Assembly: GCF_002750855.1 (NCBI RefSeq) | Contig: NZ_NWUC01000007.1 | Coordinates: forward strand, 124,001 to 188,000 | DNA length: 64,000 bases | Origin: Neopararhizobium haloflavum | GTDB taxonomy: Bacteria; Pseudomonadota; Alphaproteobacteria; Rhizobiales; Rhizobiaceae | Reading direction: 5' to 3' | Part shown: one piece after another, positions 1 to 64,000 of the stretch | Layout: each line of letters starts with the position of its first letter | How positions within the stretch are numbered: the first letter of the stretch is position 1 | Made by a program: the position numbers and the translations under genes | The notes under the pieces: model-generated | The model's input: the letters and a program-made list of their open reading frames with translations, nothing else | Told to the model about the DNA's origin: nothing | The model's database searches: none

Positions 1-1
1 C

Positions 2-481
2 GAAGCTTGCGCGGCGGAATTGGGCGAGGCGCTGGGCATCGAGGCGCGCGCCGAGCCGGATGGCGAGAAGGCCGTCGGCGAAAGTCAGCTGGTCGTGACG
101 ACCACCCCGGCCCGAACGCCGATCCTCAAGGCCGAATGGCTGCATCCCGGTCTGCATATCACCGCGATGGGATCGGACAATATGGACAAGAACGAGCTCG
201 ATCCGGAGATCGTCGTGCGCGCCGACCGTTATATCGTCGACCGCGTCAGCCAGTGCGAAAAGCTTGGCGAGTTGCGCAGCGCCGTGGCCGCCGGGCTATG
301 GACCGGCGAACCGCCAGCCGAACTCGGCGATATCGTTGCAGGCCGCATCGCCGGCCGATCCTCGCCGGAGGCGGTGACGGTCTGCGACCTCACCGGAACC
401 GGAGCGCAGGACACCGCGATTGCGACATTCGCTCTCGGGGTTGCCAAAGCGGGGGGTAAGGGTTCAAAGGTGGCCGGATAG
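2..481 (+). CDS. eutC: Ectoine-utilisation protein EutC, ornithine cyclodeaminase family (C-terminal part)
   Basis: The frame is open from base 2 to a TAG at 479-481, so only the last 159 or so residues are in the window. The segment has the C-terminal Rossmann part of the ornithine cyclodeaminase/mu-crystallin family: a TTTPA strand end, the HITAMGSD stretch that follows the nucleotide-binding fold, and a late DLTGTGAQD motif. Members of this family cyclise or deaminate amino acids with NAD(H). The call EutC, rather than a generic cyclodeaminase, rests on the next gene being a doeD-type diaminobutyrate aminotransferase, since eutC sits in ectoine-degradation operons of rhizobia. Its exact reaction in that pathway is not settled. 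The upstream partners (eutA, eutB, doeA, doeB) would lie outside the window. Confidence 0.75.
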   Translation, partial: EACAAELGEALGIEARAEPDGEKAVGESQLVVTTTPARTPILKAEWLHPGLHITAMGSDNMDKNELDPEIVVRADRYIVDRVSQCEKLGELRSAVAAGLWTGEPPAELGDIVAGRIAGRSSPEAVTVCDLTGTGAQDTAIATFALGVAKAGGKGSKVAG

Positions 482-595
482 GCCCGCACAGCAAGTGACT
501 GACGCGATTTCGCGCTACATGGGCCCGAAGGCCCGGCCGTAGCAGAAGGTTGCCGGCAAGAGGGCGCTGGAAACCGACGAAAAGACGGAGTCATC

Positions 596-1963
596 ATGCT
601 CAGGAACGATCAGCTCGATCAGTGGGATCGCGAGAATTTCTTCCACCCCTCGACGCACATGGGCCAGCACGAGCGTGGCGAGGCGGCAAACCGGATCATA
701 ACCGGTGGATCGGGCGTTTTTATCGAAGATCGCAACGGCACGAAGCTGCTTGACGGTTTTGCCGGGCTCTACTGCGTGAATGTCGGCTATGGCCGCCAGG
801 AAATCGCCGAGGCGATCGCCGCCCAGGCGAAGGAACTCGCCTACTACCACGCTTATGTCGGCCACGGCACGGAAGCCTCGATCACACTCGCCAAAATGGT
901 GATGGAGCGCATGCCCGAACATATGTCGAAGGTCTATTTCGGCCTCGGCGGCTCGGATGCCAACGAAACCAACATCAAGCTCGTCTGGTACTACAACAAT
1001 ATCCTTGGCCGGCCGGAGAAGAAGAAGATCATTTCGCGCTGGCGCGGCTATCATGGTTCCGGCCTGATGACCGGCTCGCTGACCGGTCTCACTCCGTTTC
1101 ACAACAAATTCGATCTGCCGCTTTCTCAGGTCCTGCACACCGAGACCCCTTCCTATTTCCGCCGGCCGGACCTCGACATGAGCGAGGCCGACTTCGTCCA
1201 GCATTGCGTGGACAAGCTGGAAGAAATGATCGCCGCGGAAGGTGCCGACACGATCGCCGCCTTCATCGGCGAGCCGATCCTCGGCACGGGCGGCATCATT
1301 CCGGCGCCGGAAGGCTATTGGGCGGCGATCCAGAAAGTGCTCGAAAAGCACGACATCCTCCTGATCGCAGATGAAGTCGTGACCGGCTTTGGCCGCCTCG
1401 GCTCGATGACCGGCTCGAAGCACTACGGGATAAAGCCGGACATCATCACGCTGGCAAAAGGGCTGACCTCAGCCTATGCCCCCCTGTCAGGCTCCGTGAT
1501 CTCCGATCGGATGTGGGACGTTCTGGTCAAGGGCTCCGACGAGATGGGGCCGATCGGCCACGGCTGGACCTATTCGGCGCACCCCATCGGCGCGGCCGCC
1601 GGGGTTGCCAATCTCAAGCTGGTCGACGAAATGGGACTCGTCGAGAACGCCGGCAAGGTCGGGCGATATCTGAACGACAAGATGAAAGACGCCTTGTCCG
1701 CTCACCAGAAGGTCGGGGACGTGCGAGGCGAAGGCATGCTGTGCGCCGTCGAGTTCGTGGACGACAAGACCAGCCGCACCTTCTTCGACGCTGGCCGCAA
1801 GATTGGACCGGCAATGGCGGCGGCGGTGCTGAAGAACGGCGTCATCGGCCGCGCCATGCCCCAGGGTGACATCCTCGGCTTCGCGCCCCCGCTCTGCCTG
1901 ACCGAGGCTGAAGCCGACCAGATCGTCGACGCGACGAAGAAGGCCGTCAAGGAAGTCTTCTGA
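596..1963 (+). CDS. doeD: Class III aminotransferase, DoeD-type (L-2,4-diaminobutyrate transaminase)
   Basis: This 455-residue protein is a fold-type I, class III PLP aminotransferase of the usual length. Visible landmarks are the cofactor-contact segment around GSDANE (119-124), the Asp of ADEVVTGFG (D259) and the PLP lysine of LAKGL (K288). In ectoine breakdown, DoeD moves the amino group of L-2,4-diaminobutyrate, released from ectoine by DoeA and DoeB, to an acceptor to give aspartate semialdehyde. The ATG at 596 follows a GGAG at correct spacing. It lies 114 bp after eutC on the same strand, which supports the pathway assignment. Related omega-amino acid:pyruvate transaminases look alike, so substrate is inferred from context. 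Confidence 0.8.
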
Positions 1964-1986
1964 GGTTGCTCGATGCGCGGGGTCGT

Positions 1987-3204
1987 TCAGGCCTCGCGCA
2001 TCAGCGTATGCTGATCGATCAGATATTTGTCGGAAAGCGGCAGGCTTGCCGCTCCGAGGGCCCGCGCGATGGGCCCAACCGTACCTGCCTCGATCGCCGG
2101 CACGTCCAGACCCTGGAGGTCGAGCGCGAGTACGGCGCGCCGGGTTTCTTCCACCAGCCTTTCCCGCACGGCAGACGGCATTCCACCGTCCAGCACCACC
2201 GTTTCGAAATCGATGATGGAGACGGAGGCGACGATCGCGTGGGCGAGGCCGCGTGCAACCACGGTCAGCCAGCGGGCGACGTGAACTTCAAAGCCGCTCC
2301 AATCGTCCGGCGTACGCCAAAGCGGTGACGGATCGATGCCATCTGCGATCAGCATCCCTTCAAGCACCATCAGCGAGGCCTGGTCAATCAGTTGCTCGGA
2401 GTTGCCATCGCGTCCCGGCACCGGCATCGACCCGAGAGCACCGGCATTGCCGCTGCGCCCGGCATAGAGACTGCCGTTCAAGACGATCCCGCCGCCAATG
2501 AAGGTGCCGATATAGAAATAGATGAAGTCCTGGCGCGCGCCATGATGCCCGAAGATGAGCTCGGCCGCGCACGCCGCCGTGGCGTCGTTCTGCAAGTAGA
2601 CGGGATAGCTTGACATGCCAGCGATCTCGCTTCGCAGATCGATCCGTCGCCATCTGTCCATAACCGCTCGCGGTGCGCCGATTTCCTCGTGCCAGTTCCA
2701 GAGCTGATACGGCATCGCAATACCGATGCCGGCGACGCGGTCTCTCAACCCTTCATCCAGGACCGACGTCATCTGCGCCAGTGCATTACGGACGAACGCG
2801 ATGATCGCATCGGGCTCGGGATAGGCATAACCGATATGAAGCGCATGGCGCACACAACCAAGGAAGTCGATCAGCACGAGATCTGCACTGCGCCGGCCGA
2901 CCTTCAAGCCTATGAAAAAAGCACCATCGCCATTGATGGAGAGCGGTACGGACGGTTGACCCACCTTGCCGCGGATCGGCTCACCGCGTTTCAGCAGCTC
3001 CTCACCCTCCAAGGCCCGCATGATGACGGAAATCGTCTGAGCGGACAGCCCTGTCATCTGAGCGATCTCGGTCTTGACCAATACGCCGTGGCGGCGAACG
3101 AGGCTCAGCACCAGCCGCTCGTTATAGGCACGCATGCCGCTCTGATTGGAGCCACGCAATTGCTGCAAGGTGCCAGGCTCGTTGAGCCCGCTGGAAACTG
3201 CCAT
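1987..3204 (-). CDS. frcR: ROK-family transcriptional repressor of fructose uptake (FrcR-like)
   Basis: This 405-residue protein has an N-terminal winged helix-turn-helix (about residues 35-80, with KTEIAQMTGLSAQTIS) followed by a ROK domain with an FIGLK strand and a GTFIGGG loop. The ROK motif normally reading AGEIGH is AGALGS here, so the usual glutamate and zinc-binding histidine are lost; a repressor that senses sugar without phosphorylating it is expected. The start at 3204 is chosen because GGGGGAGGAG lies just upstream; a 31-residue longer reading has no comparable site. It is divergent from frcB, as in Sinorhizobium, and probably binds the palindrome at 3289-3331. Ligand identity (fructose or a phosphate of it) is inferred. 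Confidence 0.78.
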   Translation of the reverse strand: MAVSSGLNEPGTLQQLRGSNQSGMRAYNERLVLSLVRRHGVLVKTEIAQMTGLSAQTISVIMRALEGEELLKRGEPIRGKVGQPSVPLSINGDGAFFIGLKVGRRSADLVLIDFLGCVRHALHIGYAYPEPDAIIAFVRNALAQMTSVLDEGLRDRVAGIGIAMPYQLWNWHEEIGAPRAVMDRWRRIDLRSEIAGMSSYPVYLQNDATAACAAELIFGHHGARQDFIYFYIGTFIGGGIVLNGSLYAGRSGNAGALGSMPVPGRDGNSEQLIDQASLMVLEGMLIADGIDPSPLWRTPDDWSGFEVHVARWLTVVARGLAHAIVASVSIIDFETVVLDGGMPSAVRERLVEETRRAVLALDLQGLDVPAIEAGTVGPIARALGAASLPLSDKYLIDQHTLMREA

Positions 3205-3288
3205 CAACGCTCCTCCCCCGGGCCGACGCGGCCGGATCGCTTCTATCACGAACCGAGCGATTGGCGAGAGGATGCCGACGCGTCGACT

Positions 3289-3331
3289 GACTGTCAATAA
3301 CTAAATAAGAGTGATTTATTTATTGACAGTC
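3289..3331. promoter_or_regulatory. Long palindromic operator between frcR and frcB
   Basis: A perfect 12-bp inverted repeat (GACTGTCAATAA at 3289-3300 and its complement at 3320-3331) encloses an AT-rich 19-bp centre in which a further 5 bp also pair (3302-3306 with 3314-3318). It is strikingly AT-rich for this DNA. ROK repressors such as NagC and Mlc bind AT-rich TTATT/AATAA-type palindromes, so this is the likely FrcR operator. Each arm contains TTGACA facing outwards. Confidence 0.7.
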
Positions 3332-3351
3332 CTATTGGGATGCTGTTTTCT
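3323..3351 (+). promoter_or_regulatory. Probable frcB promoter
   Basis: A perfect -35 hexamer TTGACA (3323-3328) lies inside the right arm of the operator. A 17-bp spacer leads to TTTTCT (3346-3351), a weak -10 match. A mirror TTGACA on the minus strand (3292-3297) could serve frcR. Overlap with the operator predicts repression by occlusion. Confidence 0.45.
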
Positions 3352-3420
3352 TTTCGTCGGATGCCGATGGAGGAGTCTTCGGCACCTGGCCCGCGGGCCA
3401 GCCATTTCGGGAGGATTGAA

Positions 3421-4449
3421 ATGAAACGCCAAGCTCTCATTGCATCGACGGCTCTTGCCGCTGCACTCGCGTTCGCCGCGCCCTCGCATGCGCAGGACGA
3501 GCAGGTCAGCGCCTGCCTGATCACCAAGACCGACATCAACCCATTCTTCGTCAAGATGAAGGAAGGCGCGACAGCAAAGGCCGAGGAGCTCGGGATGGAA
3601 CTGGCGACCTATGCCGGCCGGGTCGATGGCGACCACCAGACGCAGGTACAGGCGGTCGAAACCTGCATCGCATCGGGCGCCGACGGCATTTTGATCACCG
3701 CATCGGACACAAAGGCGATCGTCGATGTCGTTCAGACGGCTCGCGACAACGGCATTCTCGTCATTGCACTCGACACTCCCCTTGAGCCGATCGATGCAGC
3801 TGATGCCACCTTCGCCACGGACAATTTCAAGGCGGGAGAACTGATTGGACAGTGGGCAGCCGCGCAGTTGGGCGACGAGGCCGCCAATGCCAAGATCGCC
3901 ATGCTCGATCTTTCCCCCAGTCAGCCGTCCGTCGACGTTCTGCGCAACCAGGGCTTCCTTCAGGGTTTCGGCATCGACCTCAACGACGAGAACCTGATCG
4001 GCGACGAGGAGGACGAACGCATAGTCGGCAACGACGTCACCTCCGGCAATGAAGAAGGTGGCCGGCGCGCGATGGAAAACCTGCTCCAGGTCGATCCGGA
4101 GATCAACGTCGTCTACACCATCAACGAGCCCGCCGCGGCTGGAGCATACGAGACGCTTCGCTCGTTCGGACGCCAGGATGAGGTGATCGTCGTATCGGTG
4201 GACGGCGGCTGCCCGGGTGTCCAGAACGTGCAAGAGGGGATCATCGGCGCCACCTCGCAGCAGTATCCGCTTGAAATGGCTGCGCTCGGTATCGAGGCGA
4301 TCGCCAACTTCGCCCGCACCGGCGAAACGCCCGAACCGTCCCCCGGTCTCGACTTCTATGACACCGGTGTCCAACTCGTAACGGACACGCCGGTCGAGGG
4401 CCTGGAATCGATCAGCGTCGAGGAAGGTCTCGAACTCTGCTGGGGCTGA
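3421..4449 (+). CDS. frcB: Periplasmic sugar-binding protein of the fructose ABC transporter
   Basis: This 342-residue protein is a type I periplasmic binding protein of the ribose/xylose class. A signal peptide (KRQ, a hydrophobic Ala/Leu core, cleavage after SHA near residue 22) precedes the mature domain, which starts the family way with a strand and [11 protein letters not shown]. Typical sugar-site elements follow: [15 protein letters not shown] and VDGGCPG. The ATG at 3421 has GGGAGG just upstream. It is the first gene of frcBCAK; in Sinorhizobium meliloti this system takes up fructose and also ribose and mannose. Expression is likely set by FrcR at the upstream palindrome. Substrate is inferred from synteny with frc. 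Confidence 0.85.
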
Positions 4450-4460
4450 CGGCGCCTTGC

Positions 4461-4484
4461 GGGCAGGCGGATACAGGCCTGCCC
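4461..4484 (+). other. Intercistronic stem-loop between frcB and frcC
   Basis: Perfect 8-bp arms GGGCAGGC (4461-4468) and GCCTGCCC (4477-4484) flank an 8-nt loop, 12 nt after the frcB stop. There is no T tract, so it is not a classical terminator. Such hairpins often stabilise binding-protein mRNA relative to the downstream permease and ATPase messages. Confidence 0.6.
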
Positions 4485-4574
4485 CTCGCCTGGCGCTGAG
4501 TGCGCCATGCCAATCAGGCTGCAATTGCGCTACACTGCTGGTTCCGCAGGGACTGGAGTGGCGGGAGGATTTTC

Positions 4575-5666
4575 ATGACGAGCTCAGTCGACACCGCGCC
4601 GGCGGCGCGGGGTGCACAGGCCTATGAAGAAAGCCTTGAACAGAGCGACCGCAGCCTTGCGGAGTTCGAGGCACGACACCAATCGGCGCTCGATCGCATC
4701 CAGCATTTCCTTCACGGCTACCCCACCATGGTGCCGGTCATCGTGCTCCTGGTGAGCGTCCTCGCCTTCGGCATCGTCGCCGGCGACCGCTTTTTCTCTG
4801 CCTTCAACCTCTCGCTCATCATGCAGCAGGTCTCCATCATCGGGATACTGGCGGCAGCGCAGAGCCTCGTGATCCTCACCGCCGGCATCGATCTGTCGGT
4901 GGCGGCCATCATGGTCTTAATGTCGGTGATCATGGGCAATCTGGCGGTCAGCATGGGAGTGCCGACCCCCATCGCCTTGCTGGTCGGGTTTGCTGGCGGC
5001 ACGGCAGCGGGCGCCCTCAACGGACTGTTGGTGACCCGCCTGAAACTGCCGCCCTTCATCACCACACTCGGCACTTGGAACATTTTCTTCGCGCTGAACC
5101 TCTGGCTCTCCGGCGCCCAGTCGATCCGCAGTCAGGACATCGATGAACAGGCGCCCATCCTCAAGATCTTCGGCGAGAACTTCGGCATGTTCGGAGCCCA
5201 GTTCTCCTATGGCTCCGTGCTGATGGTGCTGATCTTCGCCGCACTCTGGTATCTCCTGAACAGGACCGCATGGGGACGCCACGTCTATGCCGTCGGCGAC
5301 GACAAGGAAGCCGCCGAACTGGCCGGCATCCGCACCAACCGGACGCTGGTGTCCGTCTATGCCCTGGCAGGGCTTGTCTGTGCACTCGGCGCTTGGGCGT
5401 CCATCGGCCGCGTCGGCTCCGTGTCCCCGCAAAGCTTCTACGAAGGCAACCTCCAGTCGATCACGGCTGTGGTCATCGGCGGGATTTCGCTCTTCGGAGG
5501 CCGCGGCTCCATCATGGGACCATTGATCGGGGCGTTGATCGTCGGCGTCTTCCAGTCGGGGCTTCGCCTCGTCGGTGTCGACGTGCTCTGGCAGGTTTTC
5601 GCGATCGGCTGGCTGATCATCATCGCCGTCGCCATCGACCAATGGATCAGAAAGGTATCGGCATGA
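4575..5666 (+). CDS. frcC: Fructose ABC transporter permease
   Basis: This 363-residue protein is a BPD_transp_2 (RbsC-type) inner-membrane permease. About 55 hydrophilic residues at the N-terminus precede the first membrane span (MVPVIVLLVSVLAFG), and eight or nine further hydrophobic segments follow. The family motifs TAGIDLSVAA and a GGISLFGGRGS loop near the C-terminus, where the ATPase docks, are present. The ATG at 4575 is preceded by GGGAGGA. The long charged N-terminus is typical of FrcC and distinguishes it from RbsC. Its stop overlaps the frcA start (ATGA), so translation is coupled. Confidence 0.87.
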   Translation: MTSSVDTAPAARGAQAYEESLEQSDRSLAEFEARHQSALDRIQHFLHGYPTMVPVIVLLVSVLAFGIVAGDRFFSAFNLSLIMQQVSIIGILAAAQSLVILTAGIDLSVAAIMVLMSVIMGNLAVSMGVPTPIALLVGFAGGTAAGALNGLLVTRLKLPPFITTLGTWNIFFALNLWLSGAQSIRSQDIDEQAPILKIFGENFGMFGAQFSYGSVLMVLIFAALWYLLNRTAWGRHVYAVGDDKEAAELAGIRTNRTLVSVYALAGLVCALGAWASIGRVGSVSPQSFYEGNLQSITAVVIGGISLFGGRGSIMGPLIGALIVGVFQSGLRLVGVDVLWQVFAIGWLIIIAVAIDQWIRKVSA

Positions 5667-6448
5667 GCGAGAACGTACCCATCCTTTCCGCCCGTGGCCT
5701 CGTCAAGCGCTACGGCCGCGTGACTGCCCTCGACCGCGCCGATTTCGATCTCTACCCCGGTGAGATCCTGGCCGTCATCGGCGACAACGGTGCCGGAAAA
5801 TCCTCGCTGATCAAGGCCCTCTCGGGCGCTGTATCGATTGATGAGGGCGACATGACGCTGGAGGGGCGCCCCATGCGGTTCTCCTCGCCCATGGAAGCGA
5901 GAGATGCAGGCATCGAAACCGTCTATCAGACGCTCGCGCTCTCACCTGCGCTGTCGATCGCCGACAACATGTTTCTTGGCCGCGAAATCCGCAAGAAGGG
6001 GCCACTCGGATCCATCTTCAAACTGCTCGACCGCGCAGAGATGGAGAAAGTGGCACGCCAGAAGCTCTCCGACCTCGGCCTGATGACCATTCAGAACATC
6101 GCGCAACCCGTGGAAACGCTGTCGGGAGGCCAAAGGCAAGGTGTTGCCGTCGCGCGGGCCGCAGCATTCGGCTCGAAGGTGATCATCATGGATGAGCCGA
6201 CGGCGGCGCTCGGCGTGAAGGAGTCACGCCGCGTTCTTGAATTGATCCTGGACGTCAAGCGGCGTGGGATTCCGATCGTTCTGATCTCCCACAACATGCC
6301 GCATGTCTTCGAGGTTGCCGATCGAATCCATATCCACCGTCTCGGCCGCCGGCTATGCGTCATAAAGCCAAAGGACTACTCGATGTCCGATGCGGTTGCG
6401 TTCATGACAGGTGCCAAGACGCCGCCGGAAGAAGCGATTGCCGCCTGA
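5663..6448 (+). CDS. frcA: Fructose ABC transporter ATPase (single domain)
   Basis: This 261-residue protein holds one complete ABC domain: Walker A GDNGAGKSS, signature LSGGQRQG, Walker B VIIMDEPTAALG and switch His in LISHN. Most ribose-type importers use a duplicated, roughly 500-residue ATPase (RbsA), so the single domain is diagnostic of the Frc subgroup, where a homodimer is expected to power FrcC. It starts inside the frcC stop codon and its own stop overlaps the frcK start (TGATG), which indicates strict operon expression. Confidence 0.87.
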   Translation: MSENVPILSARGLVKRYGRVTALDRADFDLYPGEILAVIGDNGAGKSSLIKALSGAVSIDEGDMTLEGRPMRFSSPMEARDAGIETVYQTLALSPALSIADNMFLGREIRKKGPLGSIFKLLDRAEMEKVARQKLSDLGLMTIQNIAQPVETLSGGQRQGVAVARAAAFGSKVIIMDEPTAALGVKESRRVLELILDVKRRGIPIVLISHNMPHVFEVADRIHIHRLGRRLCVIKPKDYSMSDAVAFMTGAKTPPEEAIAA

Positions 6449-7077
6449 TGCGTGATATGGCGGGCATTGCAGAAGGGCTGCTCGCCGGCGCCAGGGCGTC
6501 GCAGCGGCGATTGATCGTGGCGATTGCCGGGCCGCCGGGCTCGGGCAAATCGACCATATCCGAAGCGCTGCGCAAGGCCATCGACGACCGGGAGCCCGGC
6601 AGCGCCATCATAGTGCCGATGGATGGCTTTCATCTCGACAACGTCGTGCTCGATCACCGTGGCCTGAGGCACCGCAAGGGTGCACCGGAGACATTCGATG
6701 CGGCGGGTTACTGCGAAACGATGCGCAGAATCGCCGAGCGGCCGCAGCTTTCAGCCGCCTATCCGGTCTTCGACCGTCATCTCGATCTCGCACGCGCCGG
6801 AGCGGGCATCGTCGATCCCGGCCATCGCATCGTTCTGACGGAGGGCAATTACCTCTTGATCGACGCAGCACCTTGGAGCGAGCTTCGCACGCTCTTCGAG
6901 CGGACCATCTGGCTCGATGTGGCCGACGATGTTCTGGAGGAACGACTTGTTCGTCGCTGGCTGTACCATGGGTTGGGGCGGCAGCAGGCGATAAAAAAGG
7001 CGCTCGACAACGATATGCCGAACGCCAGGTTTGTGAAGCAGAATTCGCGGCGGGCAGACATCACCATCAATGGCTGA
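6448..7077 (+). CDS. frcK: P-loop kinase of the fructose transport operon
   Basis: This 209-residue protein belongs to the uridine kinase/pantothenate kinase-like P-loop family, with Walker A GPPGSGKST near the N-terminus and a DGFH motif that in this family positions the acceptor substrate. It ends the frcBCAK operon and overlaps frcA by one base. In Sinorhizobium the homologue is thought to be a sugar kinase, but it is not of the PfkB or ROK fructokinase families and its substrate has not been fixed from sequence. It converges on ask with 17 bp between stops. Confidence 0.75.
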   Translation: MRDMAGIAEGLLAGARASQRRLIVAIAGPPGSGKSTISEALRKAIDDREPGSAIIVPMDGFHLDNVVLDHRGLRHRKGAPETFDAAGYCETMRRIAERPQLSAAYPVFDRHLDLARAGAGIVDPGHRIVLTEGNYLLIDAAPWSELRTLFERTIWLDVADDVLEERLVRRWLYHGLGRQQAIKKALDNDMPNARFVKQNSRRADITING

Positions 7078-7094
7078 CCGCCTTAGTCAGCCTT

Positions 7095-8567
7095 TCAAGC
7101 GACAGCCTTGAGCTCGACCTCGCCGGCCCTTTCGATAAGGACCGAATGGAGGCTCTTGACGGCTGCGTTCATCGATTCCTGATCGACGACGAACTGCACA
7201 TCGACGCCTCGCCCGGTTTCATGCGCTCCGAGCGGCTCGATACCCGCTTCCTTCAGTGCCACCAGCGAGTTGAGCATGACATCCAGTCCGCGCAGCTCGC
7301 GGCCGATTGCAGACACGATCGCAACCTTGCGCATCTTGATCTGCGCAGAAGGGTAAACCTTCGCAATGTCGCGCTCGACGCGGCGAATGGCCTTGAGCGA
7401 GCCTTCCAGATAGTGCGTGATCGTGTTGGCGTTGGATGTCTTGGCGACGATCCAGACCTTGTGACGCGTCAGCGCTTCGAGAATGGTGGCGTCATAGCCC
7501 TTGACCCCGACCATGTCCTGCTCGAAGACTTCGAGCGCGATCACGGGAAGACCGGTGATGATCTCGACCCGCGGCTCGCTCGCCGGCTCCGCATCGATCA
7601 GCGTACCAGGGTCGTGCGGTTCGAATGCGTTGGCTACCCGCAGCGGAATGCCCGCCTGGCGCAACGTCTTCGCTGCCTTCGGATGGATGGCCTCCATGCC
7701 CATGTTCGAAAGCTGATCCGCCACGTCGTAGTTGGTACGGCCGATCTTCTGGACCGCATCGACACCCACCAGCTTGGGGTCCGCGCTGGAGAGGTGAAAC
7801 TCCTTGTGGATCACTGCCTCGCGCGCCCCGGTGATCGCTGCCGTGTGAGCGAACGTCACCTCCGAATAACCACGGTCGAACTCGCGCATCAGACCTTCCA
7901 TGCACTGGGCATAGCCGGTCACGATGGGCAATTCGCGGGCGAAATCGACCTCGGCGAAAGCGTCCGAGATGCGCTGCCCGAGGTCGGGATGATTCTCGTC
8001 ACGCCAGCCCGTCAGGTCCACGAAACGTGCATTGACGCCATGTCGGCGAAGCAGAAGCGTCGTGACAAAAGCCGAATGCGCCTCGCCCAGGCCCGACAGA
8101 AGTTCGCGGGTCGTCAGCATGTGCTCTTCTAGGCGGAAATGTCCGTAGGAGCACAGCCTCTGGAGATCCAGAAGGCAGGTTCTCGCGCCCTCGATCCGCT
8201 CACGAACGAAATCATCGGCAACGCGGCGATCACCGCCATCATCGAGGATTTCCGCGTTCATGTCGCGCATCATGATGCTGACGCGGCCAAGGGCATCCAT
8301 CCAACCGTGATCGTTGTCGGCGTTGGAGAACAGCGCATAGACACCCGGCTCGTCGGTCTTCTTGTGCTCCAGCAGGGCGTTTGTCATGCCGGCATAAGCT
8401 GAGACGACGAAGACGCGATTGTAGAGCGCTTCGCCTTCCCGATCGCCAATGAAGATGCTGTCGAGCAGCTCTCGCGACCGGCTGATCGACGTGCCGCCGA
8501 TCTTCTCGACGGTGTGGTTGCCGTTCGGCTTTTCTTCCGTCATCGTCTTGTCGGTATCAGTCGTCAT
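7095..8567 (-). CDS. ask: Ectoine-pathway aspartate kinase (Ask_Ect)
   Basis: This 490-residue protein is an aspartokinase with the N-terminal amino-acid kinase motif KIGGTS, the central catalytic fold and a C-terminal ACT region (KVAIVSAIG and following). It phosphorylates aspartate in the first step towards aspartate semialdehyde and hence diaminobutyrate. As the last gene of ectABC-ask it is the specialised isoenzyme that escapes the normal lysine/threonine feedback. No strong ribosome binding site is visible. ATG 8567 is chosen because longer readings run into ectC; ATG 8543 is also possible. The KIGGTS motif deviates from the KFGGTS of housekeeping LysC. Confidence 0.88.
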   Translation of the reverse strand: MTTDTDKTMTEEKPNGNHTVEKIGGTSISRSRELLDSIFIGDREGEALYNRVFVVSAYAGMTNALLEHKKTDEPGVYALFSNADNDHGWMDALGRVSIMMRDMNAEILDDGGDRRVADDFVRERIEGARTCLLDLQRLCSYGHFRLEEHMLTTRELLSGLGEAHSAFVTTLLLRRHGVNARFVDLTGWRDENHPDLGQRISDAFAEVDFARELPIVTGYAQCMEGLMREFDRGYSEVTFAHTAAITGAREAVIHKEFHLSSADPKLVGVDAVQKIGRTNYDVADQLSNMGMEAIHPKAAKTLRQAGIPLRVANAFEPHDPGTLIDAEPASEPRVEIITGLPVIALEVFEQDMVGVKGYDATILEALTRHKVWIVAKTSNANTITHYLEGSLKAIRRVERDIAKVYPSAQIKMRKVAIVSAIGRELRGLDVMLNSLVALKEAGIEPLGAHETGRGVDVQFVVDQESMNAAVKSLHSVLIERAGEVELKAVA

Positions 8568-8646
8568 CTTTGTCGATATTGCGCCGGTGCATGTCGGCAG
8601 CCGGCGCCCTCTCCATTGAAATAAAGGCGGCTGGGGGTCCGGATCG

Positions 8647-9051
8647 TCAGGCCGATGCCGCCGCAACCTCGTCGGCGCTCGCATAGGAACCGTCGGCACG
8701 ATGAACCTCGTTGCCCGTTACCGGCGGATTGAACACGCAAGCCATCGTCATCTCGGTCTTGCCGCGCAGGATGTGCTTGTCGTTCTTGTTGAGCGCATAC
8801 ATCACACCCGGCCTGATCTCGTGAACCTCGCCGGTTGCGACATCCTCGATAGAACCCTCCCCAGCGACGCAATAAACGCTCTCCAGGTGGTTCTTGTAGT
8901 GAAAGTGCAACTCGGTATCAGCGTAGATCGTCGTGATATGGAAGCTGAATCCCATGTTGTCGCCGGCCAGGAGCAGACGAACCGAATTCCATCCGTCCGA
9001 ATCAACCCGCCGCTCGGTGTTCTTTGCTTCGTTGAAGTCTCTTACGATCAT
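8647..9051 (-). CDS. ectC: Ectoine synthase
   Basis: This 134-residue cupin closes the ring of N-gamma-acetyl-diaminobutyrate to give ectoine. The length matches the family, and the iron ligands known from characterised EctC are at the same numbers here: E57 (HLESVYC), Y85 (GVMYALN) and H93 (DKHILR). Its ATG lies 7 bp after the ectB stop, so the two are co-translated. No ectD hydroxylase follows, so within this window only ectoine, not hydroxyectoine, can be made. Confidence 0.95.
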
Positions 9052-9058
9052 GGCCGGT

Positions 9059-10348
9059 TTACTCCGCTGCAATCTTGTTGGGGGCGACGATTTCGCTGAC
9101 CGCGGCCTCGAGAATGTCGAGGCCGCTTGCGAGTTTTTCCTTCTCGATCGTCAGCGGCGCCAGAATCTTTACGACTTCGTCGTGGGCACCCGACGTCTCG
9201 ATGATGAGACCGTTCTGGAAGCACCACTTGCAGATATCGGATGCGAGCTCGCCGGTGCCGACATCGATGCCGCGCATCATTCCGCGGCCCTTGAGGCGTG
9301 AACCGGGAACCATCGATGCGATGGCATCAAGGCGGTCTTTCAGATAGTCGCCCTTGGCCTGAACTTCCTTCTGGAAGGCATCGTCGGTCCAGAACTTCTC
9401 CAGTGCCACACGCGCCGTAACGAATGCATGGTTGTTGCCGCGAAACGTGCCGTTGTGCTCGGCCGGGCCCCAGATATCATGCTCGGGCTTGATGAGGACA
9501 GCCGAGAACGGCAGGCCGAAGCCCGAAAACGATTTCGCCATCGTTACGATGTCGGGCGACACGCCCATCTCCTCGAACGAGAAGAACGTCCCGGTTCGGC
9601 CGCAGCCTGCCTGGATATCGTCGATGATTAACAGAGCGCCGTGCGCCCTCGCGATCTCTTCGACGCGCTTCACCCAAGGCGCCGAAGCGGCGTTGAGGCC
9701 ACCTTCGCCCTGAACGGTTTCCAGCAGGATCGCAGCTGGGCTGTCGATACCCGAGGACGGGTCGTCGAGCATCTTTTCGAGCATCGCCGCAGTATCAATG
9801 CCATCGCCATGATAAGCATCGAAAGGCGCACGCTGAACATTGGCCAAAGGCGCGCTGGCACCGCCGCGATGATAGCCGTTCCCTGTCGCGGCAAGCGCGC
9901 CCATCGTCACCCCGTGGAACCCGTTTGTGAACGCGATGATGTTGGTGCGGCCCGTCACCTTGCGGGCGAGCTTCATCGCGGACTCAACGGCATTCGCACC
10001 CGTCGGGCCGACGAACTGGACCTTGTAGTCCATCCCGCGCGGCTTCAGGATGATCGACTCGAAGGCGGACAGGAAGTCTGCCTTCGCCTCGGTGAACATG
10101 TCGAGGCCATGCGTGACGCCATCCTTGGAGATGTAGTCGATCAGCGCGGCCTTCATGTCCGGATCATTGTGGCCGTAGTTCAGCGACGAGCAGCCGGCCA
10201 GAAAATCGATATATGTCTTGCCGCTCTCGTCCGTCAGCGTCGCGTTCTGCGCGCTCGAGAAAACGTTCGGAAAGCTGCGGCAATAGCTGCGCGATTCTGA
10301 CTCGCGGCGTTCGAAAATTGTGGGCTGTTTCATAGTGACAGTCGTCAT
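9059..10348 (-). CDS. ectB: Diaminobutyrate--2-oxoglutarate aminotransferase
   Basis: This 429-residue class III aminotransferase turns aspartate semialdehyde plus glutamate into L-2,4-diaminobutyrate, the first committed ectoine step. The N-terminal IFERRESE and RSYCRSFP stretch is typical of EctB. The PLP lysine is K272 (MAKSFSG) and the cofactor aspartate is in IIDDIQAG (243-244). The ATG has GGAG seven bases upstream. It runs opposite in metabolism to DoeD (596-1963), to which it is only distantly similar. Confidence 0.95.
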
Positions 10349-10406
10349 AATTCCACTCCAATCATTGGATTGGTTTCAAGAAAATTGGCGTGTGATTGGC
10401 CTGATA

Positions 10407-10955
10407 TCAGGCCGCGAAAGCGATCTTGACGGCCGCTTCGAAGGTGATCGTCACCATATGCTCGGTGTCGTGCTCGCCATCGAAATGCTCTTCCTCGCGG
10501 AAATGCGGCTGATCCTTGATCGTTGCACCACAGAAGCGTGCGAAGGAGCGGAAAAGCGCCCAGCTCGCGTCGTTATCCTTGGTGATCGTCGTCTGAAGCT
10601 GCTCGACCTGCGCGCAGTCCTCTCGGCGCATCAGCTCGCGCAGCATCTTCTTGGCGATTCCGCGCCCGCGCGCCTTCTCCGACACGGCCACCTGCCAGAC
10701 GAAGAACGTCTTGTCGTCGTCTGGCGGAAGGTAACCAGAGATCCAGCCGACGATCTCTCCATCGAGTTCCGCCAGGACACAGGTGTCGGCAAAGTGGTCG
10801 CACTGCAGAAGATTGCAGTACATGGAATTCTCGTCGAGCTTGCCGGAATCGGCAATCAACCGCCAAACGTCAGAGCCGTCCGACTTGGTCGGCTTGCGGA
10901 AGCTGATGTCTCCGGCGCCCGCCTTGCGCTCAAGCTTGATCGTGTTGTCGGCCAT
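10407..10955 (-). CDS. ectA: L-2,4-diaminobutyrate N-acetyltransferase
   Basis: This 182-residue GNAT acetyltransferase moves an acetyl group from acetyl-CoA to the gamma-amino group of diaminobutyrate. The acetyl-CoA pyrophosphate loop RGRGIAKKML fits the Q/RxxGxG/A motif, and WQVAVSEKARG precedes it as in other EctA proteins. The ATG at 10955 is preceded by AGGAGAG at good spacing; an in-frame GTG at 10964 is too close to that site. It is first in the ectABC-ask operon. Confidence 0.95.
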   Translation of the reverse strand: MADNTIKLERKAGAGDISFRKPTKSDGSDVWRLIADSGKLDENSMYCNLLQCDHFADTCVLAELDGEIVGWISGYLPPDDDKTFFVWQVAVSEKARGRGIAKKMLRELMRREDCAQVEQLQTTITKDNDASWALFRSFARFCGATIKDQPHFREEEHFDGEHDTEHMVTITFEAAVKIAFAA

Positions 10956-10991
10956 CCCGTCCACTCTCCTTGCATTTAATTCGTAGGCCGA

Positions 10992-11019
10992 AATATACGG
11001 ACCTATCCGACAACTTCAA
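10992..11019 (-). promoter_or_regulatory. Putative ect operon promoter
   Basis: Reading the minus strand, TTGAAG (11019-11014) and TATATT (10997-10992) are separated by 16 bp and lie about 35 bp upstream of the ectA start. Both hexamers are reasonable sigma-70 matches in an unusually AT-rich stretch. Not verified by start-site mapping. Confidence 0.45.
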
Positions 11020-11107
11020 CAATCACGGGACATTTCGGTCATATTTTACAGCTTTACCAGGGTTCCAAGGATTATACGTTTTATTTCACCCCGGATTCGC
11101 TTCGATC

Positions 11108-11125
11108 GGCGAAATATTTTTCGCC
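11108..11125. promoter_or_regulatory. Inverted repeat in the ectA-ectR intergenic region, candidate EctR site
   Basis: Perfect 7-bp arms GGCGAAA (11108-11114) and TTTCGCC (11119-11125) flank TATT. An 18-bp dyad is the size expected for a MarR dimer. It lies about 95 bp upstream of ectR and 150 bp upstream of ectA. A related half-site GGCCGAAAT occurs near 10986. Confidence 0.45.
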
Positions 11126-11219
11126 TTGCTCTGGAAAAATTAATTCGGCAAACGAACTATCATTCTCGAATGCGGGCCTGACGCCCGTCCCACCGCTCTG
11201 AATTTCGGATACCGGCCCC

Positions 11220-11693
11220 GTGGAAAACAGGACACAAGAAAGCCTCATCGCACTCCGCAGAATTTTGCGGGCGAGCGACCACCACGCCAAGGCCCTTTCC
11301 CGCAGGACGGGACTGACCACTCCACAGTGGATCGTCCTTCAGATTCTGGGGGAGGTTGGCGAGACGACGCCGAAGGAGATCGCCGCGAGGGCCCGCATCA
11401 GCCAGGCCACCGTCACCGCCCTTCTCGATAAACTGCAGTCGCGCGGGCTGACGCAGCGAACCCGCGGGCAGACAGACCGCCGACAGGTCTGGATAACCCT
11501 CACGGACAGCGGCAGGGCGACGATGGCCTCGGCGCCCGACGCGCTGCAACAGATGTTCGCGGTCAAATTCGAGGCACTTCCCGATTGGCAGCAGGCAATG
11601 CTCGTCGCCTCTCTTGAGCATGTGGCCAGCCTGTTGAATGCGGCGGAGATAGATGCCGCCCCTCTTCTTGACAGCGCCGCGATAGACCACTGA
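11220..11693 (+). CDS. ectR: MarR-family regulator of the ectoine operon
   Basis: This 157-residue protein has the MarR winged-helix fold: helix ALSRRTGLTTPQWIVLQIL, recognition region ISQATVTALLDKLQSRGL and a wing with RGQTDRRQVWITLT. It begins with GTG at 11220. Position, size and orientation match EctR, the MarR repressor found divergent from ectABC-ask in halophilic methylotrophs. It should control the ect operon, and probably itself, from the 264-bp shared region. No strong ribosome binding site precedes the GTG. Confidence 0.8.
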   Translation: MENRTQESLIALRRILRASDHHAKALSRRTGLTTPQWIVLQILGEVGETTPKEIAARARISQATVTALLDKLQSRGLTQRTRGQTDRRQVWITLTDSGRATMASAPDALQQMFAVKFEALPDWQQAMLVASLEHVASLLNAAEIDAAPLLDSAAIDH

Positions 11694-11763
11694 CGGATGC
11701 GCGGGGAACCATCGCACGATCGGCGGAGTTCAATGCTCCAGGGACATGTGTGGAGCTGAACCG

Positions 11764-11973
11764 ATGACCAGACAAATCAAGATACTCTCAATTCTCGGAT
11801 GCGTTGCGCTGGCGACCGCCGGATGCACGACAAACCAGAAAGCCGTGGGTGGCGCCGTTGCAGGCGGCGTTGGCGGCGCGGTCGTCGGTGATGCCATCGC
11901 CGGCACGGGTGGGGCAATCGTCGGGGGTGTTGGCGGCGCGGTAGCCGGCAGCGCGATCGGCCGCAACCTTTAA
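11764..11973 (+). CDS. Small glycine-zipper lipoprotein
   Basis: This 69-residue protein has a basic N-terminus, a hydrophobic segment and a likely lipobox ending ATAGC (Cys near residue 20). The rest is a glycine-zipper repeat (GGAVAGGVGGAVVGDAIAGTGGA and a second copy), with GG or AxxG spacing as in small outer-membrane glycine-zipper proteins. The ATG at 11764 follows GGAG with 8-nt spacing. Function is unknown; such proteins are often envelope-stress or osmotically induced, which would fit the ect neighbourhood but is inference. Confidence 0.75.
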   Translation: MTRQIKILSILGCVALATAGCTTNQKAVGGAVAGGVGGAVVGDAIAGTGGAIVGGVGGAVAGSAIGRNL

Positions 11974-11998
11974 GCCGGATCGGCGAGCGACAAGGCAA

Positions 11999-12075
11999 TG
12001 GTGATCCCGACTGGATTCGAACCAGTGACCCTCAGATTAGGAATCTGATGCTCTATCCTGCTGAGCTACGGGACC
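11999..12075 (-). tRNA. tRNA-Arg (anticodon CCU)
   Basis: On the minus strand a full 77-nt cloverleaf is visible. The acceptor stem pairs GGTCCCG with CGGGATC (one G-T pair), the anticodon stem is TCAGA/TCTGA around loop TTCCTAA, giving anticodon CCT, and the T arm is ACTGG-TTCGAAT-CCAGT. The 3' CCA is encoded. It reads AGG codons. It ends 26 bp from the stop of the convergent lipoprotein gene. Confidence 0.95.
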
Positions 12076-12096
12076 ACGCCCCGATCCATAATCCAG

Positions 12097-12136
12097 ACGC
12101 GCCGCTTCGCCAAGCCCTTGGCGCTTAGCGGCGCGT
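12097..12136. repeat. Long interrupted hairpin between the amidohydrolase gene and tRNA-Arg
   Basis: Outer 10-bp arms ACGCGCCGCT (12097-12106) and AGCGGCGCGT (12127-12136) enclose an inner stem GCCAAG/CTTGGC (12109-12114/12117-12122). It lies 8 bp after the amidohydrolase stop on the minus strand and 21 bp ahead of the tRNA. There is no T tract; it may stop or process the upstream transcript. Confidence 0.55.
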
Positions 12137-12143
12137 GGCGACA

Positions 12144-13313
12144 TCATTGACCGAGACGCTGCTCGGCAAGCCTGACCCAATAGGAAATCCCGTGCGGGAT
12201 GACATCATCGTTGAAATCGTATCGCGGATGATGGAGACCGGCGGAGTCTCCGTTGCCGATAAAGATGAATGATCCGGGCCGGGAATTCAGCATGTAGGAG
12301 AAATCTTCTCCTCCCAGCATCGGATTGATCGCGCGGTCCACCTTGTCGGCGCCGGCGACGTCTGTCGCCGCGCTGAGCGCGTTGTCGGTTTCCCCGTCGT
12401 GATTGACCGTCACCGGGTAGTTTCGATCGTACCAGATGGAAACCGTGGCGCCATGACTGCTGGCAATTCCCTCGCAAATCTGACGGATACGATTTTCACC
12501 GAGATCGCGGTTGGCCTCCGAAAGGGACCGAACGGTCCCGGCAAACACCGCCTCTTCCGGAATGACATTGTGGGCAAATCCCGCATTGATCTTCGTGACC
12601 GACACGACGATCGCGTCCACGGGATTGGCATTGCGCGAGGAAATCGTCTGCAGCGCCTGGACCATCTGGGCCGCCATGACGATGGGATCGATTGTTTCGT
12701 GGGGCATGGCCGCATGTCCGCCGCGCCCCTTGACCGTCACGCGAAACTCGTCGGTTGCCCCCATGATCGGACCTTTTCTCCCCGCGAACTGACCGACGGG
12801 CAAACCTGGCAGATTGTGCATGCCATAGACTTCGGCGATGCCGAACCGTTCCATCATGCCATCCCTGACCATCTCGTTGCCGCCGCCGCCGCCTTCTTCG
12901 GCCGGCTGGAAGATCACCGCGACCGAACCGGAGAAGTTGCGTGTCTCTGCCAGATACTTGGCAGCACCGAGCAACATGGCCGTATGCCCGTCATGGCCGC
13001 AAGCGTGCATCTTGCCGGAGACGGTCGAGGTCCAGGCGACGCCGCTTTCCTCCTTGATGGGCAGGGCATCCATGTCGGCGCGCAGACCGATCGTCCGCTC
13101 GCCCGCCCCTTGACGATCGCCGCGAATGATACCGACGACACCCGTGCGCCCCAGACCGCGCACCACTTCATCACAGCCGAAGGCTTCAAGCTTCTTCGCA
13201 ACGAAATCGGCTGTCTCATGAACGTCGAAGAGGAGTTCCGGCTTGGCGTGCAGGTTGCGGCGCCATTCGGCGACTTCATCCTGCAATTCTGCGGCGCGGT
13301 TGAGAATGGGCAT
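12144..13313 (-). CDS. M20-family amidohydrolase (hippurate hydrolase type)
   Basis: This 389-residue protein is an M20D metallopeptidase. It has the N-terminal RRNLHAKPEL motif, the di-metal site HACGHDGHTAMLLG, the EEGGGGG loop and the late GGEDFSYM motif with a metal ligand. Such enzymes cleave N-acyl amino acids, for example hippurate, N-acetyl amino acids or IAA conjugates. The ATG at 13313 is preferred over a TTG one codon earlier. In this genome N-acetyl-diaminobutyrate deacetylation is a conceivable side role, but DoeB is usually a distinct family, so no specific substrate is assigned. Confidence 0.85.
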   Translation of the reverse strand: MPILNRAAELQDEVAEWRRNLHAKPELLFDVHETADFVAKKLEAFGCDEVVRGLGRTGVVGIIRGDRQGAGERTIGLRADMDALPIKEESGVAWTSTVSGKMHACGHDGHTAMLLGAAKYLAETRNFSGSVAVIFQPAEEGGGGGNEMVRDGMMERFGIAEVYGMHNLPGLPVGQFAGRKGPIMGATDEFRVTVKGRGGHAAMPHETIDPIVMAAQMVQALQTISSRNANPVDAIVVSVTKINAGFAHNVIPEEAVFAGTVRSLSEANRDLGENRIRQICEGIASSHGATVSIWYDRNYPVTVNHDGETDNALSAATDVAGADKVDRAINPMLGGEDFSYMLNSRPGSFIFIGNGDSAGLHHPRYDFNDDVIPHGISYWVRLAEQRLGQ

Positions 13314-13444
13314 CAATTGGTCCTATCGTGCGCGTGTCGTCCTTGCCTTGAAGGCAGAGCTCAACGATATGTGAACCGGGCGGGCGTCAGGATCAATGGG
13401 GCTCTGCCATCGCGCTGCCATATAGGCCGCGTAACGGCATCGCC

Positions 13445-14707
13445 TTGCCACAATCGTTAAGAACCGGGACCAGTTTCTTGGCTTTGATATACGCAATTCG
13501 CACTTCTAGCACTGTAGCCGCTCGCCTCTGCCTCACCGCCGTCCTCTTGTCGACCGTCGCGCTGCCGGCTTTCTCGGCGCCGCGGATGCTGGTGGATGTG
13601 GAGACGGGCGAGGTTCTTCAACATGAAGAGGCTTTCAAACGCTGGTACCCTGCTTCCTTGACGAAACTGATGACCGCCTATGTGGCTTTCAGGGCTATCG
13701 AGAGCGGTGATCTGGAGATCACCTCCCCTGTCACGCTGAGTGCCAAGGCCGCCGCCGAGCCGCCGAGCAAGATGTATTACGGCGAAGGCGCGACGATGAC
13801 CCTCGACACCGCGCTCAAGATCATCATGGTCAAGTCGGCCAACGACGTCGCTGCCGCCATTGGCGAATCCGTCGCCGGCAACCGCCGGGACTTCATCGAG
13901 CGGATGAACAGCGAGGCGCGCCGTCTCGGCATGTCCGACACGCATTTCATCAATCCGCACGGCCTGCCCGGAGAGGGGCAATACACCACGGCTCGTGACA
14001 TGGCGGTGCTCGCGCGCGCCCTGAAGCGCGATTTCCCGCAATACGGCTCGTATTTTTCGATCGAGGCGATCGAGACGGGCGACAACATCTACCCCAACTA
14101 CAACATGCTGATCGGGCGCTACCCGGGCGCTGACGGCATGAAGACGGGCTTCATCTGCTCTGCCGGATTCAACCAGGTCTCGTCTGCGCATCGCGGCGAT
14201 CGATCCGTCATTTCCGTCGTTTTCGGAGCGGAAAGTCTTGCCGATCGCGCTGAGCAGTCGGCGCGCCTGCTCGAAGAGGGCCTTTCCGGCGAGGCGACCG
14301 GGAGCGGAGTGAAGTTGATGGACCTTGAGCCCTACGGCGAGAACCGGACGGTCGTTGCCGATCTGCGGGAGGAAATCTGTTCTCCCGAGGCGGCCCAGAC
14401 CCGCGCCGAAGGACGCGACGATGATGGCGACCTGATCCTGAACTCCAAATACATCCTCCCGCTGGAACGTGAGTTGGAGCCGGTCGCCGTCGCACTCGGC
14501 GGAACAGATGGCCGCGTTGCAGCCATCGAAGTGGACATGCCGATTCCCACGCCACGCCCACGGCTGGTCGAGCTTGAAGAAAGCCCGGAAGTATCGGAGA
14601 CGGCCGAGCTGGTTGCATCGGAAACCGAGACCACGACAGTGAGCACGACGGACGGGCTGAGACCATCCCTCGACGTACCCCTGCCCAGCCCGCGCCCGTC
14701 CTTGTAG
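13445..14707 (+). CDS. D-alanyl-D-alanine carboxypeptidase (peptidase S11, low-molecular-weight PBP)
   Basis: This 420-residue protein has all three penicillin-binding motifs: SLTK (S71-K74, nucleophile Ser71), SAN (131-133) and KTG (233-235). A hydrophobic signal segment (about residues 24-44, ending PAFSA) sends it to the periplasm, where it trims the terminal D-Ala of peptidoglycan pentapeptides. The tail carries two copies of a short proline motif, PIPTPRPRL and PLPSPRPSL. The first in-frame start is a TTG at 13445 and no ATG occurs before the signal peptide core, so the exact start is uncertain. Confidence 0.88.
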   Translation: MPQSLRTGTSFLALIYAIRTSSTVAARLCLTAVLLSTVALPAFSAPRMLVDVETGEVLQHEEAFKRWYPASLTKLMTAYVAFRAIESGDLEITSPVTLSAKAAAEPPSKMYYGEGATMTLDTALKIIMVKSANDVAAAIGESVAGNRRDFIERMNSEARRLGMSDTHFINPHGLPGEGQYTTARDMAVLARALKRDFPQYGSYFSIEAIETGDNIYPNYNMLIGRYPGADGMKTGFICSAGFNQVSSAHRGDRSVISVVFGAESLADRAEQSARLLEEGLSGEATGSGVKLMDLEPYGENRTVVADLREEICSPEAAQTRAEGRDDDGDLILNSKYILPLERELEPVAVALGGTDGRVAAIEVDMPIPTPRPRLVELEESPEVSETAELVASETETTTVSTTDGLRPSLDVPLPSPRPSL

Positions 14708-14734
14708 GCGCCCCCCCGACACAAGAGCCAAAGC

Positions 14735-15814
14735 ATGGACACGATCGAGGTTTCAGTTCTCACCGGCTTTCTCGGCTCGGGAAAAACAACGCTGCTGAAC
14801 AGGCTCCTCAAGGATCCAACCGTCCGCGATACCGCCGTGATCATCAACGAGTTTGGCGACGTTGCGATCGATCACCTTCTTGTGGAGCAGTCGTCCGACG
14901 GCGTTATCGAACTGTCCGACGGCTGCCTTTGCTGCAGCATACGCGGAGAACTGATCGATACGCTCGCCGATCTCGTAGATCGCGTGCAGACCGGCCGGAT
15001 CGCGGCGCTTTCGCGCATCGTCATTGAGACGACGGGGCTCGCCGATCCCGCGCCGGTTCTTCAGGCGGTCATGGGCCACCCGGTTCTGTCCGACAATCTA
15101 AGGCTGGATGGGGTGATCGTCACTGTCGACGCTGCCAACGCGATGACCACGCTCGACCAGCACGAAGAAGCGGTCAAGCAGGTGGCTGTCGCTGATCGCC
15201 TCGTTTTGACGAAGACCGAGCTTGCCGAAGCAAGCACGCTGCAAACGCTGATGGATCGGCTCGCCGCCCTCAATCCCGGCGCGCCGGTTCTTCGCGCCGA
15301 TGCGTCAGCCTCAGAACTCTTCCATTGCGGACTTTACGATCCGTCGACCAAGAGCCTCGACGTTCAACGCTGGCTGCGCGACGAGGATCTGCAAAGCCAA
15401 AGGCACAACCATCATCACCATGACGTCAACCGGCACGACGACCGCATCCGCGCCTTCAGCCTGACACACGACCGTCCTGTTTCGCCGGACACGCTTGAAA
15501 TGTTCATCGACCTGTTGCGCTCGACGCATGGCGAACGGCTGCTGCGCTTGAAGGGCATCGTCGGCTTGAGCGATGCACCGGACCGACCGGTCGCGATCCA
15601 TGGCGTTCAGAGCGTCTTCCATCCACCGGCCCGCCTGCCGGCCTGGCCGGTAGGCGCGGACAGACTGACGCGGCTTGTCGTGATCACTCGCGACATTGAA
15701 GAGGCTTATGTGCGCGATCTCTTCAACGCTTTCGTGGGCAGGCCAGCGACCGACCGGCCCGATCGCGCTGCGCTGGAAGAAAATCCGCTCGCGGTGCCCG
15801 GTCACAAATTCTGA
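14735..15814 (+). CDS. CobW/COG0523-family GTPase, putative metallochaperone
   Basis: This 359-residue protein has the COG0523 layout: Walker A GFLGSGKTT (11-19), NEFGD (39-43), the metal-binding CLCC (64-67), and a C-terminal CobW domain. A histidine-rich stretch (HNHHHHD, near residue 224) joins the domains and probably binds Zn, Co or Ni. Family members hand metal to client enzymes. It follows the carboxypeptidase gene by 27 bp and may be co-transcribed. Without a Zur box or cobalamin neighbours the metal cannot be assigned. Confidence 0.85.
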   Translation: MDTIEVSVLTGFLGSGKTTLLNRLLKDPTVRDTAVIINEFGDVAIDHLLVEQSSDGVIELSDGCLCCSIRGELIDTLADLVDRVQTGRIAALSRIVIETTGLADPAPVLQAVMGHPVLSDNLRLDGVIVTVDAANAMTTLDQHEEAVKQVAVADRLVLTKTELAEASTLQTLMDRLAALNPGAPVLRADASASELFHCGLYDPSTKSLDVQRWLRDEDLQSQRHNHHHHDVNRHDDRIRAFSLTHDRPVSPDTLEMFIDLLRSTHGERLLRLKGIVGLSDAPDRPVAIHGVQSVFHPPARLPAWPVGADRLTRLVVITRDIEEAYVRDLFNAFVGRPATDRPDRAALEENPLAVPGHKF

Positions 15815-15827
15815 TCGCCGCGCCGGT

Positions 15828-16070
15828 TCAGGCTTTCTCGATAAGAAAACGGTGGCCACCTTCCACCGCTTCGGTGCGGACCAACCGATGCCCGGCTTCG
15901 CTGCAAAAGTGGGGCACGTCGATCACCGCCATGGGATCGGTGGTCTCGACCCATAACGTCGAGCCCGAAGCCATGCCCGCCAAGCGCTTGCGCACCTTCA
16001 GGACGGGCAAGGGGCATTTCAGGCCGCGAAGATCGTAGATGTCGCTCGGGTCGCCGGCTGCCGCCGTCAA
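15828..16070 (-). CDS. TusA-like sulfurtransferase
   Basis: This 80-residue protein is a complete SirA/TusA domain: strand IYDLRGLKC, the sulfur-carrying CPLP motif (Cys19) and the closing strand GGHRFLIEKA. TusA-type proteins carry persulfide sulfur for tRNA thiolation, molybdenum cofactor work or sulfur trafficking. It begins with TTG at 16070, and TTGA overlaps the TGA of the upstream L,D-transpeptidase gene, so its translation is likely coupled. Confidence 0.8.
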   Translation of the reverse strand: MTAAAGDPSDIYDLRGLKCPLPVLKVRKRLAGMASGSTLWVETTDPMAVIDVPHFCSEAGHRLVRTEAVEGGHRFLIEKA

Positions 16071-17248
16071 TTGCGACTCCAGAGATTCCAGAACGGCTTG
16101 TCAGCCTCAGCCGTCTGCTGCATCGCCGGCGCCGGAGCGGGCGCCGCGGCCGCATTGTCCGACGGCATCGGCACGGGCGCGGGGCTGGCCTCAGGCGTCG
16201 GAATGGATGCGGCGCCGGCCTGCGGAGCGGGCGCCGGAATGACCTCGGTTTCCATATCGAGCGTGGTCGGCGAAGGCTGCGGCAATGTGGGGGCCTGTGC
16301 CGGCGTCTCCACTGCGCTTGAGGCGGGCGCTGCGACTGGGGCAGTTCCCGCCTTCGGGCCGGTGCCCATCAGGCTCGAAAACGGACTGGAGGACTTACCC
16401 GTCAGCTTGCGCACTGCGTCATCATACGCCTTCTCATAAGCCTGGACGTAGCTGGAATATGCCACTTCCAAGGACTGGGGCGTTGTCGTCTGCGGGCACT
16501 GCGCCCGGGCATCGAACACCGCATCATTGGTCGTGGCCATGCGATTGAAGACGTATTTCTGCTCGCAGACGTCGACCTTTGGCGGTGTCTTGGTCAATTC
16601 GAAATGGTCGTAGCCGACCTTGAGCATCTTCCAGAATTCGTAGTTCGGGTTGTCGCGATTGCGCGCCATGTTTTCCGCCGTCATGCGGAAGGGGAACGCC
16701 TGGACCTGAAACGCATCCTGCCCGCCACGAAACGCTTCACGTGCAAAAGCGTAGATCTCCAAAACGTTCTCGTCGCTCATCGAATAGCAGCCGGCCGACG
16801 AACAGGCCCCATGCACCATCAGGTTGGACCCGGTGCGCCCATGCGACCTGTCGAACTTGTTCGGGTAGCCGAGGTTGAAGGAAAGATAGTAGCTGGAATT
16901 CGGGTTCATCTGGTGCCGCGACACCGTATAGAAGCCCTCTGGCGCCTGCCGGTCGCCTTCCTGGCGCTTCGGACCCAGCGCGCCCGACCACTTGCAAATC
17001 TCGTATTCGGCGATCTTTTCGTAGCGGCCAGACGATTTGGCCTTCCAGATTTCAAGGAGATTCTCTTCCTTGAATATCCGCATCATGATCGGCGACTGTT
17101 CGGTCATGCCGTAGGCCTGCATCCGGCTGACGACCTTCGTCGGAAGCGGATGCTCGACCTTGTTGGAAACACTCGAAAGGGTGTCGTTGCACGCTGCGAG
17201 CGTGAAACACATCCCCGAAATCATCAGCAGCCGATGCCAGCCTTTCAT
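16067..17248 (-). CDS. L,D-transpeptidase (YkuD) family lipoprotein
   Basis: This 393-residue protein starts with a signal peptide ending in a good lipobox LAAC (Cys20), so it should be membrane-anchored. The YkuD catalytic signature is intact: H146 in MVHGACSSAGC and nucleophile C154. Such enzymes form 3-3 peptidoglycan cross-links or attach proteins to the wall. The last 130 residues are rich in Pro and Ala, an unstructured tail. The ATG at 17248 is preferred to a GTG four codons upstream, which sits on top of the AAAGGG. It is upstream of and overlaps the TusA-like gene. Confidence 0.85.
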   Translation of the reverse strand: MKGWHRLLMISGMCFTLAACNDTLSSVSNKVEHPLPTKVVSRMQAYGMTEQSPIMMRIFKEENLLEIWKAKSSGRYEKIAEYEICKWSGALGPKRQEGDRQAPEGFYTVSRHQMNPNSSYYLSFNLGYPNKFDRSHGRTGSNLMVHGACSSAGCYSMSDENVLEIYAFAREAFRGGQDAFQVQAFPFRMTAENMARNRDNPNYEFWKMLKVGYDHFELTKTPPKVDVCEQKYVFNRMATTNDAVFDARAQCPQTTTPQSLEVAYSSYVQAYEKAYDDAVRKLTGKSSSPFSSLMGTGPKAGTAPVAAPASSAVETPAQAPTLPQPSPTTLDMETEVIPAPAPQAGAASIPTPEASPAPVPMPSDNAAAAPAPAPAMQQTAEADKPFWNLWSRN

Positions 17249-17430
17249 GACGGCAACCACCCTTTGCCCAGAGCTATGCGGCTATCCCCGCGACCATTTG
17301 GAATGATCTCAATAGGCTGAATACAGTTCATAAATCCTTATCGCAAGCATTAACCTTTCGGTTCTTTGCTGCCGGCCATCGAATTTCCTTGCTTGTGACT
17401 CGTTTGTGACACGTTTCGCCGCGCCGCGCT

Positions 17431-18693
17431 TCAGGTCACCCGCGCGCGTCGATTGTATTGGTCTTCGCGCCAGATGCCGCTCGAGAGGATATCGGCGAGG
17501 ATCGCGGCCGCATCGAAAACATCGACGTACCGCAGATAGAGCGGCGTCAGCCCGAAGCGCAAAATGTCCGGCGCTCGAAAATCACCCACGACCCCGCGCG
17601 AAATCAACGCCTGCATGACCGGATAGGCTGAAGGATGGCGGAACGATATCTGACTGCCGCGCGAGGCATGGTCACGCGGGGTGAGCAAAGTCAGTTCCCC
17701 TCCGGCAGTCAACGCTTCGACCCTTTCGACAAAGAGGTCGCTGAGCGCCAGTGATTTCTCCCGCACGACCGCCATGTCGACGTCTCTCCAGACCGACAGC
17801 GCCTTGTCGAGCGCCGTCATCGAAAGAACTGGCGGCGTTCCGGTCAGGAAACGCGCGATGCCCGTCGCCGGCTTGAAACTCGGGGTGAAGTCGAAAGGCG
17901 CGCGATGGCCGAACCAGCCCGACAACGGCTGCACGGCATCCTCCTGCAAATGCGGCGCGACATAGCAGAACGCCGGGGCGCCCGGTCCGCCGTTCAGGAA
18001 TTTATAGCCGCATCCAACCGCGAAATCGGCGTTTGTCGCAGATAGCGCCACGGGCACCGCCCCAGCCGAATGGGCAAGATCCCAGATGGTCAGCGCGCCG
18101 ACCGCGTGCGCACGTTCGGTCAGGTCCGCCATGTCCAGCATGCGGCCGTCCCGATAGTTCACGTGGGTCAGCATGACCACGGCGACATCTTCGCTCATGG
18201 CCGGCGCAATGTCCTCGGCCCTGTCGACCAACTTGAGACTGTGGTCGCGGCCCAGCAAGGTCATCAATCCCTCGACCATGTAGAGATCGGTCGGGAAATT
18301 CGATCGTTCCGAAACGATGACGCGTCGGTCCGGTCGCAGCGAAAGGGCGGCGGCGAGCACCTTGAAGAGATTGACAGAGGTGGAATCCGTCACGACGACA
18401 TCGTCGCTCCCGGCGCCGACCAGCGCAGCGATCTTGGCCCCGGCGCGCTGCGGAAGGCCGATCCAGTCGGCCTTGTTCCAGGACTCGATCAGATCCTCGC
18501 CCCACTCGCGATGGAGCGCGGCTTCAACCGCGCTCGCTGCGCATTTCGGCATCGCACCGAGTGAATTGCCGTCGAGGTAGATCAACCCTTCGCGCAGGTG
18601 AAATGCCTCCCGCATCGGTCCGAGAGGGTCCGCGCGATCCATCTCAAGCGCGCGCTCGCGCGCGGCATTCACATTGCCGGCCTGTTGCGTCAT
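17431..18693 (-). CDS. kynU: Kynureninase
   Basis: This 420-residue PLP enzyme cleaves kynurenine to anthranilate and alanine in tryptophan breakdown. The family pattern is clear: YLDGNSLG near the N-terminus, TDSTSVNLFK, the cofactor aspartate in WDLAHSAG (D205) and the Schiff-base lysine K231 in GCGYKFLNGG. The ATG at 18693 has GGAG five bases upstream. The usual partners kynA and kynB are not in this window; it stands alone, divergent from dxr. Confidence 0.92.
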   Translation of the reverse strand: MTQQAGNVNAARERALEMDRADPLGPMREAFHLREGLIYLDGNSLGAMPKCAASAVEAALHREWGEDLIESWNKADWIGLPQRAGAKIAALVGAGSDDVVVTDSTSVNLFKVLAAALSLRPDRRVIVSERSNFPTDLYMVEGLMTLLGRDHSLKLVDRAEDIAPAMSEDVAVVMLTHVNYRDGRMLDMADLTERAHAVGALTIWDLAHSAGAVPVALSATNADFAVGCGYKFLNGGPGAPAFCYVAPHLQEDAVQPLSGWFGHRAPFDFTPSFKPATGIARFLTGTPPVLSMTALDKALSVWRDVDMAVVREKSLALSDLFVERVEALTAGGELTLLTPRDHASRGSQISFRHPSAYPVMQALISRGVVGDFRAPDILRFGLTPLYLRYVDVFDAAAILADILSSGIWREDQYNRRARVT

Positions 18694-18807
18694 AAGGTCT
18701 CCGTCGCTGTTTCGCGCCTGCCGCCGGCGGCGCCCTTGCGCTATCGACGCGCTTGACGACACCCGCCGCACCCGTCGATTGTCAGGCTTTACGAAAGGTC
18801 CGCCAGT

Positions 18808-20028
18808 TTGAACAGCCCTGCCCTCGTCGATCAACCAACCGCCCGTCCTCGTGAGCCGCGCCGGTTGGCGATCCTCGGTTCCACCGGGTCGATCGGCTGC
18901 AGCACCCTCGACGTTGTGCGCCACCTTGGTGGGCGCGACGCATTCGAGGTGGCGGCATTGACCGGCCATACCAACATCAGGCTCCTTGCCTCGCAGGCGA
19001 TCGAGTTCGGCGCCGAATTCGTGGCGACGGCGGACGACAGCCAGGCGGCCCAGCTAAAGGCGCTACTGGCCGGTACCGGTATCGAAAGTGGAGCGGGCCA
19101 TGGCGCCGTGATCGAGGCGGCCGGACGCGATGCGGACATCGTCATGGCCGGCATCGTGGGTATCGCCGGGCTGGCGCCAACATTGGCTGCAGCGGCGCGC
19201 GGCAGCGACATCGCGCTGGCCAACAAGGAATGCCTCGTTTCGGCCGGCGCGCTGTTCCGCAAGGAAATCGCCCGCGGCGGCGGGCGGCTGCTCCCCGTCG
19301 ACAGCGAACACAACGCCATCCATCAGTGCCTTGCTTCGGGAGGCCGGGAACGCCTGGAGCGCATTATCCTCACCGCTTCCGGCGGGCCCTTTCGTAATTA
19401 TTCACTTACGCAAATGAGCCAGGTCACGCCGGCAACCGCGGCCGATCACCCCAACTGGTCCATGGGTCTCAAGATATCCATCGACAGCGCATCCATGTTC
19501 AACAAGGCGCTTGAGATGATCGAGGCTCTATATCTGTTCGAGACGTCTCCGGATCAGATCGAAGTGTTGGTCCATCCGCAATCGATCGTGCACTCCATGG
19601 TGGGGTATTCGGACGGATCGATTCTTGCTCAGCTCGGCACACCCGACATGCGCACCGCAATAGGCTACGCGTTGGCCTATCCGGAGCGCGCTGAACTGCC
19701 GGTGGAGCGACTGGATTTCACACGCCTTTCGCGCCTGGACTTCCACGCCCCTGACGAAACGCGCTTCCCTGCCCTGCGTCTGGCGCGCCAGGCGATGCGC
19801 CAGGGAGGCACATTCGGTGCTGTCCTCAACGGGGCCAAGGAGAAAGCCCTGGAAGCCTTTATCGCCGGGGAGATCGGCTTTCTTCAAATGGCCGAAGTCG
19901 TGGAAGCGGTGATGAGCCGATACGGCAGCTCGAACGCGCCCGACAGCATAGACGCCGTCTTTGCGGCCGACGCCGAAGCCCGCACACACGCAGGCGAAAA
20001 AATAGCGGCGCTGCGAAGCGCCGCCTGA
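18808..20028 (+). CDS. dxr: 1-deoxy-D-xylulose 5-phosphate reductoisomerase
   Basis: This 406-residue protein makes 2-C-methyl-D-erythritol 4-phosphate with NADPH, the committed step of the MEP isoprenoid pathway. Landmarks are the NADPH-binding GSTGSIG, the NKECLVSAG motif, the metal and substrate region PVDSEHNAI and SASMFNKALEMIEA. It begins with TTG at 18808, with AAAGG about ten bases upstream. In alphaproteobacteria dxr often sits in the cdsA-rseP-fabZ cluster; here it stands next to hemA instead, so a second copy elsewhere is possible. Confidence 0.92.
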   Translation: MNSPALVDQPTARPREPRRLAILGSTGSIGCSTLDVVRHLGGRDAFEVAALTGHTNIRLLASQAIEFGAEFVATADDSQAAQLKALLAGTGIESGAGHGAVIEAAGRDADIVMAGIVGIAGLAPTLAAAARGSDIALANKECLVSAGALFRKEIARGGGRLLPVDSEHNAIHQCLASGGRERLERIILTASGGPFRNYSLTQMSQVTPATAADHPNWSMGLKISIDSASMFNKALEMIEALYLFETSPDQIEVLVHPQSIVHSMVGYSDGSILAQLGTPDMRTAIGYALAYPERAELPVERLDFTRLSRLDFHAPDETRFPALRLARQAMRQGGTFGAVLNGAKEKALEAFIAGEIGFLQMAEVVEAVMSRYGSSNAPDSIDAVFAADAEARTHAGEKIAALRSAA

Positions 20029-20056
20029 TCCGCATCGTTCACGTTTGGTTTTGGGC

Positions 20057-21271
20057 CTAAGCGACTGCGCGCGCCAGCGCACAACGAGACCACAAGCTCG
20101 ACAATGCTGATACCAGATGGTCGATATCGGCATCGGAATGGAGCGGCGACGGCGTGATCCTCAACCGTTCGGTCTTCTTGGGCACGGTCGGATAATTGAT
20201 CGGCTGCACGTATACGCCGTAATTGTCGAGCAGCAGATCCGAGATCCACTTGCACTTCGCCGCATCGCCGACCATGACCGGCACGATATGGCTCGGGTTC
20301 GGCATGTAAGGAATGCCGATCGCATCCAGGCGCGCACGCACCCGTGCAACACGGTCCTGATGGCGCAGACGTTCCACCTGGCTCTGTTTCAAATGCCGGA
20401 TAGACGCGAGAGCACCAGCTGCGAGCGCTGGCGGCAAGGCTGTCGTGAAGATGAAGCCGGACGCGAAAGACCGGACGAAATCGCACAATGCGGCCGATGC
20501 CGCGATGTAGCCGCCCATAACGCCGAATGCCTTGCCGAGCGTGCCCTCGATGACCGTCAGGCGGTGCATCAGGCCTTCCCGCTCGGCGATACCGCCGCCA
20601 CGCGGACCGTAAAGGCCGACCGCGTGCACTTCGTCGAGATACGTCATGGCGCCGAACTCGTCCGCGAGATCGCAGATTTCCTTGATCGGCGCGATGTCGC
20701 CGTCCATGGAATAAACGCTTTCGAAGGCGATCATCTTGGGCGCAGACGGATCCGCAGCTTCCAGCTTGGCGCGCAGATCGGCAAGGTCGTTGTGTTTCCA
20801 GATAACCCGCTCGGCCTTGGAATGGCGGATGCCTTCGATCATCGAGGCATGGTTGAGCGCGTCGGAAAAGACGATGCAGCCCGGAATGCGAGACGCCAAT
20901 GTGCCCAGCGCAGCCCAGTTTGAAACATAGCCTGATGTGAACAGCAGCGCCGCTTCCTTGTCATGAAGATCGGCAAGTTCCTGCTCGAGCAGCACGTGAT
21001 AGTGGGTGGTGCCTGAAATGTTGCGCGTGCCGCCAGCACCCGCACCGCACCGGTCGATCGCTTCCTTCATCGCAGCGACGACGGCCGGATTCTGTCCCAT
21101 GCCGAGATAGTCGTTCGAGCACCAGACGGTCACGTCCTGCTTGCCCGCAGCCGTATGGCGCGTGGCGCGGGGAAAATCGCCCTTGTGCCGCTCCAGATCC
21201 GCAAAAACGCGATAACGGCCTTCCTCGCGAAGTCCGTTGAGAGCGCTTTCGAAAAAGGCGTCGAAATCCAT
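20057..21271 (-). CDS. hemA: 5-aminolevulinate synthase
   Basis: This 404-residue PLP enzyme of the alpha-oxoamine synthase family condenses glycine and succinyl-CoA to 5-aminolevulinate, the entry to haem in alphaproteobacteria (Shemin route). It has CSNDYLGMG, the cofactor aspartate region YLDEVHAVG and the PLP lysine K247 in [13 protein letters not shown] precedes the ATG at 21271. It converges on dxr with 28 bp between stops. Confidence 0.95.
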
Positions 21272-21433
21272 CGTCTGCTCCGATTATTGCTCTCCGTTTT
21301 TCAGGTTGGAATGACTCTAAGTCAAGCAGCCAGCCCGGATTCATTGCAATTTCTAGATATAAAGGACTGGTTTTCGGGCACTGTGCGACCACCCGCCGCA
21401 TCGCGTGCAATGCGGCATCGGGTAATGCAACGC

Positions 21434-21459
21434 AAAAGGCCGGCGCGACGGCCGGCCTT
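21434..21459 (-). terminator. Terminator after coxM
   Basis: Arms AAGGCCGGC (21436-21444) and GCCGGCCTT (21451-21459) flank a 6-nt loop, 22 bp beyond the coxM stop. On the minus strand the stem ends in TTTT, which suits rho-independent termination of coxSLM; on the plus strand there is no T tract. Confidence 0.7.
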
Positions 21460-21481
21460 CCGAAACAACCATGTCGCTGGC

Positions 21482-22279
21482 TTATCGCGCGCTCTCGACC
21501 GCCCGTTTTGCCATGACCTTGACGAGATTCGCCCTGTACTCCGACGAGCCGTGCAGGTCCGACAGCAGTTCGCCTGGATCAACCGCAAGATCCTTGATCG
21601 CATCGGCAGAGAAGTTGGACGAAAGCGCACTCGCTGCCTCGTCCCAGGAGAAGACACCGTCTGCACCGGCACCCGTGACCCCGACCCTGACCTCGGAGCC
21701 CGTCTTGGCGACGAAAACGCCGCACATGGCATATCGCGAAGCGGGATTGCGAAACTTCTCGTAGCCGCTCTTCTCCGGCGCGGTGAAGGAGACGGCCGTG
21801 ACGATCTCGTCGTCCTCGAGCGCGGTTTCAAGCAAGCCAGCGAAGAACTCGGAAGCCTTCAAGGTGCGTGCGTTCGTATGGATCGTCGCATCGAGCGCCA
21901 GCATCGCGGCGGGATAGTCGGCTGCTGGATCGTTGTTGGCAAGCGACCCGCCGATCGTACCCATGTAGCGCACCTGCGGATCGCCAAGCACGCTCGCCAT
22001 CGAGTGCAGGCCATAGCAAGCTTTCGCGAGCTCTGCCGATTCCTTGATCTCGTAATGTGTGGCCGCACCTCCGATCTTCACCTCGCTGCCGCTCACGCTG
22101 ATGCCCTTCATCTCGGGGATGTGGCGCAGATCGACGAGGTCGGAAGGTGCGGCGAGGCGCTGCTTCATCGTCGGCAGAAGCGACATGCCGCCGGAAAGGA
22201 ATTTGCCGGATTCGCTCTGGCCAACCAGCTTGACCGCCTCATCGACCGTCTTGGCTTTATGGTAAGTCGTTGCGTACAT
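21482..22279 (-). CDS. coxM: CODH-like molybdenum hydroxylase, FAD-binding medium subunit
   Basis: This 265-residue protein is the FAD subunit of a CO dehydrogenase-type enzyme. The two flavin motifs are present: LSGGMSLLP near residue 28 and [16 protein letters not shown] near 108. The C-terminal CO_deh_flav_C region follows. It would pass electrons from the 2Fe-2S subunit to quinone or another acceptor. The ATG has AAGGAG upstream. It is last in coxS-coxL-coxM, the gene order of form II (putative) CODH; form I has M-S-L. Confidence 0.87.
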
Positions 22280-22354
22280 ACTTCATCTCCTTGGGAGGTC
22301 GAAGCAAGCAGCTCTCTGGCTTTGCTGCTCGCTCCGTTCGATCATCGTTCCGGT

Positions 22355-24700
22355 TCAATGGGAATGCAGCAAAGCCCAGACCTTCTCCGGGGTTGCGGGC
22401 ATATCGAGCTTGTTGGTGCCGATCGCGTCCGTGATCGCGTTGATCACCGCCGGTGGAGAACCGATTGCGCCGGCCTCACCGCACCCCTTGATGCCCAGCG
22501 GATTGCCAGGGCAGGGCGTGTTCTGATGCGAGACCTGGAATGACGGCAGGTCGTCGGCCCGCGGCATGGTGTAGTCCATGTAGCTGGCCGTGATCAGCTG
22601 CCCTGTCTCCGCATCATAATGCGCCGCCTCCAGCATCGCCTGTCCGACACCCTGAGCGATGCCGCCATGCACCTGGCCTTCGACAATCATCGGATTGATG
22701 ATGTTGCCGAAGTCGTCTGCGGCGACGAACTGGATGATTTCCGTCTTGCCGGTGTCCGGATCGACCTCGACCTCGCAGATGTAGCAGCCTGCCGGGAAGG
22801 TGAAGTTGGACGGGTCATAGAACGCGCCCTCCTTCAGGCCCGGCTCCATGCCATCGGGAAGATTGTGCGCCGTATAGGCGGCGAGCGCCATCTGGAACCA
22901 CGGCAACGTCTTGTCGGTGCCGGCAACCTTCAGTTCCCCGTTCTCGATGACGATGTCGCCCTCGTCGGCCTCCAGCAGATGCGCTGCGATCTTCTTTGCC
23001 TTGGTCTCGACCTTGTCGAGCGCCTTGGCAATGGCCGACATGCCGACTGCGCCGGAACGTGAGCCGTAGGTGCCCATGCCCATCTGCACCTTGTCGGTGT
23101 CGCCATGGACGATGGAAACGCTGTCGAGCCCCACGCCGAAACGCTCGGCAACGAGCTGAGCGAATGTCGTCTCATGGCCCTGCCCGTGACTGTGCGAGCC
23201 GGTCAGCACCTCGATAGTGCCGACCGCGTTGACGCGGACTTCCGCCGATTCCCACAGTCCGACGCCCGCACCGAGCGACCCGACCGCCTGGGAAGGGGCG
23301 ATGCCGCAGGCCTCGATATAGCAGCTCATCCCGATGCCGCGCTTCTTGCCTTTGGATTCCGCCTCCTTCCGACGCGCGGGGAAACCGTCATAGTCCGCCG
23401 CTTCCATCGCCGCTTTCAGGGAGGCATCGTAGTCGCCCGCATCGTAGCACATGATCACCGGCGTCTGATGTGGGAACTCGCGGACGAAATTCTTCCGCCG
23501 CAGTTCCGCAGGTGAAACGCCAAGTTCACGGGCGGCCGTCTCCATGACCCGCTCGACCAGGTAGGTGGCTTCCGGACGCCCTGCGCCACGATACGCGTCG
23601 ACCGGCGTGGTGTTTGTGTAGACCGTACGGACATTCGCGTGGATGGCCGGGATGTTGTACTGGCCAGACAGCAGCGTGGCATAGAGATAGGTCGGAACCG
23701 ATGAGGAAAAGAGCGACATGTAGGCGCCGAGATTGGCGATGGTGTCGACCTTCATGCCGGTGACGATGTTGTTCGCGTCGAAAGCAAGCTTGACCGTCGA
23801 TACATGGTCGCGGCCATGGGCATCCGTCAGAAAGGCCTCCGTGCGGTCGCACACCCATTTCACCGGCACGCCGGTGCGCTTGGAAGCCCACAAGCAGACA
23901 ATCTCCTCGGGATAAATATAGATCTTCGAGCCAAAGCCGCCGCCCACGTCCGGCGCGATCACCCGCAGCTTGTTCTCGGGCGCCACGTTGTAGAATGCGC
24001 TCATCACGAGGCGCGCCACGTGCGGATTCTGCGACGTCGTCCAGCAGGTATAGTGATCCTCCGCCTCATCGTAGTGGCCGAGAGCGGCGCGCGGCTCCAT
24101 CGGGTTTGGCACGAGGCGGTTGTTGATGATCTTCAATTCGGTGACGTGCGCCGCTTCGGCGATCGCCTTGTCCGTTGCCGCGCCGTCGCCGATCTCCCAA
24201 TCATAGATCAGATTGCCCTTGGCTTCGGGATGCAGTTGAGGCGCCCCGTCTTGCAGCGCTTTCACCGGGTCAACGATCGCCGGAAGCTCCTCGTAATCGA
24301 CGACGACCGCGTCTGCCGCATCGCGCGCCTGCGAGCGGGTGTCGGCAACGACGATCGCGACGGCGTCGCCGACATAGCGGACCGTGGAATCGGCGAGTGG
24401 CCGCCAGGCGCCCATGTTCATCGGAGAACCATCCTTGGAATGGATCATCCAGCCGCAGATCAGGTTGCCGATGCCGTCATCCGTCAGCTGCTTTCCGTTC
24501 AGCACCGCGATAACGCCAGGCATGCCCTCCGCCGCGGAGGCGTCGATGCCTGCAATCTTGGCATGGGCATGCGGCGAACGGACGAAGGCGGCATGCTTCA
24601 TGCCGGGCACCACCATGTCGTCGGTGTAGCGCCCCTTGCCGGTGATGAAACGCTTGTCTTCCTTGCGCTGGACCCGCGCGCCGATTCCTTCGATACCCAT
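22355..24700 (-). CDS. coxL: CODH-like molybdenum hydroxylase, Mo-binding large subunit (form II)
   Basis: This 781-residue protein is a molybdopterin-binding subunit of the xanthine oxidase family. The active-site loop reads AYRGAGR (about residue 368), the signature of form II; true CO-oxidising form I has AYRCSFR. Other landmarks are VGGGFGSK for cofactor binding and the late GCGEAG with the catalytic glutamate. The ATG follows AGGAGGAG. The real substrate is uncertain: form II proteins include enzymes for aldehydes or aromatic and heterocyclic compounds, and CO oxidation is disputed. No coxD-G maturation genes lie next to it. Confidence 0.87.
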
Positions 24701-24794
24701 AATCGTCTCCTCCTCATGCGCAGCAGGACCGCGCCTCGCTCCCTCAGCGGACCTTTGGCGGCAGAGCGCTCACGCCGAAAGGTCGATGAATGCC

Positions 24795-25553
24795 CTATTC
24801 GGCCGCTTGCTTGCGCGCGCCCATCGTGTCGGCGGCGGCCAGTACGGCCTTGACGATGTTGTGATAGCCAGTGCAGCGGCAGATATTGCCCTCCAGCTCG
24901 TGGCGGACCGTTTTCTCGTCCAGCTGGCCTTGGTGGCGATTGATGATGTCCGTCGCCGCCATGATCATGCCCGGCGTGCAAAAGCCGCATTGCAAGCCGT
25001 GATGCTCCTTGAATGCAGCCTGCACCGGATGCAGTTCGCCGCCTTTGGCGAGCCCCTCGATCGTGGTGATTTCTGTGTCGGCAGCCTGGACTGCGAGCAT
25101 CGTGCACGATTTGATGGCCTTGCCGTCGATGTGGACGATGCAGGCACCGCATTGCGAGGTGTCACAACCGACATGCGTTCCCGTCAGGCCGAGATTTTCC
25201 CGGATAAAGTGGACCAGAAGCGTACGGTCTTCGGCCTCGTGCGAAACCTCGCGGCCATTCACCTTCATCGTAACCTTCGTCATTCCATTCCTCCCGCCGG
25301 CCTTGTGCTCGTGCGGTGCCTGCGGCTGTTCAGCGTTGGCATCCGTCGTTTCGATCACCGGTGATTTGATGTTGTCGTCCTTGACTGGGCTTGGCGCCGC
25401 CTGACTGCGGCTCGGTATGTCGTTGCTGGCCACCACCCTGGGTCGTGGCGGCTCTGCAGGCGGCTCCACCACGCGTCTTGGCGGTGGCGCCGGATGTGCC
25501 GGGGCCTTCAGGCCGAAGAGGCGCATGACCCGATCGATGATGCCTTCGCTCAT
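24795..25553 (-). CDS. coxS: CODH-like 2Fe-2S small subunit with N-terminal extension
   Basis: The C-terminal 162 residues are a normal CoxS. The plant-type cluster site is [10 protein letters not shown] with a further Cys at IKSC, and the second cluster site is CGFCTPGM with CRCTGY. Ahead of it, in the same frame, lies a 90-residue extension: a short amphipathic stretch ([16 protein letters not shown]) then a Pro/Ala-rich linker. ATG 25553 has AGGAG six bases upstream. The internal ATG 25283, which would give the standard subunit, has GGGAGG seven bases upstream. Either or both may be used; the longer reading is given here. It is first of coxSLM. Confidence 0.8.
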
Positions 25554-25882
25554 CCTCGTCTCCTGTCGACGGCCGCAGCACTGACATAGTGTGTTGTCCT
25601 GCAACCGGTTTTCAAGTGCAAATTCGCCATCTCCCGACGCTGCCCTAGTCGCGGGATGAAGCGCCCGCACACAGGCAAACGTCCGGAAGTTGCACGAACT
25701 TCCGCATGATTGCGATCCATTCAGCGGTTGCGCCACCCATCGCCGCAAGGATGCTGAAACGCGCGATAAATTGACATTGTACTTTCGGCCATCGCCTCGA
25801 CGCTGTTTGTCTTGAAAAACCAAGCTGGTGGACGAATAGTGGCACGGGTCGCGCAACGCCGCGGCAGGGAGGTTGAAAGCGC
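25554..25882. promoter_or_regulatory. Divergent intergenic region coxS / FIST gene with an inverted repeat
   Basis: No gene is seen in these 329 bp. They contain a perfect inverted repeat, CGGAAGTT (25684-25691) and AACTTCCG (25697-25704), with a 5-bp centre. It lies midway between the divergent starts (about 130 bp from coxS, 180 bp from the FIST gene), where an operator would sit. The region is more AT-rich than its surroundings. The nearby LuxR-type response regulator is a candidate binder. Confidence 0.5.
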
Positions 25883-27052
25883 ATGCCGTGTCAAAGCACG
25901 ACCTATGCTTGTGGCATCGTCGCCATCGATGCGCGCGACGTGTCACCAGACACGTTCGCACGCGAGCTGGCGCGCCAGGCGAATTTGGCGAAAGCAGAGA
26001 TCGCATCCATCTTCTTTTCGCAGGATCGCGTCGACGCCGCCGCCCTCGTCGAGGCAATCGCTTGTCACGCGCCAGCACTGCGATACGCAGGCTGCTCGAC
26101 CGCCGGTGAAATCACTCCGAACGGCTATTCCGAGGGCTGCATTCTCGCGATGCTGTTTCCGTCGGCCAGTTTCAAGGCATCGGCTCTGCTTATCGAGGAC
26201 GTGGCGACGCGGCGCATGGAAGAGCTTGTCGCCGCGGTCGAAGCGCTGCGCAGTGCATTCGACGAAAAGCCCGCCAATGCTGGTGGCGACATGTTCTCGG
26301 TGCTGCTTATCGACGGATTGTCCCGCGTCGAGGAAACGGTGACGTCGGCGCTCTATTGGAGCCTTGACGATATCCCGCTCGTCGGCGGTTCCGCCGGTGA
26401 CAATATGCGCTTCGATCGCACGACGCTGATCCACAATGGCCGCGTCGCAACCGGCTGCGCCATCGTCATCCTCGTGCGCAGTGCCCTGCCCTTCCACATC
26501 TTCAAGACGGAGAACTTCAACCCCACGGCACAGAAGCTGGTGGTCACCGCATCCGATCCCGACAGCCGCACCGTTTACGAGATCAACGCGGAACCGGCAG
26601 CCGAAGCGTATGCCTCGGCGATCGGCATTGACCCGAAGTCGCTGACACCGATGAGCTTCGCCTCCTACCCCGTCGTCGTCCGGGTGGGTGGCGAGTACTA
26701 TTGCCGGTCGATCCAGAAGATGAACGAGGACGGTTCGCTGTCATTCTTCTGCGCCATCGACAACGGCATCGTACTGACGATCGCCGAACCGATGGGCATG
26801 GTGGAATCGACACGCCAGAAGCTGCACGACGTCTCGGCCCAGTTGGGCGGCACGGATGTCATCCTCGGATTTGACTGTGTCCTGCGCCGGCTGGATGCAG
26901 AGAACCGCCAGAGTTTCGCGGCAATTTCCAAACTCTATCGCGACAACAATATCATCGGCTTCGGGACTTACGGCGAGCAGTATCGCTCGATGCATCTGAA
27001 CCAGACCTTTACCGGCATTGCCTTCGGTCGCCAGGTCCTGGCCGCGGAGTAG
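25883..27052 (+). CDS. FIST-domain sensor protein
   Basis: This 389-residue protein has FIST_N (about residues 30-220, with [10 protein letters not shown] and VGGSAGDNM) and FIST_C (about 230-375, ending [19 protein letters not shown]). FIST domains are thought to bind small ligands, perhaps amino acids or other metabolites, and often sit beside or inside sensor kinases. It has no signal peptide or membrane span. It ends 5 bp before the histidine kinase gene, so the two probably work together, with FIST as a cytosolic input module. Ligand unknown. Confidence 0.82.
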
Positions 27053-27057
27053 ACAGT

Positions 27058-28419
27058 GTGACAGGTGCCATCGATCCAGACGAAATCGCCAAGCTTCGCA
27101 AGATCAATGCGGCGTTGATCGAGCGCGTGGAACGCTCGATGGATCAACAGGGAAACGCTTTTTCCCTGTTTCAGACGGCGATCGGCCTTGAAAGCCAGGT
27201 ACGCCAGCGCACCGACGAATTGACCGCAACGCTTCGGCGACTGGAACAGACCAACAGGGCCTTGAGTGCCGCAAAGGAAGCGGCCGAGGCCGCCAACATC
27301 TCAAAGACCCGTTTCATCGCGGCCGCGAGCCATGACGTTCTGCAGCCTCTGAATGCCGCCCATCTGTCGATCTCGGCTCTTTCGGACCTGCAGACGACAG
27401 CTCAGGGGCGAGCCCTTGTCCATCAGGTCGAACAGTCTCTGGAGACGATGAACGACCTTCTGCGCACGCTGCTCGATATATCCAGGCTCGACAGCGGCGT
27501 CATGAGACCAGACGTGACCAGCCTGCCTCTCGACACCATCCTCGACAGCCTCCGCTCCGACTTTCAGCCGATCGCCGCTGCCAAGGATCTACACATACGT
27601 TTTCGGCCGACCAACGCCATTGTGCGGTCCGACCGCAGCATGCTGCGACGCATCCTGCAGAACATCATTTCCAATGCGATACGCTACACCAAGACCGGCG
27701 GCGTTCTGATCGGCTCGCGCAGACGTGGCGCCATGCTGCGCATCGACATCGTCGACACCGGTATCGGCATTCCGGCCGACCAGTTCGAGGCTATTTTCGA
27801 GGAGTTCCACCGCGGAACCATCCCGGCGGGCATCGATACCGCGCACCAGGCCGGGCTTGGTCTCGGCCTGTCGATCGTCCAGCGAATGGTCTCCACGCTC
27901 GGCCACCACATCGCCTTCACCTCGAAAGAGGGGCACGGCACCGCGTTTCACCTTTATGTGCCGTTCGGCCAGGCCCACTCCCGCCGCCTGACGACGGGGG
28001 AATACGCACCGAAGCGCCCGACCGGCAACAGCCTGTTTGGCACCAACGTCATTCTCGTGGAAAACGACCGTGCGGTGATGGAAGCGATGCTGACCTTGCT
28101 GGAGAGCTGGCATTGCTCCGTGCGGATGGCCAGCAATGCCAGCGATGCGATAAGCTTTCTGGCTGACGCCGATTGGCGGCCCGATATCGTCATCGCCGAC
28201 CAGCATCTCGACGAGGGCGATCTCGGATCGGACACGATCGAGCATATCCGCTATTACCTGCGCCGACCCGTTCCGGCACTGATTGTGACGGCCGACCCGT
28301 CACCAAAGCTCGTCGAACGCTGCCGCGCCATCGATGTGGAAGTCATGCTGAAGCCACTGAAGCCCGCGCAGCTGAGAGCGCTGATGGCCCACATGCTCGC
28401 CGCCGGCCGGCAGACCTGA
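27058..28419 (+). CDS. Cytosolic hybrid histidine kinase with C-terminal receiver
   Basis: This 453-residue protein starts at GTG 27058. A short coiled coil (about 45-80) leads to the HisKA box with phospho-acceptor H92 (AAASHDVLQPLNA), an ATPase domain (NIISNAIRY, DTGIGIP, GLGLGLSIV) and a receiver with D381 (IVIADQHLD) and K432. No membrane span or PAS domain is present, so sensing must come from the FIST partner 5 bp upstream. The layout resembles the NahK/ErcS' group of pseudomonads, which lacks its own input domain and pairs with FIST proteins; that likeness is from memory. Confidence 0.85.
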   Translation: MTGAIDPDEIAKLRKINAALIERVERSMDQQGNAFSLFQTAIGLESQVRQRTDELTATLRRLEQTNRALSAAKEAAEAANISKTRFIAAASHDVLQPLNAAHLSISALSDLQTTAQGRALVHQVEQSLETMNDLLRTLLDISRLDSGVMRPDVTSLPLDTILDSLRSDFQPIAAAKDLHIRFRPTNAIVRSDRSMLRRILQNIISNAIRYTKTGGVLIGSRRRGAMLRIDIVDTGIGIPADQFEAIFEEFHRGTIPAGIDTAHQAGLGLGLSIVQRMVSTLGHHIAFTSKEGHGTAFHLYVPFGQAHSRRLTTGEYAPKRPTGNSLFGTNVILVENDRAVMEAMLTLLESWHCSVRMASNASDAISFLADADWRPDIVIADQHLDEGDLGSDTIEHIRYYLRRPVPALIVTADPSPKLVERCRAIDVEVMLKPLKPAQLRALMAHMLAAGRQT

Positions 28420-28424
28420 ACCCG

Positions 28425-29093
28425 TCAGCGCCGATCGCTGGAAAACACACTGAGATCGGCCACATCGAGCTTCGAAACTTCGATGACGACCTGCGTGCGG
28501 CTATAGACATTGAGCTTGCGCAATATTTCGGAAACATGCGCCTTGATCGTCGTTTCCCCGACATTGAGTTCGAACGCGATCTGCTTGTTGAGAAGCCCTT
28601 CCCGCAGCATCTGCAATACGCGCAATTGCTGCGGCGTCAGGGTCGACAACCGACCGATCATTTCCTTGCGCGCGGCGTCCCCGTCGGTGGAACTGGGCGG
28701 GGCGTAGAATGCGGGAACATAGATCTCCCCGTCCATCACGCGCTGGATCGCAGTCGTCAGTTCCTGTTTGCGAACCGATTTGGGAATGAAGCCCGAGGCA
28801 CCATAGGAGAGAGCTTCCGAGATCACCCGCGCATCCTCATGGCCCGAAACGACCACCACTGGCACCCGCGGATAATGGCTGCGCAATTGAAGCAACCCCT
28901 CAAACCCCTGCACCCCTGGAATTTTGAGATCCAGAAGGACGAGGTCGAAATTGCGTTCATCGCGGAGTATTTCCAACGCGCTGGTAAAATCTACCGCATC
29001 CATGGTCTCGACGTCGGGATAGGCCAGTTCCACGGCACTGTGCAACGCTTCGCGGAAGAGTGGATGGTCGTCGATGATCAGGAAACGTGTCAT
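28425..29093 (-). CDS. NarL/FixJ-type response regulator
   Basis: This 222-residue protein has a receiver (DD at 8-9, phospho-site D55 in LLDLKIPG, K105) and a LuxR-type helix-turn-helix (about 155-215, with LTPQQLRVLQMLREGLLNKQIA split by a wing-free linker). ATG 29093 is chosen because it begins the receiver core MTRFLIIDDH. It converges on the hybrid kinase with 5 bp between stops, which makes it the likely phosphorelay output of the FIST-kinase pair. Its targets are unknown; the divergent coxS/FIST region is the nearest candidate. Confidence 0.85.
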   Translation of the reverse strand: MTRFLIIDDHPLFREALHSAVELAYPDVETMDAVDFTSALEILRDERNFDLVLLDLKIPGVQGFEGLLQLRSHYPRVPVVVVSGHEDARVISEALSYGASGFIPKSVRKQELTTAIQRVMDGEIYVPAFYAPPSSTDGDAARKEMIGRLSTLTPQQLRVLQMLREGLLNKQIAFELNVGETTIKAHVSEILRKLNVYSRTQVVIEVSKLDVADLSVFSSDRR

Positions 29094-29425
29094 AATCTCA
29101 ATGAAAGCGGCCAGTGGCCATTTGTCACCCCTAAACTCGCCGGCCAGGCAAATTTTCCGGCGCATTTATGCAGTTGGTGGGGTCTAGAGCTTGCCGGCAA
29201 CCCCTTGGCTCCTATTTGCTCTCGAAATGTAGGGGTGGCGGAACGCCGCCCCGCGACGGAATCTCGCACCTGCGAGAATTATAATCACGTCATGTAACAT
29301 GAAGCGCGCAATAGTTGCGCGGGGTTTGGGAACCATGCCCCTGAAATCCCATTGTCTTTCCCAATATTGCGGCTAACCGTGATCTGATGGTGCATCGCAC
29401 AATCGCTGCGAATTGGAGTAGCTGA
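29094..29425. promoter_or_regulatory. Divergent intergenic region between the response regulator and ndvA
   Basis: These 332 bp hold no gene. Two inverted repeats stand close together: TCTCGCA (29262-29268) with TGCGAGA (29271-29277), and CGCGCAA (29305-29311) with TTGCGCG (29315-29321). An AT-rich stretch lies between them. Either may be an operator or a leader hairpin for ndvA. Confidence 0.4.
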
Positions 29426-31198
29426 ATGACATTGACGGAAATCTATTGGCGGGCTCTCCGCTACCTCGGGACCGAGCGAACGGGAGTTCTCTTCGTCTGC
29501 GCCGCCAATGTCGTGCTCGCAGTCGTCACGATTGCCGAGCCGATCCTGTTCGGACGTGTCATCGATGCGATCGCCGAACGCTCGGGCATCACGTCGACAC
29601 TCGGGCTTTGGGCCGCGCTCGGCATCTTCAACATCGTGTCCTTCGTGATCGTCGCGCGCAGTGCAGATCGCCTGGCGCACCGGCGCCGCGTTCAGGTGCT
29701 GTCGGATTCCTTCGAGCGCGTGATCCGCATGCCGCTTTCCTGGCATCACGACAAAGGCACCTCGAATGCGCTGCACACGATGCTGCGCGCGGTCGAGGCG
29801 CTTTTCGGTCTTTGGCTGGAGTTCATGCGCCAGCACCTGACGACGGCCGTCGCCCTGGTGCTGCTGATACCCACTGCGCTCGCCATGGATCTTCGCCTGA
29901 CGATGGTCCTCGTCGTCCTCGGCGTTCTTTATTTCATGATCGGCCGCTTCGTCATGAAACGGACGAAGGAAGGCCAGAGTGCGGTCGAGCGTTATCACCA
30001 TGACGTATTCGGCCATGTCAGTGACTGCATATCCAACGTTTCCGTCCTGCAGAGCTACAATCGCATGGACAGCGAGGTGCGTCAGCTTCGCATCCACACC
30101 ACCCGCCTGCTGGGTGCACAGTTCCCCGTTCTGGACTGGTGGGCGCTTGCCAGCGGTCTCCATCGCATGGCCTCGACGATTTCGATGATCGTCGTCCTCC
30201 TGATCGGGGCGCTGCTCGTCTCCTCGGGTCAGTTGCGAGTCGGTGACGTCGTGGCGTTTGTCGGCTTCGCAAACCTGCTGATCAGCCGGCTGGACCAAGT
30301 GATGCAGTTCGTCAACCAGATCTTCGAGGCACGCGCCAAGCTGGTCGACTTTTATGCGCTGGAGGATGCCGTCGACCAGAGGGACGAGCCGGCCGGACTC
30401 ATCGACGTCGGCCGGGTGAAAGGTCATGTCCGGTTCGAGAACGTCACGTTCCAGTTTCCGAATTCCGGACACGGGGTGCGCGACTTGTCCTTCGACATCC
30501 CGGCCGGCAAGACGGTCGCTATCGTCGGCCCGACGGGCGCGGGAAAGACCACGCTGATCAATATGCTGCAACGCGTGAACGATCCTCATCAGGGTCGCAT
30601 CATGATCGATGGCACGGACATCAGCACCCTCACCCGCAAATCGCTGCGCGACAACATCGCAACCGTGTTTCAGGACGCCGGGCTGCTCAATCGTTCGATC
30701 GAGGAAAACATTCGTCTCGGTCGCACGGAAGCGGCCGATGCCGATGTGACCTCGGCAGCCTCCGCAGCCGCGGCCGACGAGTTCATTCGCAGCAAGTCAA
30801 GCGGATACGACACCGTCGTCGGGGAGCGTGGCGGCCAGCTCTCGGGCGGTGAACGCCAGCGAATTGCCATCGCGCGTGCGGTGCTGAAGGACGCGCCGAT
30901 CCTGGTGCTCGATGAAGCGACGAGCGCGCTCGATGTCGAGACAGAGCAGCGCGTGAAAGATGCGATCGACGAACTCAGGCGCGAACGGACGACATTCATA
31001 ATCGCCCACCGCCTGACCACGGTTCGGGATGCGGACTATGTCATGTTCCTCGATCATGGCCACCTCATCGAGGCCGGAAGCTTCGATGACCTGGCGGCAA
31101 GCAATGGCCGCTTCGCATCGCTTCTGCGCGCTGGCGGCCTGCTGACCGACGACGAGGTTCGCCGTGTCAGCCACGTAGCCATCGCTGAAGCCGCCTGA
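29426..31198 (+). CDS. ndvA: Cyclic beta-1,2-glucan exporter NdvA (ABC permease-ATPase)
   Basis: This 590-residue half-transporter has six membrane spans in its first 310 residues and a C-terminal ABC ATPase: Walker A GPTGAGKTT (near 368), signature LSGGERQR (near 471), Walker B ILVLDEATSAL. Its N-terminus (TLTEIYWRALRYLG) and WWALASGLHRM stretch fit NdvA/ChvA, which moves cyclic beta-1,2-glucan across the inner membrane. GGAG lies six bases before the ATG. The glucan synthase ndvB lies 1.5 kb away on the other strand, which confirms the call. Confidence 0.93.
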   Translation: MTLTEIYWRALRYLGTERTGVLFVCAANVVLAVVTIAEPILFGRVIDAIAERSGITSTLGLWAALGIFNIVSFVIVARSADRLAHRRRVQVLSDSFERVIRMPLSWHHDKGTSNALHTMLRAVEALFGLWLEFMRQHLTTAVALVLLIPTALAMDLRLTMVLVVLGVLYFMIGRFVMKRTKEGQSAVERYHHDVFGHVSDCISNVSVLQSYNRMDSEVRQLRIHTTRLLGAQFPVLDWWALASGLHRMASTISMIVVLLIGALLVSSGQLRVGDVVAFVGFANLLISRLDQVMQFVNQIFEARAKLVDFYALEDAVDQRDEPAGLIDVGRVKGHVRFENVTFQFPNSGHGVRDLSFDIPAGKTVAIVGPTGAGKTTLINMLQRVNDPHQGRIMIDGTDISTLTRKSLRDNIATVFQDAGLLNRSIEENIRLGRTEAADADVTSAASAAAADEFIRSKSSGYDTVVGERGGQLSGGERQRIAIARAVLKDAPILVLDEATSALDVETEQRVKDAIDELRRERTTFIIAHRLTTVRDADYVMFLDHGHLIEAGSFDDLAASNGRFASLLRAGGLLTDDEVRRVSHVAIAEAA

Positions 31199-31264
31199 CA
31201 GGTCAGCTCGGCAAACGTTCCTGCTGGGACGGCCGCGGCCCAAGGGTGCCACCACTCAATTGAA

Positions 31265-31299
31265 AAGGCCGGCGCATCAATGCGCCGGCCTTCTTTTTT
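31265..31299. terminator. Rho-independent terminator between ndvA and opgC
   Basis: Perfect 12-bp arms AAGGCCGGCGCA (31265-31276) and TGCGCCGGCCTT (31281-31292) around TCAA are followed by CTTTTTT. AAAA on the far side gives a shorter T tract for the minus strand, so it can serve both convergent genes. Confidence 0.92.
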
Positions 31300-31330
31300 C
31301 GCGGCCAGGCGTAACCACCATGATGCCCAG

Positions 31331-32509
31331 TCAGACGGCTTTCCCCTCGGGCATCTCGGCCGCAGCGGCGGGACCGGTCTGAGGAACGAGCGATGGCGCC
31401 TTGACCTTGCGACGCAGCAGCTGGCCTTCCCACTCGAGGTAGTAGGCCAGAGCGAACTGCAGTGCGATGCCGGTCGACAGGATGATGGTGTCGATGACGA
31501 AGCCGGTTTCCGTGAGATACCCGATGACCTGTCCGGCCATGGAGAGCACCGTTCCCGCCACAAACACGGCAAGACCATGGCGCCCCATCACCGCCAGCGG
31601 GTTTGATGGCTTGCATCGCGTCCACCGCGAAAAGAACGGGAAGGCAAGGAACACATATGCCATGGCCAGCACATGCAGAAGGCGCGGCAGCGTGAGGAAC
31701 GTTTTGTTGAAATCACCGAGCACAAAGGGCAGCGGCAACCTGTCCTGAAGGCCCCAAAGCGAGAGCTTCACCCAGACGAGCGAAAAAAGGAGCCATCCGA
31801 TCGCCGATGCCACCAGCCAGGGATGGATCGCGATCGTGCCGCCACGGCGCACATGAAGCACCCCGGCGATTCCAATTGCGAAGAGGAACTGCCAGGACAG
31901 CGGGTTCAAGAACCAGAGGCCGTCGTTGGGATAATGCGGCGGTCCGATCCTGTAGAGACCGGCCAGCAACCAGATCATCGCCGAAACGCCCAGCATCAAC
32001 GAAAGGCTCCGGCTCGCAAGATAAAGCAAACCTGGCACCATGATCATCACGGCCGCATACATCGTAAGGATGTTGTTGTAGCCGAGCTGGTGGCCGAGCG
32101 TCACGATGCCGAGCAGCGCTTCCGGCGTTTCCTGAAAGACCGGTGTCAGGTTTATCTTGGTCATCAGTTCCGGTGCGGAGTACCAGAGGGCGCCGGCCGC
32201 GAAAATGGCGATCGTCGCCATGGTCGCCATGACGTGCGCCACATACAGGGTAATCGCGCGGCGCCAGGTGCGGACAAGGACGATCAGGCGATTGCCCGGC
32301 AAGAATTTCGTTCCGTAGGCCAGTCCGACGGCGATGCCGGATATCAGGACGAACGTCTCTGCCGCATCCGAAAAGCCGAAATTGCGACTGGTGAAGGCCT
32401 CGTAGAAATTGCCGGGAACGTGGTTGATGAAGATGGTGATCAGCGCGATGGCACGCAGGACGTCGAGCCTGCTGTCGCGCTGCGTTGCAGGCAGCTGGTC
32501 TTTGTTCAT
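31331..32509 (-). CDS. opgC: OpgC-type membrane acyltransferase, putative cyclic glucan modifier
   Basis: This 392-residue protein is an OpgC/acyltransferase-3-like integral membrane protein. It has RLDVLRAIALITIFINHVP at the N-terminus, with the catalytic-type His, a first-loop GFSDAAETFVLISG, and about ten hydrophobic spans. OpgC succinylates periplasmic glucans, and the Brucella homologue Cgm modifies cyclic beta-glucan. Its position directly downstream of ndvB on the same strand supports that role. The start ATG 32509 is chosen for the conserved N-terminus; no strong ribosome binding site is visible. Confidence 0.85.
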   Translation of the reverse strand: MNKDQLPATQRDSRLDVLRAIALITIFINHVPGNFYEAFTSRNFGFSDAAETFVLISGIAVGLAYGTKFLPGNRLIVLVRTWRRAITLYVAHVMATMATIAIFAAGALWYSAPELMTKINLTPVFQETPEALLGIVTLGHQLGYNNILTMYAAVMIMVPGLLYLASRSLSLMLGVSAMIWLLAGLYRIGPPHYPNDGLWFLNPLSWQFLFAIGIAGVLHVRRGGTIAIHPWLVASAIGWLLFSLVWVKLSLWGLQDRLPLPFVLGDFNKTFLTLPRLLHVLAMAYVFLAFPFFSRWTRCKPSNPLAVMGRHGLAVFVAGTVLSMAGQVIGYLTETGFVIDTIILSTGIALQFALAYYLEWEGQLLRRKVKAPSLVPQTGPAAAAEMPEGKAV

Positions 32510-32646
32510 GTTCAAGTGCTTATCGATTACCGTCCGTTGGCCAGCCTGACGTCGCTGAGCGGCGCGCCCGACTGTCCGATGCGACATGCCTTCAGGCAAC
32601 GAACCTGTGGCCGGCGCATAAGACCCACGTCCCTATTTTGTGAAGA

Positions 32647-32690
32647 GCGGATGCACATTGACCTTCTGCCGAGCCATCTCGTGCATCCGC
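32647..32690 (-). repeat. Inverted repeat in the ndvB-opgC gap
   Basis: Perfect 10-bp arms GCGGATGCAC (32647-32656) and GTGCATCCGC (32681-32690) enclose 24 bp; GTGAA/TTCAC pairs extend the stem after a short mismatch. It begins 18 bp after the ndvB stop. Without a T tract, it looks like an mRNA 3'-end or processing structure more than a terminator. Confidence 0.55.
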
Positions 32691-32708
32691 GTTTTCACTG
32701 AAACGTGA

Positions 32709-35700
32709 TCATGGCGATTTTGTTGCATGGCCGGCGGAAATCGCCAACACACCGTCCTCAAGAAGGTTTCCGTCGACGCGGACCCGGTAGCCCTCATCTG
32801 CCCGTTCGACGACGATTTCCCGGCGCCGCCCCTCAAGAACGAGCCGGGCCGTGTAGCCATCCCATGCGGATGGAAGACACGGTTCGATCATGACGCGATC
32901 GCCTTGGCGTCGTATGCCGAGAATGGCCTCGACCGCGGCGCGGTAGAGCCAGCCGCCCGAGCCCGTATACCAGGTCCACCCGCCACGTCCGTCGCGCTCC
33001 TCGCCGGAATAGACGTCGGCGGCGACGACATAAGGTTCGACCCGGTACCGCTCGGCAGCATCACGCGTGCGCGCGTGACTGATCGGATTGAGCATGTCGA
33101 AGCATCGATGGGCATCGTCGCCGCGGTCCATACGGGCCAATGCATAGACGACCCATGTTGCCGCGTGCGTGTACTGACCGCCATTCTCGCGCACGCCAGG
33201 GGGATAGCCCTTGATATAGCCAGGTTCCTTGTCGGTGTTCTCAAAGGGTGGCGTGAAGAGCCGCACGATCTGTGCATCCTCGTCGACCAACTGGTCGAGA
33301 ACCGCGTCCATGGCCTGGGTGGTCCTGGAGGGATCGCCGTGACCCGACAGAACGCTCCAGCTTTGCGCGATGGAATCGATACGGCACTCGCTGTTTGCCG
33401 CCGAGCCGAGCGGCGTCCCATCGTCGAAATAGCCGCGACGATAATAGGCGCCGTCCCATCCCGCCTCTTCGAGCGCCGATTTGAGTTTGCCCGCATGCGC
33501 TTCCCAGCCGGCGAGGCGTCCGTCATGGCGTTGCGCTGCCAACGGCTTGAACGCGTCGATAGCGCTCAGGAGGAACCAACCGAGCCAGACGCTTTCACCG
33601 CGCCCGTCCTCACCGACGCGGTTCATGCCGTCGTTCCAATCACCGCCCAGGATCAACGGCAGGCCATGCGGACCTGTCCGTTCCACGGCGAGTTGCAGCG
33701 CCCGCGCGCAATGTTCGTAAAGCTGAGCCGTCTCGCCGGAAACCCGCGGTTCGAAAAAGCTGTCGTGCTGGCCCTCGCCGAGTGGATCGCCTTCAATGAA
33801 AGGCAGCGAGACGTCGAGGATGTCCACATCGCCTGTCGCCGCGAGATATTGGGTGACGCCATAGACCAGCCAGACGACATCGTCGGAAATCATCGTTCTC
33901 ACACCGGCACCGCTCGCTGGCAACCACCAATGCTGGACATCGCCCTCGGTGAATTGCCGCCGCGCGGCGTTGAGAATTTGGTCACGCGCCAGCGCCGGAT
34001 CGTGCAGCATGAGCGCCAGCGTGTCTTGCAGCTGGTCGCGGAACCCGAAGGCGCCGCTGGCCTGATAGAAGGCCGAGCGCGCCCGGATACGGCAGGCCAG
34101 GCTCTGATAGGGCAACCAGCGATTGACCATGATGTTCATGGCGTCATCTGGCGTCTCGACCTGCAGCGTATCGAGAAAATCGTCCCACTCGACCTCGGTC
34201 CTTTCCAGGCAGCGCTTGAACGTCTCGCTCCCGTCACGCTGCGCCAGCGCCGTGGCCTCGGCGAGTTGACCGACATCGCCGAGCAGGAACACGATTTCGC
34301 GCTTCTCGCCCGGGGCGATATCGAGATCGGTCGAAATCGCAGCGCACGGATCGCCGTCGGGCTCGGTCATACCCGACAGGACCTTGCCCGCATAGACGGC
34401 CGACGGATGGTAGATCGAACCATTGCGACCAAGAAATTCACGGCGGCTCGATGTGAATGAGACAGCCGCCTCACTGCACGACATGAAGGCGACGCGGTCG
34501 GCATAATCGATGCTATAGGGATTGGCGGCCGACAGAACCCCGCTTGCGCTGTCGAAGGCCGGGACGACGAAGGGCGCCGACTTCGACCTGTTGTTGCCGA
34601 GCACCCACTCCGCATAGCCGTATACCCTCAGGCGCCGCGTCTGCGTGCCGTCGTTGGCGATCACGAGACGCGAGAGCTTGACGGGATTGTCCGGGTCGAC
34701 GACCTGCGTCAGCTCCATATCGAGTCCGTCGGCGCTCTTGGTCTTGAAACAGCTGAAGCCCTGCCCGTGGCGCGCCTCGAATACCTGATTGCGATCGCGC
34801 GAAAGCGCGGCAAACGGTGTGAAGACCGCCGACGTCTCTCGATCCGCGATGAAGAACGCCTCGCCCGGCCTGTTCTCCACCGGGTCGTTGGACCAGGGCG
34901 TCAGCTGATAGTCACGCGAATTGCGGCTCCAGGAAAAGCCGCATCCCTCAGCGGAAATGTGGAAACCGAAATCTCCGTTCGACACAACGTTGATCCACGG
35001 GTGCGGCGTTGCCGCTCCCCCATGCAGCCGAACCACGTAGTCGGATCGCGCCCCTTCGAACCCGCCATAACCGTTGAAGAAGCGCAGCCCTTCGCCGTCG
35101 ATCGCGGCCACTGCCGGCGGCACGGGCTGAATCGCGCGCGATGCGCCGCTGTTTGTCGCCACAGGCCGTGCCCTGGGCGATGGAACAGGTCGTCCTTCCT
35201 CTGCGATACGCTCGCTTTTTGCGCGCGGCACGGTTACGGCGCTGGCCGGCGGTTCGTGCGAGACACGATCGATCTGAGTGGACAGCTTTCCGTTTCGCGC
35301 GTGGAGGACGATCCGCGACGCGGCCATCAGGGCGTCGTACGTCGTCGGTTCCATCAGGTCGCGCCGAACGGCGAAGATGTGCTGCCGCGGTCCTTCGGCG
35401 GTCCCCCGCAAGCGCGCGTTTTCGCACATTGTCTCGATCGAGCGCTGCATGTCCTGCGCATAGGACGTGGCCCGTTCGTTGACGATGACCAGATCGGCGA
35501 CAAGCCCCCTGGCGCGCAGATATTCCTGTGCAAGCAGGGCCTTCTTGACGATTTCCTGGTCGGCCTCGTCATTGATGCGCAGTGCGCAGATGGGATAATC
35601 CCCCGAGATCGCCAGCGGCCAGAGCGCGGATTGCTTCGTCAGGCCCGCGGAGAATGACTCCGTGCCGCTGCGCAGTTGAAGATCCGGATAGATGAGGTAA

Positions 35701-38700
35701 CGGGCCAGACGCTGGAAATCCGCCGCCTCCTGCGAACTGATACCAACGTGACGGGTCTGCACCTGCGAACGTGTCCAGGCCTGCATCATTTCATGATTGA
35801 AGCTCTCCGCATGGCGGTACCGTAGGACAGCGTCCTCGATCTCATGGCGGCTCGGCGCCGCGAGTGTCCAGAAGATCACCCGGCTTTTCTTGCCGGCCGG
35901 TACGCGCACCACCCGCCGCAGCGAAAGGATCGGGTCCATGGTGAACCCCTGGCTGCCGGAAAGCTTCGCGTCGGCATCGAACGCGGCCGCATCGGACAGG
36001 TTGCGCCCCCGGCCGATGAAGGCGCGCCGGTCCGTTTCTGCCTGGGTGTCCCGCGACAGGTTGGAGCTGTCGACGATGAGATGTGCGACATGCATGTCGG
36101 GATCGTTCGGCGCCCGTTTCTTGCGCTCGGCGAAAATGACGTCGCCCTTCGGGCCGATCTCGGTCTTGACGAACATCTTGGAAAACGCCGGGTGCGCGGC
36201 ATCGGCATCGTCGGCGGCGATGACCACCTCCGCATAGGAGGTGACTTCGATGAAGCGATCCTCGGTGCCGTTGTTGAAGATGGTCAGCCTGCGCGCTTCG
36301 GCGTCGCTCTCCACCCCGACGATACACTCCAGTTCCGAGCGGATGTCGCCGACGGTCTTGTAGAATTCCGCCTTGTCGTCGGCGAAGATCGTCAGCGTCT
36401 CTTCGCCTTCGGCCTGCTTGGGTTCGGCCGTCGCCGACCACCAATCACCGGACCGTTGATCGCGCAGGAAGACGAACGAGCCCCAGCGGTCTTCGGTCGG
36501 ATCAGGTTTCCAGCGCGTCACTGAAAGGCCATTCCAACGGGCATAGCCCGAACCTGTCGCCGTCAGCATGGTCGAATAATGGCCGTTCGACATGAGGGAC
36601 GTCATGCGTTCGGCATGAAGCGGATCACGCACGATCCTGAGTTCCGGCCGCCGCAGTTCCGCGGGACCCTTGGATGACAGTTTCTCGTCGTGCTTGATGG
36701 TGATGACCGGCACATCGCGCGGCGCCTTTTCCTGCAACAGCAGTTCTGCCGCCTCGATGACGGGATCGCTGTGGAACAGGTCGCGCAGACGGCCGGAAAA
36801 GACGACGTTGGCGATGGCCGCGATCGACATGCCGTGATGGTGCGCCATGTAGTTGCGAACGACAGCGTATGTCTGCTTTTCGGGAACGCGGCTCGGCGTG
36901 AAATCGACGGCATCGTAATAGCCGTAACGTCCGAGCGCACCAAGGGCGCGGAGCTTTGTCAGGTTGGCAACGGCATCGCGCGGCCGATACTGGCTGGCAA
37001 GCACAGTGGCATAGGGTGCCACGACGGCGTTTTCGCCGAGACCTCGCTTCAGACCCAGAGAGGGAACGCCGAAATTGGAATACTGATAGGTCATCTCGGG
37101 ATCGCGCGCATTGAACGCGGCTTCCGAAATGCCCCATGGAACGCCGAGGCTGGCGCCATACTCCATTTGCCGGCGCACGATGAGATTGTTCGTCTGATTG
37201 AGGATGCCGCCTTGCCGCTCCTGCATCACCAACGGCGGCATCAGATACTCGAACATCGAGCCCGACCATGACATCAGGGCACCATGCGCCCCGACCGGCA
37301 CGATCGGTCGGCCAAGGCGGAACCAGTGCTCCGTCGGCAGGTCCCCCTTGGCAATGCCGAAAAGGCTCGTCAGCCGCGCTTCGGAAGCGAGAAGGTCATA
37401 GCAGCTCTCGTCAAGCTCGCGTTCCGTCACACGGTAGCCGATCGACAGCAGCCGACGATCGGCGCGAAGCAGGAAGCGGAAATCCATGCTGAAGGCGATG
37501 TCGCGCGTGCGCTCGCGCAGAGCCGCGAGCCGGGTGCGCAGCGCCTCGACATGGTGCGGATCGAACACGGCATCCGCCACATGCGCTTCGCAGGTCCGCG
37601 TCAGTGATCGCGCCCAATGGGTCAGATCGCCGCTTTCGACGGAATCGATCTCTTCGTGCAGATCGCCGGAAAGCTTCTCGATTTCCCGCGCAAGCACGGT
37701 GAGATTGATCGTGCGGATCGATGCGAATTCAGGTTCGTGCCTGAGCTTGGCCAAAGCCCGCCGGAAGCCTTGGATGCGCTCGTCGAGCCTGTGCCGCAGG
37801 GGCCGTACGGTTCGCCGGTCGTCGGCGACAAGGGCGAACGTTTCCGCAACCACCGCCGCCACATCATCGATCCCTTCGATCGATCCTTGCAGGAAGGCCG
37901 CCGGTGCGTCTGCCCACTCGCGGCAGGCCGACGATACCGCGATGAGGTGTCCCGCCAGGTTTCCGCTGTCGACCGAGGAAACGTACTGAGGCATCAGCGG
38001 CTGCAGCGTGCGCGTGTCGTACCAGTTGTAGAGATGGCCCCGATGGCTTTCCATCCGACCGATCGTCGCCGTCGTCTGCTCGAGGCGCGACACCGCTTCC
38101 TCAAGGCTTATCCAGCCGAAATCGCGCGCCGATACGATGGAAAGAAGGTAGATCCCGATATTGGTCGGGGACGTGCGCCCAGCAACGATGGGAACCGGGG
38201 TTTCCTGAAAATTGTCCGGCGGCAGGTGATTGTGCTCGGCCGTCACGAAGCTTTCGAAATAGTGCCAGGTCCGCCGGGCGACCTTGCGAAGCTCCAGGCG
38301 GTCGTGCTCGGTCACGACGAGCCGATCCTCCGTCTCGGCGGACTGGCTGACGAACCACGCGACCGCGGGCGAGAGCGCCCACAAAAGGCTGAAGGGAATG
38401 GCGACGAGTTCCCCGCCATTGCCGAAGAACAGGAACGGCACGGTCAACGCCACCAGCGCGATCGCGGGCGCCTGCCACATGGCACGGTAGAATGACGCGA
38501 GATCAACGGAGGCGCTGCCATGCGCCGAGGCGGCCGTGCGCCATTCCAGCATCTTCCGGTGGCTGACGAAGAGGCGATAGAAACTGCGTGCGATCGCGTC
38601 GCCCATGTTCCATGCCGTGTGAGCGATGAAGACGATTCTCAACACGACCTGTGCGGTTGCCGAAGCGAATTCTTCGATCACCGACTGCAGGTGAGCGCGC

Positions 38701-41324
38701 GGGATGATATCGGTCCGGCGCGGAATGGCGCCTGCGATGAGACCGAGAGTCGGCGCGACGAACAGGCTGAGGATCATCGTCATCTGCCAGATGATCGCGG
38801 GCTGGAGGGGCAGCAGGGACCAGCCGAGAACCGAGCCGATCAGCCAGAAGATTGGTGTCAGCGATCGCCGGAGATTGTCGAACATCTTCCAGCGACCAAG
38901 CGCACTGACGCGTTCCTGCCAGCCGAGGATGAAGGGCAGCAACTGCCAGTCGCCTCTCGCCCAGCGATGCTGGCGCGACGACTCGACCTGATAGCGGACG
39001 GGAAAATCTTCGACCAGCTCGACGTCGCTGACGAGTGCGCTGCGCGCAAACGAGCCCTCGAGCAGGTCGTGGCTAAGCACCGCGTTTTCGGGAAGTCGGC
39101 CCGCCAGCGCCGCCTCGAAGGCATCGACATGATAGAGCCCCTTACCGGTGAAGGAACCTTCCTCGGCGATATCCTGATAGACGTCTGATACGGTGAAGAC
39201 GTAGGGATCGAGACCGCGATTGACGGAGAATATCCTCTGGAACGCGGAGGCTTCGTGCCCGGTCGTCAGGGACGGCGTGACCCTCGGCTGCAGGATCGCA
39301 TAGCCACTGACGACACGGCCGTCCTTGTCGAGCACCGGGCTGTTCAAGGGATGGGCGAGCTTGCCGGCCAGCTTGGTGACCGCGTCGCGCGTGAGCCGCG
39401 TATCGGAATCCAGGGTCATCACGTAGCGGATGTCGTCGGGCAGCGGGCGGTCGAGTGGAAGATAGGTCGTGTCCTGATCGCCGCGCAGCAGGAGGTTGAG
39501 CTCGTGCAGTTTGCCGCGCTTGCGCTCCCACCCCATCCAGACGCCCTCGGACGGATTGAACAGGCGCCGCCGGTGCAGCAGGAAGAACCGGGTGCGCCCA
39601 TCGAAGGCGTAGCGGTCGGCAAGCGCATTGACCTCTCGCTGCGCATAGTCGAGCAGGTCGCGGTCCGCCTCGGTTTCCTCATTCTCGCTATCGGCCCAAT
39701 CCGACAGGAGTGCGAAGGAAATCTCTCCGGCCGTGTTGGCGAGGTAGTGGACCTCCAGGTTCCGCAGGAGATCATCGACCCCGTCACGCGAACCGATGAG
39801 GCAAGGCACGACGAGAAGCGTGCGCGCCTCCTCCGGTATACCGTCCTTGAATTCGTAGCCGATCAGCCGGGTGGGTCGGACGGTCAGTGAAATTGTGGTG
39901 TTATAGAGCCCGGTCGCCGCTTCGCTGGCCGGAAACAGGAAGAAGAACAGCAGCGGCAGGCTCACTGCCGCAGAAACACCCATGGCGGATAAGAGCCAAT
40001 AGCCCACGAACAGGAAGATGGGTATGAGCAGCAGTGTGGGGACGGCGATGGAGCGCCATCCGAAACGACGGGTGATCCGCCAGATCCTGTCACGCAGCGA
40101 CGGCTTGTAGTCGATCGCCTTTTCCAGATCATGACGCAGCGGCCCGACCAGGACCCGGCCGGCATCGACACCGCTCTGGGTGCCGGAAACGCCTCCCGCC
40201 ATGGCGATCGCCGTTTCGGCGACATGGGTCTCTTCGCAACCCGCGCGACGCGCGAGCCGCTCAACAGCCTCTCGATAGACATCGCGGGACTGGAAATCGA
40301 GCTGCGCGAAGGTGGAGCGTTCGCGCAGGACCTGATCCACCCGGCTGATCGATTCGAACCAGACGGTCCAGTCGGTATCGTCGATCTTGCGCAAGGACCG
40401 GATGATCGCACCCATCGTCGCATTGCCCGACGAAAGGCGATTGTGCTCCAGGACAAGCACCTCCTCGGCATCCATGCCGCGTGCCTCAAGCTTGGCCTCG
40501 AGCCAGGCGATCGCCTCCTCGGCAATGTCGGAACCGTCACGGAGCCGATAGAGCAGTTGCGCCGCGAAAGCATTGTCGTGGGTGTAGTGCTCGTTCTCGA
40601 TGAGGATCGGGGTGCAGCTCTCGCCGCTCGCCAGCTTCTGGATCCGGTCGGCCACCATGTTGGCGAGCCGCCGCATGTTGCGGGCATTCTCGACGCGCTG
40701 CGAAATCCGGCTGAGATTCTCGATAAGGACGAAACGGAGAATTGAAGGCAGCGCCCAGATCTCACCGATCTTCAGCACCTTGCGCGTCTGAAAACCTTCC
40801 ACCATTGCCGTCAGGCTGTGCAGTGTCAGGGAACTGTGCGTATGCGCGACATAAAGCCAGGCAAGCGCCAGGGCTTGGGGCAGTTCGCCCGTCTCGCTCA
40901 TCGCGAGCGTTGGCAATTGCCGATAGAACTTCAACGGCAGGTCTCGCCGCACCTGCCGTATGTTCTGTTCGACCAGATAGTGATTGTCGAGCAGCCACTC
41001 CGCGGCTGGCGTGATCATCTCGCCGACTTCATTGGCATCGCGGGTCGAGCGATAGGCGTTGAGGATCGCCGTCTCGTTTTCCTTCTGCCGGGCGATGATG
41101 TCGAACGTCTTGAACTCCGGCAGGGCGCGAATTTTCCCTTCAGCCAGTTCGCGGCCTGCAATCTCTATCTCCTGATCAGAAAGATAGGTCGCACGAATGG
41201 AGTCGCTCTTGTTCGCCTGCGTCGACAATCGATGAACCCGGCGACCGCTGGCAACCCCTCGTGACTTTGCTTCGCTTTCAGCGGCTTGCGGATAGCGGCT
41301 CGGGGTCTTGTCTTGGAAGTTCAT
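32709..41324 (-). CDS. ndvB: Cyclic beta-1,2-glucan synthase NdvB
   Basis: This 2871-residue giant inner-membrane protein matches NdvB/ChvB in length (about 2830). It starts the glucan chain, elongates it, trims it to length and closes the ring. In order it has an N-terminal region, spans near 430-475, a GT84 transferase domain (DSDTRL near 635, QHRWARG near 788), more spans (about 820-1000), a glycoamylase-like region (WSGSMFEYLMPP near 1354), and two GH94-like modules. The last carries GGDWNDGMNRVG near 2558, the phosphorylase-type chain-length control site. ATG 41324 gives the family N-terminus; its ribosome binding site is weak. The 291 bp upstream, shared with a divergent reductase gene, show no gene. 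Confidence 0.96.
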   Translation of the reverse strand: MNFQDKTPSRYPQAAESEAKSRGVASGRRVHRLSTQANKSDSIRATYLSDQEIEIAGRELAEGKIRALPEFKTFDIIARQKENETAILNAYRSTRDANEVGEMITPAAEWLLDNHYLVEQNIRQVRRDLPLKFYRQLPTLAMSETGELPQALALAWLYVAHTHSSLTLHSLTAMVEGFQTRKVLKIGEIWALPSILRFVLIENLSRISQRVENARNMRRLANMVADRIQKLASGESCTPILIENEHYTHDNAFAAQLLYRLRDGSDIAEEAIAWLEAKLEARGMDAEEVLVLEHNRLSSGNATMGAIIRSLRKIDDTDWTVWFESISRVDQVLRERSTFAQLDFQSRDVYREAVERLARRAGCEETHVAETAIAMAGGVSGTQSGVDAGRVLVGPLRHDLEKAIDYKPSLRDRIWRITRRFGWRSIAVPTLLLIPIFLFVGYWLLSAMGVSAAVSLPLLFFFLFPASEAATGLYNTTISLTVRPTRLIGYEFKDGIPEEARTLLVVPCLIGSRDGVDDLLRNLEVHYLANTAGEISFALLSDWADSENEETEADRDLLDYAQREVNALADRYAFDGRTRFFLLHRRRLFNPSEGVWMGWERKRGKLHELNLLLRGDQDTTYLPLDRPLPDDIRYVMTLDSDTRLTRDAVTKLAGKLAHPLNSPVLDKDGRVVSGYAILQPRVTPSLTTGHEASAFQRIFSVNRGLDPYVFTVSDVYQDIAEEGSFTGKGLYHVDAFEAALAGRLPENAVLSHDLLEGSFARSALVSDVELVEDFPVRYQVESSRQHRWARGDWQLLPFILGWQERVSALGRWKMFDNLRRSLTPIFWLIGSVLGWSLLPLQPAIIWQMTMILSLFVAPTLGLIAGAIPRRTDIIPRAHLQSVIEEFASATAQVVLRIVFIAHTAWNMGDAIARSFYRLFVSHRKMLEWRTAASAHGSASVDLASFYRAMWQAPAIALVALTVPFLFFGNGGELVAIPFSLLWALSPAVAWFVSQSAETEDRLVVTEHDRLELRKVARRTWHYFESFVTAEHNHLPPDNFQETPVPIVAGRTSPTNIGIYLLSIVSARDFGWISLEEAVSRLEQTTATIGRMESHRGHLYNWYDTRTLQPLMPQYVSSVDSGNLAGHLIAVSSACREWADAPAAFLQGSIEGIDDVAAVVAETFALVADDRRTVRPLRHRLDERIQGFRRALAKLRHEPEFASIRTINLTVLAREIEKLSGDLHEEIDSVESGDLTHWARSLTRTCEAHVADAVFDPHHVEALRTRLAALRERTRDIAFSMDFRFLLRADRRLLSIGYRVTERELDESCYDLLASEARLTSLFGIAKGDLPTEHWFRLGRPIVPVGAHGALMSWSGSMFEYLMPPLVMQERQGGILNQTNNLIVRRQMEYGASLGVPWGISEAAFNARDPEMTYQYSNFGVPSLGLKRGLGENAVVAPYATVLASQYRPRDAVANLTKLRALGALGRYGYYDAVDFTPSRVPEKQTYAVVRNYMAHHHGMSIAAIANVVFSGRLRDLFHSDPVIEAAELLLQEKAPRDVPVITIKHDEKLSSKGPAELRRPELRIVRDPLHAERMTSLMSNGHYSTMLTATGSGYARWNGLSVTRWKPDPTEDRWGSFVFLRDQRSGDWWSATAEPKQAEGEETLTIFADDKAEFYKTVGDIRSELECIVGVESDAEARRLTIFNNGTEDRFIEVTSYAEVVIAADDADAAHPAFSKMFVKTEIGPKGDVIFAERKKRAPNDPDMHVAHLIVDSSNLSRDTQAETDRRAFIGRGRNLSDAAAFDADAKLSGSQGFTMDPILSLRRVVRVPAGKKSRVIFWTLAAPSRHEIEDAVLRYRHAESFNHEMMQAWTRSQVQTRHVGISSQEAADFQRLARYLIYPDLQLRSGTESFSAGLTKQSALWPLAISGDYPICALRINDEADQEIVKKALLAQEYLRARGLVADLVIVNERATSYAQDMQRSIETMCENARLRGTAEGPRQHIFAVRRDLMEPTTYDALMAASRIVLHARNGKLSTQIDRVSHEPPASAVTVPRAKSERIAEEGRPVPSPRARPVATNSGASRAIQPVPPAVAAIDGEGLRFFNGYGGFEGARSDYVVRLHGGAATPHPWINVVSNGDFGFHISAEGCGFSWSRNSRDYQLTPWSNDPVENRPGEAFFIADRETSAVFTPFAALSRDRNQVFEARHGQGFSCFKTKSADGLDMELTQVVDPDNPVKLSRLVIANDGTQTRRLRVYGYAEWVLGNNRSKSAPFVVPAFDSASGVLSAANPYSIDYADRVAFMSCSEAAVSFTSSRREFLGRNGSIYHPSAVYAGKVLSGMTEPDGDPCAAISTDLDIAPGEKREIVFLLGDVGQLAEATALAQRDGSETFKRCLERTEVEWDDFLDTLQVETPDDAMNIMVNRWLPYQSLACRIRARSAFYQASGAFGFRDQLQDTLALMLHDPALARDQILNAARRQFTEGDVQHWWLPASGAGVRTMISDDVVWLVYGVTQYLAATGDVDILDVSLPFIEGDPLGEGQHDSFFEPRVSGETAQLYEHCARALQLAVERTGPHGLPLILGGDWNDGMNRVGEDGRGESVWLGWFLLSAIDAFKPLAAQRHDGRLAGWEAHAGKLKSALEEAGWDGAYYRRGYFDDGTPLGSAANSECRIDSIAQSWSVLSGHGDPSRTTQAMDAVLDQLVDEDAQIVRLFTPPFENTDKEPGYIKGYPPGVRENGGQYTHAATWVVYALARMDRGDDAHRCFDMLNPISHARTRDAAERYRVEPYVVAADVYSGEERDGRGGWTWYTGSGGWLYRAAVEAILGIRRQGDRVMIEPCLPSAWDGYTARLVLEGRRREIVVERADEGYRVRVDGNLLEDGVLAISAGHATKSP

Positions 41325-41615
41325 CGCGGATCGCTGCTTCTGGCTAGGCTGACGGCTGATAGAAGGATGTGGAGCCGGACACCGGCAGAAATGGGGCTGA
41401 CCTACCCGCCGAGGGGACAAGTAACCCACGTTTTTCCAAACCGGTTCCACTCACCTTTCTGGGAAAGCTGAAATATGGCGTGATCTCGCTCGCCACAGGG
41501 AACGTTTTCACTTTTGCGGAGTCATTACAACGCTTGCGGCGATCCGGTGTCGGCATTCGCCCGTAGGTATCAGGAACAATGTGCGGCGACCCTTCCACAA
41601 GCTGATGAGGAAACG

Positions 41616-42326
41616 GTGAACATCAGTACCGACATCGCTCGTCATGCGGCTTCGCCCCTTGGCACACCCTTTGTTTTCGGCCAATTGGGTCAAACGCTCG
41701 ACGGTCGCATCGCCTGCCACAATGGCGCATCCAAATACATCAATGGCTCCGATGCCCTCGACCATCTCCATGGCTTGCGCGCCGAGGTCGACGCGGTCCT
41801 GGTCGGCGTCGGCACGGTGATTGCCGACAATCCTCAGCTGACCGTGCGCCGATGCAGCGGGCAGACCCCGCGTGCGATCGTGATCGATCCGCGACGCCGC
41901 ATGCCGCAGGACGCGGTCCTGATGTCGGCGGGTGACGCGCCGCCCCTGTTCATCCGGCATGAGAATGACGTGCGGTGCGATGCCGACGTCGGCGTTCCAT
42001 GCCTCGAAGCGGACGCGGACGAGGGCCTGCTTGACCCCGTCGCTATCGTTCGGGCGCTCTGCGCGCGAGGCTATGGCCGGATCCTTATCGAAGGCGGCTC
42101 CTCCACGCTGTCCCACTTCATCAATCACCGCGCGATCGACCGGCTTCACATATTGATGGCACCGATCATCCTGGGATCGGGTGTCAACGGGCTGAACCTT
42201 GCGCGCATCGACAGCCTCGATGAAGCCTTGCGGCCCAGCGTGCAGGTCTCTCTGTTCGACGACGGCGATGTGCTATACGAGTGTGCGTTTGAAAGCGCCT
42301 GGTCCAAGGATGACGCGATCCGGTGA
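41616..42326 (+). CDS. RibD C-terminal-type (dihydrofolate reductase-like) pyrimidine/pterin reductase
   Basis: This 236-residue protein is a stand-alone RibD_C domain. It has the N-terminal substrate strand TLDGRIA, the LRAEVDAVLVGVGTVIADNPQLTVR family block (in parts: VDAVLVGVGT, ADNPQLT) and the NADPH-binding GGSSTLSHFI. The deaminase half of true RibD is absent. GTG 41616 is the start, with GAGG five bases upstream; readings further upstream lack a site. In riboflavin synthesis the domain reduces a ribosylaminopyrimidine, but stand-alone copies reduce other pterin-like compounds. It stands 28 bp before cytochrome b561 and faces the glycosyltransferase operon. Confidence 0.8.
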   Translation: MNISTDIARHAASPLGTPFVFGQLGQTLDGRIACHNGASKYINGSDALDHLHGLRAEVDAVLVGVGTVIADNPQLTVRRCSGQTPRAIVIDPRRRMPQDAVLMSAGDAPPLFIRHENDVRCDADVGVPCLEADADEGLLDPVAIVRALCARGYGRILIEGGSSTLSHFINHRAIDRLHILMAPIILGSGVNGLNLARIDSLDEALRPSVQVSLFDDGDVLYECAFESAWSKDDAIR

Positions 42327-42353
42327 TCCGACGTTGATCGAGGAGGGACGGCC

Positions 42354-42917
42354 TTGCAGCGAACGACCTATAACCCTCTCGCCCGTTTCCTCCACTGGTC
42401 GATCTTCCTGCTCGTGGCAATCGGGCTGCCTATCGGCCTGATCATGGTTGAGCGGGATTTCAATCCCGTCACGAACGTTCTCTACACGGTACACTGGTCG
42501 ATCGGCCTGACGGTCCTGCTTTTGATGGTCGTCCGGATCGTCGTCAGGATCGTCGCGCCCCCGCCAAAGCCGGCCCGTGTCCTTACCGGTGCGCAGCGTA
42601 TGGTTTCGAGCATCGTCCATATCGGTCTCTACGTCATGCTGATCGTTGCGCCAGTTCTCGGCTGGCTGGGCAAGTCGGCATATGGTGCGAGCCCGGAAGG
42701 CATCAGTGTCTTCTATCTCTTTCACGTACCCGTGTTGCTTGAGAAGAACGAGGATCTCGCCGAGACACTGCTGTTCTATCACGGGGTTGCCGTGCGGATC
42801 TTCCTGGCGTTTCTCGCCCTCCACCTCGCCGGGGCATTCTATCACGGCGTCATTGCGCGCGACGGCGTCGTCGGCCGCATGGGCATCGGGCGCCGGGTTG
42901 CCGAGCCGGAAGCCTGA
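42354..42917 (+). CDS. Cytochrome b561-family membrane protein
   Basis: This 187-residue protein has four membrane spans with haem-ligand histidines H14 (RFLHWS), H47 (TVHWSI), H89 (VHIGLY) and H157 (ALHLAG). The prokaryotic cytochrome b561 family carries electrons from quinol or to periplasmic acceptors, for example superoxide. Translation starts at TTG 42354 after GGAGGG. It directly follows the RibD-like reductase and could share its electron flow, though that is a guess. Its stop touches the stop of the convergent methyltransferase gene. Confidence 0.85.
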   Translation: MQRTTYNPLARFLHWSIFLLVAIGLPIGLIMVERDFNPVTNVLYTVHWSIGLTVLLLMVVRIVVRIVAPPPKPARVLTGAQRMVSSIVHIGLYVMLIVAPVLGWLGKSAYGASPEGISVFYLFHVPVLLEKNEDLAETLLFYHGVAVRIFLAFLALHLAGAFYHGVIARDGVVGRMGIGRRVAEPEA

Positions 42918-43736
42918 TTACCCAACGAAGATGTCGAAATGGCCCACGACGGCCTGCTCGGACCTCCGCCTGTCATCGAGCCACTTTGCTGCTTCACCCT
43001 CGCCGGCGCCGCCCGCCACCGCAGCGTTGGCGATTCCCTCGGCAAGCATGGTGCGCAGTGCCACCTCATCTTGCCCCAGGTCCCAATCGCTGGGTCCGAT
43101 CGTGGCCGCCAGGCCACGCTCGCGCGCACGTTTCGCCAGATAGCCGGCCGCCTCACCCCCCAAAGCGTGGCCAAAGCCCTTGTCGCGCCGCTGATCCCGA
43201 TTGAATGCCGCAAGAATCGCCGCGTCGAGAGGATGGGCCGGGAGCCATCGCTCTTCGCCGCTGTAGTTCAGGGCAAAATAGAGACCGAAGCCGTCGGCGA
43301 CGGCATGCGCCAGCATCCGGTCAAGCCAATCGGCTGACACGAGATCAATCAGCGCCGAGCCCGTGACGACGTCCGGCTCGAATTCGCCGATGAGATCGTT
43401 GACCGCGTCCTGAGAGGCAAGATCGACAGTTGTGAAGGTGATCGCAACATCGAGATCGTTCGTCTGCTCGCGCGCCATGGACAGCAGGAGCGCATCGGCA
43501 TCACACAGAAGCCACCGCTGCGAAACCCCTGGCAGCGCCGCACTCAGAAAAGGAGCCAGAGCGCGGACCGTCGACCCCGTGCCGCAGCCCATATCGATCA
43601 ATCGAAGTTCGTCTTCCGCGCTTGATAGGTAATTCGCGAAAGCCTGCCGAACGTCGCTGTTGCGGGCTGCGTTGTCGGCGGGTTCGCGCAGCGCGAGCCA
43701 GTCGGCGGAAAAGGCATCGTTCGTCTCAGCATTCAT
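42918..43736 (-). CDS. SAM-dependent class I methyltransferase
   Basis: This 272-residue protein has a class I methyltransferase fold with the SAM-binding loop DMGCGTGST (48-56) and the acidic end of strand 2 (LLCDAD). Substrate cannot be read from sequence. Its ATG overlaps the stop of the glycosyltransferase gene (ATGA), so the pair is translated together. It is the last gene of a five-gene minus-strand operon and could methylate the glycosylated product of its neighbours. Confidence 0.8.
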   Translation of the reverse strand: MNAETNDAFSADWLALREPADNAARNSDVRQAFANYLSSAEDELRLIDMGCGTGSTVRALAPFLSAALPGVSQRWLLCDADALLLSMAREQTNDLDVAITFTTVDLASQDAVNDLIGEFEPDVVTGSALIDLVSADWLDRMLAHAVADGFGLYFALNYSGEERWLPAHPLDAAILAAFNRDQRRDKGFGHALGGEAAGYLAKRARERGLAATIGPSDWDLGQDEVALRTMLAEGIANAAVAGGAGEGEAAKWLDDRRRSEQAVVGHFDIFVG

Positions 43737-44779
43737 TGCTGCTCGTTCCCATCAATTGCATCGGCGATGCGGCGGGCGGTATCTTGCCATCGGGGCAATC
43801 TCTGGCCATGCCATGCAGCCCGGCGCGCCATTTCGGCCGCCAGGCTGTCATCACACAGAATTTTCGCGAGCGCGCCCGACAATGCACTGACGTCGCTCGG
43901 TTCAACAAGGATGCCTGCATCGGGCGGCACGACATCGGGCACCGCCCCGGCATGATAGCCGACGATCGGAAGCCCGGCGGCGAGCGCTTCGGCAAACACC
44001 ATCCCGTAGCCCTCATAGTGCGAAGGCAGCGCGAAGACAGACGCCTCTTTGAAGGCAGCGTCCAACTCGGTCGAAGTCAACGGTCCTTGAAGCTCGATAC
44101 GGCGCTCCAGCCCCGCACGAACGATTGCGTCCTTCACTGACGTGACCGTATCGGGAGCCGCGCTGACGGATCCGACAAAACGCGCGTTCCAATCGAGCTC
44201 CTTGATGCGCTCAAGTGCGGCGACCAGATCGACATGGCCCTTGCGCGGCAGGATCGATGCGACCGTGAGAATCAGCGGCGGCCGGGTGGTTCGCGGCGCT
44301 ATCGTTCGACGATCCGTTCCCGGAAGGGCGACGGTGATCCTGTCTTCGCGAACGGAAAGCAGCTGACCAATGGTTCGCGCCGTCTCATGGCTCGTCACGA
44401 TCACATGGTCTGCCAGCTTCAGCGCCGCCTTCTCCGAGGCGATCAAAGCCTGGCTTGTCCGCTCAGACAAACCGGTCTCCAATCCCAACGGGTGATGCAG
44501 GAGGACGTTCACCGGGCCCGGCGCCATCGCGATGATGTCGGTTGGCATGGCGCCATAGGCAAGACCGTCGATCAGGATGGGGCGCGCGGCGGGTTGGCGC
44601 GAAAGCAGCGCGGCCGTCTCACGCAGCGATCGTTCGCTGGGAAACGGATAATCGTCGGCCAGGCGAACCACCTCGCATGTGATCCCCATTGCCTTCCAGC
44701 ATGCGATAATCTGGCGGGCATAGCCGTAGCCGCCTGTCGGCTGCTCGATATCACCGGGAATGAAGAACGAAATCTCCAT
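43733..44779 (-). CDS. GT4-family glycosyltransferase
   Basis: This 348-residue protein is a GT-B fold glycosyltransferase of family 4. The N-terminal GGYGYARQI loop and the nucleotide-sugar motif EALAAGLPIVGYHAG (E-x7-E class) with GAVPDVV are visible. There are no membrane spans, so it should act at the cytosolic face. The start lies 5 bp after the PTPS-like gene and the end overlaps the methyltransferase start. Sugar donor and acceptor are unknown. Confidence 0.85.
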   Translation of the reverse strand: MEISFFIPGDIEQPTGGYGYARQIIACWKAMGITCEVVRLADDYPFPSERSLRETAALLSRQPAARPILIDGLAYGAMPTDIIAMAPGPVNVLLHHPLGLETGLSERTSQALIASEKAALKLADHVIVTSHETARTIGQLLSVREDRITVALPGTDRRTIAPRTTRPPLILTVASILPRKGHVDLVAALERIKELDWNARFVGSVSAAPDTVTSVKDAIVRAGLERRIELQGPLTSTELDAAFKEASVFALPSHYEGYGMVFAEALAAGLPIVGYHAGAVPDVVPPDAGILVEPSDVSALSGALAKILCDDSLAAEMARRAAWHGQRLPRWQDTARRIADAIDGNEQQ

Positions 44780-44784
44780 GAATG

Positions 44785-45192
44785 TCAGCGCACGCTGCCC
44801 CGGTATCCCGCCCTGGCGAAATGCGATTCATGAAGAAGCACATGGATTTCCTCGACGTTCCCCGACCCTTCGCCAAGCCCGCCGGTCCGCGCGCATTCCG
44901 CCAGTTCGTCGAAAATGTACCGGGCCAGGAATTCCGTAGTTGTCAGTTGACCGTCGAACGGATCGAATTCGTCGAGGTTCTGATAGTTAAGCGGCTTGAG
45001 CGTCGCTGCAAGCGCTTCCATCGCCTTGCCGATATCGACGACGACATTCTTGCCGTTCAACCGGCTTGCAACGAAGCTGACATCGACCGTGAACGTCGCT
45101 CCATGAAGGCTTTGCGCAGGCCCGAAGAACGGATCCTTGAGCGAATGGGCAATCATGATGGAATCGCGCAACTCGACGGAATAGTGAGACAT
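44785..45192 (-). CDS. Degenerate 6-pyruvoyl-tetrahydropterin synthase/QueD-fold protein
   Basis: This 135-residue protein has PTPS/QueD length and layout. Two of three zinc histidines remain (H16 in IAHS, H30 in LHG), but the third, in the usual HGH, is A32. The catalytic Cys four residues before H30 is A26, and the catalytic Asp-His pair is N69-Y70. The closing Glu that holds the pterin ring is kept (E122 in HESH), as is TTTEFLA. So it probably binds a pterin-like ring but cannot use the known chemistry. ATG 45192 has AAGGGAG upstream. It is fused in operon with the glycosyltransferase. Confidence 0.8.
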   Translation of the reverse strand: MSHYSVELRDSIMIAHSLKDPFFGPAQSLHGATFTVDVSFVASRLNGKNVVVDIGKAMEALAATLKPLNYQNLDEFDPFDGQLTTTEFLARYIFDELAECARTGGLGEGSGNVEEIHVLLHESHFARAGYRGSVR

Positions 45193-45232
45193 CCAAACTC
45201 CCTTGCTTTTCGGGCACGAAAGCCCGTTCTCG

Positions 45233-46210
45233 TTATGAATAGGACACCGCGGTCGCCAGCCCGTCCGCCTGTGGATCGAGGATTTCACCGATGCGCCGTG
45301 TCAGCTCGTCAAAGCGCACTTCGCCGGTGATCACCGCGTCATATTTGTCGCTGCGCAGCAACGCCAGCGCGGCTTCCAGGCGGCGTCGATGGGTCCAGCG
45401 CGCGCGGCGCGTGGGCGACACCATGCCGACCTGCGAGGAGCGCAGGACGAGCCGCTTGCTGTGAAACGACTGGCCGAGCGGCAAGGAGGGACATTCATTC
45501 CCATACCAGCTGGCCTCCACAACCGTGCTTTCTGTCCCCGCCAAGCCCAGCGCGGTGGTGATCCCGGCCTCGCTCGCGCTGGTATGAATGACGATATCCT
45601 GGTCGTCGCGCGCGTCTTCGGGTCTGGCAAAGCGGGCGCCGAGCGCCTCTGCAACGGCCGCACGCTGCGCATTGATGTCGATGACTGTCACGCTCGTGCC
45701 GGGAATGTCGGAAGCGATGCCTGCCACAAGCAGACCGAGCACGCCGCCGCCGACGATGCTTACGCTGTCGCCTGGACCGATCGCTCCGTCCCAGACGACG
45801 TTGAGCGCGGTTTCCATGTTGGCGGCGAGGATGGCTCTGCGCGCCGGTACGCCTTCCGGCAGTCGGATCAGCGCCGCTCGCGATGCCTCCACCCTTTCCT
45901 GATGCGGAAACAGACCGAACCATCGACCGTCCGCGTCCGCACCGACCCACGCATAGCCGTAGCCGACCGGAAACGGAAAATCGCCATGCTGGAACGGCGC
46001 GCGCATGCGGTGATACTCGCTTGGCGGGATTTTCCCCTGGTAGACAAGCCGCTCCGTGCCGCGGCTGATCCCGGTGTAAAGTGTGGAAAGATCGCGAGTG
46101 GTATCGCCCTCGCCCAGCCGGACCGGCACCTTGCGGATTTCCGCCACGCCCGGCGCGGTGTAAGTCAGGCATCGCGTCATCGACACAGCCCCGTCATTGG
46201 AAGAACCCAT
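45233..46210 (-). CDS. Medium-chain dehydrogenase/reductase, BchC-like, without catalytic zinc site
   Basis: This 325-residue protein is an MDR-superfamily oxidoreductase with the nucleotide-binding loop VGGGVLGLLVAG. Where alcohol dehydrogenases have the zinc-binding TGICGTD it has TGISRGTERLVYQG, which is close to the bacteriochlorophyllide dehydrogenase BchC type; no structural-zinc cysteine cluster is present. It probably oxidises or reduces a hydroxyethyl-type side chain, but the substrate is unknown. ATG 46210 (GAGG upstream) is used; ATG 46180 is an alternative. It is 20 bp after the sulfatase gene and 40 bp before the PTPS-like gene. Confidence 0.75.
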   Translation of the reverse strand: MGSSNDGAVSMTRCLTYTAPGVAEIRKVPVRLGEGDTTRDLSTLYTGISRGTERLVYQGKIPPSEYHRMRAPFQHGDFPFPVGYGYAWVGADADGRWFGLFPHQERVEASRAALIRLPEGVPARRAILAANMETALNVVWDGAIGPGDSVSIVGGGVLGLLVAGIASDIPGTSVTVIDINAQRAAVAEALGARFARPEDARDDQDIVIHTSASEAGITTALGLAGTESTVVEASWYGNECPSLPLGQSFHSKRLVLRSSQVGMVSPTRRARWTHRRRLEAALALLRSDKYDAVITGEVRFDELTRRIGEILDPQADGLATAVSYS

Positions 46211-46230
46211 CGGCCCTCGTCTCGCCTGCG

Positions 46231-47877
46231 CTATGTGGGACCAAGCGGTTCACCGTCGGCAGCTGGCGGTAGCGGCGCCTCTTCTGCCTCGATGCCGCTG
46301 GCAGCCCGTACGAACCGCTCACGAAACGCGTTCATGGCCACCGCCTGACCCTGCGGCGACGGGAGCATGCCATCTGCGAGCCCCCACCGCCGCCGAAATT
46401 CACCGACAAGGGCCATGTCGTCGGAAATGACATGATAGGGCACGTCGCGATTCTCCGTCTCACCGGTGAGCATGCGGGACGGCTGATGGTCGCCGAGCAC
46501 GACCATAACAAAGTCGTCATCCAGACGTTCCTCGACATAGGAGGAAAGATTGGCGAGCGCATACTCTATCGAAAGGCGGAACTGCAGTCTGACGCGATCG
46601 GGGTCGCTCCAAACCTCCTTGGGCGTATCGCCGCTGCGGGCCTGGCTGTCGAACACGTGGCCATCGCCGATCGATTCCCAGTCGATCAGTTCAGGAATGG
46701 GCGTCCAGGGCGCGTGGCTGGAAATGAGCGCGATCTCGGCGAAAATCGGAGGTCGGTCCTTCCTTTCGCGCTCCAGCCGATCGAAAGCCGACAAGGTATA
46801 TTGGTCCGGCATCGTCACCCAGTTGAAGGGCAGCCCCTCGTATCCAAGAGCATCTTCGTCGTAGATGGCGTCATAGCCGAAGGCTTCTCCTTCAGGCCAG
46901 GCCATCGTGATCGCCGGCATCACGGCGACCGTGCGCCAACCGGCCCGGTCGAAATCATCGATCAGCGTGGCGCGCTCGCTGACGACCAGGGCGTTGTAGC
47001 GACGCTGATTGTCGACCCAAAGGCCCGAGAGTACGCTGGCATGTCCGAGCCAGCTCTGCCCGCCGGCCACCGGCGAGGTCAGATAGCCGCTGGCCGCCGC
47101 ATACCCCTTTTCTTCCACAACCCTGTCGAATTCTCGCAGCACTGGCTCCACATGCGGGCGATAAAGCGGGTTGGACAGAACCGTCCGGCCGTAGGACTCG
47201 ATGAAGACAAGCAGTACGTCCTTGTCCTTCAGGCGCGAGAACAGCACATCGGAGGGGATTGCCGCGGCGACATCAACGCGCGCCTGCCGTTCGAAGTCCT
47301 CCAGATCGCGAAGACTTGTGGTGAAGGCTTGCGCATGGCGAACCATCAAGTCGGTGCTTTTGCTGGAGGTGAAATCGGCAGACCGATTGTTCGGATAGAC
47401 GGCGGGTATGGAGAGCCCGAGGGCAATCACGGCCGCGCAAAAGCCGGCTGCAATGGACCGGCGCCTGCGCGCGAGGCGTTCAAGGGCGTCGATGGCGAAG
47501 AACGATAGGCACGCTATAGCGATGAGGACGCCCACAAGCGCGACGACCAGCAGCCACGCACCGGGTGTACCGATTGCGCCGGAAATGAGGTTCCAGGCCG
47601 CACCGAGAAGATGAAAATCAAGGATGGGGCTGAAGGGCCGGCCAAGCGCCTGGATCGCCGCCATATCGGCAAGTTTGATCACGGTAAGGAGCGCGAGACC
47701 CAACGCAGCGCCGAAGCGGACGACGGGGCCAAGCACGGAAGGAGCAAGCGCCATGAGGAGGATAGCCACCGGCAGCTCTAGCGGCACGGACAAGAACGGA
47801 CCGACGCCGAATTCTGCGGTGTCGTTCGGCAGTCCGAGTGCAAAAATCACCAGTGCGAGCCAGACGACGATCATCAA
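46231..47877 (-). CDS. Membrane sulfatase-family protein (alkaline phosphatase superfamily)
   Basis: This 548-residue protein has four or five N-terminal membrane spans (to about residue 160) followed by a periplasmic sulfatase/LtaS-like domain. The first metal site is at LLVFIESYG, the likely nucleophile serine is in GGQSWLGHAS, and the closing metal motif is VVLGDHQPS. Relatives transfer phosphoethanolamine or phosphoglycerol to lipid A, glucans or teichoic acid. It leads the five-gene operon with the MDR, PTPS-like, GT4 and methyltransferase genes, which suggests decoration of an exported product. In a genome with cyclic glucans, glucan phosphoglycerol transfer is another option. Confidence 0.75.
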   Translation of the reverse strand: MMIVVWLALVIFALGLPNDTAEFGVGPFLSVPLELPVAILLMALAPSVLGPVVRFGAALGLALLTVIKLADMAAIQALGRPFSPILDFHLLGAAWNLISGAIGTPGAWLLVVALVGVLIAIACLSFFAIDALERLARRRRSIAAGFCAAVIALGLSIPAVYPNNRSADFTSSKSTDLMVRHAQAFTTSLRDLEDFERQARVDVAAAIPSDVLFSRLKDKDVLLVFIESYGRTVLSNPLYRPHVEPVLREFDRVVEEKGYAAASGYLTSPVAGGQSWLGHASVLSGLWVDNQRRYNALVVSERATLIDDFDRAGWRTVAVMPAITMAWPEGEAFGYDAIYDEDALGYEGLPFNWVTMPDQYTLSAFDRLERERKDRPPIFAEIALISSHAPWTPIPELIDWESIGDGHVFDSQARSGDTPKEVWSDPDRVRLQFRLSIEYALANLSSYVEERLDDDFVMVVLGDHQPSRMLTGETENRDVPYHVISDDMALVGEFRRRWGLADGMLPSPQGQAVAMNAFRERFVRAASGIEAEEAPLPPAADGEPLGPT

Positions 47878-48064
47878 GACTGTCTCGCTGTCCGGACGTC
47901 AGCCCGCAATGCGCTCACCGATCGGCTCTTTGATCGCCTTGCCCCGAGCGGGGTCATACTTGCGGCGATTGTGCGCACGCCGTGGCAGAACCAGTGATGT
48001 GCTTTATCTGTGTGCTTCAAGATGAACCGGATCCTCCCAATGGCCACACGCGGCGAAGCTCTCG

Positions 48065-49042
48065 ATGTCTGACCACAAGCGGATGCGCATCCGCCAACCG
48101 TGGTCCATGATGCCCGAGCGGCATGGAAATGTCATACGCGTGCTGTGCGTCATCGGACTACTCGTCGCGATCATGATCGTCGTCGATTTCGGCGATGCGC
48201 TCGAAAGCCTCCTCAACGCCGATCCGCTGCTGATCTTCGTCGCTCTTCTTCTGGTCCAGGGACAGATCGTCCTGTCCGCGCTGCGCTGGCGTTTCACCGC
48301 CATGCGCCTCGGCCAGCCAATCGGCACGAGAACGGCGATCGGCGAATACTATCTCGCAAGCCTGCTCAATCTCGTTCTTCCCGGTGGGGTCGGCGGCGAT
48401 GTGCTGCGGGCCTACAGAATGACGGCGCAAGACGCGGGCGGTTCGTCGGGACGCGATGCACCCGCAACGGTGCGGGCCGTCATGCTTGAACGCCTGGCCG
48501 GGCAGGCAGCGTTTTGCCTCATAGCCGCGGCTGGGGCCTTTGCCTGGCCGCTGCTTCTGACGGGATCGCGTCCTGAGGGCACCCTCACGCTTCTGGCACT
48601 GCCGCTTCTCGCCGTTGCCATCGTGGCCGCCGCCGCGTGGGCGGTCCTCCGTTTCGGTCCAGAGCCCGCGCGCCGGTTTGTCGCGGACACCGGGCCGGAT
48701 ATCATCCGCGCATGGTTTCGCCAGGGCGCATGGCTGGTGCAAGGCGTTCTGAGCATCGTCATCGCCCTACTCTATATCGCCGTCTTTGCGATAGCCTCCG
48801 CGGCCGTCGGCGCCCCGCTATCCTGGCCCGCCTGGATCACCCTCGTGCCTTTGGTTCTCCTGACCATGCTGATCCCCATATCGGTCGGCGGCTTCGGCAT
48901 CCGTGAAGGCGCGGCAGCAGCGCTTTGGCCGCTGGCCGGCCACGCAGGCTCCTATGGCCTCGCAGCCGCCTTGCTCTACGCGCTTCTCAGCATCGCCGGC
49001 GCGGCGCCGGGGCTGCTTCTGGTCTGGAAGAGGCGTCGTTGA
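48065..49042 (+). CDS. Flippase-like (UPF0104/LPG synthase TM) membrane protein
   Basis: This 325-residue protein has about eight membrane spans and the UPF0104 signature: LSALRWRF after the second span, the NLVLPGGVGGDVLRAYR loop (in parts NLVLPGG and GGDVLRAY), and PISVGGFGIREG near the end. Members flip or modify lipids and prenyl-linked sugars; the catalytic domain of lysyl-phosphatidylglycerol synthase is absent. It is divergent from the sulfatase gene and convergent with the FkbM gene, 6 bp apart. Export of the locus product is a reasonable role. Confidence 0.8.
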   Translation: MSDHKRMRIRQPWSMMPERHGNVIRVLCVIGLLVAIMIVVDFGDALESLLNADPLLIFVALLLVQGQIVLSALRWRFTAMRLGQPIGTRTAIGEYYLASLLNLVLPGGVGGDVLRAYRMTAQDAGGSSGRDAPATVRAVMLERLAGQAAFCLIAAAGAFAWPLLLTGSRPEGTLTLLALPLLAVAIVAAAAWAVLRFGPEPARRFVADTGPDIIRAWFRQGAWLVQGVLSIVIALLYIAVFAIASAAVGAPLSWPAWITLVPLVLLTMLIPISVGGFGIREGAAAALWPLAGHAGSYGLAAALLYALLSIAGAAPGLLLVWKRRR

Positions 49043-49048
49043 GATCGG

Positions 49049-49813
49049 TCAACGACCGTCCGGGCCGAGGCTGAGAGTCCGGGCATAGATATCACCGGAC
49101 CGGCCGCTCGCCGCGCAATCGGCCAGCCGCGACCGCAAATCGATGTCCGATAACCATTGTTCGCTTTCGAACCGATGGCTTTCCCCCGACACCAAATTGT
49201 ATTCGTAGGCGCCGAGCGTGTTCAGCCTGTCGATGCAGGCATGGGCCATGTCGATGGTCGCCGGCAAATACTCGAATGCCACGAGGGCTATCGGCTGGCT
49301 GAGACCGGCAAGAATCTCGCTTTCCATCCCCTCCACGTCGATCTTGCAGAAGGCAGGAACGCCGTATGCAGCAATCAAGGCGTCGAGCGTCGTTACCTCG
49401 ACTTCGGCGCGCGTGTCCCATTCCACTCCGCCGAACCCGGCGCTGTCGCCAACCGCTTCGATCCACTGCGCCGAGAGCGTGGTGACCGTTGGATGCCGGC
49501 TGGAAATGTGAAGCGTCATCTGTCCCGGCTCGCGCCCAACGGCCTTTCCGACCAGCTGGAAGCGGTCGCTGCGCACGAAACGGGAAAGAAAGGAGCGGAA
49601 GGCCGGCTGCGGCTCGCACGCAACGACCCGCGCACCTGCCGCAAGCATTGCCGCACTGCGGTTGCCGACATGCGCGCCGATATCGAAGCACAAATCCCCG
49701 CGCCGGATGATGCGCCCGTAGTGCCGTCGCAACTGCCATTTGCGCCACGGCTGACCGTGATAGATCACGAGGGACCGCGACATGCCCCAGGCGGTCCTGA
49801 GCCGGCGTGTCAT
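49049..49813 (-). CDS. FkbM-family methyltransferase
   Basis: This 254-residue protein is an FkbM-type methyltransferase: SAM loop FDIGAHVGNRS (43-53), ACEPQP (65-70), and the family end block FCKIDVEGME (155-164). FkbM enzymes methylate hydroxyl groups of sugars or polyketides. Its ATG overlaps the stop of the CDP-alcohol phosphatidyltransferase gene (ATGA), so the two are co-translated and should act on the same lipid or glycan. Confidence 0.85.
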   Translation of the reverse strand: MTRRLRTAWGMSRSLVIYHGQPWRKWQLRRHYGRIIRRGDLCFDIGAHVGNRSAAMLAAGARVVACEPQPAFRSFLSRFVRSDRFQLVGKAVGREPGQMTLHISSRHPTVTTLSAQWIEAVGDSAGFGGVEWDTRAEVEVTTLDALIAAYGVPAFCKIDVEGMESEILAGLSQPIALVAFEYLPATIDMAHACIDRLNTLGAYEYNLVSGESHRFESEQWLSDIDLRSRLADCAASGRSGDIYARTLSLGPDGR

Positions 49814-50610
49814 GGTACGCTCTGCACGTCGGTTCCGGCGCGGTTTCGGCTGAGCCAGACGATGTCGATCGCAAAGGACATCAGGTTCAGACCGAGCGCG
49901 GACGCGGCAATGATGACGGCGAACGTCCCATCCACGACCGGCATGACGAGGCCACTGAGAAGGATACCAAGCAGCGCGCAGACCCCTTTCCGCCTGAGCG
50001 ATGGCGGCATTGGGCGCGAAAGCCAGGGCCACAGATATGCCGCGCCGATGAAGACGTAACGCGACAGCCCGATGAGCACGACCCATGGGCCTGTCTTGTC
50101 GAGCACGAAGGCAAGAACGGACAGGATGAGGATGACGAGCGCGTCGCTCTCCATGTCGAAGCGGGCGCCGAAGGCCGATCGTGGACCAACCCGCCGCGCC
50201 AGCAGGCCATCGAGCCCGTCGAGCGAGACGGCAAGCACGGCCATGCCGGCAAAGGTCCAGGCCAGATGACTGCTCGGCTGCAGCGTCCAATGCGAGACCT
50301 CCGCCGCGTAGCCGGCAATGAGGGCGGCGAGCACCGTGCGTGCCAGCGTCACCGTGTTCGGCCAGCCGAAAACGCTGTGGGGGTGGAAGGCAAGGATTCT
50401 CGATACGATGATCGCGCTGACGGTCAGATAGATCGCCGTTGATGTCAGGGCGGCAACGAAACCGAAGGTCGCGACCGAGGATGCATAGACATTGGCGATC
50501 ATCAGGCAGAAGCCCGCCGCCGCCACGACGCCGACCGTCTGGCGATAAAGGGCGCGCCCCTGACGACGATCAACGTGCCCGTGCACGAGGGTGGACTGTC
50601 TGTTTTCCAT
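49810..50610 (-). CDS. CDP-alcohol phosphatidyltransferase family protein
   Basis: This 266-residue membrane protein has six or so spans. The full CDP-alcohol motif is present, DG-x2-AR-x8-G-x3-D-x3-D, from DGLLAR to DMESD (about 138-160). Such enzymes displace CMP from a CDP-linked alcohol to make phospholipids such as PG, PI or PC. ATG 50610 with AAGG upstream is used. It heads a two-gene unit with the FkbM methyltransferase. Acceptor alcohol unknown; housekeeping pgsA and pssA are usually elsewhere. Confidence 0.85.
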   Translation of the reverse strand: MENRQSTLVHGHVDRRQGRALYRQTVGVVAAAGFCLMIANVYASSVATFGFVAALTSTAIYLTVSAIIVSRILAFHPHSVFGWPNTVTLARTVLAALIAGYAAEVSHWTLQPSSHLAWTFAGMAVLAVSLDGLDGLLARRVGPRSAFGARFDMESDALVILILSVLAFVLDKTGPWVVLIGLSRYVFIGAAYLWPWLSRPMPPSLRRKGVCALLGILLSGLVMPVVDGTFAVIIAASALGLNLMSFAIDIVWLSRNRAGTDVQSVP

Positions 50611-50847
50611 GGAGCCTTCTACGAGGCGCACGCCGTGCCCGATCACCAGCCGGCAGATTTCTTCCCGGATTGCGGTGAATTTGAGAACACAGTCTTTCTG
50701 GAACCGCTTCAGCCATCGTGTGTTTTAGCATTTCATCGTACGCATTCAGTGTCGTCACCTACACCGCCGACAGGCACGATCGACGGGGCCGGCTCAGCCT
50801 TGTGACCGGCACGCAGACAAAACCGCTCGGAAGGCTTGGAGTTGCCG

Positions 50848-52545
50848 ATGAAATCAGCAGACCGTGACGACGAACTGTTCGCTACCCACCCGGATCCGGT
50901 AGATTTCACTGAAGGCCATCGCATCGAACCACTGATCGGGGGCCAGGCAACTTTTGCAGCCATAGAAAGGGCGATCGAGGAAGCATCCCGATCGATCCAT
51001 ATGGCATACTGGACCCTCGACCCCGCCCTGAAGACAACGAAGAACATCAAGGCGGAAACATTGACCGACCTGCTGCGAGAGGTGGTAAAGCGTGGCGTCG
51101 AACTGCGCATCGTGATCGCCGATTTCGACCCGGTCATCGGATCGACATTTCATCTCGACGCCTGGAACTCCTACCGCAAGCTCTCCAGGATCACGGAAGG
51201 CCTGGATAAGGACGCGACGAACCGCCTCTCCGTCATGTGCTCCAGGCACGACACCCGATGGGGACCTGTTGCGCGCGCTGCGGCGCAGCCGATCCTGAGG
51301 TTCAAGCTTGCGGAAAAGATCGCCGAGATCAACGAGATCGAGCCGCTCAAGGAGCGCCGCGACGCCATCGCCAATGCCCCCGGCCTCTGGCCATTCATCA
51401 CGTTCGACGGCAAATCTGCGAAGGTCAGGAAAAACGCCTTTCCAGGATTCTACCCGGCCGCCCATCACGAGAAACTGTGCGTTATCGACGACCGCATCGT
51501 CTTCCTCGGCGGCCTCGACATCAACGCCAAGCGGCAAGACGACTGGGATCACGACAATGCCTTTCCGTGGCACGACGTCGCCTGCAGGCTGGAGGGCCCG
51601 GTCGCGCGATTCTTCGCCAGCCACTTCCGCAGCCGGTGGAATGAGGAGCGCGAGGACAGCCTTGCCTTCATGAAGAACGCCATGCCGCCTGACTCGATCG
51701 CGCCTCTGCCCGACGGAATTGGCATCCCGAAACTCGATACCGAAGTGGCCGAATGTCCCGCGATTGAAGATGGTGTGGAGGTCAAGCCGCTACGCACGTT
51801 GTCTCGCCAGAACCGCGCCTGGTTCTCCCGCTCACCGCGCAAGCAGATCATGGAGATCAAGGACGCCTATCTGGATGTCATCTCCAAGGCGGAGGACTTC
51901 CTTTACATCGAGAACCAGTACATCCGCTCAACGCCGATCGCGAAAGCTCTGGCCGATCGTGCAACGGCGAACAAGAAGCTCGAACTGATCCTTGTTCTGC
52001 CACTGATTCCCGAGGACGCTTTCGTTGAGGAAGAGCCGAACATAGCAACGCGCCACGGCCAGTATCTGAGAGAGAAAAACACCGATCTGCTCTATGACGC
52101 ATTCGGCAAGCGGATCGGCATCTACTCCATGCAAATGCCCCGCGACGACATTCTGCCTGATCCTGAAAAGGACGATGCCGACGACATCATCAAGAACACG
52201 ATCTACATCCACGCCAAGACGCTGGTCTGCGACGACAAGACTGCGATCATCGGCTCTGCCAATCTCAACGAACGCAGCCTTGTAACGGATACCGAAACCG
52301 CGATCGTGTGGCGTGACTTGGCGGGCACCCGGGTGCGCGACTATCGCGTACTGTTGTGGCAACACGCGCTGGATATGGACACCTCGGACTGGACCTCGGA
52401 TCATCTTTCCCAGTGGAACCGGATCGCCAAGGCAAACGCCAAGGGCGATGCGGACGAGCGCCAGGGCTTCATCGTCACTTTTCCGCGCCGCCACCTGGAC
52501 GCCCATGCCCGAAGATCGTGGCTCGTACCTGACGAACTTGTCTGA
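50848..52545 (+). CDS. Phospholipase D-family protein
   Basis: This 565-residue protein has two PLD catalytic HKD motifs: HHEKLCVIDD near residue 206 and IHAKTLVCDD near 454, each with the following GG or GSANLNERS block. It resembles bacterial PLD1/2-like enzymes and cardiolipin synthases in motif layout, but it has no signal peptide or membrane spans, so cytosolic action or unusual secretion is expected. ATG 50848 has GGAG six bases upstream; a TTG four codons earlier is less likely. The 237 bp before it, up to the CDP-alcohol gene start, show no gene. Confidence 0.85.
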   Translation: MKSADRDDELFATHPDPVDFTEGHRIEPLIGGQATFAAIERAIEEASRSIHMAYWTLDPALKTTKNIKAETLTDLLREVVKRGVELRIVIADFDPVIGSTFHLDAWNSYRKLSRITEGLDKDATNRLSVMCSRHDTRWGPVARAAAQPILRFKLAEKIAEINEIEPLKERRDAIANAPGLWPFITFDGKSAKVRKNAFPGFYPAAHHEKLCVIDDRIVFLGGLDINAKRQDDWDHDNAFPWHDVACRLEGPVARFFASHFRSRWNEEREDSLAFMKNAMPPDSIAPLPDGIGIPKLDTEVAECPAIEDGVEVKPLRTLSRQNRAWFSRSPRKQIMEIKDAYLDVISKAEDFLYIENQYIRSTPIAKALADRATANKKLELILVLPLIPEDAFVEEEPNIATRHGQYLREKNTDLLYDAFGKRIGIYSMQMPRDDILPDPEKDDADDIIKNTIYIHAKTLVCDDKTAIIGSANLNERSLVTDTETAIVWRDLAGTRVRDYRVLLWQHALDMDTSDWTSDHLSQWNRIAKANAKGDADERQGFIVTFPRRHLDAHARRSWLVPDELV

Positions 52546-52597
52546 GACGGCAAGCCGCACCCCTTCAGGAAAACGCCTTCGTCCGGATAAACAAAAA

Positions 52598-52617
52598 GGG
52601 GCGGCACTGGCCGCCCC
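52598..52617. terminator. Terminator between the PLD gene and the PfpI-family gene
   Basis: Perfect 8-bp arms GGGGCGGC (52598-52605) and GCCGCCCC (52610-52617) flank ACTG. On the minus strand TTTTTGTTT follows, giving a strong terminator for the PfpI gene. On the plus strand ATTTC follows, weaker for the PLD gene. Confidence 0.85.
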
Positions 52618-52651
52618 ATTTCAGGTCACGAGAACCGCCGTCCCTTCGGCG

Positions 52652-53218
52652 TTATTCCGCTGCGATACCACGCTGGTGACGGCCTTCCTCGATCTCCTCG
52701 ACGATCTTGGCGTTGAACGCCGGCAGGTCCTTGGGGTTGCGAGAGGTCACGATGCCTTCGTCTACAACCACTTCCCGATCGGTCCACCGACCGCCGGCGT
52801 TAAGCACGTCCGTCTTGATCGACGGATAGGATGTGACGTCGCGATCGCGAACCACATTGGCCTCCACCAGGAGCCAGGGGCCGTGGCAGATGGCGGCGAG
52901 CGTCTTTCCCGATTGAGCGAAAGCACGCACCAAGTCAACGGCTTTGGTCTCGACGCGCAACAGGTCTGGGTTGATCTGGCCGCCTGGCAGAACCAGCGCG
53001 TCGTAGTCTTCGACCGATACCTCGTCGAGCGTCTTGTCGACGGCGATCGTGTCGCCCCAATCGTTTTCATCCCAGCTTTTGATGTCGCCCTTTTTCAGCG
53101 AAACGATGTCGACGGTGGCACCTTTCGACTTCAGAAAATCGTAGGGCTCGTGCAGTTCCGACCGCTCAAATCCGTCGGTCGCGAGAATGGCGATTCTTGC
53201 CGTTTCGATCTTGGGCAT
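52652..53218 (-). CDS. PfpI/DJ-1 family protein (type 1 glutamine amidotransferase fold)
   Basis: This 188-residue protein has the PfpI family triad context: AILATDGFERSE with the acidic residue, VLPGGQINPD, and the nucleophile Cys111 followed by His in AICHGPW. Family members act as glyoxalase III/deglycases, chaperones or peptidases in stress. ATG 53218 is preferred because AAGGA is eight bases upstream; ATG 53224 is too close to it. It is divergent from the LuxR-type gene. Confidence 0.85.
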   Translation of the reverse strand: MPKIETARIAILATDGFERSELHEPYDFLKSKGATVDIVSLKKGDIKSWDENDWGDTIAVDKTLDEVSVEDYDALVLPGGQINPDLLRVETKAVDLVRAFAQSGKTLAAICHGPWLLVEANVVRDRDVTSYPSIKTDVLNAGGRWTDREVVVDEGIVTSRNPKDLPAFNAKIVEEIEEGRHQRGIAAE

Positions 53219-53558
53219 ATCCATGGTCCTTGTTGAATTGATAAGCGCGTTCCCCGCCATGCCGGCCCAACGCATCTTCGGTGCTGCTGTTCCTGAGCGC
53301 CGCGACTTTTTCTCCTGTCTGACCCGGCAAACCAGCTCTTTAGTACTGCATGTGATCACCGAAGGTTGGCAGCATCCCTTGGAACTACGGCTCTTGGTTG
53401 GCCTTCGCTGCAGCGCACCACCGCCGGTTGGGAAACGCAGTTGTCGATTGTGCCGCCTTTCCCGTTGCACTTTCAGCGATTTTCCCAGTAGTTTTGTGGG
53501 GTAGTTCGGCGGCTGGACCCGACTGAACTTGTCCAGAATCTCGCCCGGAGCGCCAATC
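53219..53558. other. Intergenic region without recognised gene
   Basis: These 340 bp between the PfpI gene and the divergent LuxR-type gene show no credible gene, RNA or palindromic lux box. They presumably carry both promoters. Confidence 0.5.
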
Positions 53559-54299
53559 TTGAATCCAAATGCCATTCTTGCGGCGATCGACGAAATCGAG
53601 GGCGTAGACACCGTCGAAGAGATTGTATCGATCATTGCCGATCTGACGCGGCAATACGGCTTTGACTATTTCGGAATCCTGCGCCAGCCAAAGCCGCACG
53701 AAAACCCGATGCGTCTCATCTTGACCGGCAGCTTTCCCGAAGGCTGGCCCGAAACCTACATCAAGAAGAGATATGTCCTGATCGACCCGGTGATCCGATA
53801 CCTCAATCATGTGCGACACGGCTTCCGGTGGACCGAGAGCGCCGTCGTGCACGTCAACGACTCTCATGGTCGCCGCATGGAACGGATGATGGCCGACGCG
53901 AAGAAGTTCGGCCTGGAGGATGGCTACTGCTTCCCGGTGCACGGCCGACGCGGCTTGCTGGGACACCTGACCGTCGGCGGCCGTCCTGTGGACCTGACGC
54001 GGGCGGACATTGCGCTGTTCGACAGCTTCGCACGCTGCGCGTTCTGGCGACTTCTCGAACTGGTGGAGCCCGACGTCGGAAGCGCACTCGCGCAAAATGT
54101 CGAGATCAAGATGACCCATCGGGAGATGGAAGCGCTGAGCTACCTGTCGGAAGGGCTCACCTCGCCGGAGATCGCCACCGAACTCGAACTGTCGAACCAC
54201 ACCGTCGATTGGTACATGAACGGTATCCAGCAAAAGCTGCAGGCCAAAAATCGCCATCACGCCATCGCGATCGCCTTTCGCCTCGGATTGATATCGTAG
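53559..54299 (+). CDS. LuxR-family AHL-binding regulator (orphan)
   Basis: This 246-residue protein has an autoinducer-binding domain and a GerE helix-turn-helix. The residues that hold N-acyl homoserine lactones in TraR/LuxR are all present: W63 and Y67 (EGWPETY), D76-P77 (LIDPVI) and W91 (FRWTES). The DNA-binding part has MTHREMEAL, EGLTSPEIA and a TVDWYMN recognition helix. TTG 53559, with GGAG eight bases upstream, is taken as the start; TTG 53529 is possible. No luxI synthase is in the window, so it is a LuxR solo or answers a synthase elsewhere. Confidence 0.82.
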   Translation: MNPNAILAAIDEIEGVDTVEEIVSIIADLTRQYGFDYFGILRQPKPHENPMRLILTGSFPEGWPETYIKKRYVLIDPVIRYLNHVRHGFRWTESAVVHVNDSHGRRMERMMADAKKFGLEDGYCFPVHGRRGLLGHLTVGGRPVDLTRADIALFDSFARCAFWRLLELVEPDVGSALAQNVEIKMTHREMEALSYLSEGLTSPEIATELELSNHTVDWYMNGIQQKLQAKNRHHAIAIAFRLGLIS

Positions 54300-54418
54300 C
54301 CGACCGGCCATCCGACCCGTTTGCAGTGCAACAAAACTGCGCTAGGTAAACAGTCTCCGATACGACACGTCGCTGCCGCGGCGGTTTCCTTCTCGTTTCT
54401 TTCCTTTGGGAGACGCCC

Positions 54419-57400
54419 TTGCCCATCTCGAAAATCCTCGTCGCCAATCGTTCCGAGATCGCGATCCGCGTCTTTCGAGCGGCCAACGAACTGGGCATCA
54501 AGACGGTCGCGATCTGGGCGGAAGAGGACAAGCTCGCGCTGCATCGGTTCAAGGCGGACGAGAGCTATCAGGTTGGCCGTGGGCCCCATCTGGAAAAGGA
54601 CCTCGGCCCGATCGAGAGCTATCTGTCGATCCCGGAAGTGATCCGCGTTGCCAAGCTATCCGGCGCCGATGCGATCCATCCAGGTTATGGCCTGCTTTCC
54701 GAAAGCCCGGAATTCGCCGATGCCTGTGCCGAAAACGGCATCATCTTCATCGGGCCTTCGGCCGAGACGATGCGCCAGCTCGGCAACAAGGTCGCCGCCC
54801 GCAATCTTGCGATCGAACTTGGTGTGCCGGTCGTTCCTGCCACCGAACCGCTGCCCGATGACATGGACGAAGTACGCCGGATGGCGCAAGAGGTCGGCTT
54901 TCCCGTCATGCTCAAAGCCTCCTGGGGCGGCGGCGGCCGTGGCATGCGCGTCATCCGCGAGGCGGGCGATCTCGCACGAGAAGTCACCGAAGCCAAACGA
55001 GAGGCCAAGGCAGCCTTCGGCAAGGACGAGGTGTATCTGGAAAAGCTCGTGGAACGGGCGCGCCACGTCGAAAGCCAGATCCTCGGCGACACCCATGGCA
55101 CCGTGGTCGACCTCTTCGAGCGGGATTGTTCCATCCAGCGACGGAACCAGAAGGTCGTCGAGCGTGCCCCTGCGCCGTATCTGTCCGACGGCAAGCGCGC
55201 CGAGCTCGCGGGCTATGCTCGGAAGATCGCCGAGGCGACGAACTACGTCGGGGCCGGCACCGTCGAATTCCTGATGGATGTCGAAACCCAGGAATTCTAC
55301 TTCATCGAGGTAAATCCACGCATTCAGGTCGAGCACACGGTGACCGAAGAGGTAACCGGCATCGATATCGTCAAGGCGCAGATCCATATTCTCGAAGGCG
55401 AGGCGATCGGTACGCCGGAATCGGGCGTCCCCCGGCAGGAGGAGATACGGCTGAACGGCCACGCTCTGCAGTGCCGCATCACCACGGAGGATCCGGAGCA
55501 GAATTTCATTCCCGATTACGGGCGGATCACCGCGTATCGCGGCGCCACCGGCTTCGGCATTAGGCTGGATGGGGGGACCGCCTATTCCGGCGCCGTCATC
55601 ACGCGCTACTATGATCCGTTGCTGGAAAAAGTGACGGCCTGGGCGCCGACCGCGCAAGAAGCGATTCTGCGCATGGACCGGGCTTTGCGCGAATTCCGCA
55701 TTCGCGGCATCGCCACAAACCTGACTTTCCTCGAAGCCATCATCGGTCATCCGCAGTTTCGCGACAATTCCTATACGACGAAATTCATCGACGAGACGCC
55801 CGAGCTTTTTGAACAGGTCAGCCGCCAGGATCGCGCCACGAAGCTTCTCACCTACCTTGCGGACGTCACGGTCAACGGCCACCCCGAGGTCAAGGGGCGA
55901 CCCTTGCCCCCGGCCGAAGCGGCCAAACCGGTTGTACCGCACATCGAAGACGACACAGTCGTCGATGGCACGCGGCAGAAGCTCGACGCGCTCGGCCCTG
56001 AAAAGTTCGCCGAATGGATGCGCGCGGAAAAACGCGTGCTGCTCACCGATACAACCATGCGCGACGGCCACCAGTCTTTGCTGGCAACGCGCATGCGCAC
56101 TTACGATATCGCGCGCATCGCCGGCACCTACGCCCGCGCGCTGCCGAACCTCTTCTCACTGGAATGCTGGGGCGGCGCGACATTCGACGTGGCCATGCGC
56201 TTCCTGACAGAAGACCCTTGGGAGCGGCTGGCGCTCGTGCGGGAGGGCGCGCCCAACATCCTTCTCCAGATGCTGCTGCGCGGCGCCAACGGCGTCGGCT
56301 ACAAGAACTACCCCGACAATGTCGTGAAGCATTTCGTCGGCCAGGCCGCCGCCGGCGGCATCGATCTGTTCCGCGTCTTTGACTGCCTCAACTGGGTGGA
56401 CAACATGCGCGTGTCGATGGATGCGGTTCGCGAAGCCGACAAGCTCTGCGAGGCGACGATCTGCTACACGGGCAACATCCTCGATGCCTCCCGACCGAAA
56501 TACGATCTGAAATACTATGTCGCGCTGGCCCGCGAACTCGATCAGGCCGGCGCTCACATCATCGCGTTGAAGGACATGGCCGGCCTCTTGAAGCCGGCAG
56601 CCGCGAAACAGCTTTTCAAGGCGCTGCGCGAGGCGACCGACCTGCCGATCCACTTCCACACCCACGACACTTCCGGCATTTCCGCCGCCACGGTGCTTGC
56701 CGCTGTCGACGCCGGTGTCGATGCCGTCGATGCAGCGATGGACGCCCTCTCCGGCAACACGTCCCAGCCTTGCCTCGGCTCGATCGTCGAGGCGTTGCGC
56801 GGAACCGAGCGCGATCCGGAACTCGATCCGGAATGGATCCGCCGCATTTCCTTCTATTGGGAAGCCGTGCGCAATCAGTATGCCGCCTTCGAAAGCGACC
56901 TGCGCGGCCCGGCCTCGGAAGTCTATCTGCATGAGATGCCCGGCGGACAGTTCACCAATCTGAAGGAACAGGCGCGATCCATGGGGCTTGAAGCGCGCTG
57001 GCACCAGGTCGCGCAGACCTACGCCGACGCCAACCGGATGTTCGGTGACATCGTCAAGGTCACTCCCTCCTCAAAGGTCGTCGGCGACATGGCATTGATG
57101 ATGGTCAGCCAGGACCTCACCGTTGCCGACGTGGAGAATCCGAAGAAGGACATCGCCTTCCCCGATTCCGTGATTTCCATGATGCGCGGCGACCTCGGCC
57201 AGCCACCCTCGGGCTGGCCCAAGGACTTGCAGGAACGCATCCTGAAGGATGAAAAACCTTATACCGAGCGGCCCGGCGCGCTCCTCGAAGCTGCGGACCT
57301 GCCCGCCGAGCGTCGGGAGATCGAAGAAAAACTGGAACGCGAGATCGATGAACAGGAGTTCGCCTCCTACCTCATGTACCCCAAGGTATTCACCGATTAT

Positions 57401-57883
57401 GCGCTGGCCGCCGAGACCTATGGTCCTGTGAGCGTGCTGCCGACACCGGCCTATTTCTATGGTCTCGATATCGGCGACGAACTCTATGTCGATCTGGAAA
57501 AGGGCAAGACACTGGTCGTTCGCAACCAGGCGATCGGCGAGCCCAACGACAAGGGCATGATCACCGTCTTTTTCGAATTGAACGGTCAGCCGCGTCGCAT
57601 CAAGGTGCCCGATCGAAGCCAGGGCGCCGGCAGCGGCGCGCGTCGCAAGGCCGAAGCTGGCAATGCAGACCACATCGGCGCGCCCATGCCGGGTGTCGTC
57701 TCAAGCGTCACCGTATCGCCCGGCCAGAAGGTCTCCTCCGGTGACGTACTGCTTTCGATCGAAGCGATGAAGATGGAAACGGCAATCCATGCCGACCGCG
57801 ATGGCACGATCGCCGAGGTGTTGGTCAAGGCCGGTGACCAGATCGATGCAAAGGACCTTCTCGCGGCATTCGAGGCAGATTGA
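54419..57883 (+). CDS. pyc: Pyruvate carboxylase
   Basis: This 1154-residue enzyme makes oxaloacetate from pyruvate and bicarbonate. It has an N-terminal biotin carboxylase with ATP-grasp loop KASWGGGGRGMR and EVNPRIQVEHTVTE, a central carboxyltransferase (TTMRDGHQSLLATRM, HFHTHDTSG), and a C-terminal biotinyl domain with the target lysine K1118 (IEAMKMET). Length is standard. Translation starts at TTG 54419 with GGGAG six bases upstream. It refills the TCA cycle, which also feeds aspartate for ectoine. It follows the LuxR-type gene by 119 bp. Confidence 0.96.
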   Translation: MPISKILVANRSEIAIRVFRAANELGIKTVAIWAEEDKLALHRFKADESYQVGRGPHLEKDLGPIESYLSIPEVIRVAKLSGADAIHPGYGLLSESPEFADACAENGIIFIGPSAETMRQLGNKVAARNLAIELGVPVVPATEPLPDDMDEVRRMAQEVGFPVMLKASWGGGGRGMRVIREAGDLAREVTEAKREAKAAFGKDEVYLEKLVERARHVESQILGDTHGTVVDLFERDCSIQRRNQKVVERAPAPYLSDGKRAELAGYARKIAEATNYVGAGTVEFLMDVETQEFYFIEVNPRIQVEHTVTEEVTGIDIVKAQIHILEGEAIGTPESGVPRQEEIRLNGHALQCRITTEDPEQNFIPDYGRITAYRGATGFGIRLDGGTAYSGAVITRYYDPLLEKVTAWAPTAQEAILRMDRALREFRIRGIATNLTFLEAIIGHPQFRDNSYTTKFIDETPELFEQVSRQDRATKLLTYLADVTVNGHPEVKGRPLPPAEAAKPVVPHIEDDTVVDGTRQKLDALGPEKFAEWMRAEKRVLLTDTTMRDGHQSLLATRMRTYDIARIAGTYARALPNLFSLECWGGATFDVAMRFLTEDPWERLALVREGAPNILLQMLLRGANGVGYKNYPDNVVKHFVGQAAAGGIDLFRVFDCLNWVDNMRVSMDAVREADKLCEATICYTGNILDASRPKYDLKYYVALARELDQAGAHIIALKDMAGLLKPAAAKQLFKALREATDLPIHFHTHDTSGISAATVLAAVDAGVDAVDAAMDALSGNTSQPCLGSIVEALRGTERDPELDPEWIRRISFYWEAVRNQYAAFESDLRGPASEVYLHEMPGGQFTNLKEQARSMGLEARWHQVAQTYADANRMFGDIVKVTPSSKVVGDMALMMVSQDLTVADVENPKKDIAFPDSVISMMRGDLGQPPSGWPKDLQERILKDEKPYTERPGALLEAADLPAERREIEEKLEREIDEQEFASYLMYPKVFTDYALAAETYGPVSVLPTPAYFYGLDIGDELYVDLEKGKTLVVRNQAIGEPNDKGMITVFFELNGQPRRIKVPDRSQGAGSGARRKAEAGNADHIGAPMPGVVSSVTVSPGQKVSSGDVLLSIEAMKMETAIHADRDGTIAEVLVKAGDQIDAKDLLAAFEAD

Positions 57884-57980
57884 TCGGCGGGAGCGCTATT
57901 TGGCGCGAGCTGCCTTTTCTTTGTCATCTAATCGATTTAAGGGAGCGGGAATACCACTCTCTTTTTTCCAAGGCATGCTC

Positions 57981-61350
<3,370 letters not shown>

Positions 61351-61365
61351 TGAACTGCTATGCCA

Positions 61366-62088
61366 TCAAACGAAGAACTGGCCACCATTGGCGGAAATCG
61401 TCGAGCCATTGATGAAGCCTGCATCTTCCGATGCCAGGAAGACGACGCAACGCGCGATTTCTTCCGGCTCACCCAGGCGGCCAGCCGGGATCTGCGCCAC
61501 GATGGAATCGCGGACCTTCTCCGGTACGGCCATCACCATTTCGGTGGCGATATAACCGGGGCAGATAGCGTTGACCGTGATGCCCGATCGAGCCCCCTCT
61601 TGGGCAAGCGATTTCGTGAAGCCGAGATCGCCGGCCTTCGCCGCCGAATAGTTTGCCTGACCCATCTGGCCCTTCTGCCCGTTGATCGAAGAGATATTGA
61701 TCACACGGCCATACTTTCGGTCGCGCATGCCGGTCCAGATCGGGTGGGTCATGTTGAACAGACCCGTCAGGTTCGTATTGATCACCTCGTTCCACATCTC
61801 GGGCGTCATCTTGTGGAACATTCCGTCACGTGTGATGCCGGCATTGTTGACGAGCACATCAATCGGGCCGAGGTCGGCCTCTACCCTAGCGATCCCCTCC
61901 TTGCAGGCGTCGTAGTTCGAAACATCCCACTTGTAGACGGAGATGCCTGTTTCCTCCTTGAACGCGTTCGCCTTTTCGTCGTTGCCGGCATAGGTCGCCG
62001 CGACGGTGTAACCGGCGTCCTTCAACCCCTTGGAAATGGCCGCGCCGATACCGCGCGACCCTCCCGTGACGAGTGCCACTCGTGCCAT
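61366..62088 (-). CDS. phbB: Acetoacetyl-CoA reductase
   Basis: This 240-residue short-chain dehydrogenase reduces acetoacetyl-CoA with NADPH to (R)-3-hydroxybutyryl-CoA for PHB. It has TGGSRGIG at the NADP site, NNAG, and the catalytic Ser (INISSING) and Tyr-Lys (NYSAAKAG). Length and the FKEETGISVYKWDVS stretch are typical of PhaB. GGGAGGA precedes ATG 62088. It lies 19 bp after phbA and converges on pobR with 15 bp between. Confidence 0.95.
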   Translation of the reverse strand: MARVALVTGGSRGIGAAISKGLKDAGYTVAATYAGNDEKANAFKEETGISVYKWDVSNYDACKEGIARVEADLGPIDVLVNNAGITRDGMFHKMTPEMWNEVINTNLTGLFNMTHPIWTGMRDRKYGRVINISSINGQKGQMGQANYSAAKAGDLGFTKSLAQEGARSGITVNAICPGYIATEMVMAVPEKVRDSIVAQIPAGRLGEPEEIARCVVFLASEDAGFINGSTISANGGQFFV

Positions 62089-62107
62089 GCTGTCCTCCCT
62101 TTTGTTG

Positions 62108-63289
62108 TCAGCGTTCCAAGCACATGGCGACGCCCATGCCGCCACCGATGCAAAGCGTTGCGAGACCCCTCTTCGCGTCGCGACGCTTCATTTCGAAGAG
62201 CAGCGTGTTGAGGATGCGCGCGCCCGAGGCGCCGATCGGATGGCCGATGGCGATCGCGCCGCCGTTGACATTGACGATCTCCGGGTTCCATCCGAGATCC
62301 TTGTTGACGGCACAGGCCTGTGCGGCGAAGGCCTCGTTGGCTTCGACGAGGTCGAGGTCGTCGACCTTCCAGCCCGCCTTTTCGAGCGCCTTGCGCGAAG
62401 CCGGGATCGGTCCGGTTCCCATGATCTGGGGATCGACACCGGCTGTCGCCCAGGAAACGATCCGCGCCAGCGGTGTGATACCGCGCTTTTCGGCTTCCGC
62501 CTCGCTCATCAGCACCGCAGCTGCCGCACCGTCATTGATCCCGGAAGCGTTGCCTGCGGTCACCGACCCTTCCTTGTCGAAAGCCGGCTTGAGCTTCTGC
62601 ATTCCCTCGATCGTGGCGCCCTCGCGGATGTATTCGTCATTTTCCACGACAGTCTCGCCCTTGCGGGTCTTGACCGTGAACGGAATGATCTCGTCCTTGA
62701 AACGACCCGCCTTCTGCGCAGCTTCCGCCTTGTTCTGCGAGGCGACGGCGAAAGCATCCTGATCGTCCCGCGACAACTGCCACTGACGGGCAACGTTCTC
62801 GGCCGTGTTGCCCATGTGGTAGCCGTAGAACGCATCCATCAGGCCGTCCTTGATCATGGTGTCGACCATCTTGAAGTCGCCCATCTTCACGCCCGACCGC
62901 AAATGCGCGCAGTGCGGCGCCATCGACATCGATTCCTGGCCACCCGCGACAATGACGTTCGCATCGCCGGTAGCGATCTGCTGCATACCGATAGCGACGG
63001 CGCGAAGGCCCGATCCGCAAAGCTGGTTCAGGCCCCAGGCGGTGGCCTCCTGCGGGATACCCGCCGCCATGGCCGCCTGGCGAGCCGGGTTCTGTCCCTG
63101 GCCGGCCGACAGAATCTGCCCCATGATGACTTCGTCCACGTCCTTGGGATCGACACCTGCCCGCTCCAGCGCGCCCTTGATCGCGGCGGCGCCAAGATCA
63201 TGCGCGGGCGTGTTGGCGAAAGCACCGTTGAAAGAGCCGACGGCGGTGCGTGCCGCGCTGGCAATGACGATCGATTGTCCGGAGGCCAT
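62108..63289 (-). CDS. phbA: Acetyl-CoA acetyltransferase (beta-ketothiolase)
   Basis: This 393-residue thiolase joins two acetyl-CoA to acetoacetyl-CoA. The acyl-binding Cys is in LCGSGLRAV (about residue 88), the active His in [11 protein letters not shown] and the second Cys in [12 protein letters not shown] 63289 gives the standard N-terminus ([15 protein letters not shown]). With phbB it forms the PHB precursor operon; the polymerase phaC is not in the window. Confidence 0.95.
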
Positions 63290-63521
63290 GGTCTCATCCC
63301 GTTTTGATTGTGATGTTTCACCGGCTTTCGGCCGGCTGTCATGAAGCGTCTTTGCAACGAAACTGAACGAGCGCGCCGTCGGAGTCAAACCGATCTTGCA
63401 CTGCCGTGAAGAGCGGATGACGACCACAACCCGCGCGCAAAAAACGCTGCTGGGAGCAAGGCTTCGCCGCATCGCACAAAGCATTTGTCATGCTGCGACG
63501 ATTTCGCATAGAGTTGAACAT

Positions 63522-63537
63522 CAGCAGCAATGCTGAC
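63522..63537. promoter_or_regulatory. Inverted repeat upstream of phaR, candidate PhaR operator
   Basis: TCAGCA (63522-63527) and TGCTGA (63532-63537) flank GCAA, 28 bp before the phaR ATG. PhaR proteins are known to bind TGC/GCA-rich palindromes, including their own promoter. The 276-bp phbA-phaR region has several more TGC/GCA clusters (for example near 63501 and 63554). Confidence 0.4.
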
Positions 63538-63565
63538 AGGCGCGTTTTGGTTGCAAGGGGAGAGC

Positions 63566-64000
63566 ATGGCCAAAAAGGACGGTGAGATCATCATCAAGAA
63601 ATACGCCAACCGGCGCCTCTACAACACCGACACGAGCACGTACGTAACCCTCGATGACCTGGCGGTAATGGTGAAGAATGGCGATGATTTCGTTGTTCAG
63701 GACGCCAAATCCGGAGACGACATCACACACTCCGTTCTCACGCAGATCATTTTCGAGCAGGAATCGAAAACGGGGAACACGCTTCTTCCGATTTCCTTTC
63801 TTCGCCAGTTGATCGCTTTCTACGGCGATCAAATGCAGATGGTGGTGCCGAGCTATCTCGAGCACTCCATGCATGCGTTCACGGCCCAGCAGGGTGAAAT
63901 GCGCGAAAAGATGGCCAAGGCCTTCGGCGACAATCCGATGGCGCGCAACATGCAGTTGCCGATGCAGATGGTCGAGGAGCAGGTGCGTCGCAACACGGAG
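63566..64000 (+). CDS. phaR: PHB synthesis repressor PhaR (N-terminal part)
   Basis: The first 145 residues are in the window; the gene continues beyond base 64000. The N-terminus is the PHB accumulation regulatory DNA-binding domain, with IIIKKYANRRLYNTDTSTYV (in parts KKYANRRLYNT, TSTYVT), followed by the second PHB-binding region (VLTQIIFEQE, SFLRQLIAFYG). PhaR represses phasin and itself until PHB granules sequester it. AGGGGAG lies just before the ATG. It is divergent from phbAB, which it may also control. Confidence 0.93.
   Translation, partial: MAKKDGEIIIKKYANRRLYNTDTSTYVTLDDLAVMVKNGDDFVVQDAKSGDDITHSVLTQIIFEQESKTGNTLLPISFLRQLIAFYGDQMQMVVPSYLEHSMHAFTAQQGEMREKMAKAFGDNPMARNMQLPMQMVEEQVRRNTE

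Follow-up and report, generated by a model that had tools for sequence, protein, structure and literature searches.

A widespread, uncharacterised gene cluster pairs an altered PTPS-fold protein with exchangeable membrane modules in Neopararhizobium haloflavum and distant relatives

What might be produced by a locus in which a lone pyrimidine reductase, a PTPS/QueD-fold protein, sugar and methyl transferases and a phospholipid-type transferase are packed side by side? The question was raised by a first-pass annotation of the window, a 64,000-nucleotide stretch of the Neopararhizobium haloflavum genome. The ten open frames of the locus are present (41616..50646), each matches the named family or a near equivalent in Pfam/NCBIfam profile searches, and the tight packing is as claimed. 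On the forward strand, a RibD_C-type pyrimidine reductase without deaminase domain (41616..42326, PF01872 E 1.5e-37; the open frame starts upstream, at 41514) precedes a cytochrome b561 (42354..42917, PF01292 E 2.4e-25), whose stop at 42917 directly abuts, with 0 bp between, the stop at 42918 of a reverse-strand core. This core comprises a class I SAM methyltransferase (42918..43736; weak PF13649 match, E 1.2e-4, under the Pfam cut-off), a GT4 glycosyltransferase (43733..44779, PF00534 E 1.3e-27), the PTPS/QueD-fold protein of the SCO6650 family with an altered zinc site (44785..45192, PF01242 E 4.9e-19) and an MDR-family oxidoreductase of BchC-like type (45233..46210, weak BchC match). The open frame of the PTPS-like gene extends to 45288, with a start near 45192 in most homologues. 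Beyond the core lies a membrane module, in which a sulfatase/phosphoglycerol-transferase-type membrane protein (46231..47877, reverse strand; PF00884 E 3.1e-6, slightly above the cut-off) is followed by a UPF0104 / LPG_synthase_TM flippase-like protein (48065..49042, forward strand, PF03706 E 1.2e-34), an FkbM-family methyltransferase (49049..49813, reverse strand, PF05050 E 2.7e-15) and a CDP-alcohol phosphatidyltransferase (49810..50646, reverse strand, PF01066 E 3.5e-13). The UPF0104 and FkbM stops (49042 and 49049) leave 6 bp between them, and 4-bp gene overlaps occur at 43733-43736 and 49810-49813. Two parts make up the set, a core and a membrane module that can be exchanged; GTP cyclohydrolase II, often part of the set elsewhere, is absent from the window.

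The locus represents a widespread biosynthetic cluster, as yet uncharacterised, whose copies differ in arrangement between distantly related bacteria. We compared 134 neighbourhoods, 54 from the same order and 80 named loci, with 20 control stretches taken from these genomes. The MDR gene was found in 53/54 order loci and 72/80 named loci, the GT4 gene in 52/54 and 75/80, and the class I methyltransferase gene in 48/54 and 74/80. None of the 20 control stretches contained a match of at least 60 bits, one giving a weaker GT4 match, and given the high counts in the order neighbourhoods, the gene set recurs beyond chance. Co-occurrence in other Hyphomicrobiales, on which the first-pass annotation had staked its reading, therefore holds, and the cluster is not confined to them: the core recurs in several classes of two phyla (Alpha-, Beta- and Gammaproteobacteria, and Actinobacteria), as well as on plasmids. 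It is often accompanied by a RibD_C reductase (29/54 and 45/80, that is 74/134 near the core, some contigs being short), by b561 (25/54 and 40/80; at 80 bits or more, 20 and 33) and by GTP cyclohydrolase II, while FkbM (21/54 and 30/80) occurs with either kind of membrane module. The marker gene of the cluster was present in 27 of 398 sampled Pseudomonadota genomes (~7%); lone copies of the PTPS-like gene without the core also exist (L043, L117, L167, L169). The PLD-family and DJ-1-like neighbours of the window locus (50836-53635) were rejected as members, the former having no match and the latter one match in the 134 loci. Searches of one open-access library yielded no description of the cluster, and we found no product, activity or mutant.

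The PTPS-like protein has the PTPS/QueD fold and falls, by sequence, fold and the same altered site, into the family of SCO6650 from Streptomyces coelicolor, its nearest solved relative (3d7j; profile match E 2e-55, 50% identity). Its AlphaFold model gives TM-scores, normalised to model length, of 0.95 to 3d7j and 0.60-0.78 to PTPS and QueD entries, and the same neighbouring genes occur in a Streptomyces plasmid copy. The curated PTPS/QueD scores are not reached (TIGR03367, 32.9 bits against 89.25; TIGR00039, 29 against 125.5). PTPS and QueD enzymes have three zinc histidines, the third lying in an HGH motif, and a Cys-Asp-His catalytic triad. When aligned with human and worm PTPS, the window protein lacks the third histidine, and HGA stands in place of HGH at all 163 loci read (145/145, plus 18/18 in a later set). 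Of the triad, the worm cysteine aligns with Ala26 and the Asp-His pair with Asn-Tyr; Ala26 is invariant in all 30 alignment rows, one later copy having Gly, and Tyr70 is nearly invariant in the same alignment. Because one zinc histidine and the residues at the triad positions are absent, the protein, as judged from its sequence, is not a PTPS. Work by Spoonamore, Bandarian and co-workers in 2008 reportedly found SCO6650 to be without zinc, without the triad and without PTPS activity. Public records label the PTPS-like protein 6-carboxytetrahydropterin synthase, and several assign queuosine synthesis by GO term; the active-site residues speak against both labels.

These labels, together with those of RibD family and RibA, would suit an accidental grouping of ordinary riboflavin, folate or queuosine genes. 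We regard this as very improbable, since RibD_C and the QueD-like protein fall under every curated NCBIfam cut-off that they matched, all seven NCBIfam matches of RibD_C included. The RibD_C domain itself is clear (PF01872 129.8 bits, cut-off 24.1), and its nearest solved relatives are 6p8c, a 2,5-diamino-6-ribosylaminopyrimidinone 5'-phosphate reductase, and the archaeal reductase 2azn. A cluster-type GTP cyclohydrolase II, defined as an NF006456 match with E <1e-70, a threshold picked from the listing, was found in 29/54 genomes with the PTPS-like gene and in 6/145 without it (Fisher p 1.7e-14, which ignores shared ancestry). In some genomes the enzyme is present yet unlinked (for example G065, G019 and G101); the strong RibA match is missing in 25/54 PTPS-positive genomes, three of which have a weaker one (G053, G152, G177). 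No cluster-type GTP cyclohydrolase II occurs in the window genome, whose RibBA is without the cysteine motif, so that no enzyme is assigned there to the first step of the route favoured below. The frequent cyclohydrolase II and a RibD_C protein close to diaminopyrimidine reductases are compatible with a heterocycle derived from GTP.

Could this heterocycle be a pterin? A PTPS fold side by side with a GT4 and a methyltransferase recalls the pterin glycosides of cyanobacteria and green sulfur bacteria, cyanopterin and limipterin, whose making likewise joins a PTPS-fold protein with sugar transfer. A soluble, light-absorbing or redox pterin made by such a route would also agree with a fold that, its Glu122 and TTE motif being invariant (30/30 rows), may still accommodate a pterin-like ring. 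However, cyanopterin and limipterin routes use a true PTPS and cyclohydrolase I, whereas all loci examined here have an altered PTPS site and the partner of the cluster is cyclohydrolase II, an enzyme that, judged by its family, makes a pyrimidine. The recurring membrane module also counts against a soluble product, and we consider a pterin glycoside distinctly unlikely. The methyltransferase had no NCBIfam match, its family going unnamed by the libraries, and its model (pLDDT 96) retrieved diverse methyltransferases at 9-18% identity, with no specific functional neighbour among the best 50 solved folds. The MDR protein, in which an SRGTE motif is nearly invariant, is recognised only weakly as BchC (TIGR01202, 42.9 bits against a cut-off of 291.25) and is not placed by this score among BchC bacteriochlorophyllide dehydrogenases; by eye, no zinc-ligand pattern was seen.

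The core is usually joined by one of two membrane modules. The set of CDP-alcohol transferase, UPF0104, sulfatase-type and FkbM genes is a recurrent partner; the sulfatase-type and the UPF0104 gene are each found in 17/25 clusters with the CDP-alcohol gene (window included) and in 1/96 with OpgH. The transferase motif DxxDGxxAR(x8-9)GxxxDxxxD is intact in the window protein and in 23/24 relatives. In 11/11 loci outside the window's class, the CDP-alcohol gene is divergent from the MDR gene, with match edges less than 650 bp apart, and the two lie side by side in two Streptomyces copies and one Microbacterium plasmid copy. In place of this set, most of the Rhizobiales copies read carry a divergent paralogue of OpgH, an OpgH/MdoH homologue occurring in 43/54 order and 52/80 named neighbourhoods. 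Within the same neighbourhood (n=134), we counted OpgH only in 96, the CDP-alcohol gene only in 23, both in 1 and neither in 14. In a later set of 18, four loci had both CDP-alcohol and OpgH matches; the OpgH matches there have 32-38% identity and lie at a distance of more than 4 kb from MDR. Few independent switches underlie the alternation (4 changes in the best tree), and a paired sign test for exclusion on independent branches fell short of significance.

One may ask whether core and membrane set belong together at all. They could be independent systems that are merely adjacent, in which case the core would make a soluble pyrimidine or pteridine bearing sugar and methyl groups. The MDR tree places the window core among OpgH-type clusters, in a set of 8 (5 with OpgH, 2 with neither, the window as sole CDP member; SH-aLRT 96), so its CDP module joined separately, and 12/132 clusters have neither module (for example L068). 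Yet in Actinobacteria and in several proteobacterial classes, CDP-alcohol and UPF0104 genes are found with the core in differing arrangements, which is unexpected for chance neighbours, and we think two independent systems unlikely.

The frequent OpgH neighbour invites another reading, in which the locus modifies periplasmic glucans, with the OpgH, FkbM and sulfatase-type genes as parts of glucan synthesis. A cyclic β-1,2-glucan synthase-type GH94 protein (32709-41450) adjoins the window locus, MdoG and the PTPS-like gene are ~6 to 10 kb apart in some genomes (for example G101 and G188), and the OpgH-family glycosyltransferase of the common Rhizobiales cluster recalls OpgGH glucan synthesis (the L037 copy scores 906.8 bits with NF003963). 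However, among 43 genomes, 34 have the cluster-type OpgH and a second, separate OpgH is present in exactly the 36 that have MdoG (36/36), while 6/43 contain the cluster OpgH but match no MdoG. The cluster-type OpgH is a paralogue in its own right, apart from the canonical OpgGH pair. No OpgH is seen in the four actinobacterial copies that include core genes (L166, L172, L174, L175), the window genome (G000) matches neither OpgH nor MdoG, and the relatives read do not share the adjacency to the glucan synthase (one match below 60 bits in 134 loci). We therefore rejected the glucan link as the main reading and judge it improbable.

We favour an uncharacterised route from GTP via a ribityl-diaminopyrimidine to a methylated glycoconjugate that is linked to the membrane or exported through it; we infer its steps, their order and the product, and put its probability at roughly 0.4. 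Against it stand the PTPS-positive genomes, that of the window included, in which a cluster-type cyclohydrolase II is missing, the loci with no RibD_C near the core, the small number of switches between OpgH and the CDP-alcohol gene, the four loci with matches to both, and the lone PTPS-like copies. GTP cyclohydrolase II, where the cluster has it, would convert GTP to a diamino-ribosylaminopyrimidinone phosphate, and the lone RibD_C reductase would reduce the ribosyl to a ribityl chain ahead of any deamination. The altered PTPS-fold protein may bind the heterocycle and reshape it together with the MDR oxidoreductase, after which the GT4 enzyme would glycosylate it and the class I methyltransferase would methylate it. 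The CDP-alcohol transferase would couple the conjugate to a phospholipid-type anchor, UPF0104 would carry it across the membrane, and FkbM and the sulfatase-type transferase would finish it there, with b561 possibly serving as the cluster's membrane electron carrier. The OpgH-like membrane glycosyltransferase would replace the CDP/UPF0104 pair in most of the Rhizobiales copies read. The first-pass annotation had envisaged a glycosylated, methylated pterin-like or heterocyclic conjugate, perhaps lipid-linked, made by pterin-type ring enzymes. A heterocycle derived from GTP agrees with the frequent cyclohydrolase II and the RibD_C reductase, and a lipid-linked product with the CDP-alcohol transferase and UPF0104 protein that recur beside the core; a pterin is not established, and pterin-type ring enzymes are not supported, given the altered PTPS site and the cyclohydrolase II partner. 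A bolder and rather unlikely version is a membrane-anchored, GTP-derived redox compound, in which the CDP-alcohol transferase would join the chain phosphate of a glycosylated, methylated ribityl-pyrimidine or -pteridine to CDP-diacylglycerol. UPF0104 would then flip the compound, its oxidation or reduction would proceed through b561, and the resulting lipid-linked cofactor would resemble neither quinones nor flavins. The conserved set turns the orphan crystal structure of SCO6650 into a testable pathway, and the lipid-linked reading, if true, would mean a new class of membrane compound.

The favoured route resembles the archaeal-type path to riboflavin and F420 precursors in its lone RibD_C protein, nearest to 6p8c and 2azn, and in a creatininase homologue that the cluster contains on two Streptomyces plasmids and in some Proteobacteria. 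A creatininase-like formamide hydrolase serves the archaeal-type precursor steps. The window cluster differs in that its core adds a GT4 enzyme, a methyltransferase and a membrane module, none of which is known from that pathway. The Met form of cyclohydrolase II is the formyl-retaining one, and SCO6655 is said, again from the 2008 work, to be a variant whose reaction ends with the formylated pyrimidine. SCO6655 also occurs once in a metabolic modelling paper (PMC2853524). A rule by which cyclohydrolase II would have Met with creatininase and Tyr without it was rejected, as 3 Proteobacterial loci and 4 later ones have Tyr with creatininase. Proteobacterial copies have Tyr in 56/58, the two others (L074, L075) having Leu and no cysteine motif, and both Streptomyces copies have Met together with creatininase (2/2).

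Ten open genes occupy positions 41514-50646 of the window (G000:C34:124001-188000, in a genome of 4.17 Mb). The RibD_C and cytochrome b561 genes run rightward (+), those for a methyltransferase, a GT4 transferase, a PTPS-like protein, an MDR dehydrogenase and a sulfatase-type protein run leftward (-), the UPF0104 gene runs rightward (+), and those for an FkbM protein and a CDP-alcohol transferase run leftward (-). We recovered the same frames and the same families, packed as the first-pass annotation had described them. The RibD_C gene adjoins a gene for a 2913-residue GH94 protein (32709-41450, -), probably a cyclic beta-1,2-glucan synthase, an adjacency that the relatives read did not show. 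Past the CDP gene, 50836-53635 holds a phospholipase D/cardiolipin-synthase-like frame and a frame named DJ-1-like by eye, neither conserved with the cluster in the loci searched.

Of 199 genomes from the order, 54, the window genome among them, have a match to the PTPS-like protein, the others at 50-65% identity. None of the six other members of the organism's family in this draw had a match; two family members from a later draw (G440, G566) did. We fetched all 54 matches other than the window's own as neighbourhoods, some of them short where the contig ends, and kept the best 80 of at least 588 relatives from a scan of named genomes. The two sets overlap, since at least four named loci (L113, L117, L119, L123) sit on contigs equal in length to ones in the first set and probably come from those very genomes. 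With equal search settings for both, MDR was found in 53/54 order and 72/80 named loci, GT4 in 52/54 and 75/80, the methyltransferase in 48/54 and 74/80, RibD_C in 29/54 and 45/80, and b561 in 25/54 and 40/80. As controls, 20-kb stretches were taken from 20 PTPS-positive genomes, one per genome; they gave no match of at least 60 bits to the cluster genes and one weaker GT4 match. Among 398 drawn Pseudomonadota genomes, 27 carry the PTPS-like gene, and 18 of their neighbourhoods were read. Eleven of these lie outside the window's class; all eleven contain the methyltransferase, GT4, PTPS-like, MDR and CDP genes, and UPF0104 and RibD_C are each present in ten. The cluster is a real and widespread pathway, undescribed in the open-access literature as far as searches can tell.

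The PTPS-like protein has the PTPS/QueD fold but, judged by the features tested, is neither a PTPS nor a QueD enzyme. A profile search placed it closest to the orphan structure SCO6650 of Streptomyces coelicolor (3d7j, E 2e-55), true PTPS and QueD reaching just 4e-6 to 2e-4, and the structure model superimposes on 3d7j with a TM of 0.95. In the profile alignments, HGH of PTPS stands opposite HGA, the Cys of the worm enzyme opposite Ala, and Asp-His opposite Asn-Tyr, positions that serve in PTPS as a zinc ligand (HGH) and as the catalytic triad. HGA occurs at 145/145 loci (126 pattern-matched and 19 by eye, some genomes being counted twice) and at all 18 later loci.

GTP cyclohydrolase II (RibA) is present in many clusters (21/54 order and 35/80 named loci), and is present but unlinked in some genomes (G065, G019, G101). 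A strong NF006456 match was seen in 29/54 PTPS-positive vs 6/145 PTPS-negative genomes of the 199 (p 1.7e-14), at a cut-off of E <1e-70 that was picked after the list was seen and with related genomes counted separately. The nearest relatives of the RibD_C protein are reductases of the non-deaminated pyrimidine. Counting against a GTP link in the window genome, it holds no cluster-type GTP cyclohydrolase II; its only match is a RibBA (G000:C20:181412-181867, L177), and the usual cysteine motif is missing, as judged by eye, from the cyclohydrolase half of that protein. The cluster's parts resemble those of GTP-derived pyrimidine and pteridine pathways, yet it is a member of none tested. As a guess at the sequence of steps, cyclohydrolase II and RibD_C would supply a ribityl-diaminopyrimidine phosphate, which the PTPS-like and MDR proteins might remodel; GT4 and the methyltransferase would then decorate the remodelled compound, and the membrane module may tie it to the membrane or move it across. 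The methyltransferase model gave low-identity matches to many methyltransferases, indicating no particular acceptor. Of the proposed glycosylated, methylated and perhaps lipid-linked conjugate, pterin-like or heterocyclic, the lipid linkage is plausible, and the pterin identity of the product is not established.

The membrane module exists in alternative forms. In 134 of the 145 neighbourhoods, those with both PTPS-like and MDR genes, we counted OpgH only in 96, CDP only in 23, both in one and neither in 14. These neighbourhoods usually carry one of the two genes, for an OpgH-family protein or for a CDP-alcohol transferase, most often next to the MDR gene. The CDP-alcohol motif is intact in the window protein and in 23 of 24 relatives. 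Sulfatase-type and UPF0104 genes each occur in 17/25 CDP loci (window counted) vs 1/96 OpgH loci. Across the order and named sets, OpgH was found in 43/54 and 52/80 loci, FkbM in 21/54 and 30/80, CDP in 5/54 and 14/80, UPF0104 in 3/54 and 10/80, and the sulfatase-type gene in 3/54 and 11/80. For an MDR tree, three of the 134 loci were dropped for short sequences; the remaining 131 and the window make 132 rows. The OpgH/CDP labels need four changes on it, and paired tests on independent branches point in the same direction, below significance. A supported set of eight takes in the MDR of the window, the other members being OpgH (five) or neither (two), which suggests that the window's CDP module was joined separately. 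The later 18 loci comprise eight with CDP only, two with OpgH only, four with both and four with neither; in those with both, the OpgH match lies >4 kb from the MDR gene and is 32-38% identical, like canonical OpgH enzymes.

The cluster OpgH is distinct from the ordinary glucan enzyme. We took a census of 43 of the 54 order genomes that have the PTPS-like gene; the other eleven, of which several but not all are fragmented or contaminated, were excluded by hand. OpgH of the cluster type (>=44% identity) is present in 34/43, and a second OpgH (31-41% identity) in exactly the 36/43 having MdoG. MdoG tracks the second OpgH, and six of the 43 genomes have the cluster type with neither second OpgH nor MdoG. 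The window genome has no cluster-type OpgH, second OpgH or MdoG.

One locus (L068, 11286-16346) bears the cluster without either membrane module, near frames that by eye are phytoene desaturase-, glycosyltransferase- and acyltransferase-like. Another (L052, 4751-5713) encodes a 320-residue protein without Pfam or NCBIfam match, whose relatives occur on the OpgH/FkbM side in 14/54 order and 23/80 named loci.

Matches were also found in 20 plasmid records. Among the 11 that we examined, seven have an annotated core (Streptomyces fungicidicus, Thiodictyon, Neorhizobium, Methylosinus, Microbacterium, Agrobacterium and Palleronia), two have core genes recognized by sequence (L174, L175), and two have the PTPS-like gene alone (L167, L169). 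The PTPS-like gene also stands without the core at L043 and L117; of these four lone copies, two are on Streptomyces plasmids, close to sigma factor and BTAD-type regulator genes, and two are in Rhodomicrobium, probably in one genome. The cluster-bearing Microbacterium plasmid pSGAir0570_2 (L172, 59 kb) is typed as mobilizable, a sign that the cluster can move between hosts. The Palleronia plasmid copy (L176) has an extra inositol-monophosphatase-family gene and a PfkB kinase gene (5168-5971 and 10994-11884), and IMPase-like matches occur in further copies, e.g. L105, L149, L157 and L158.
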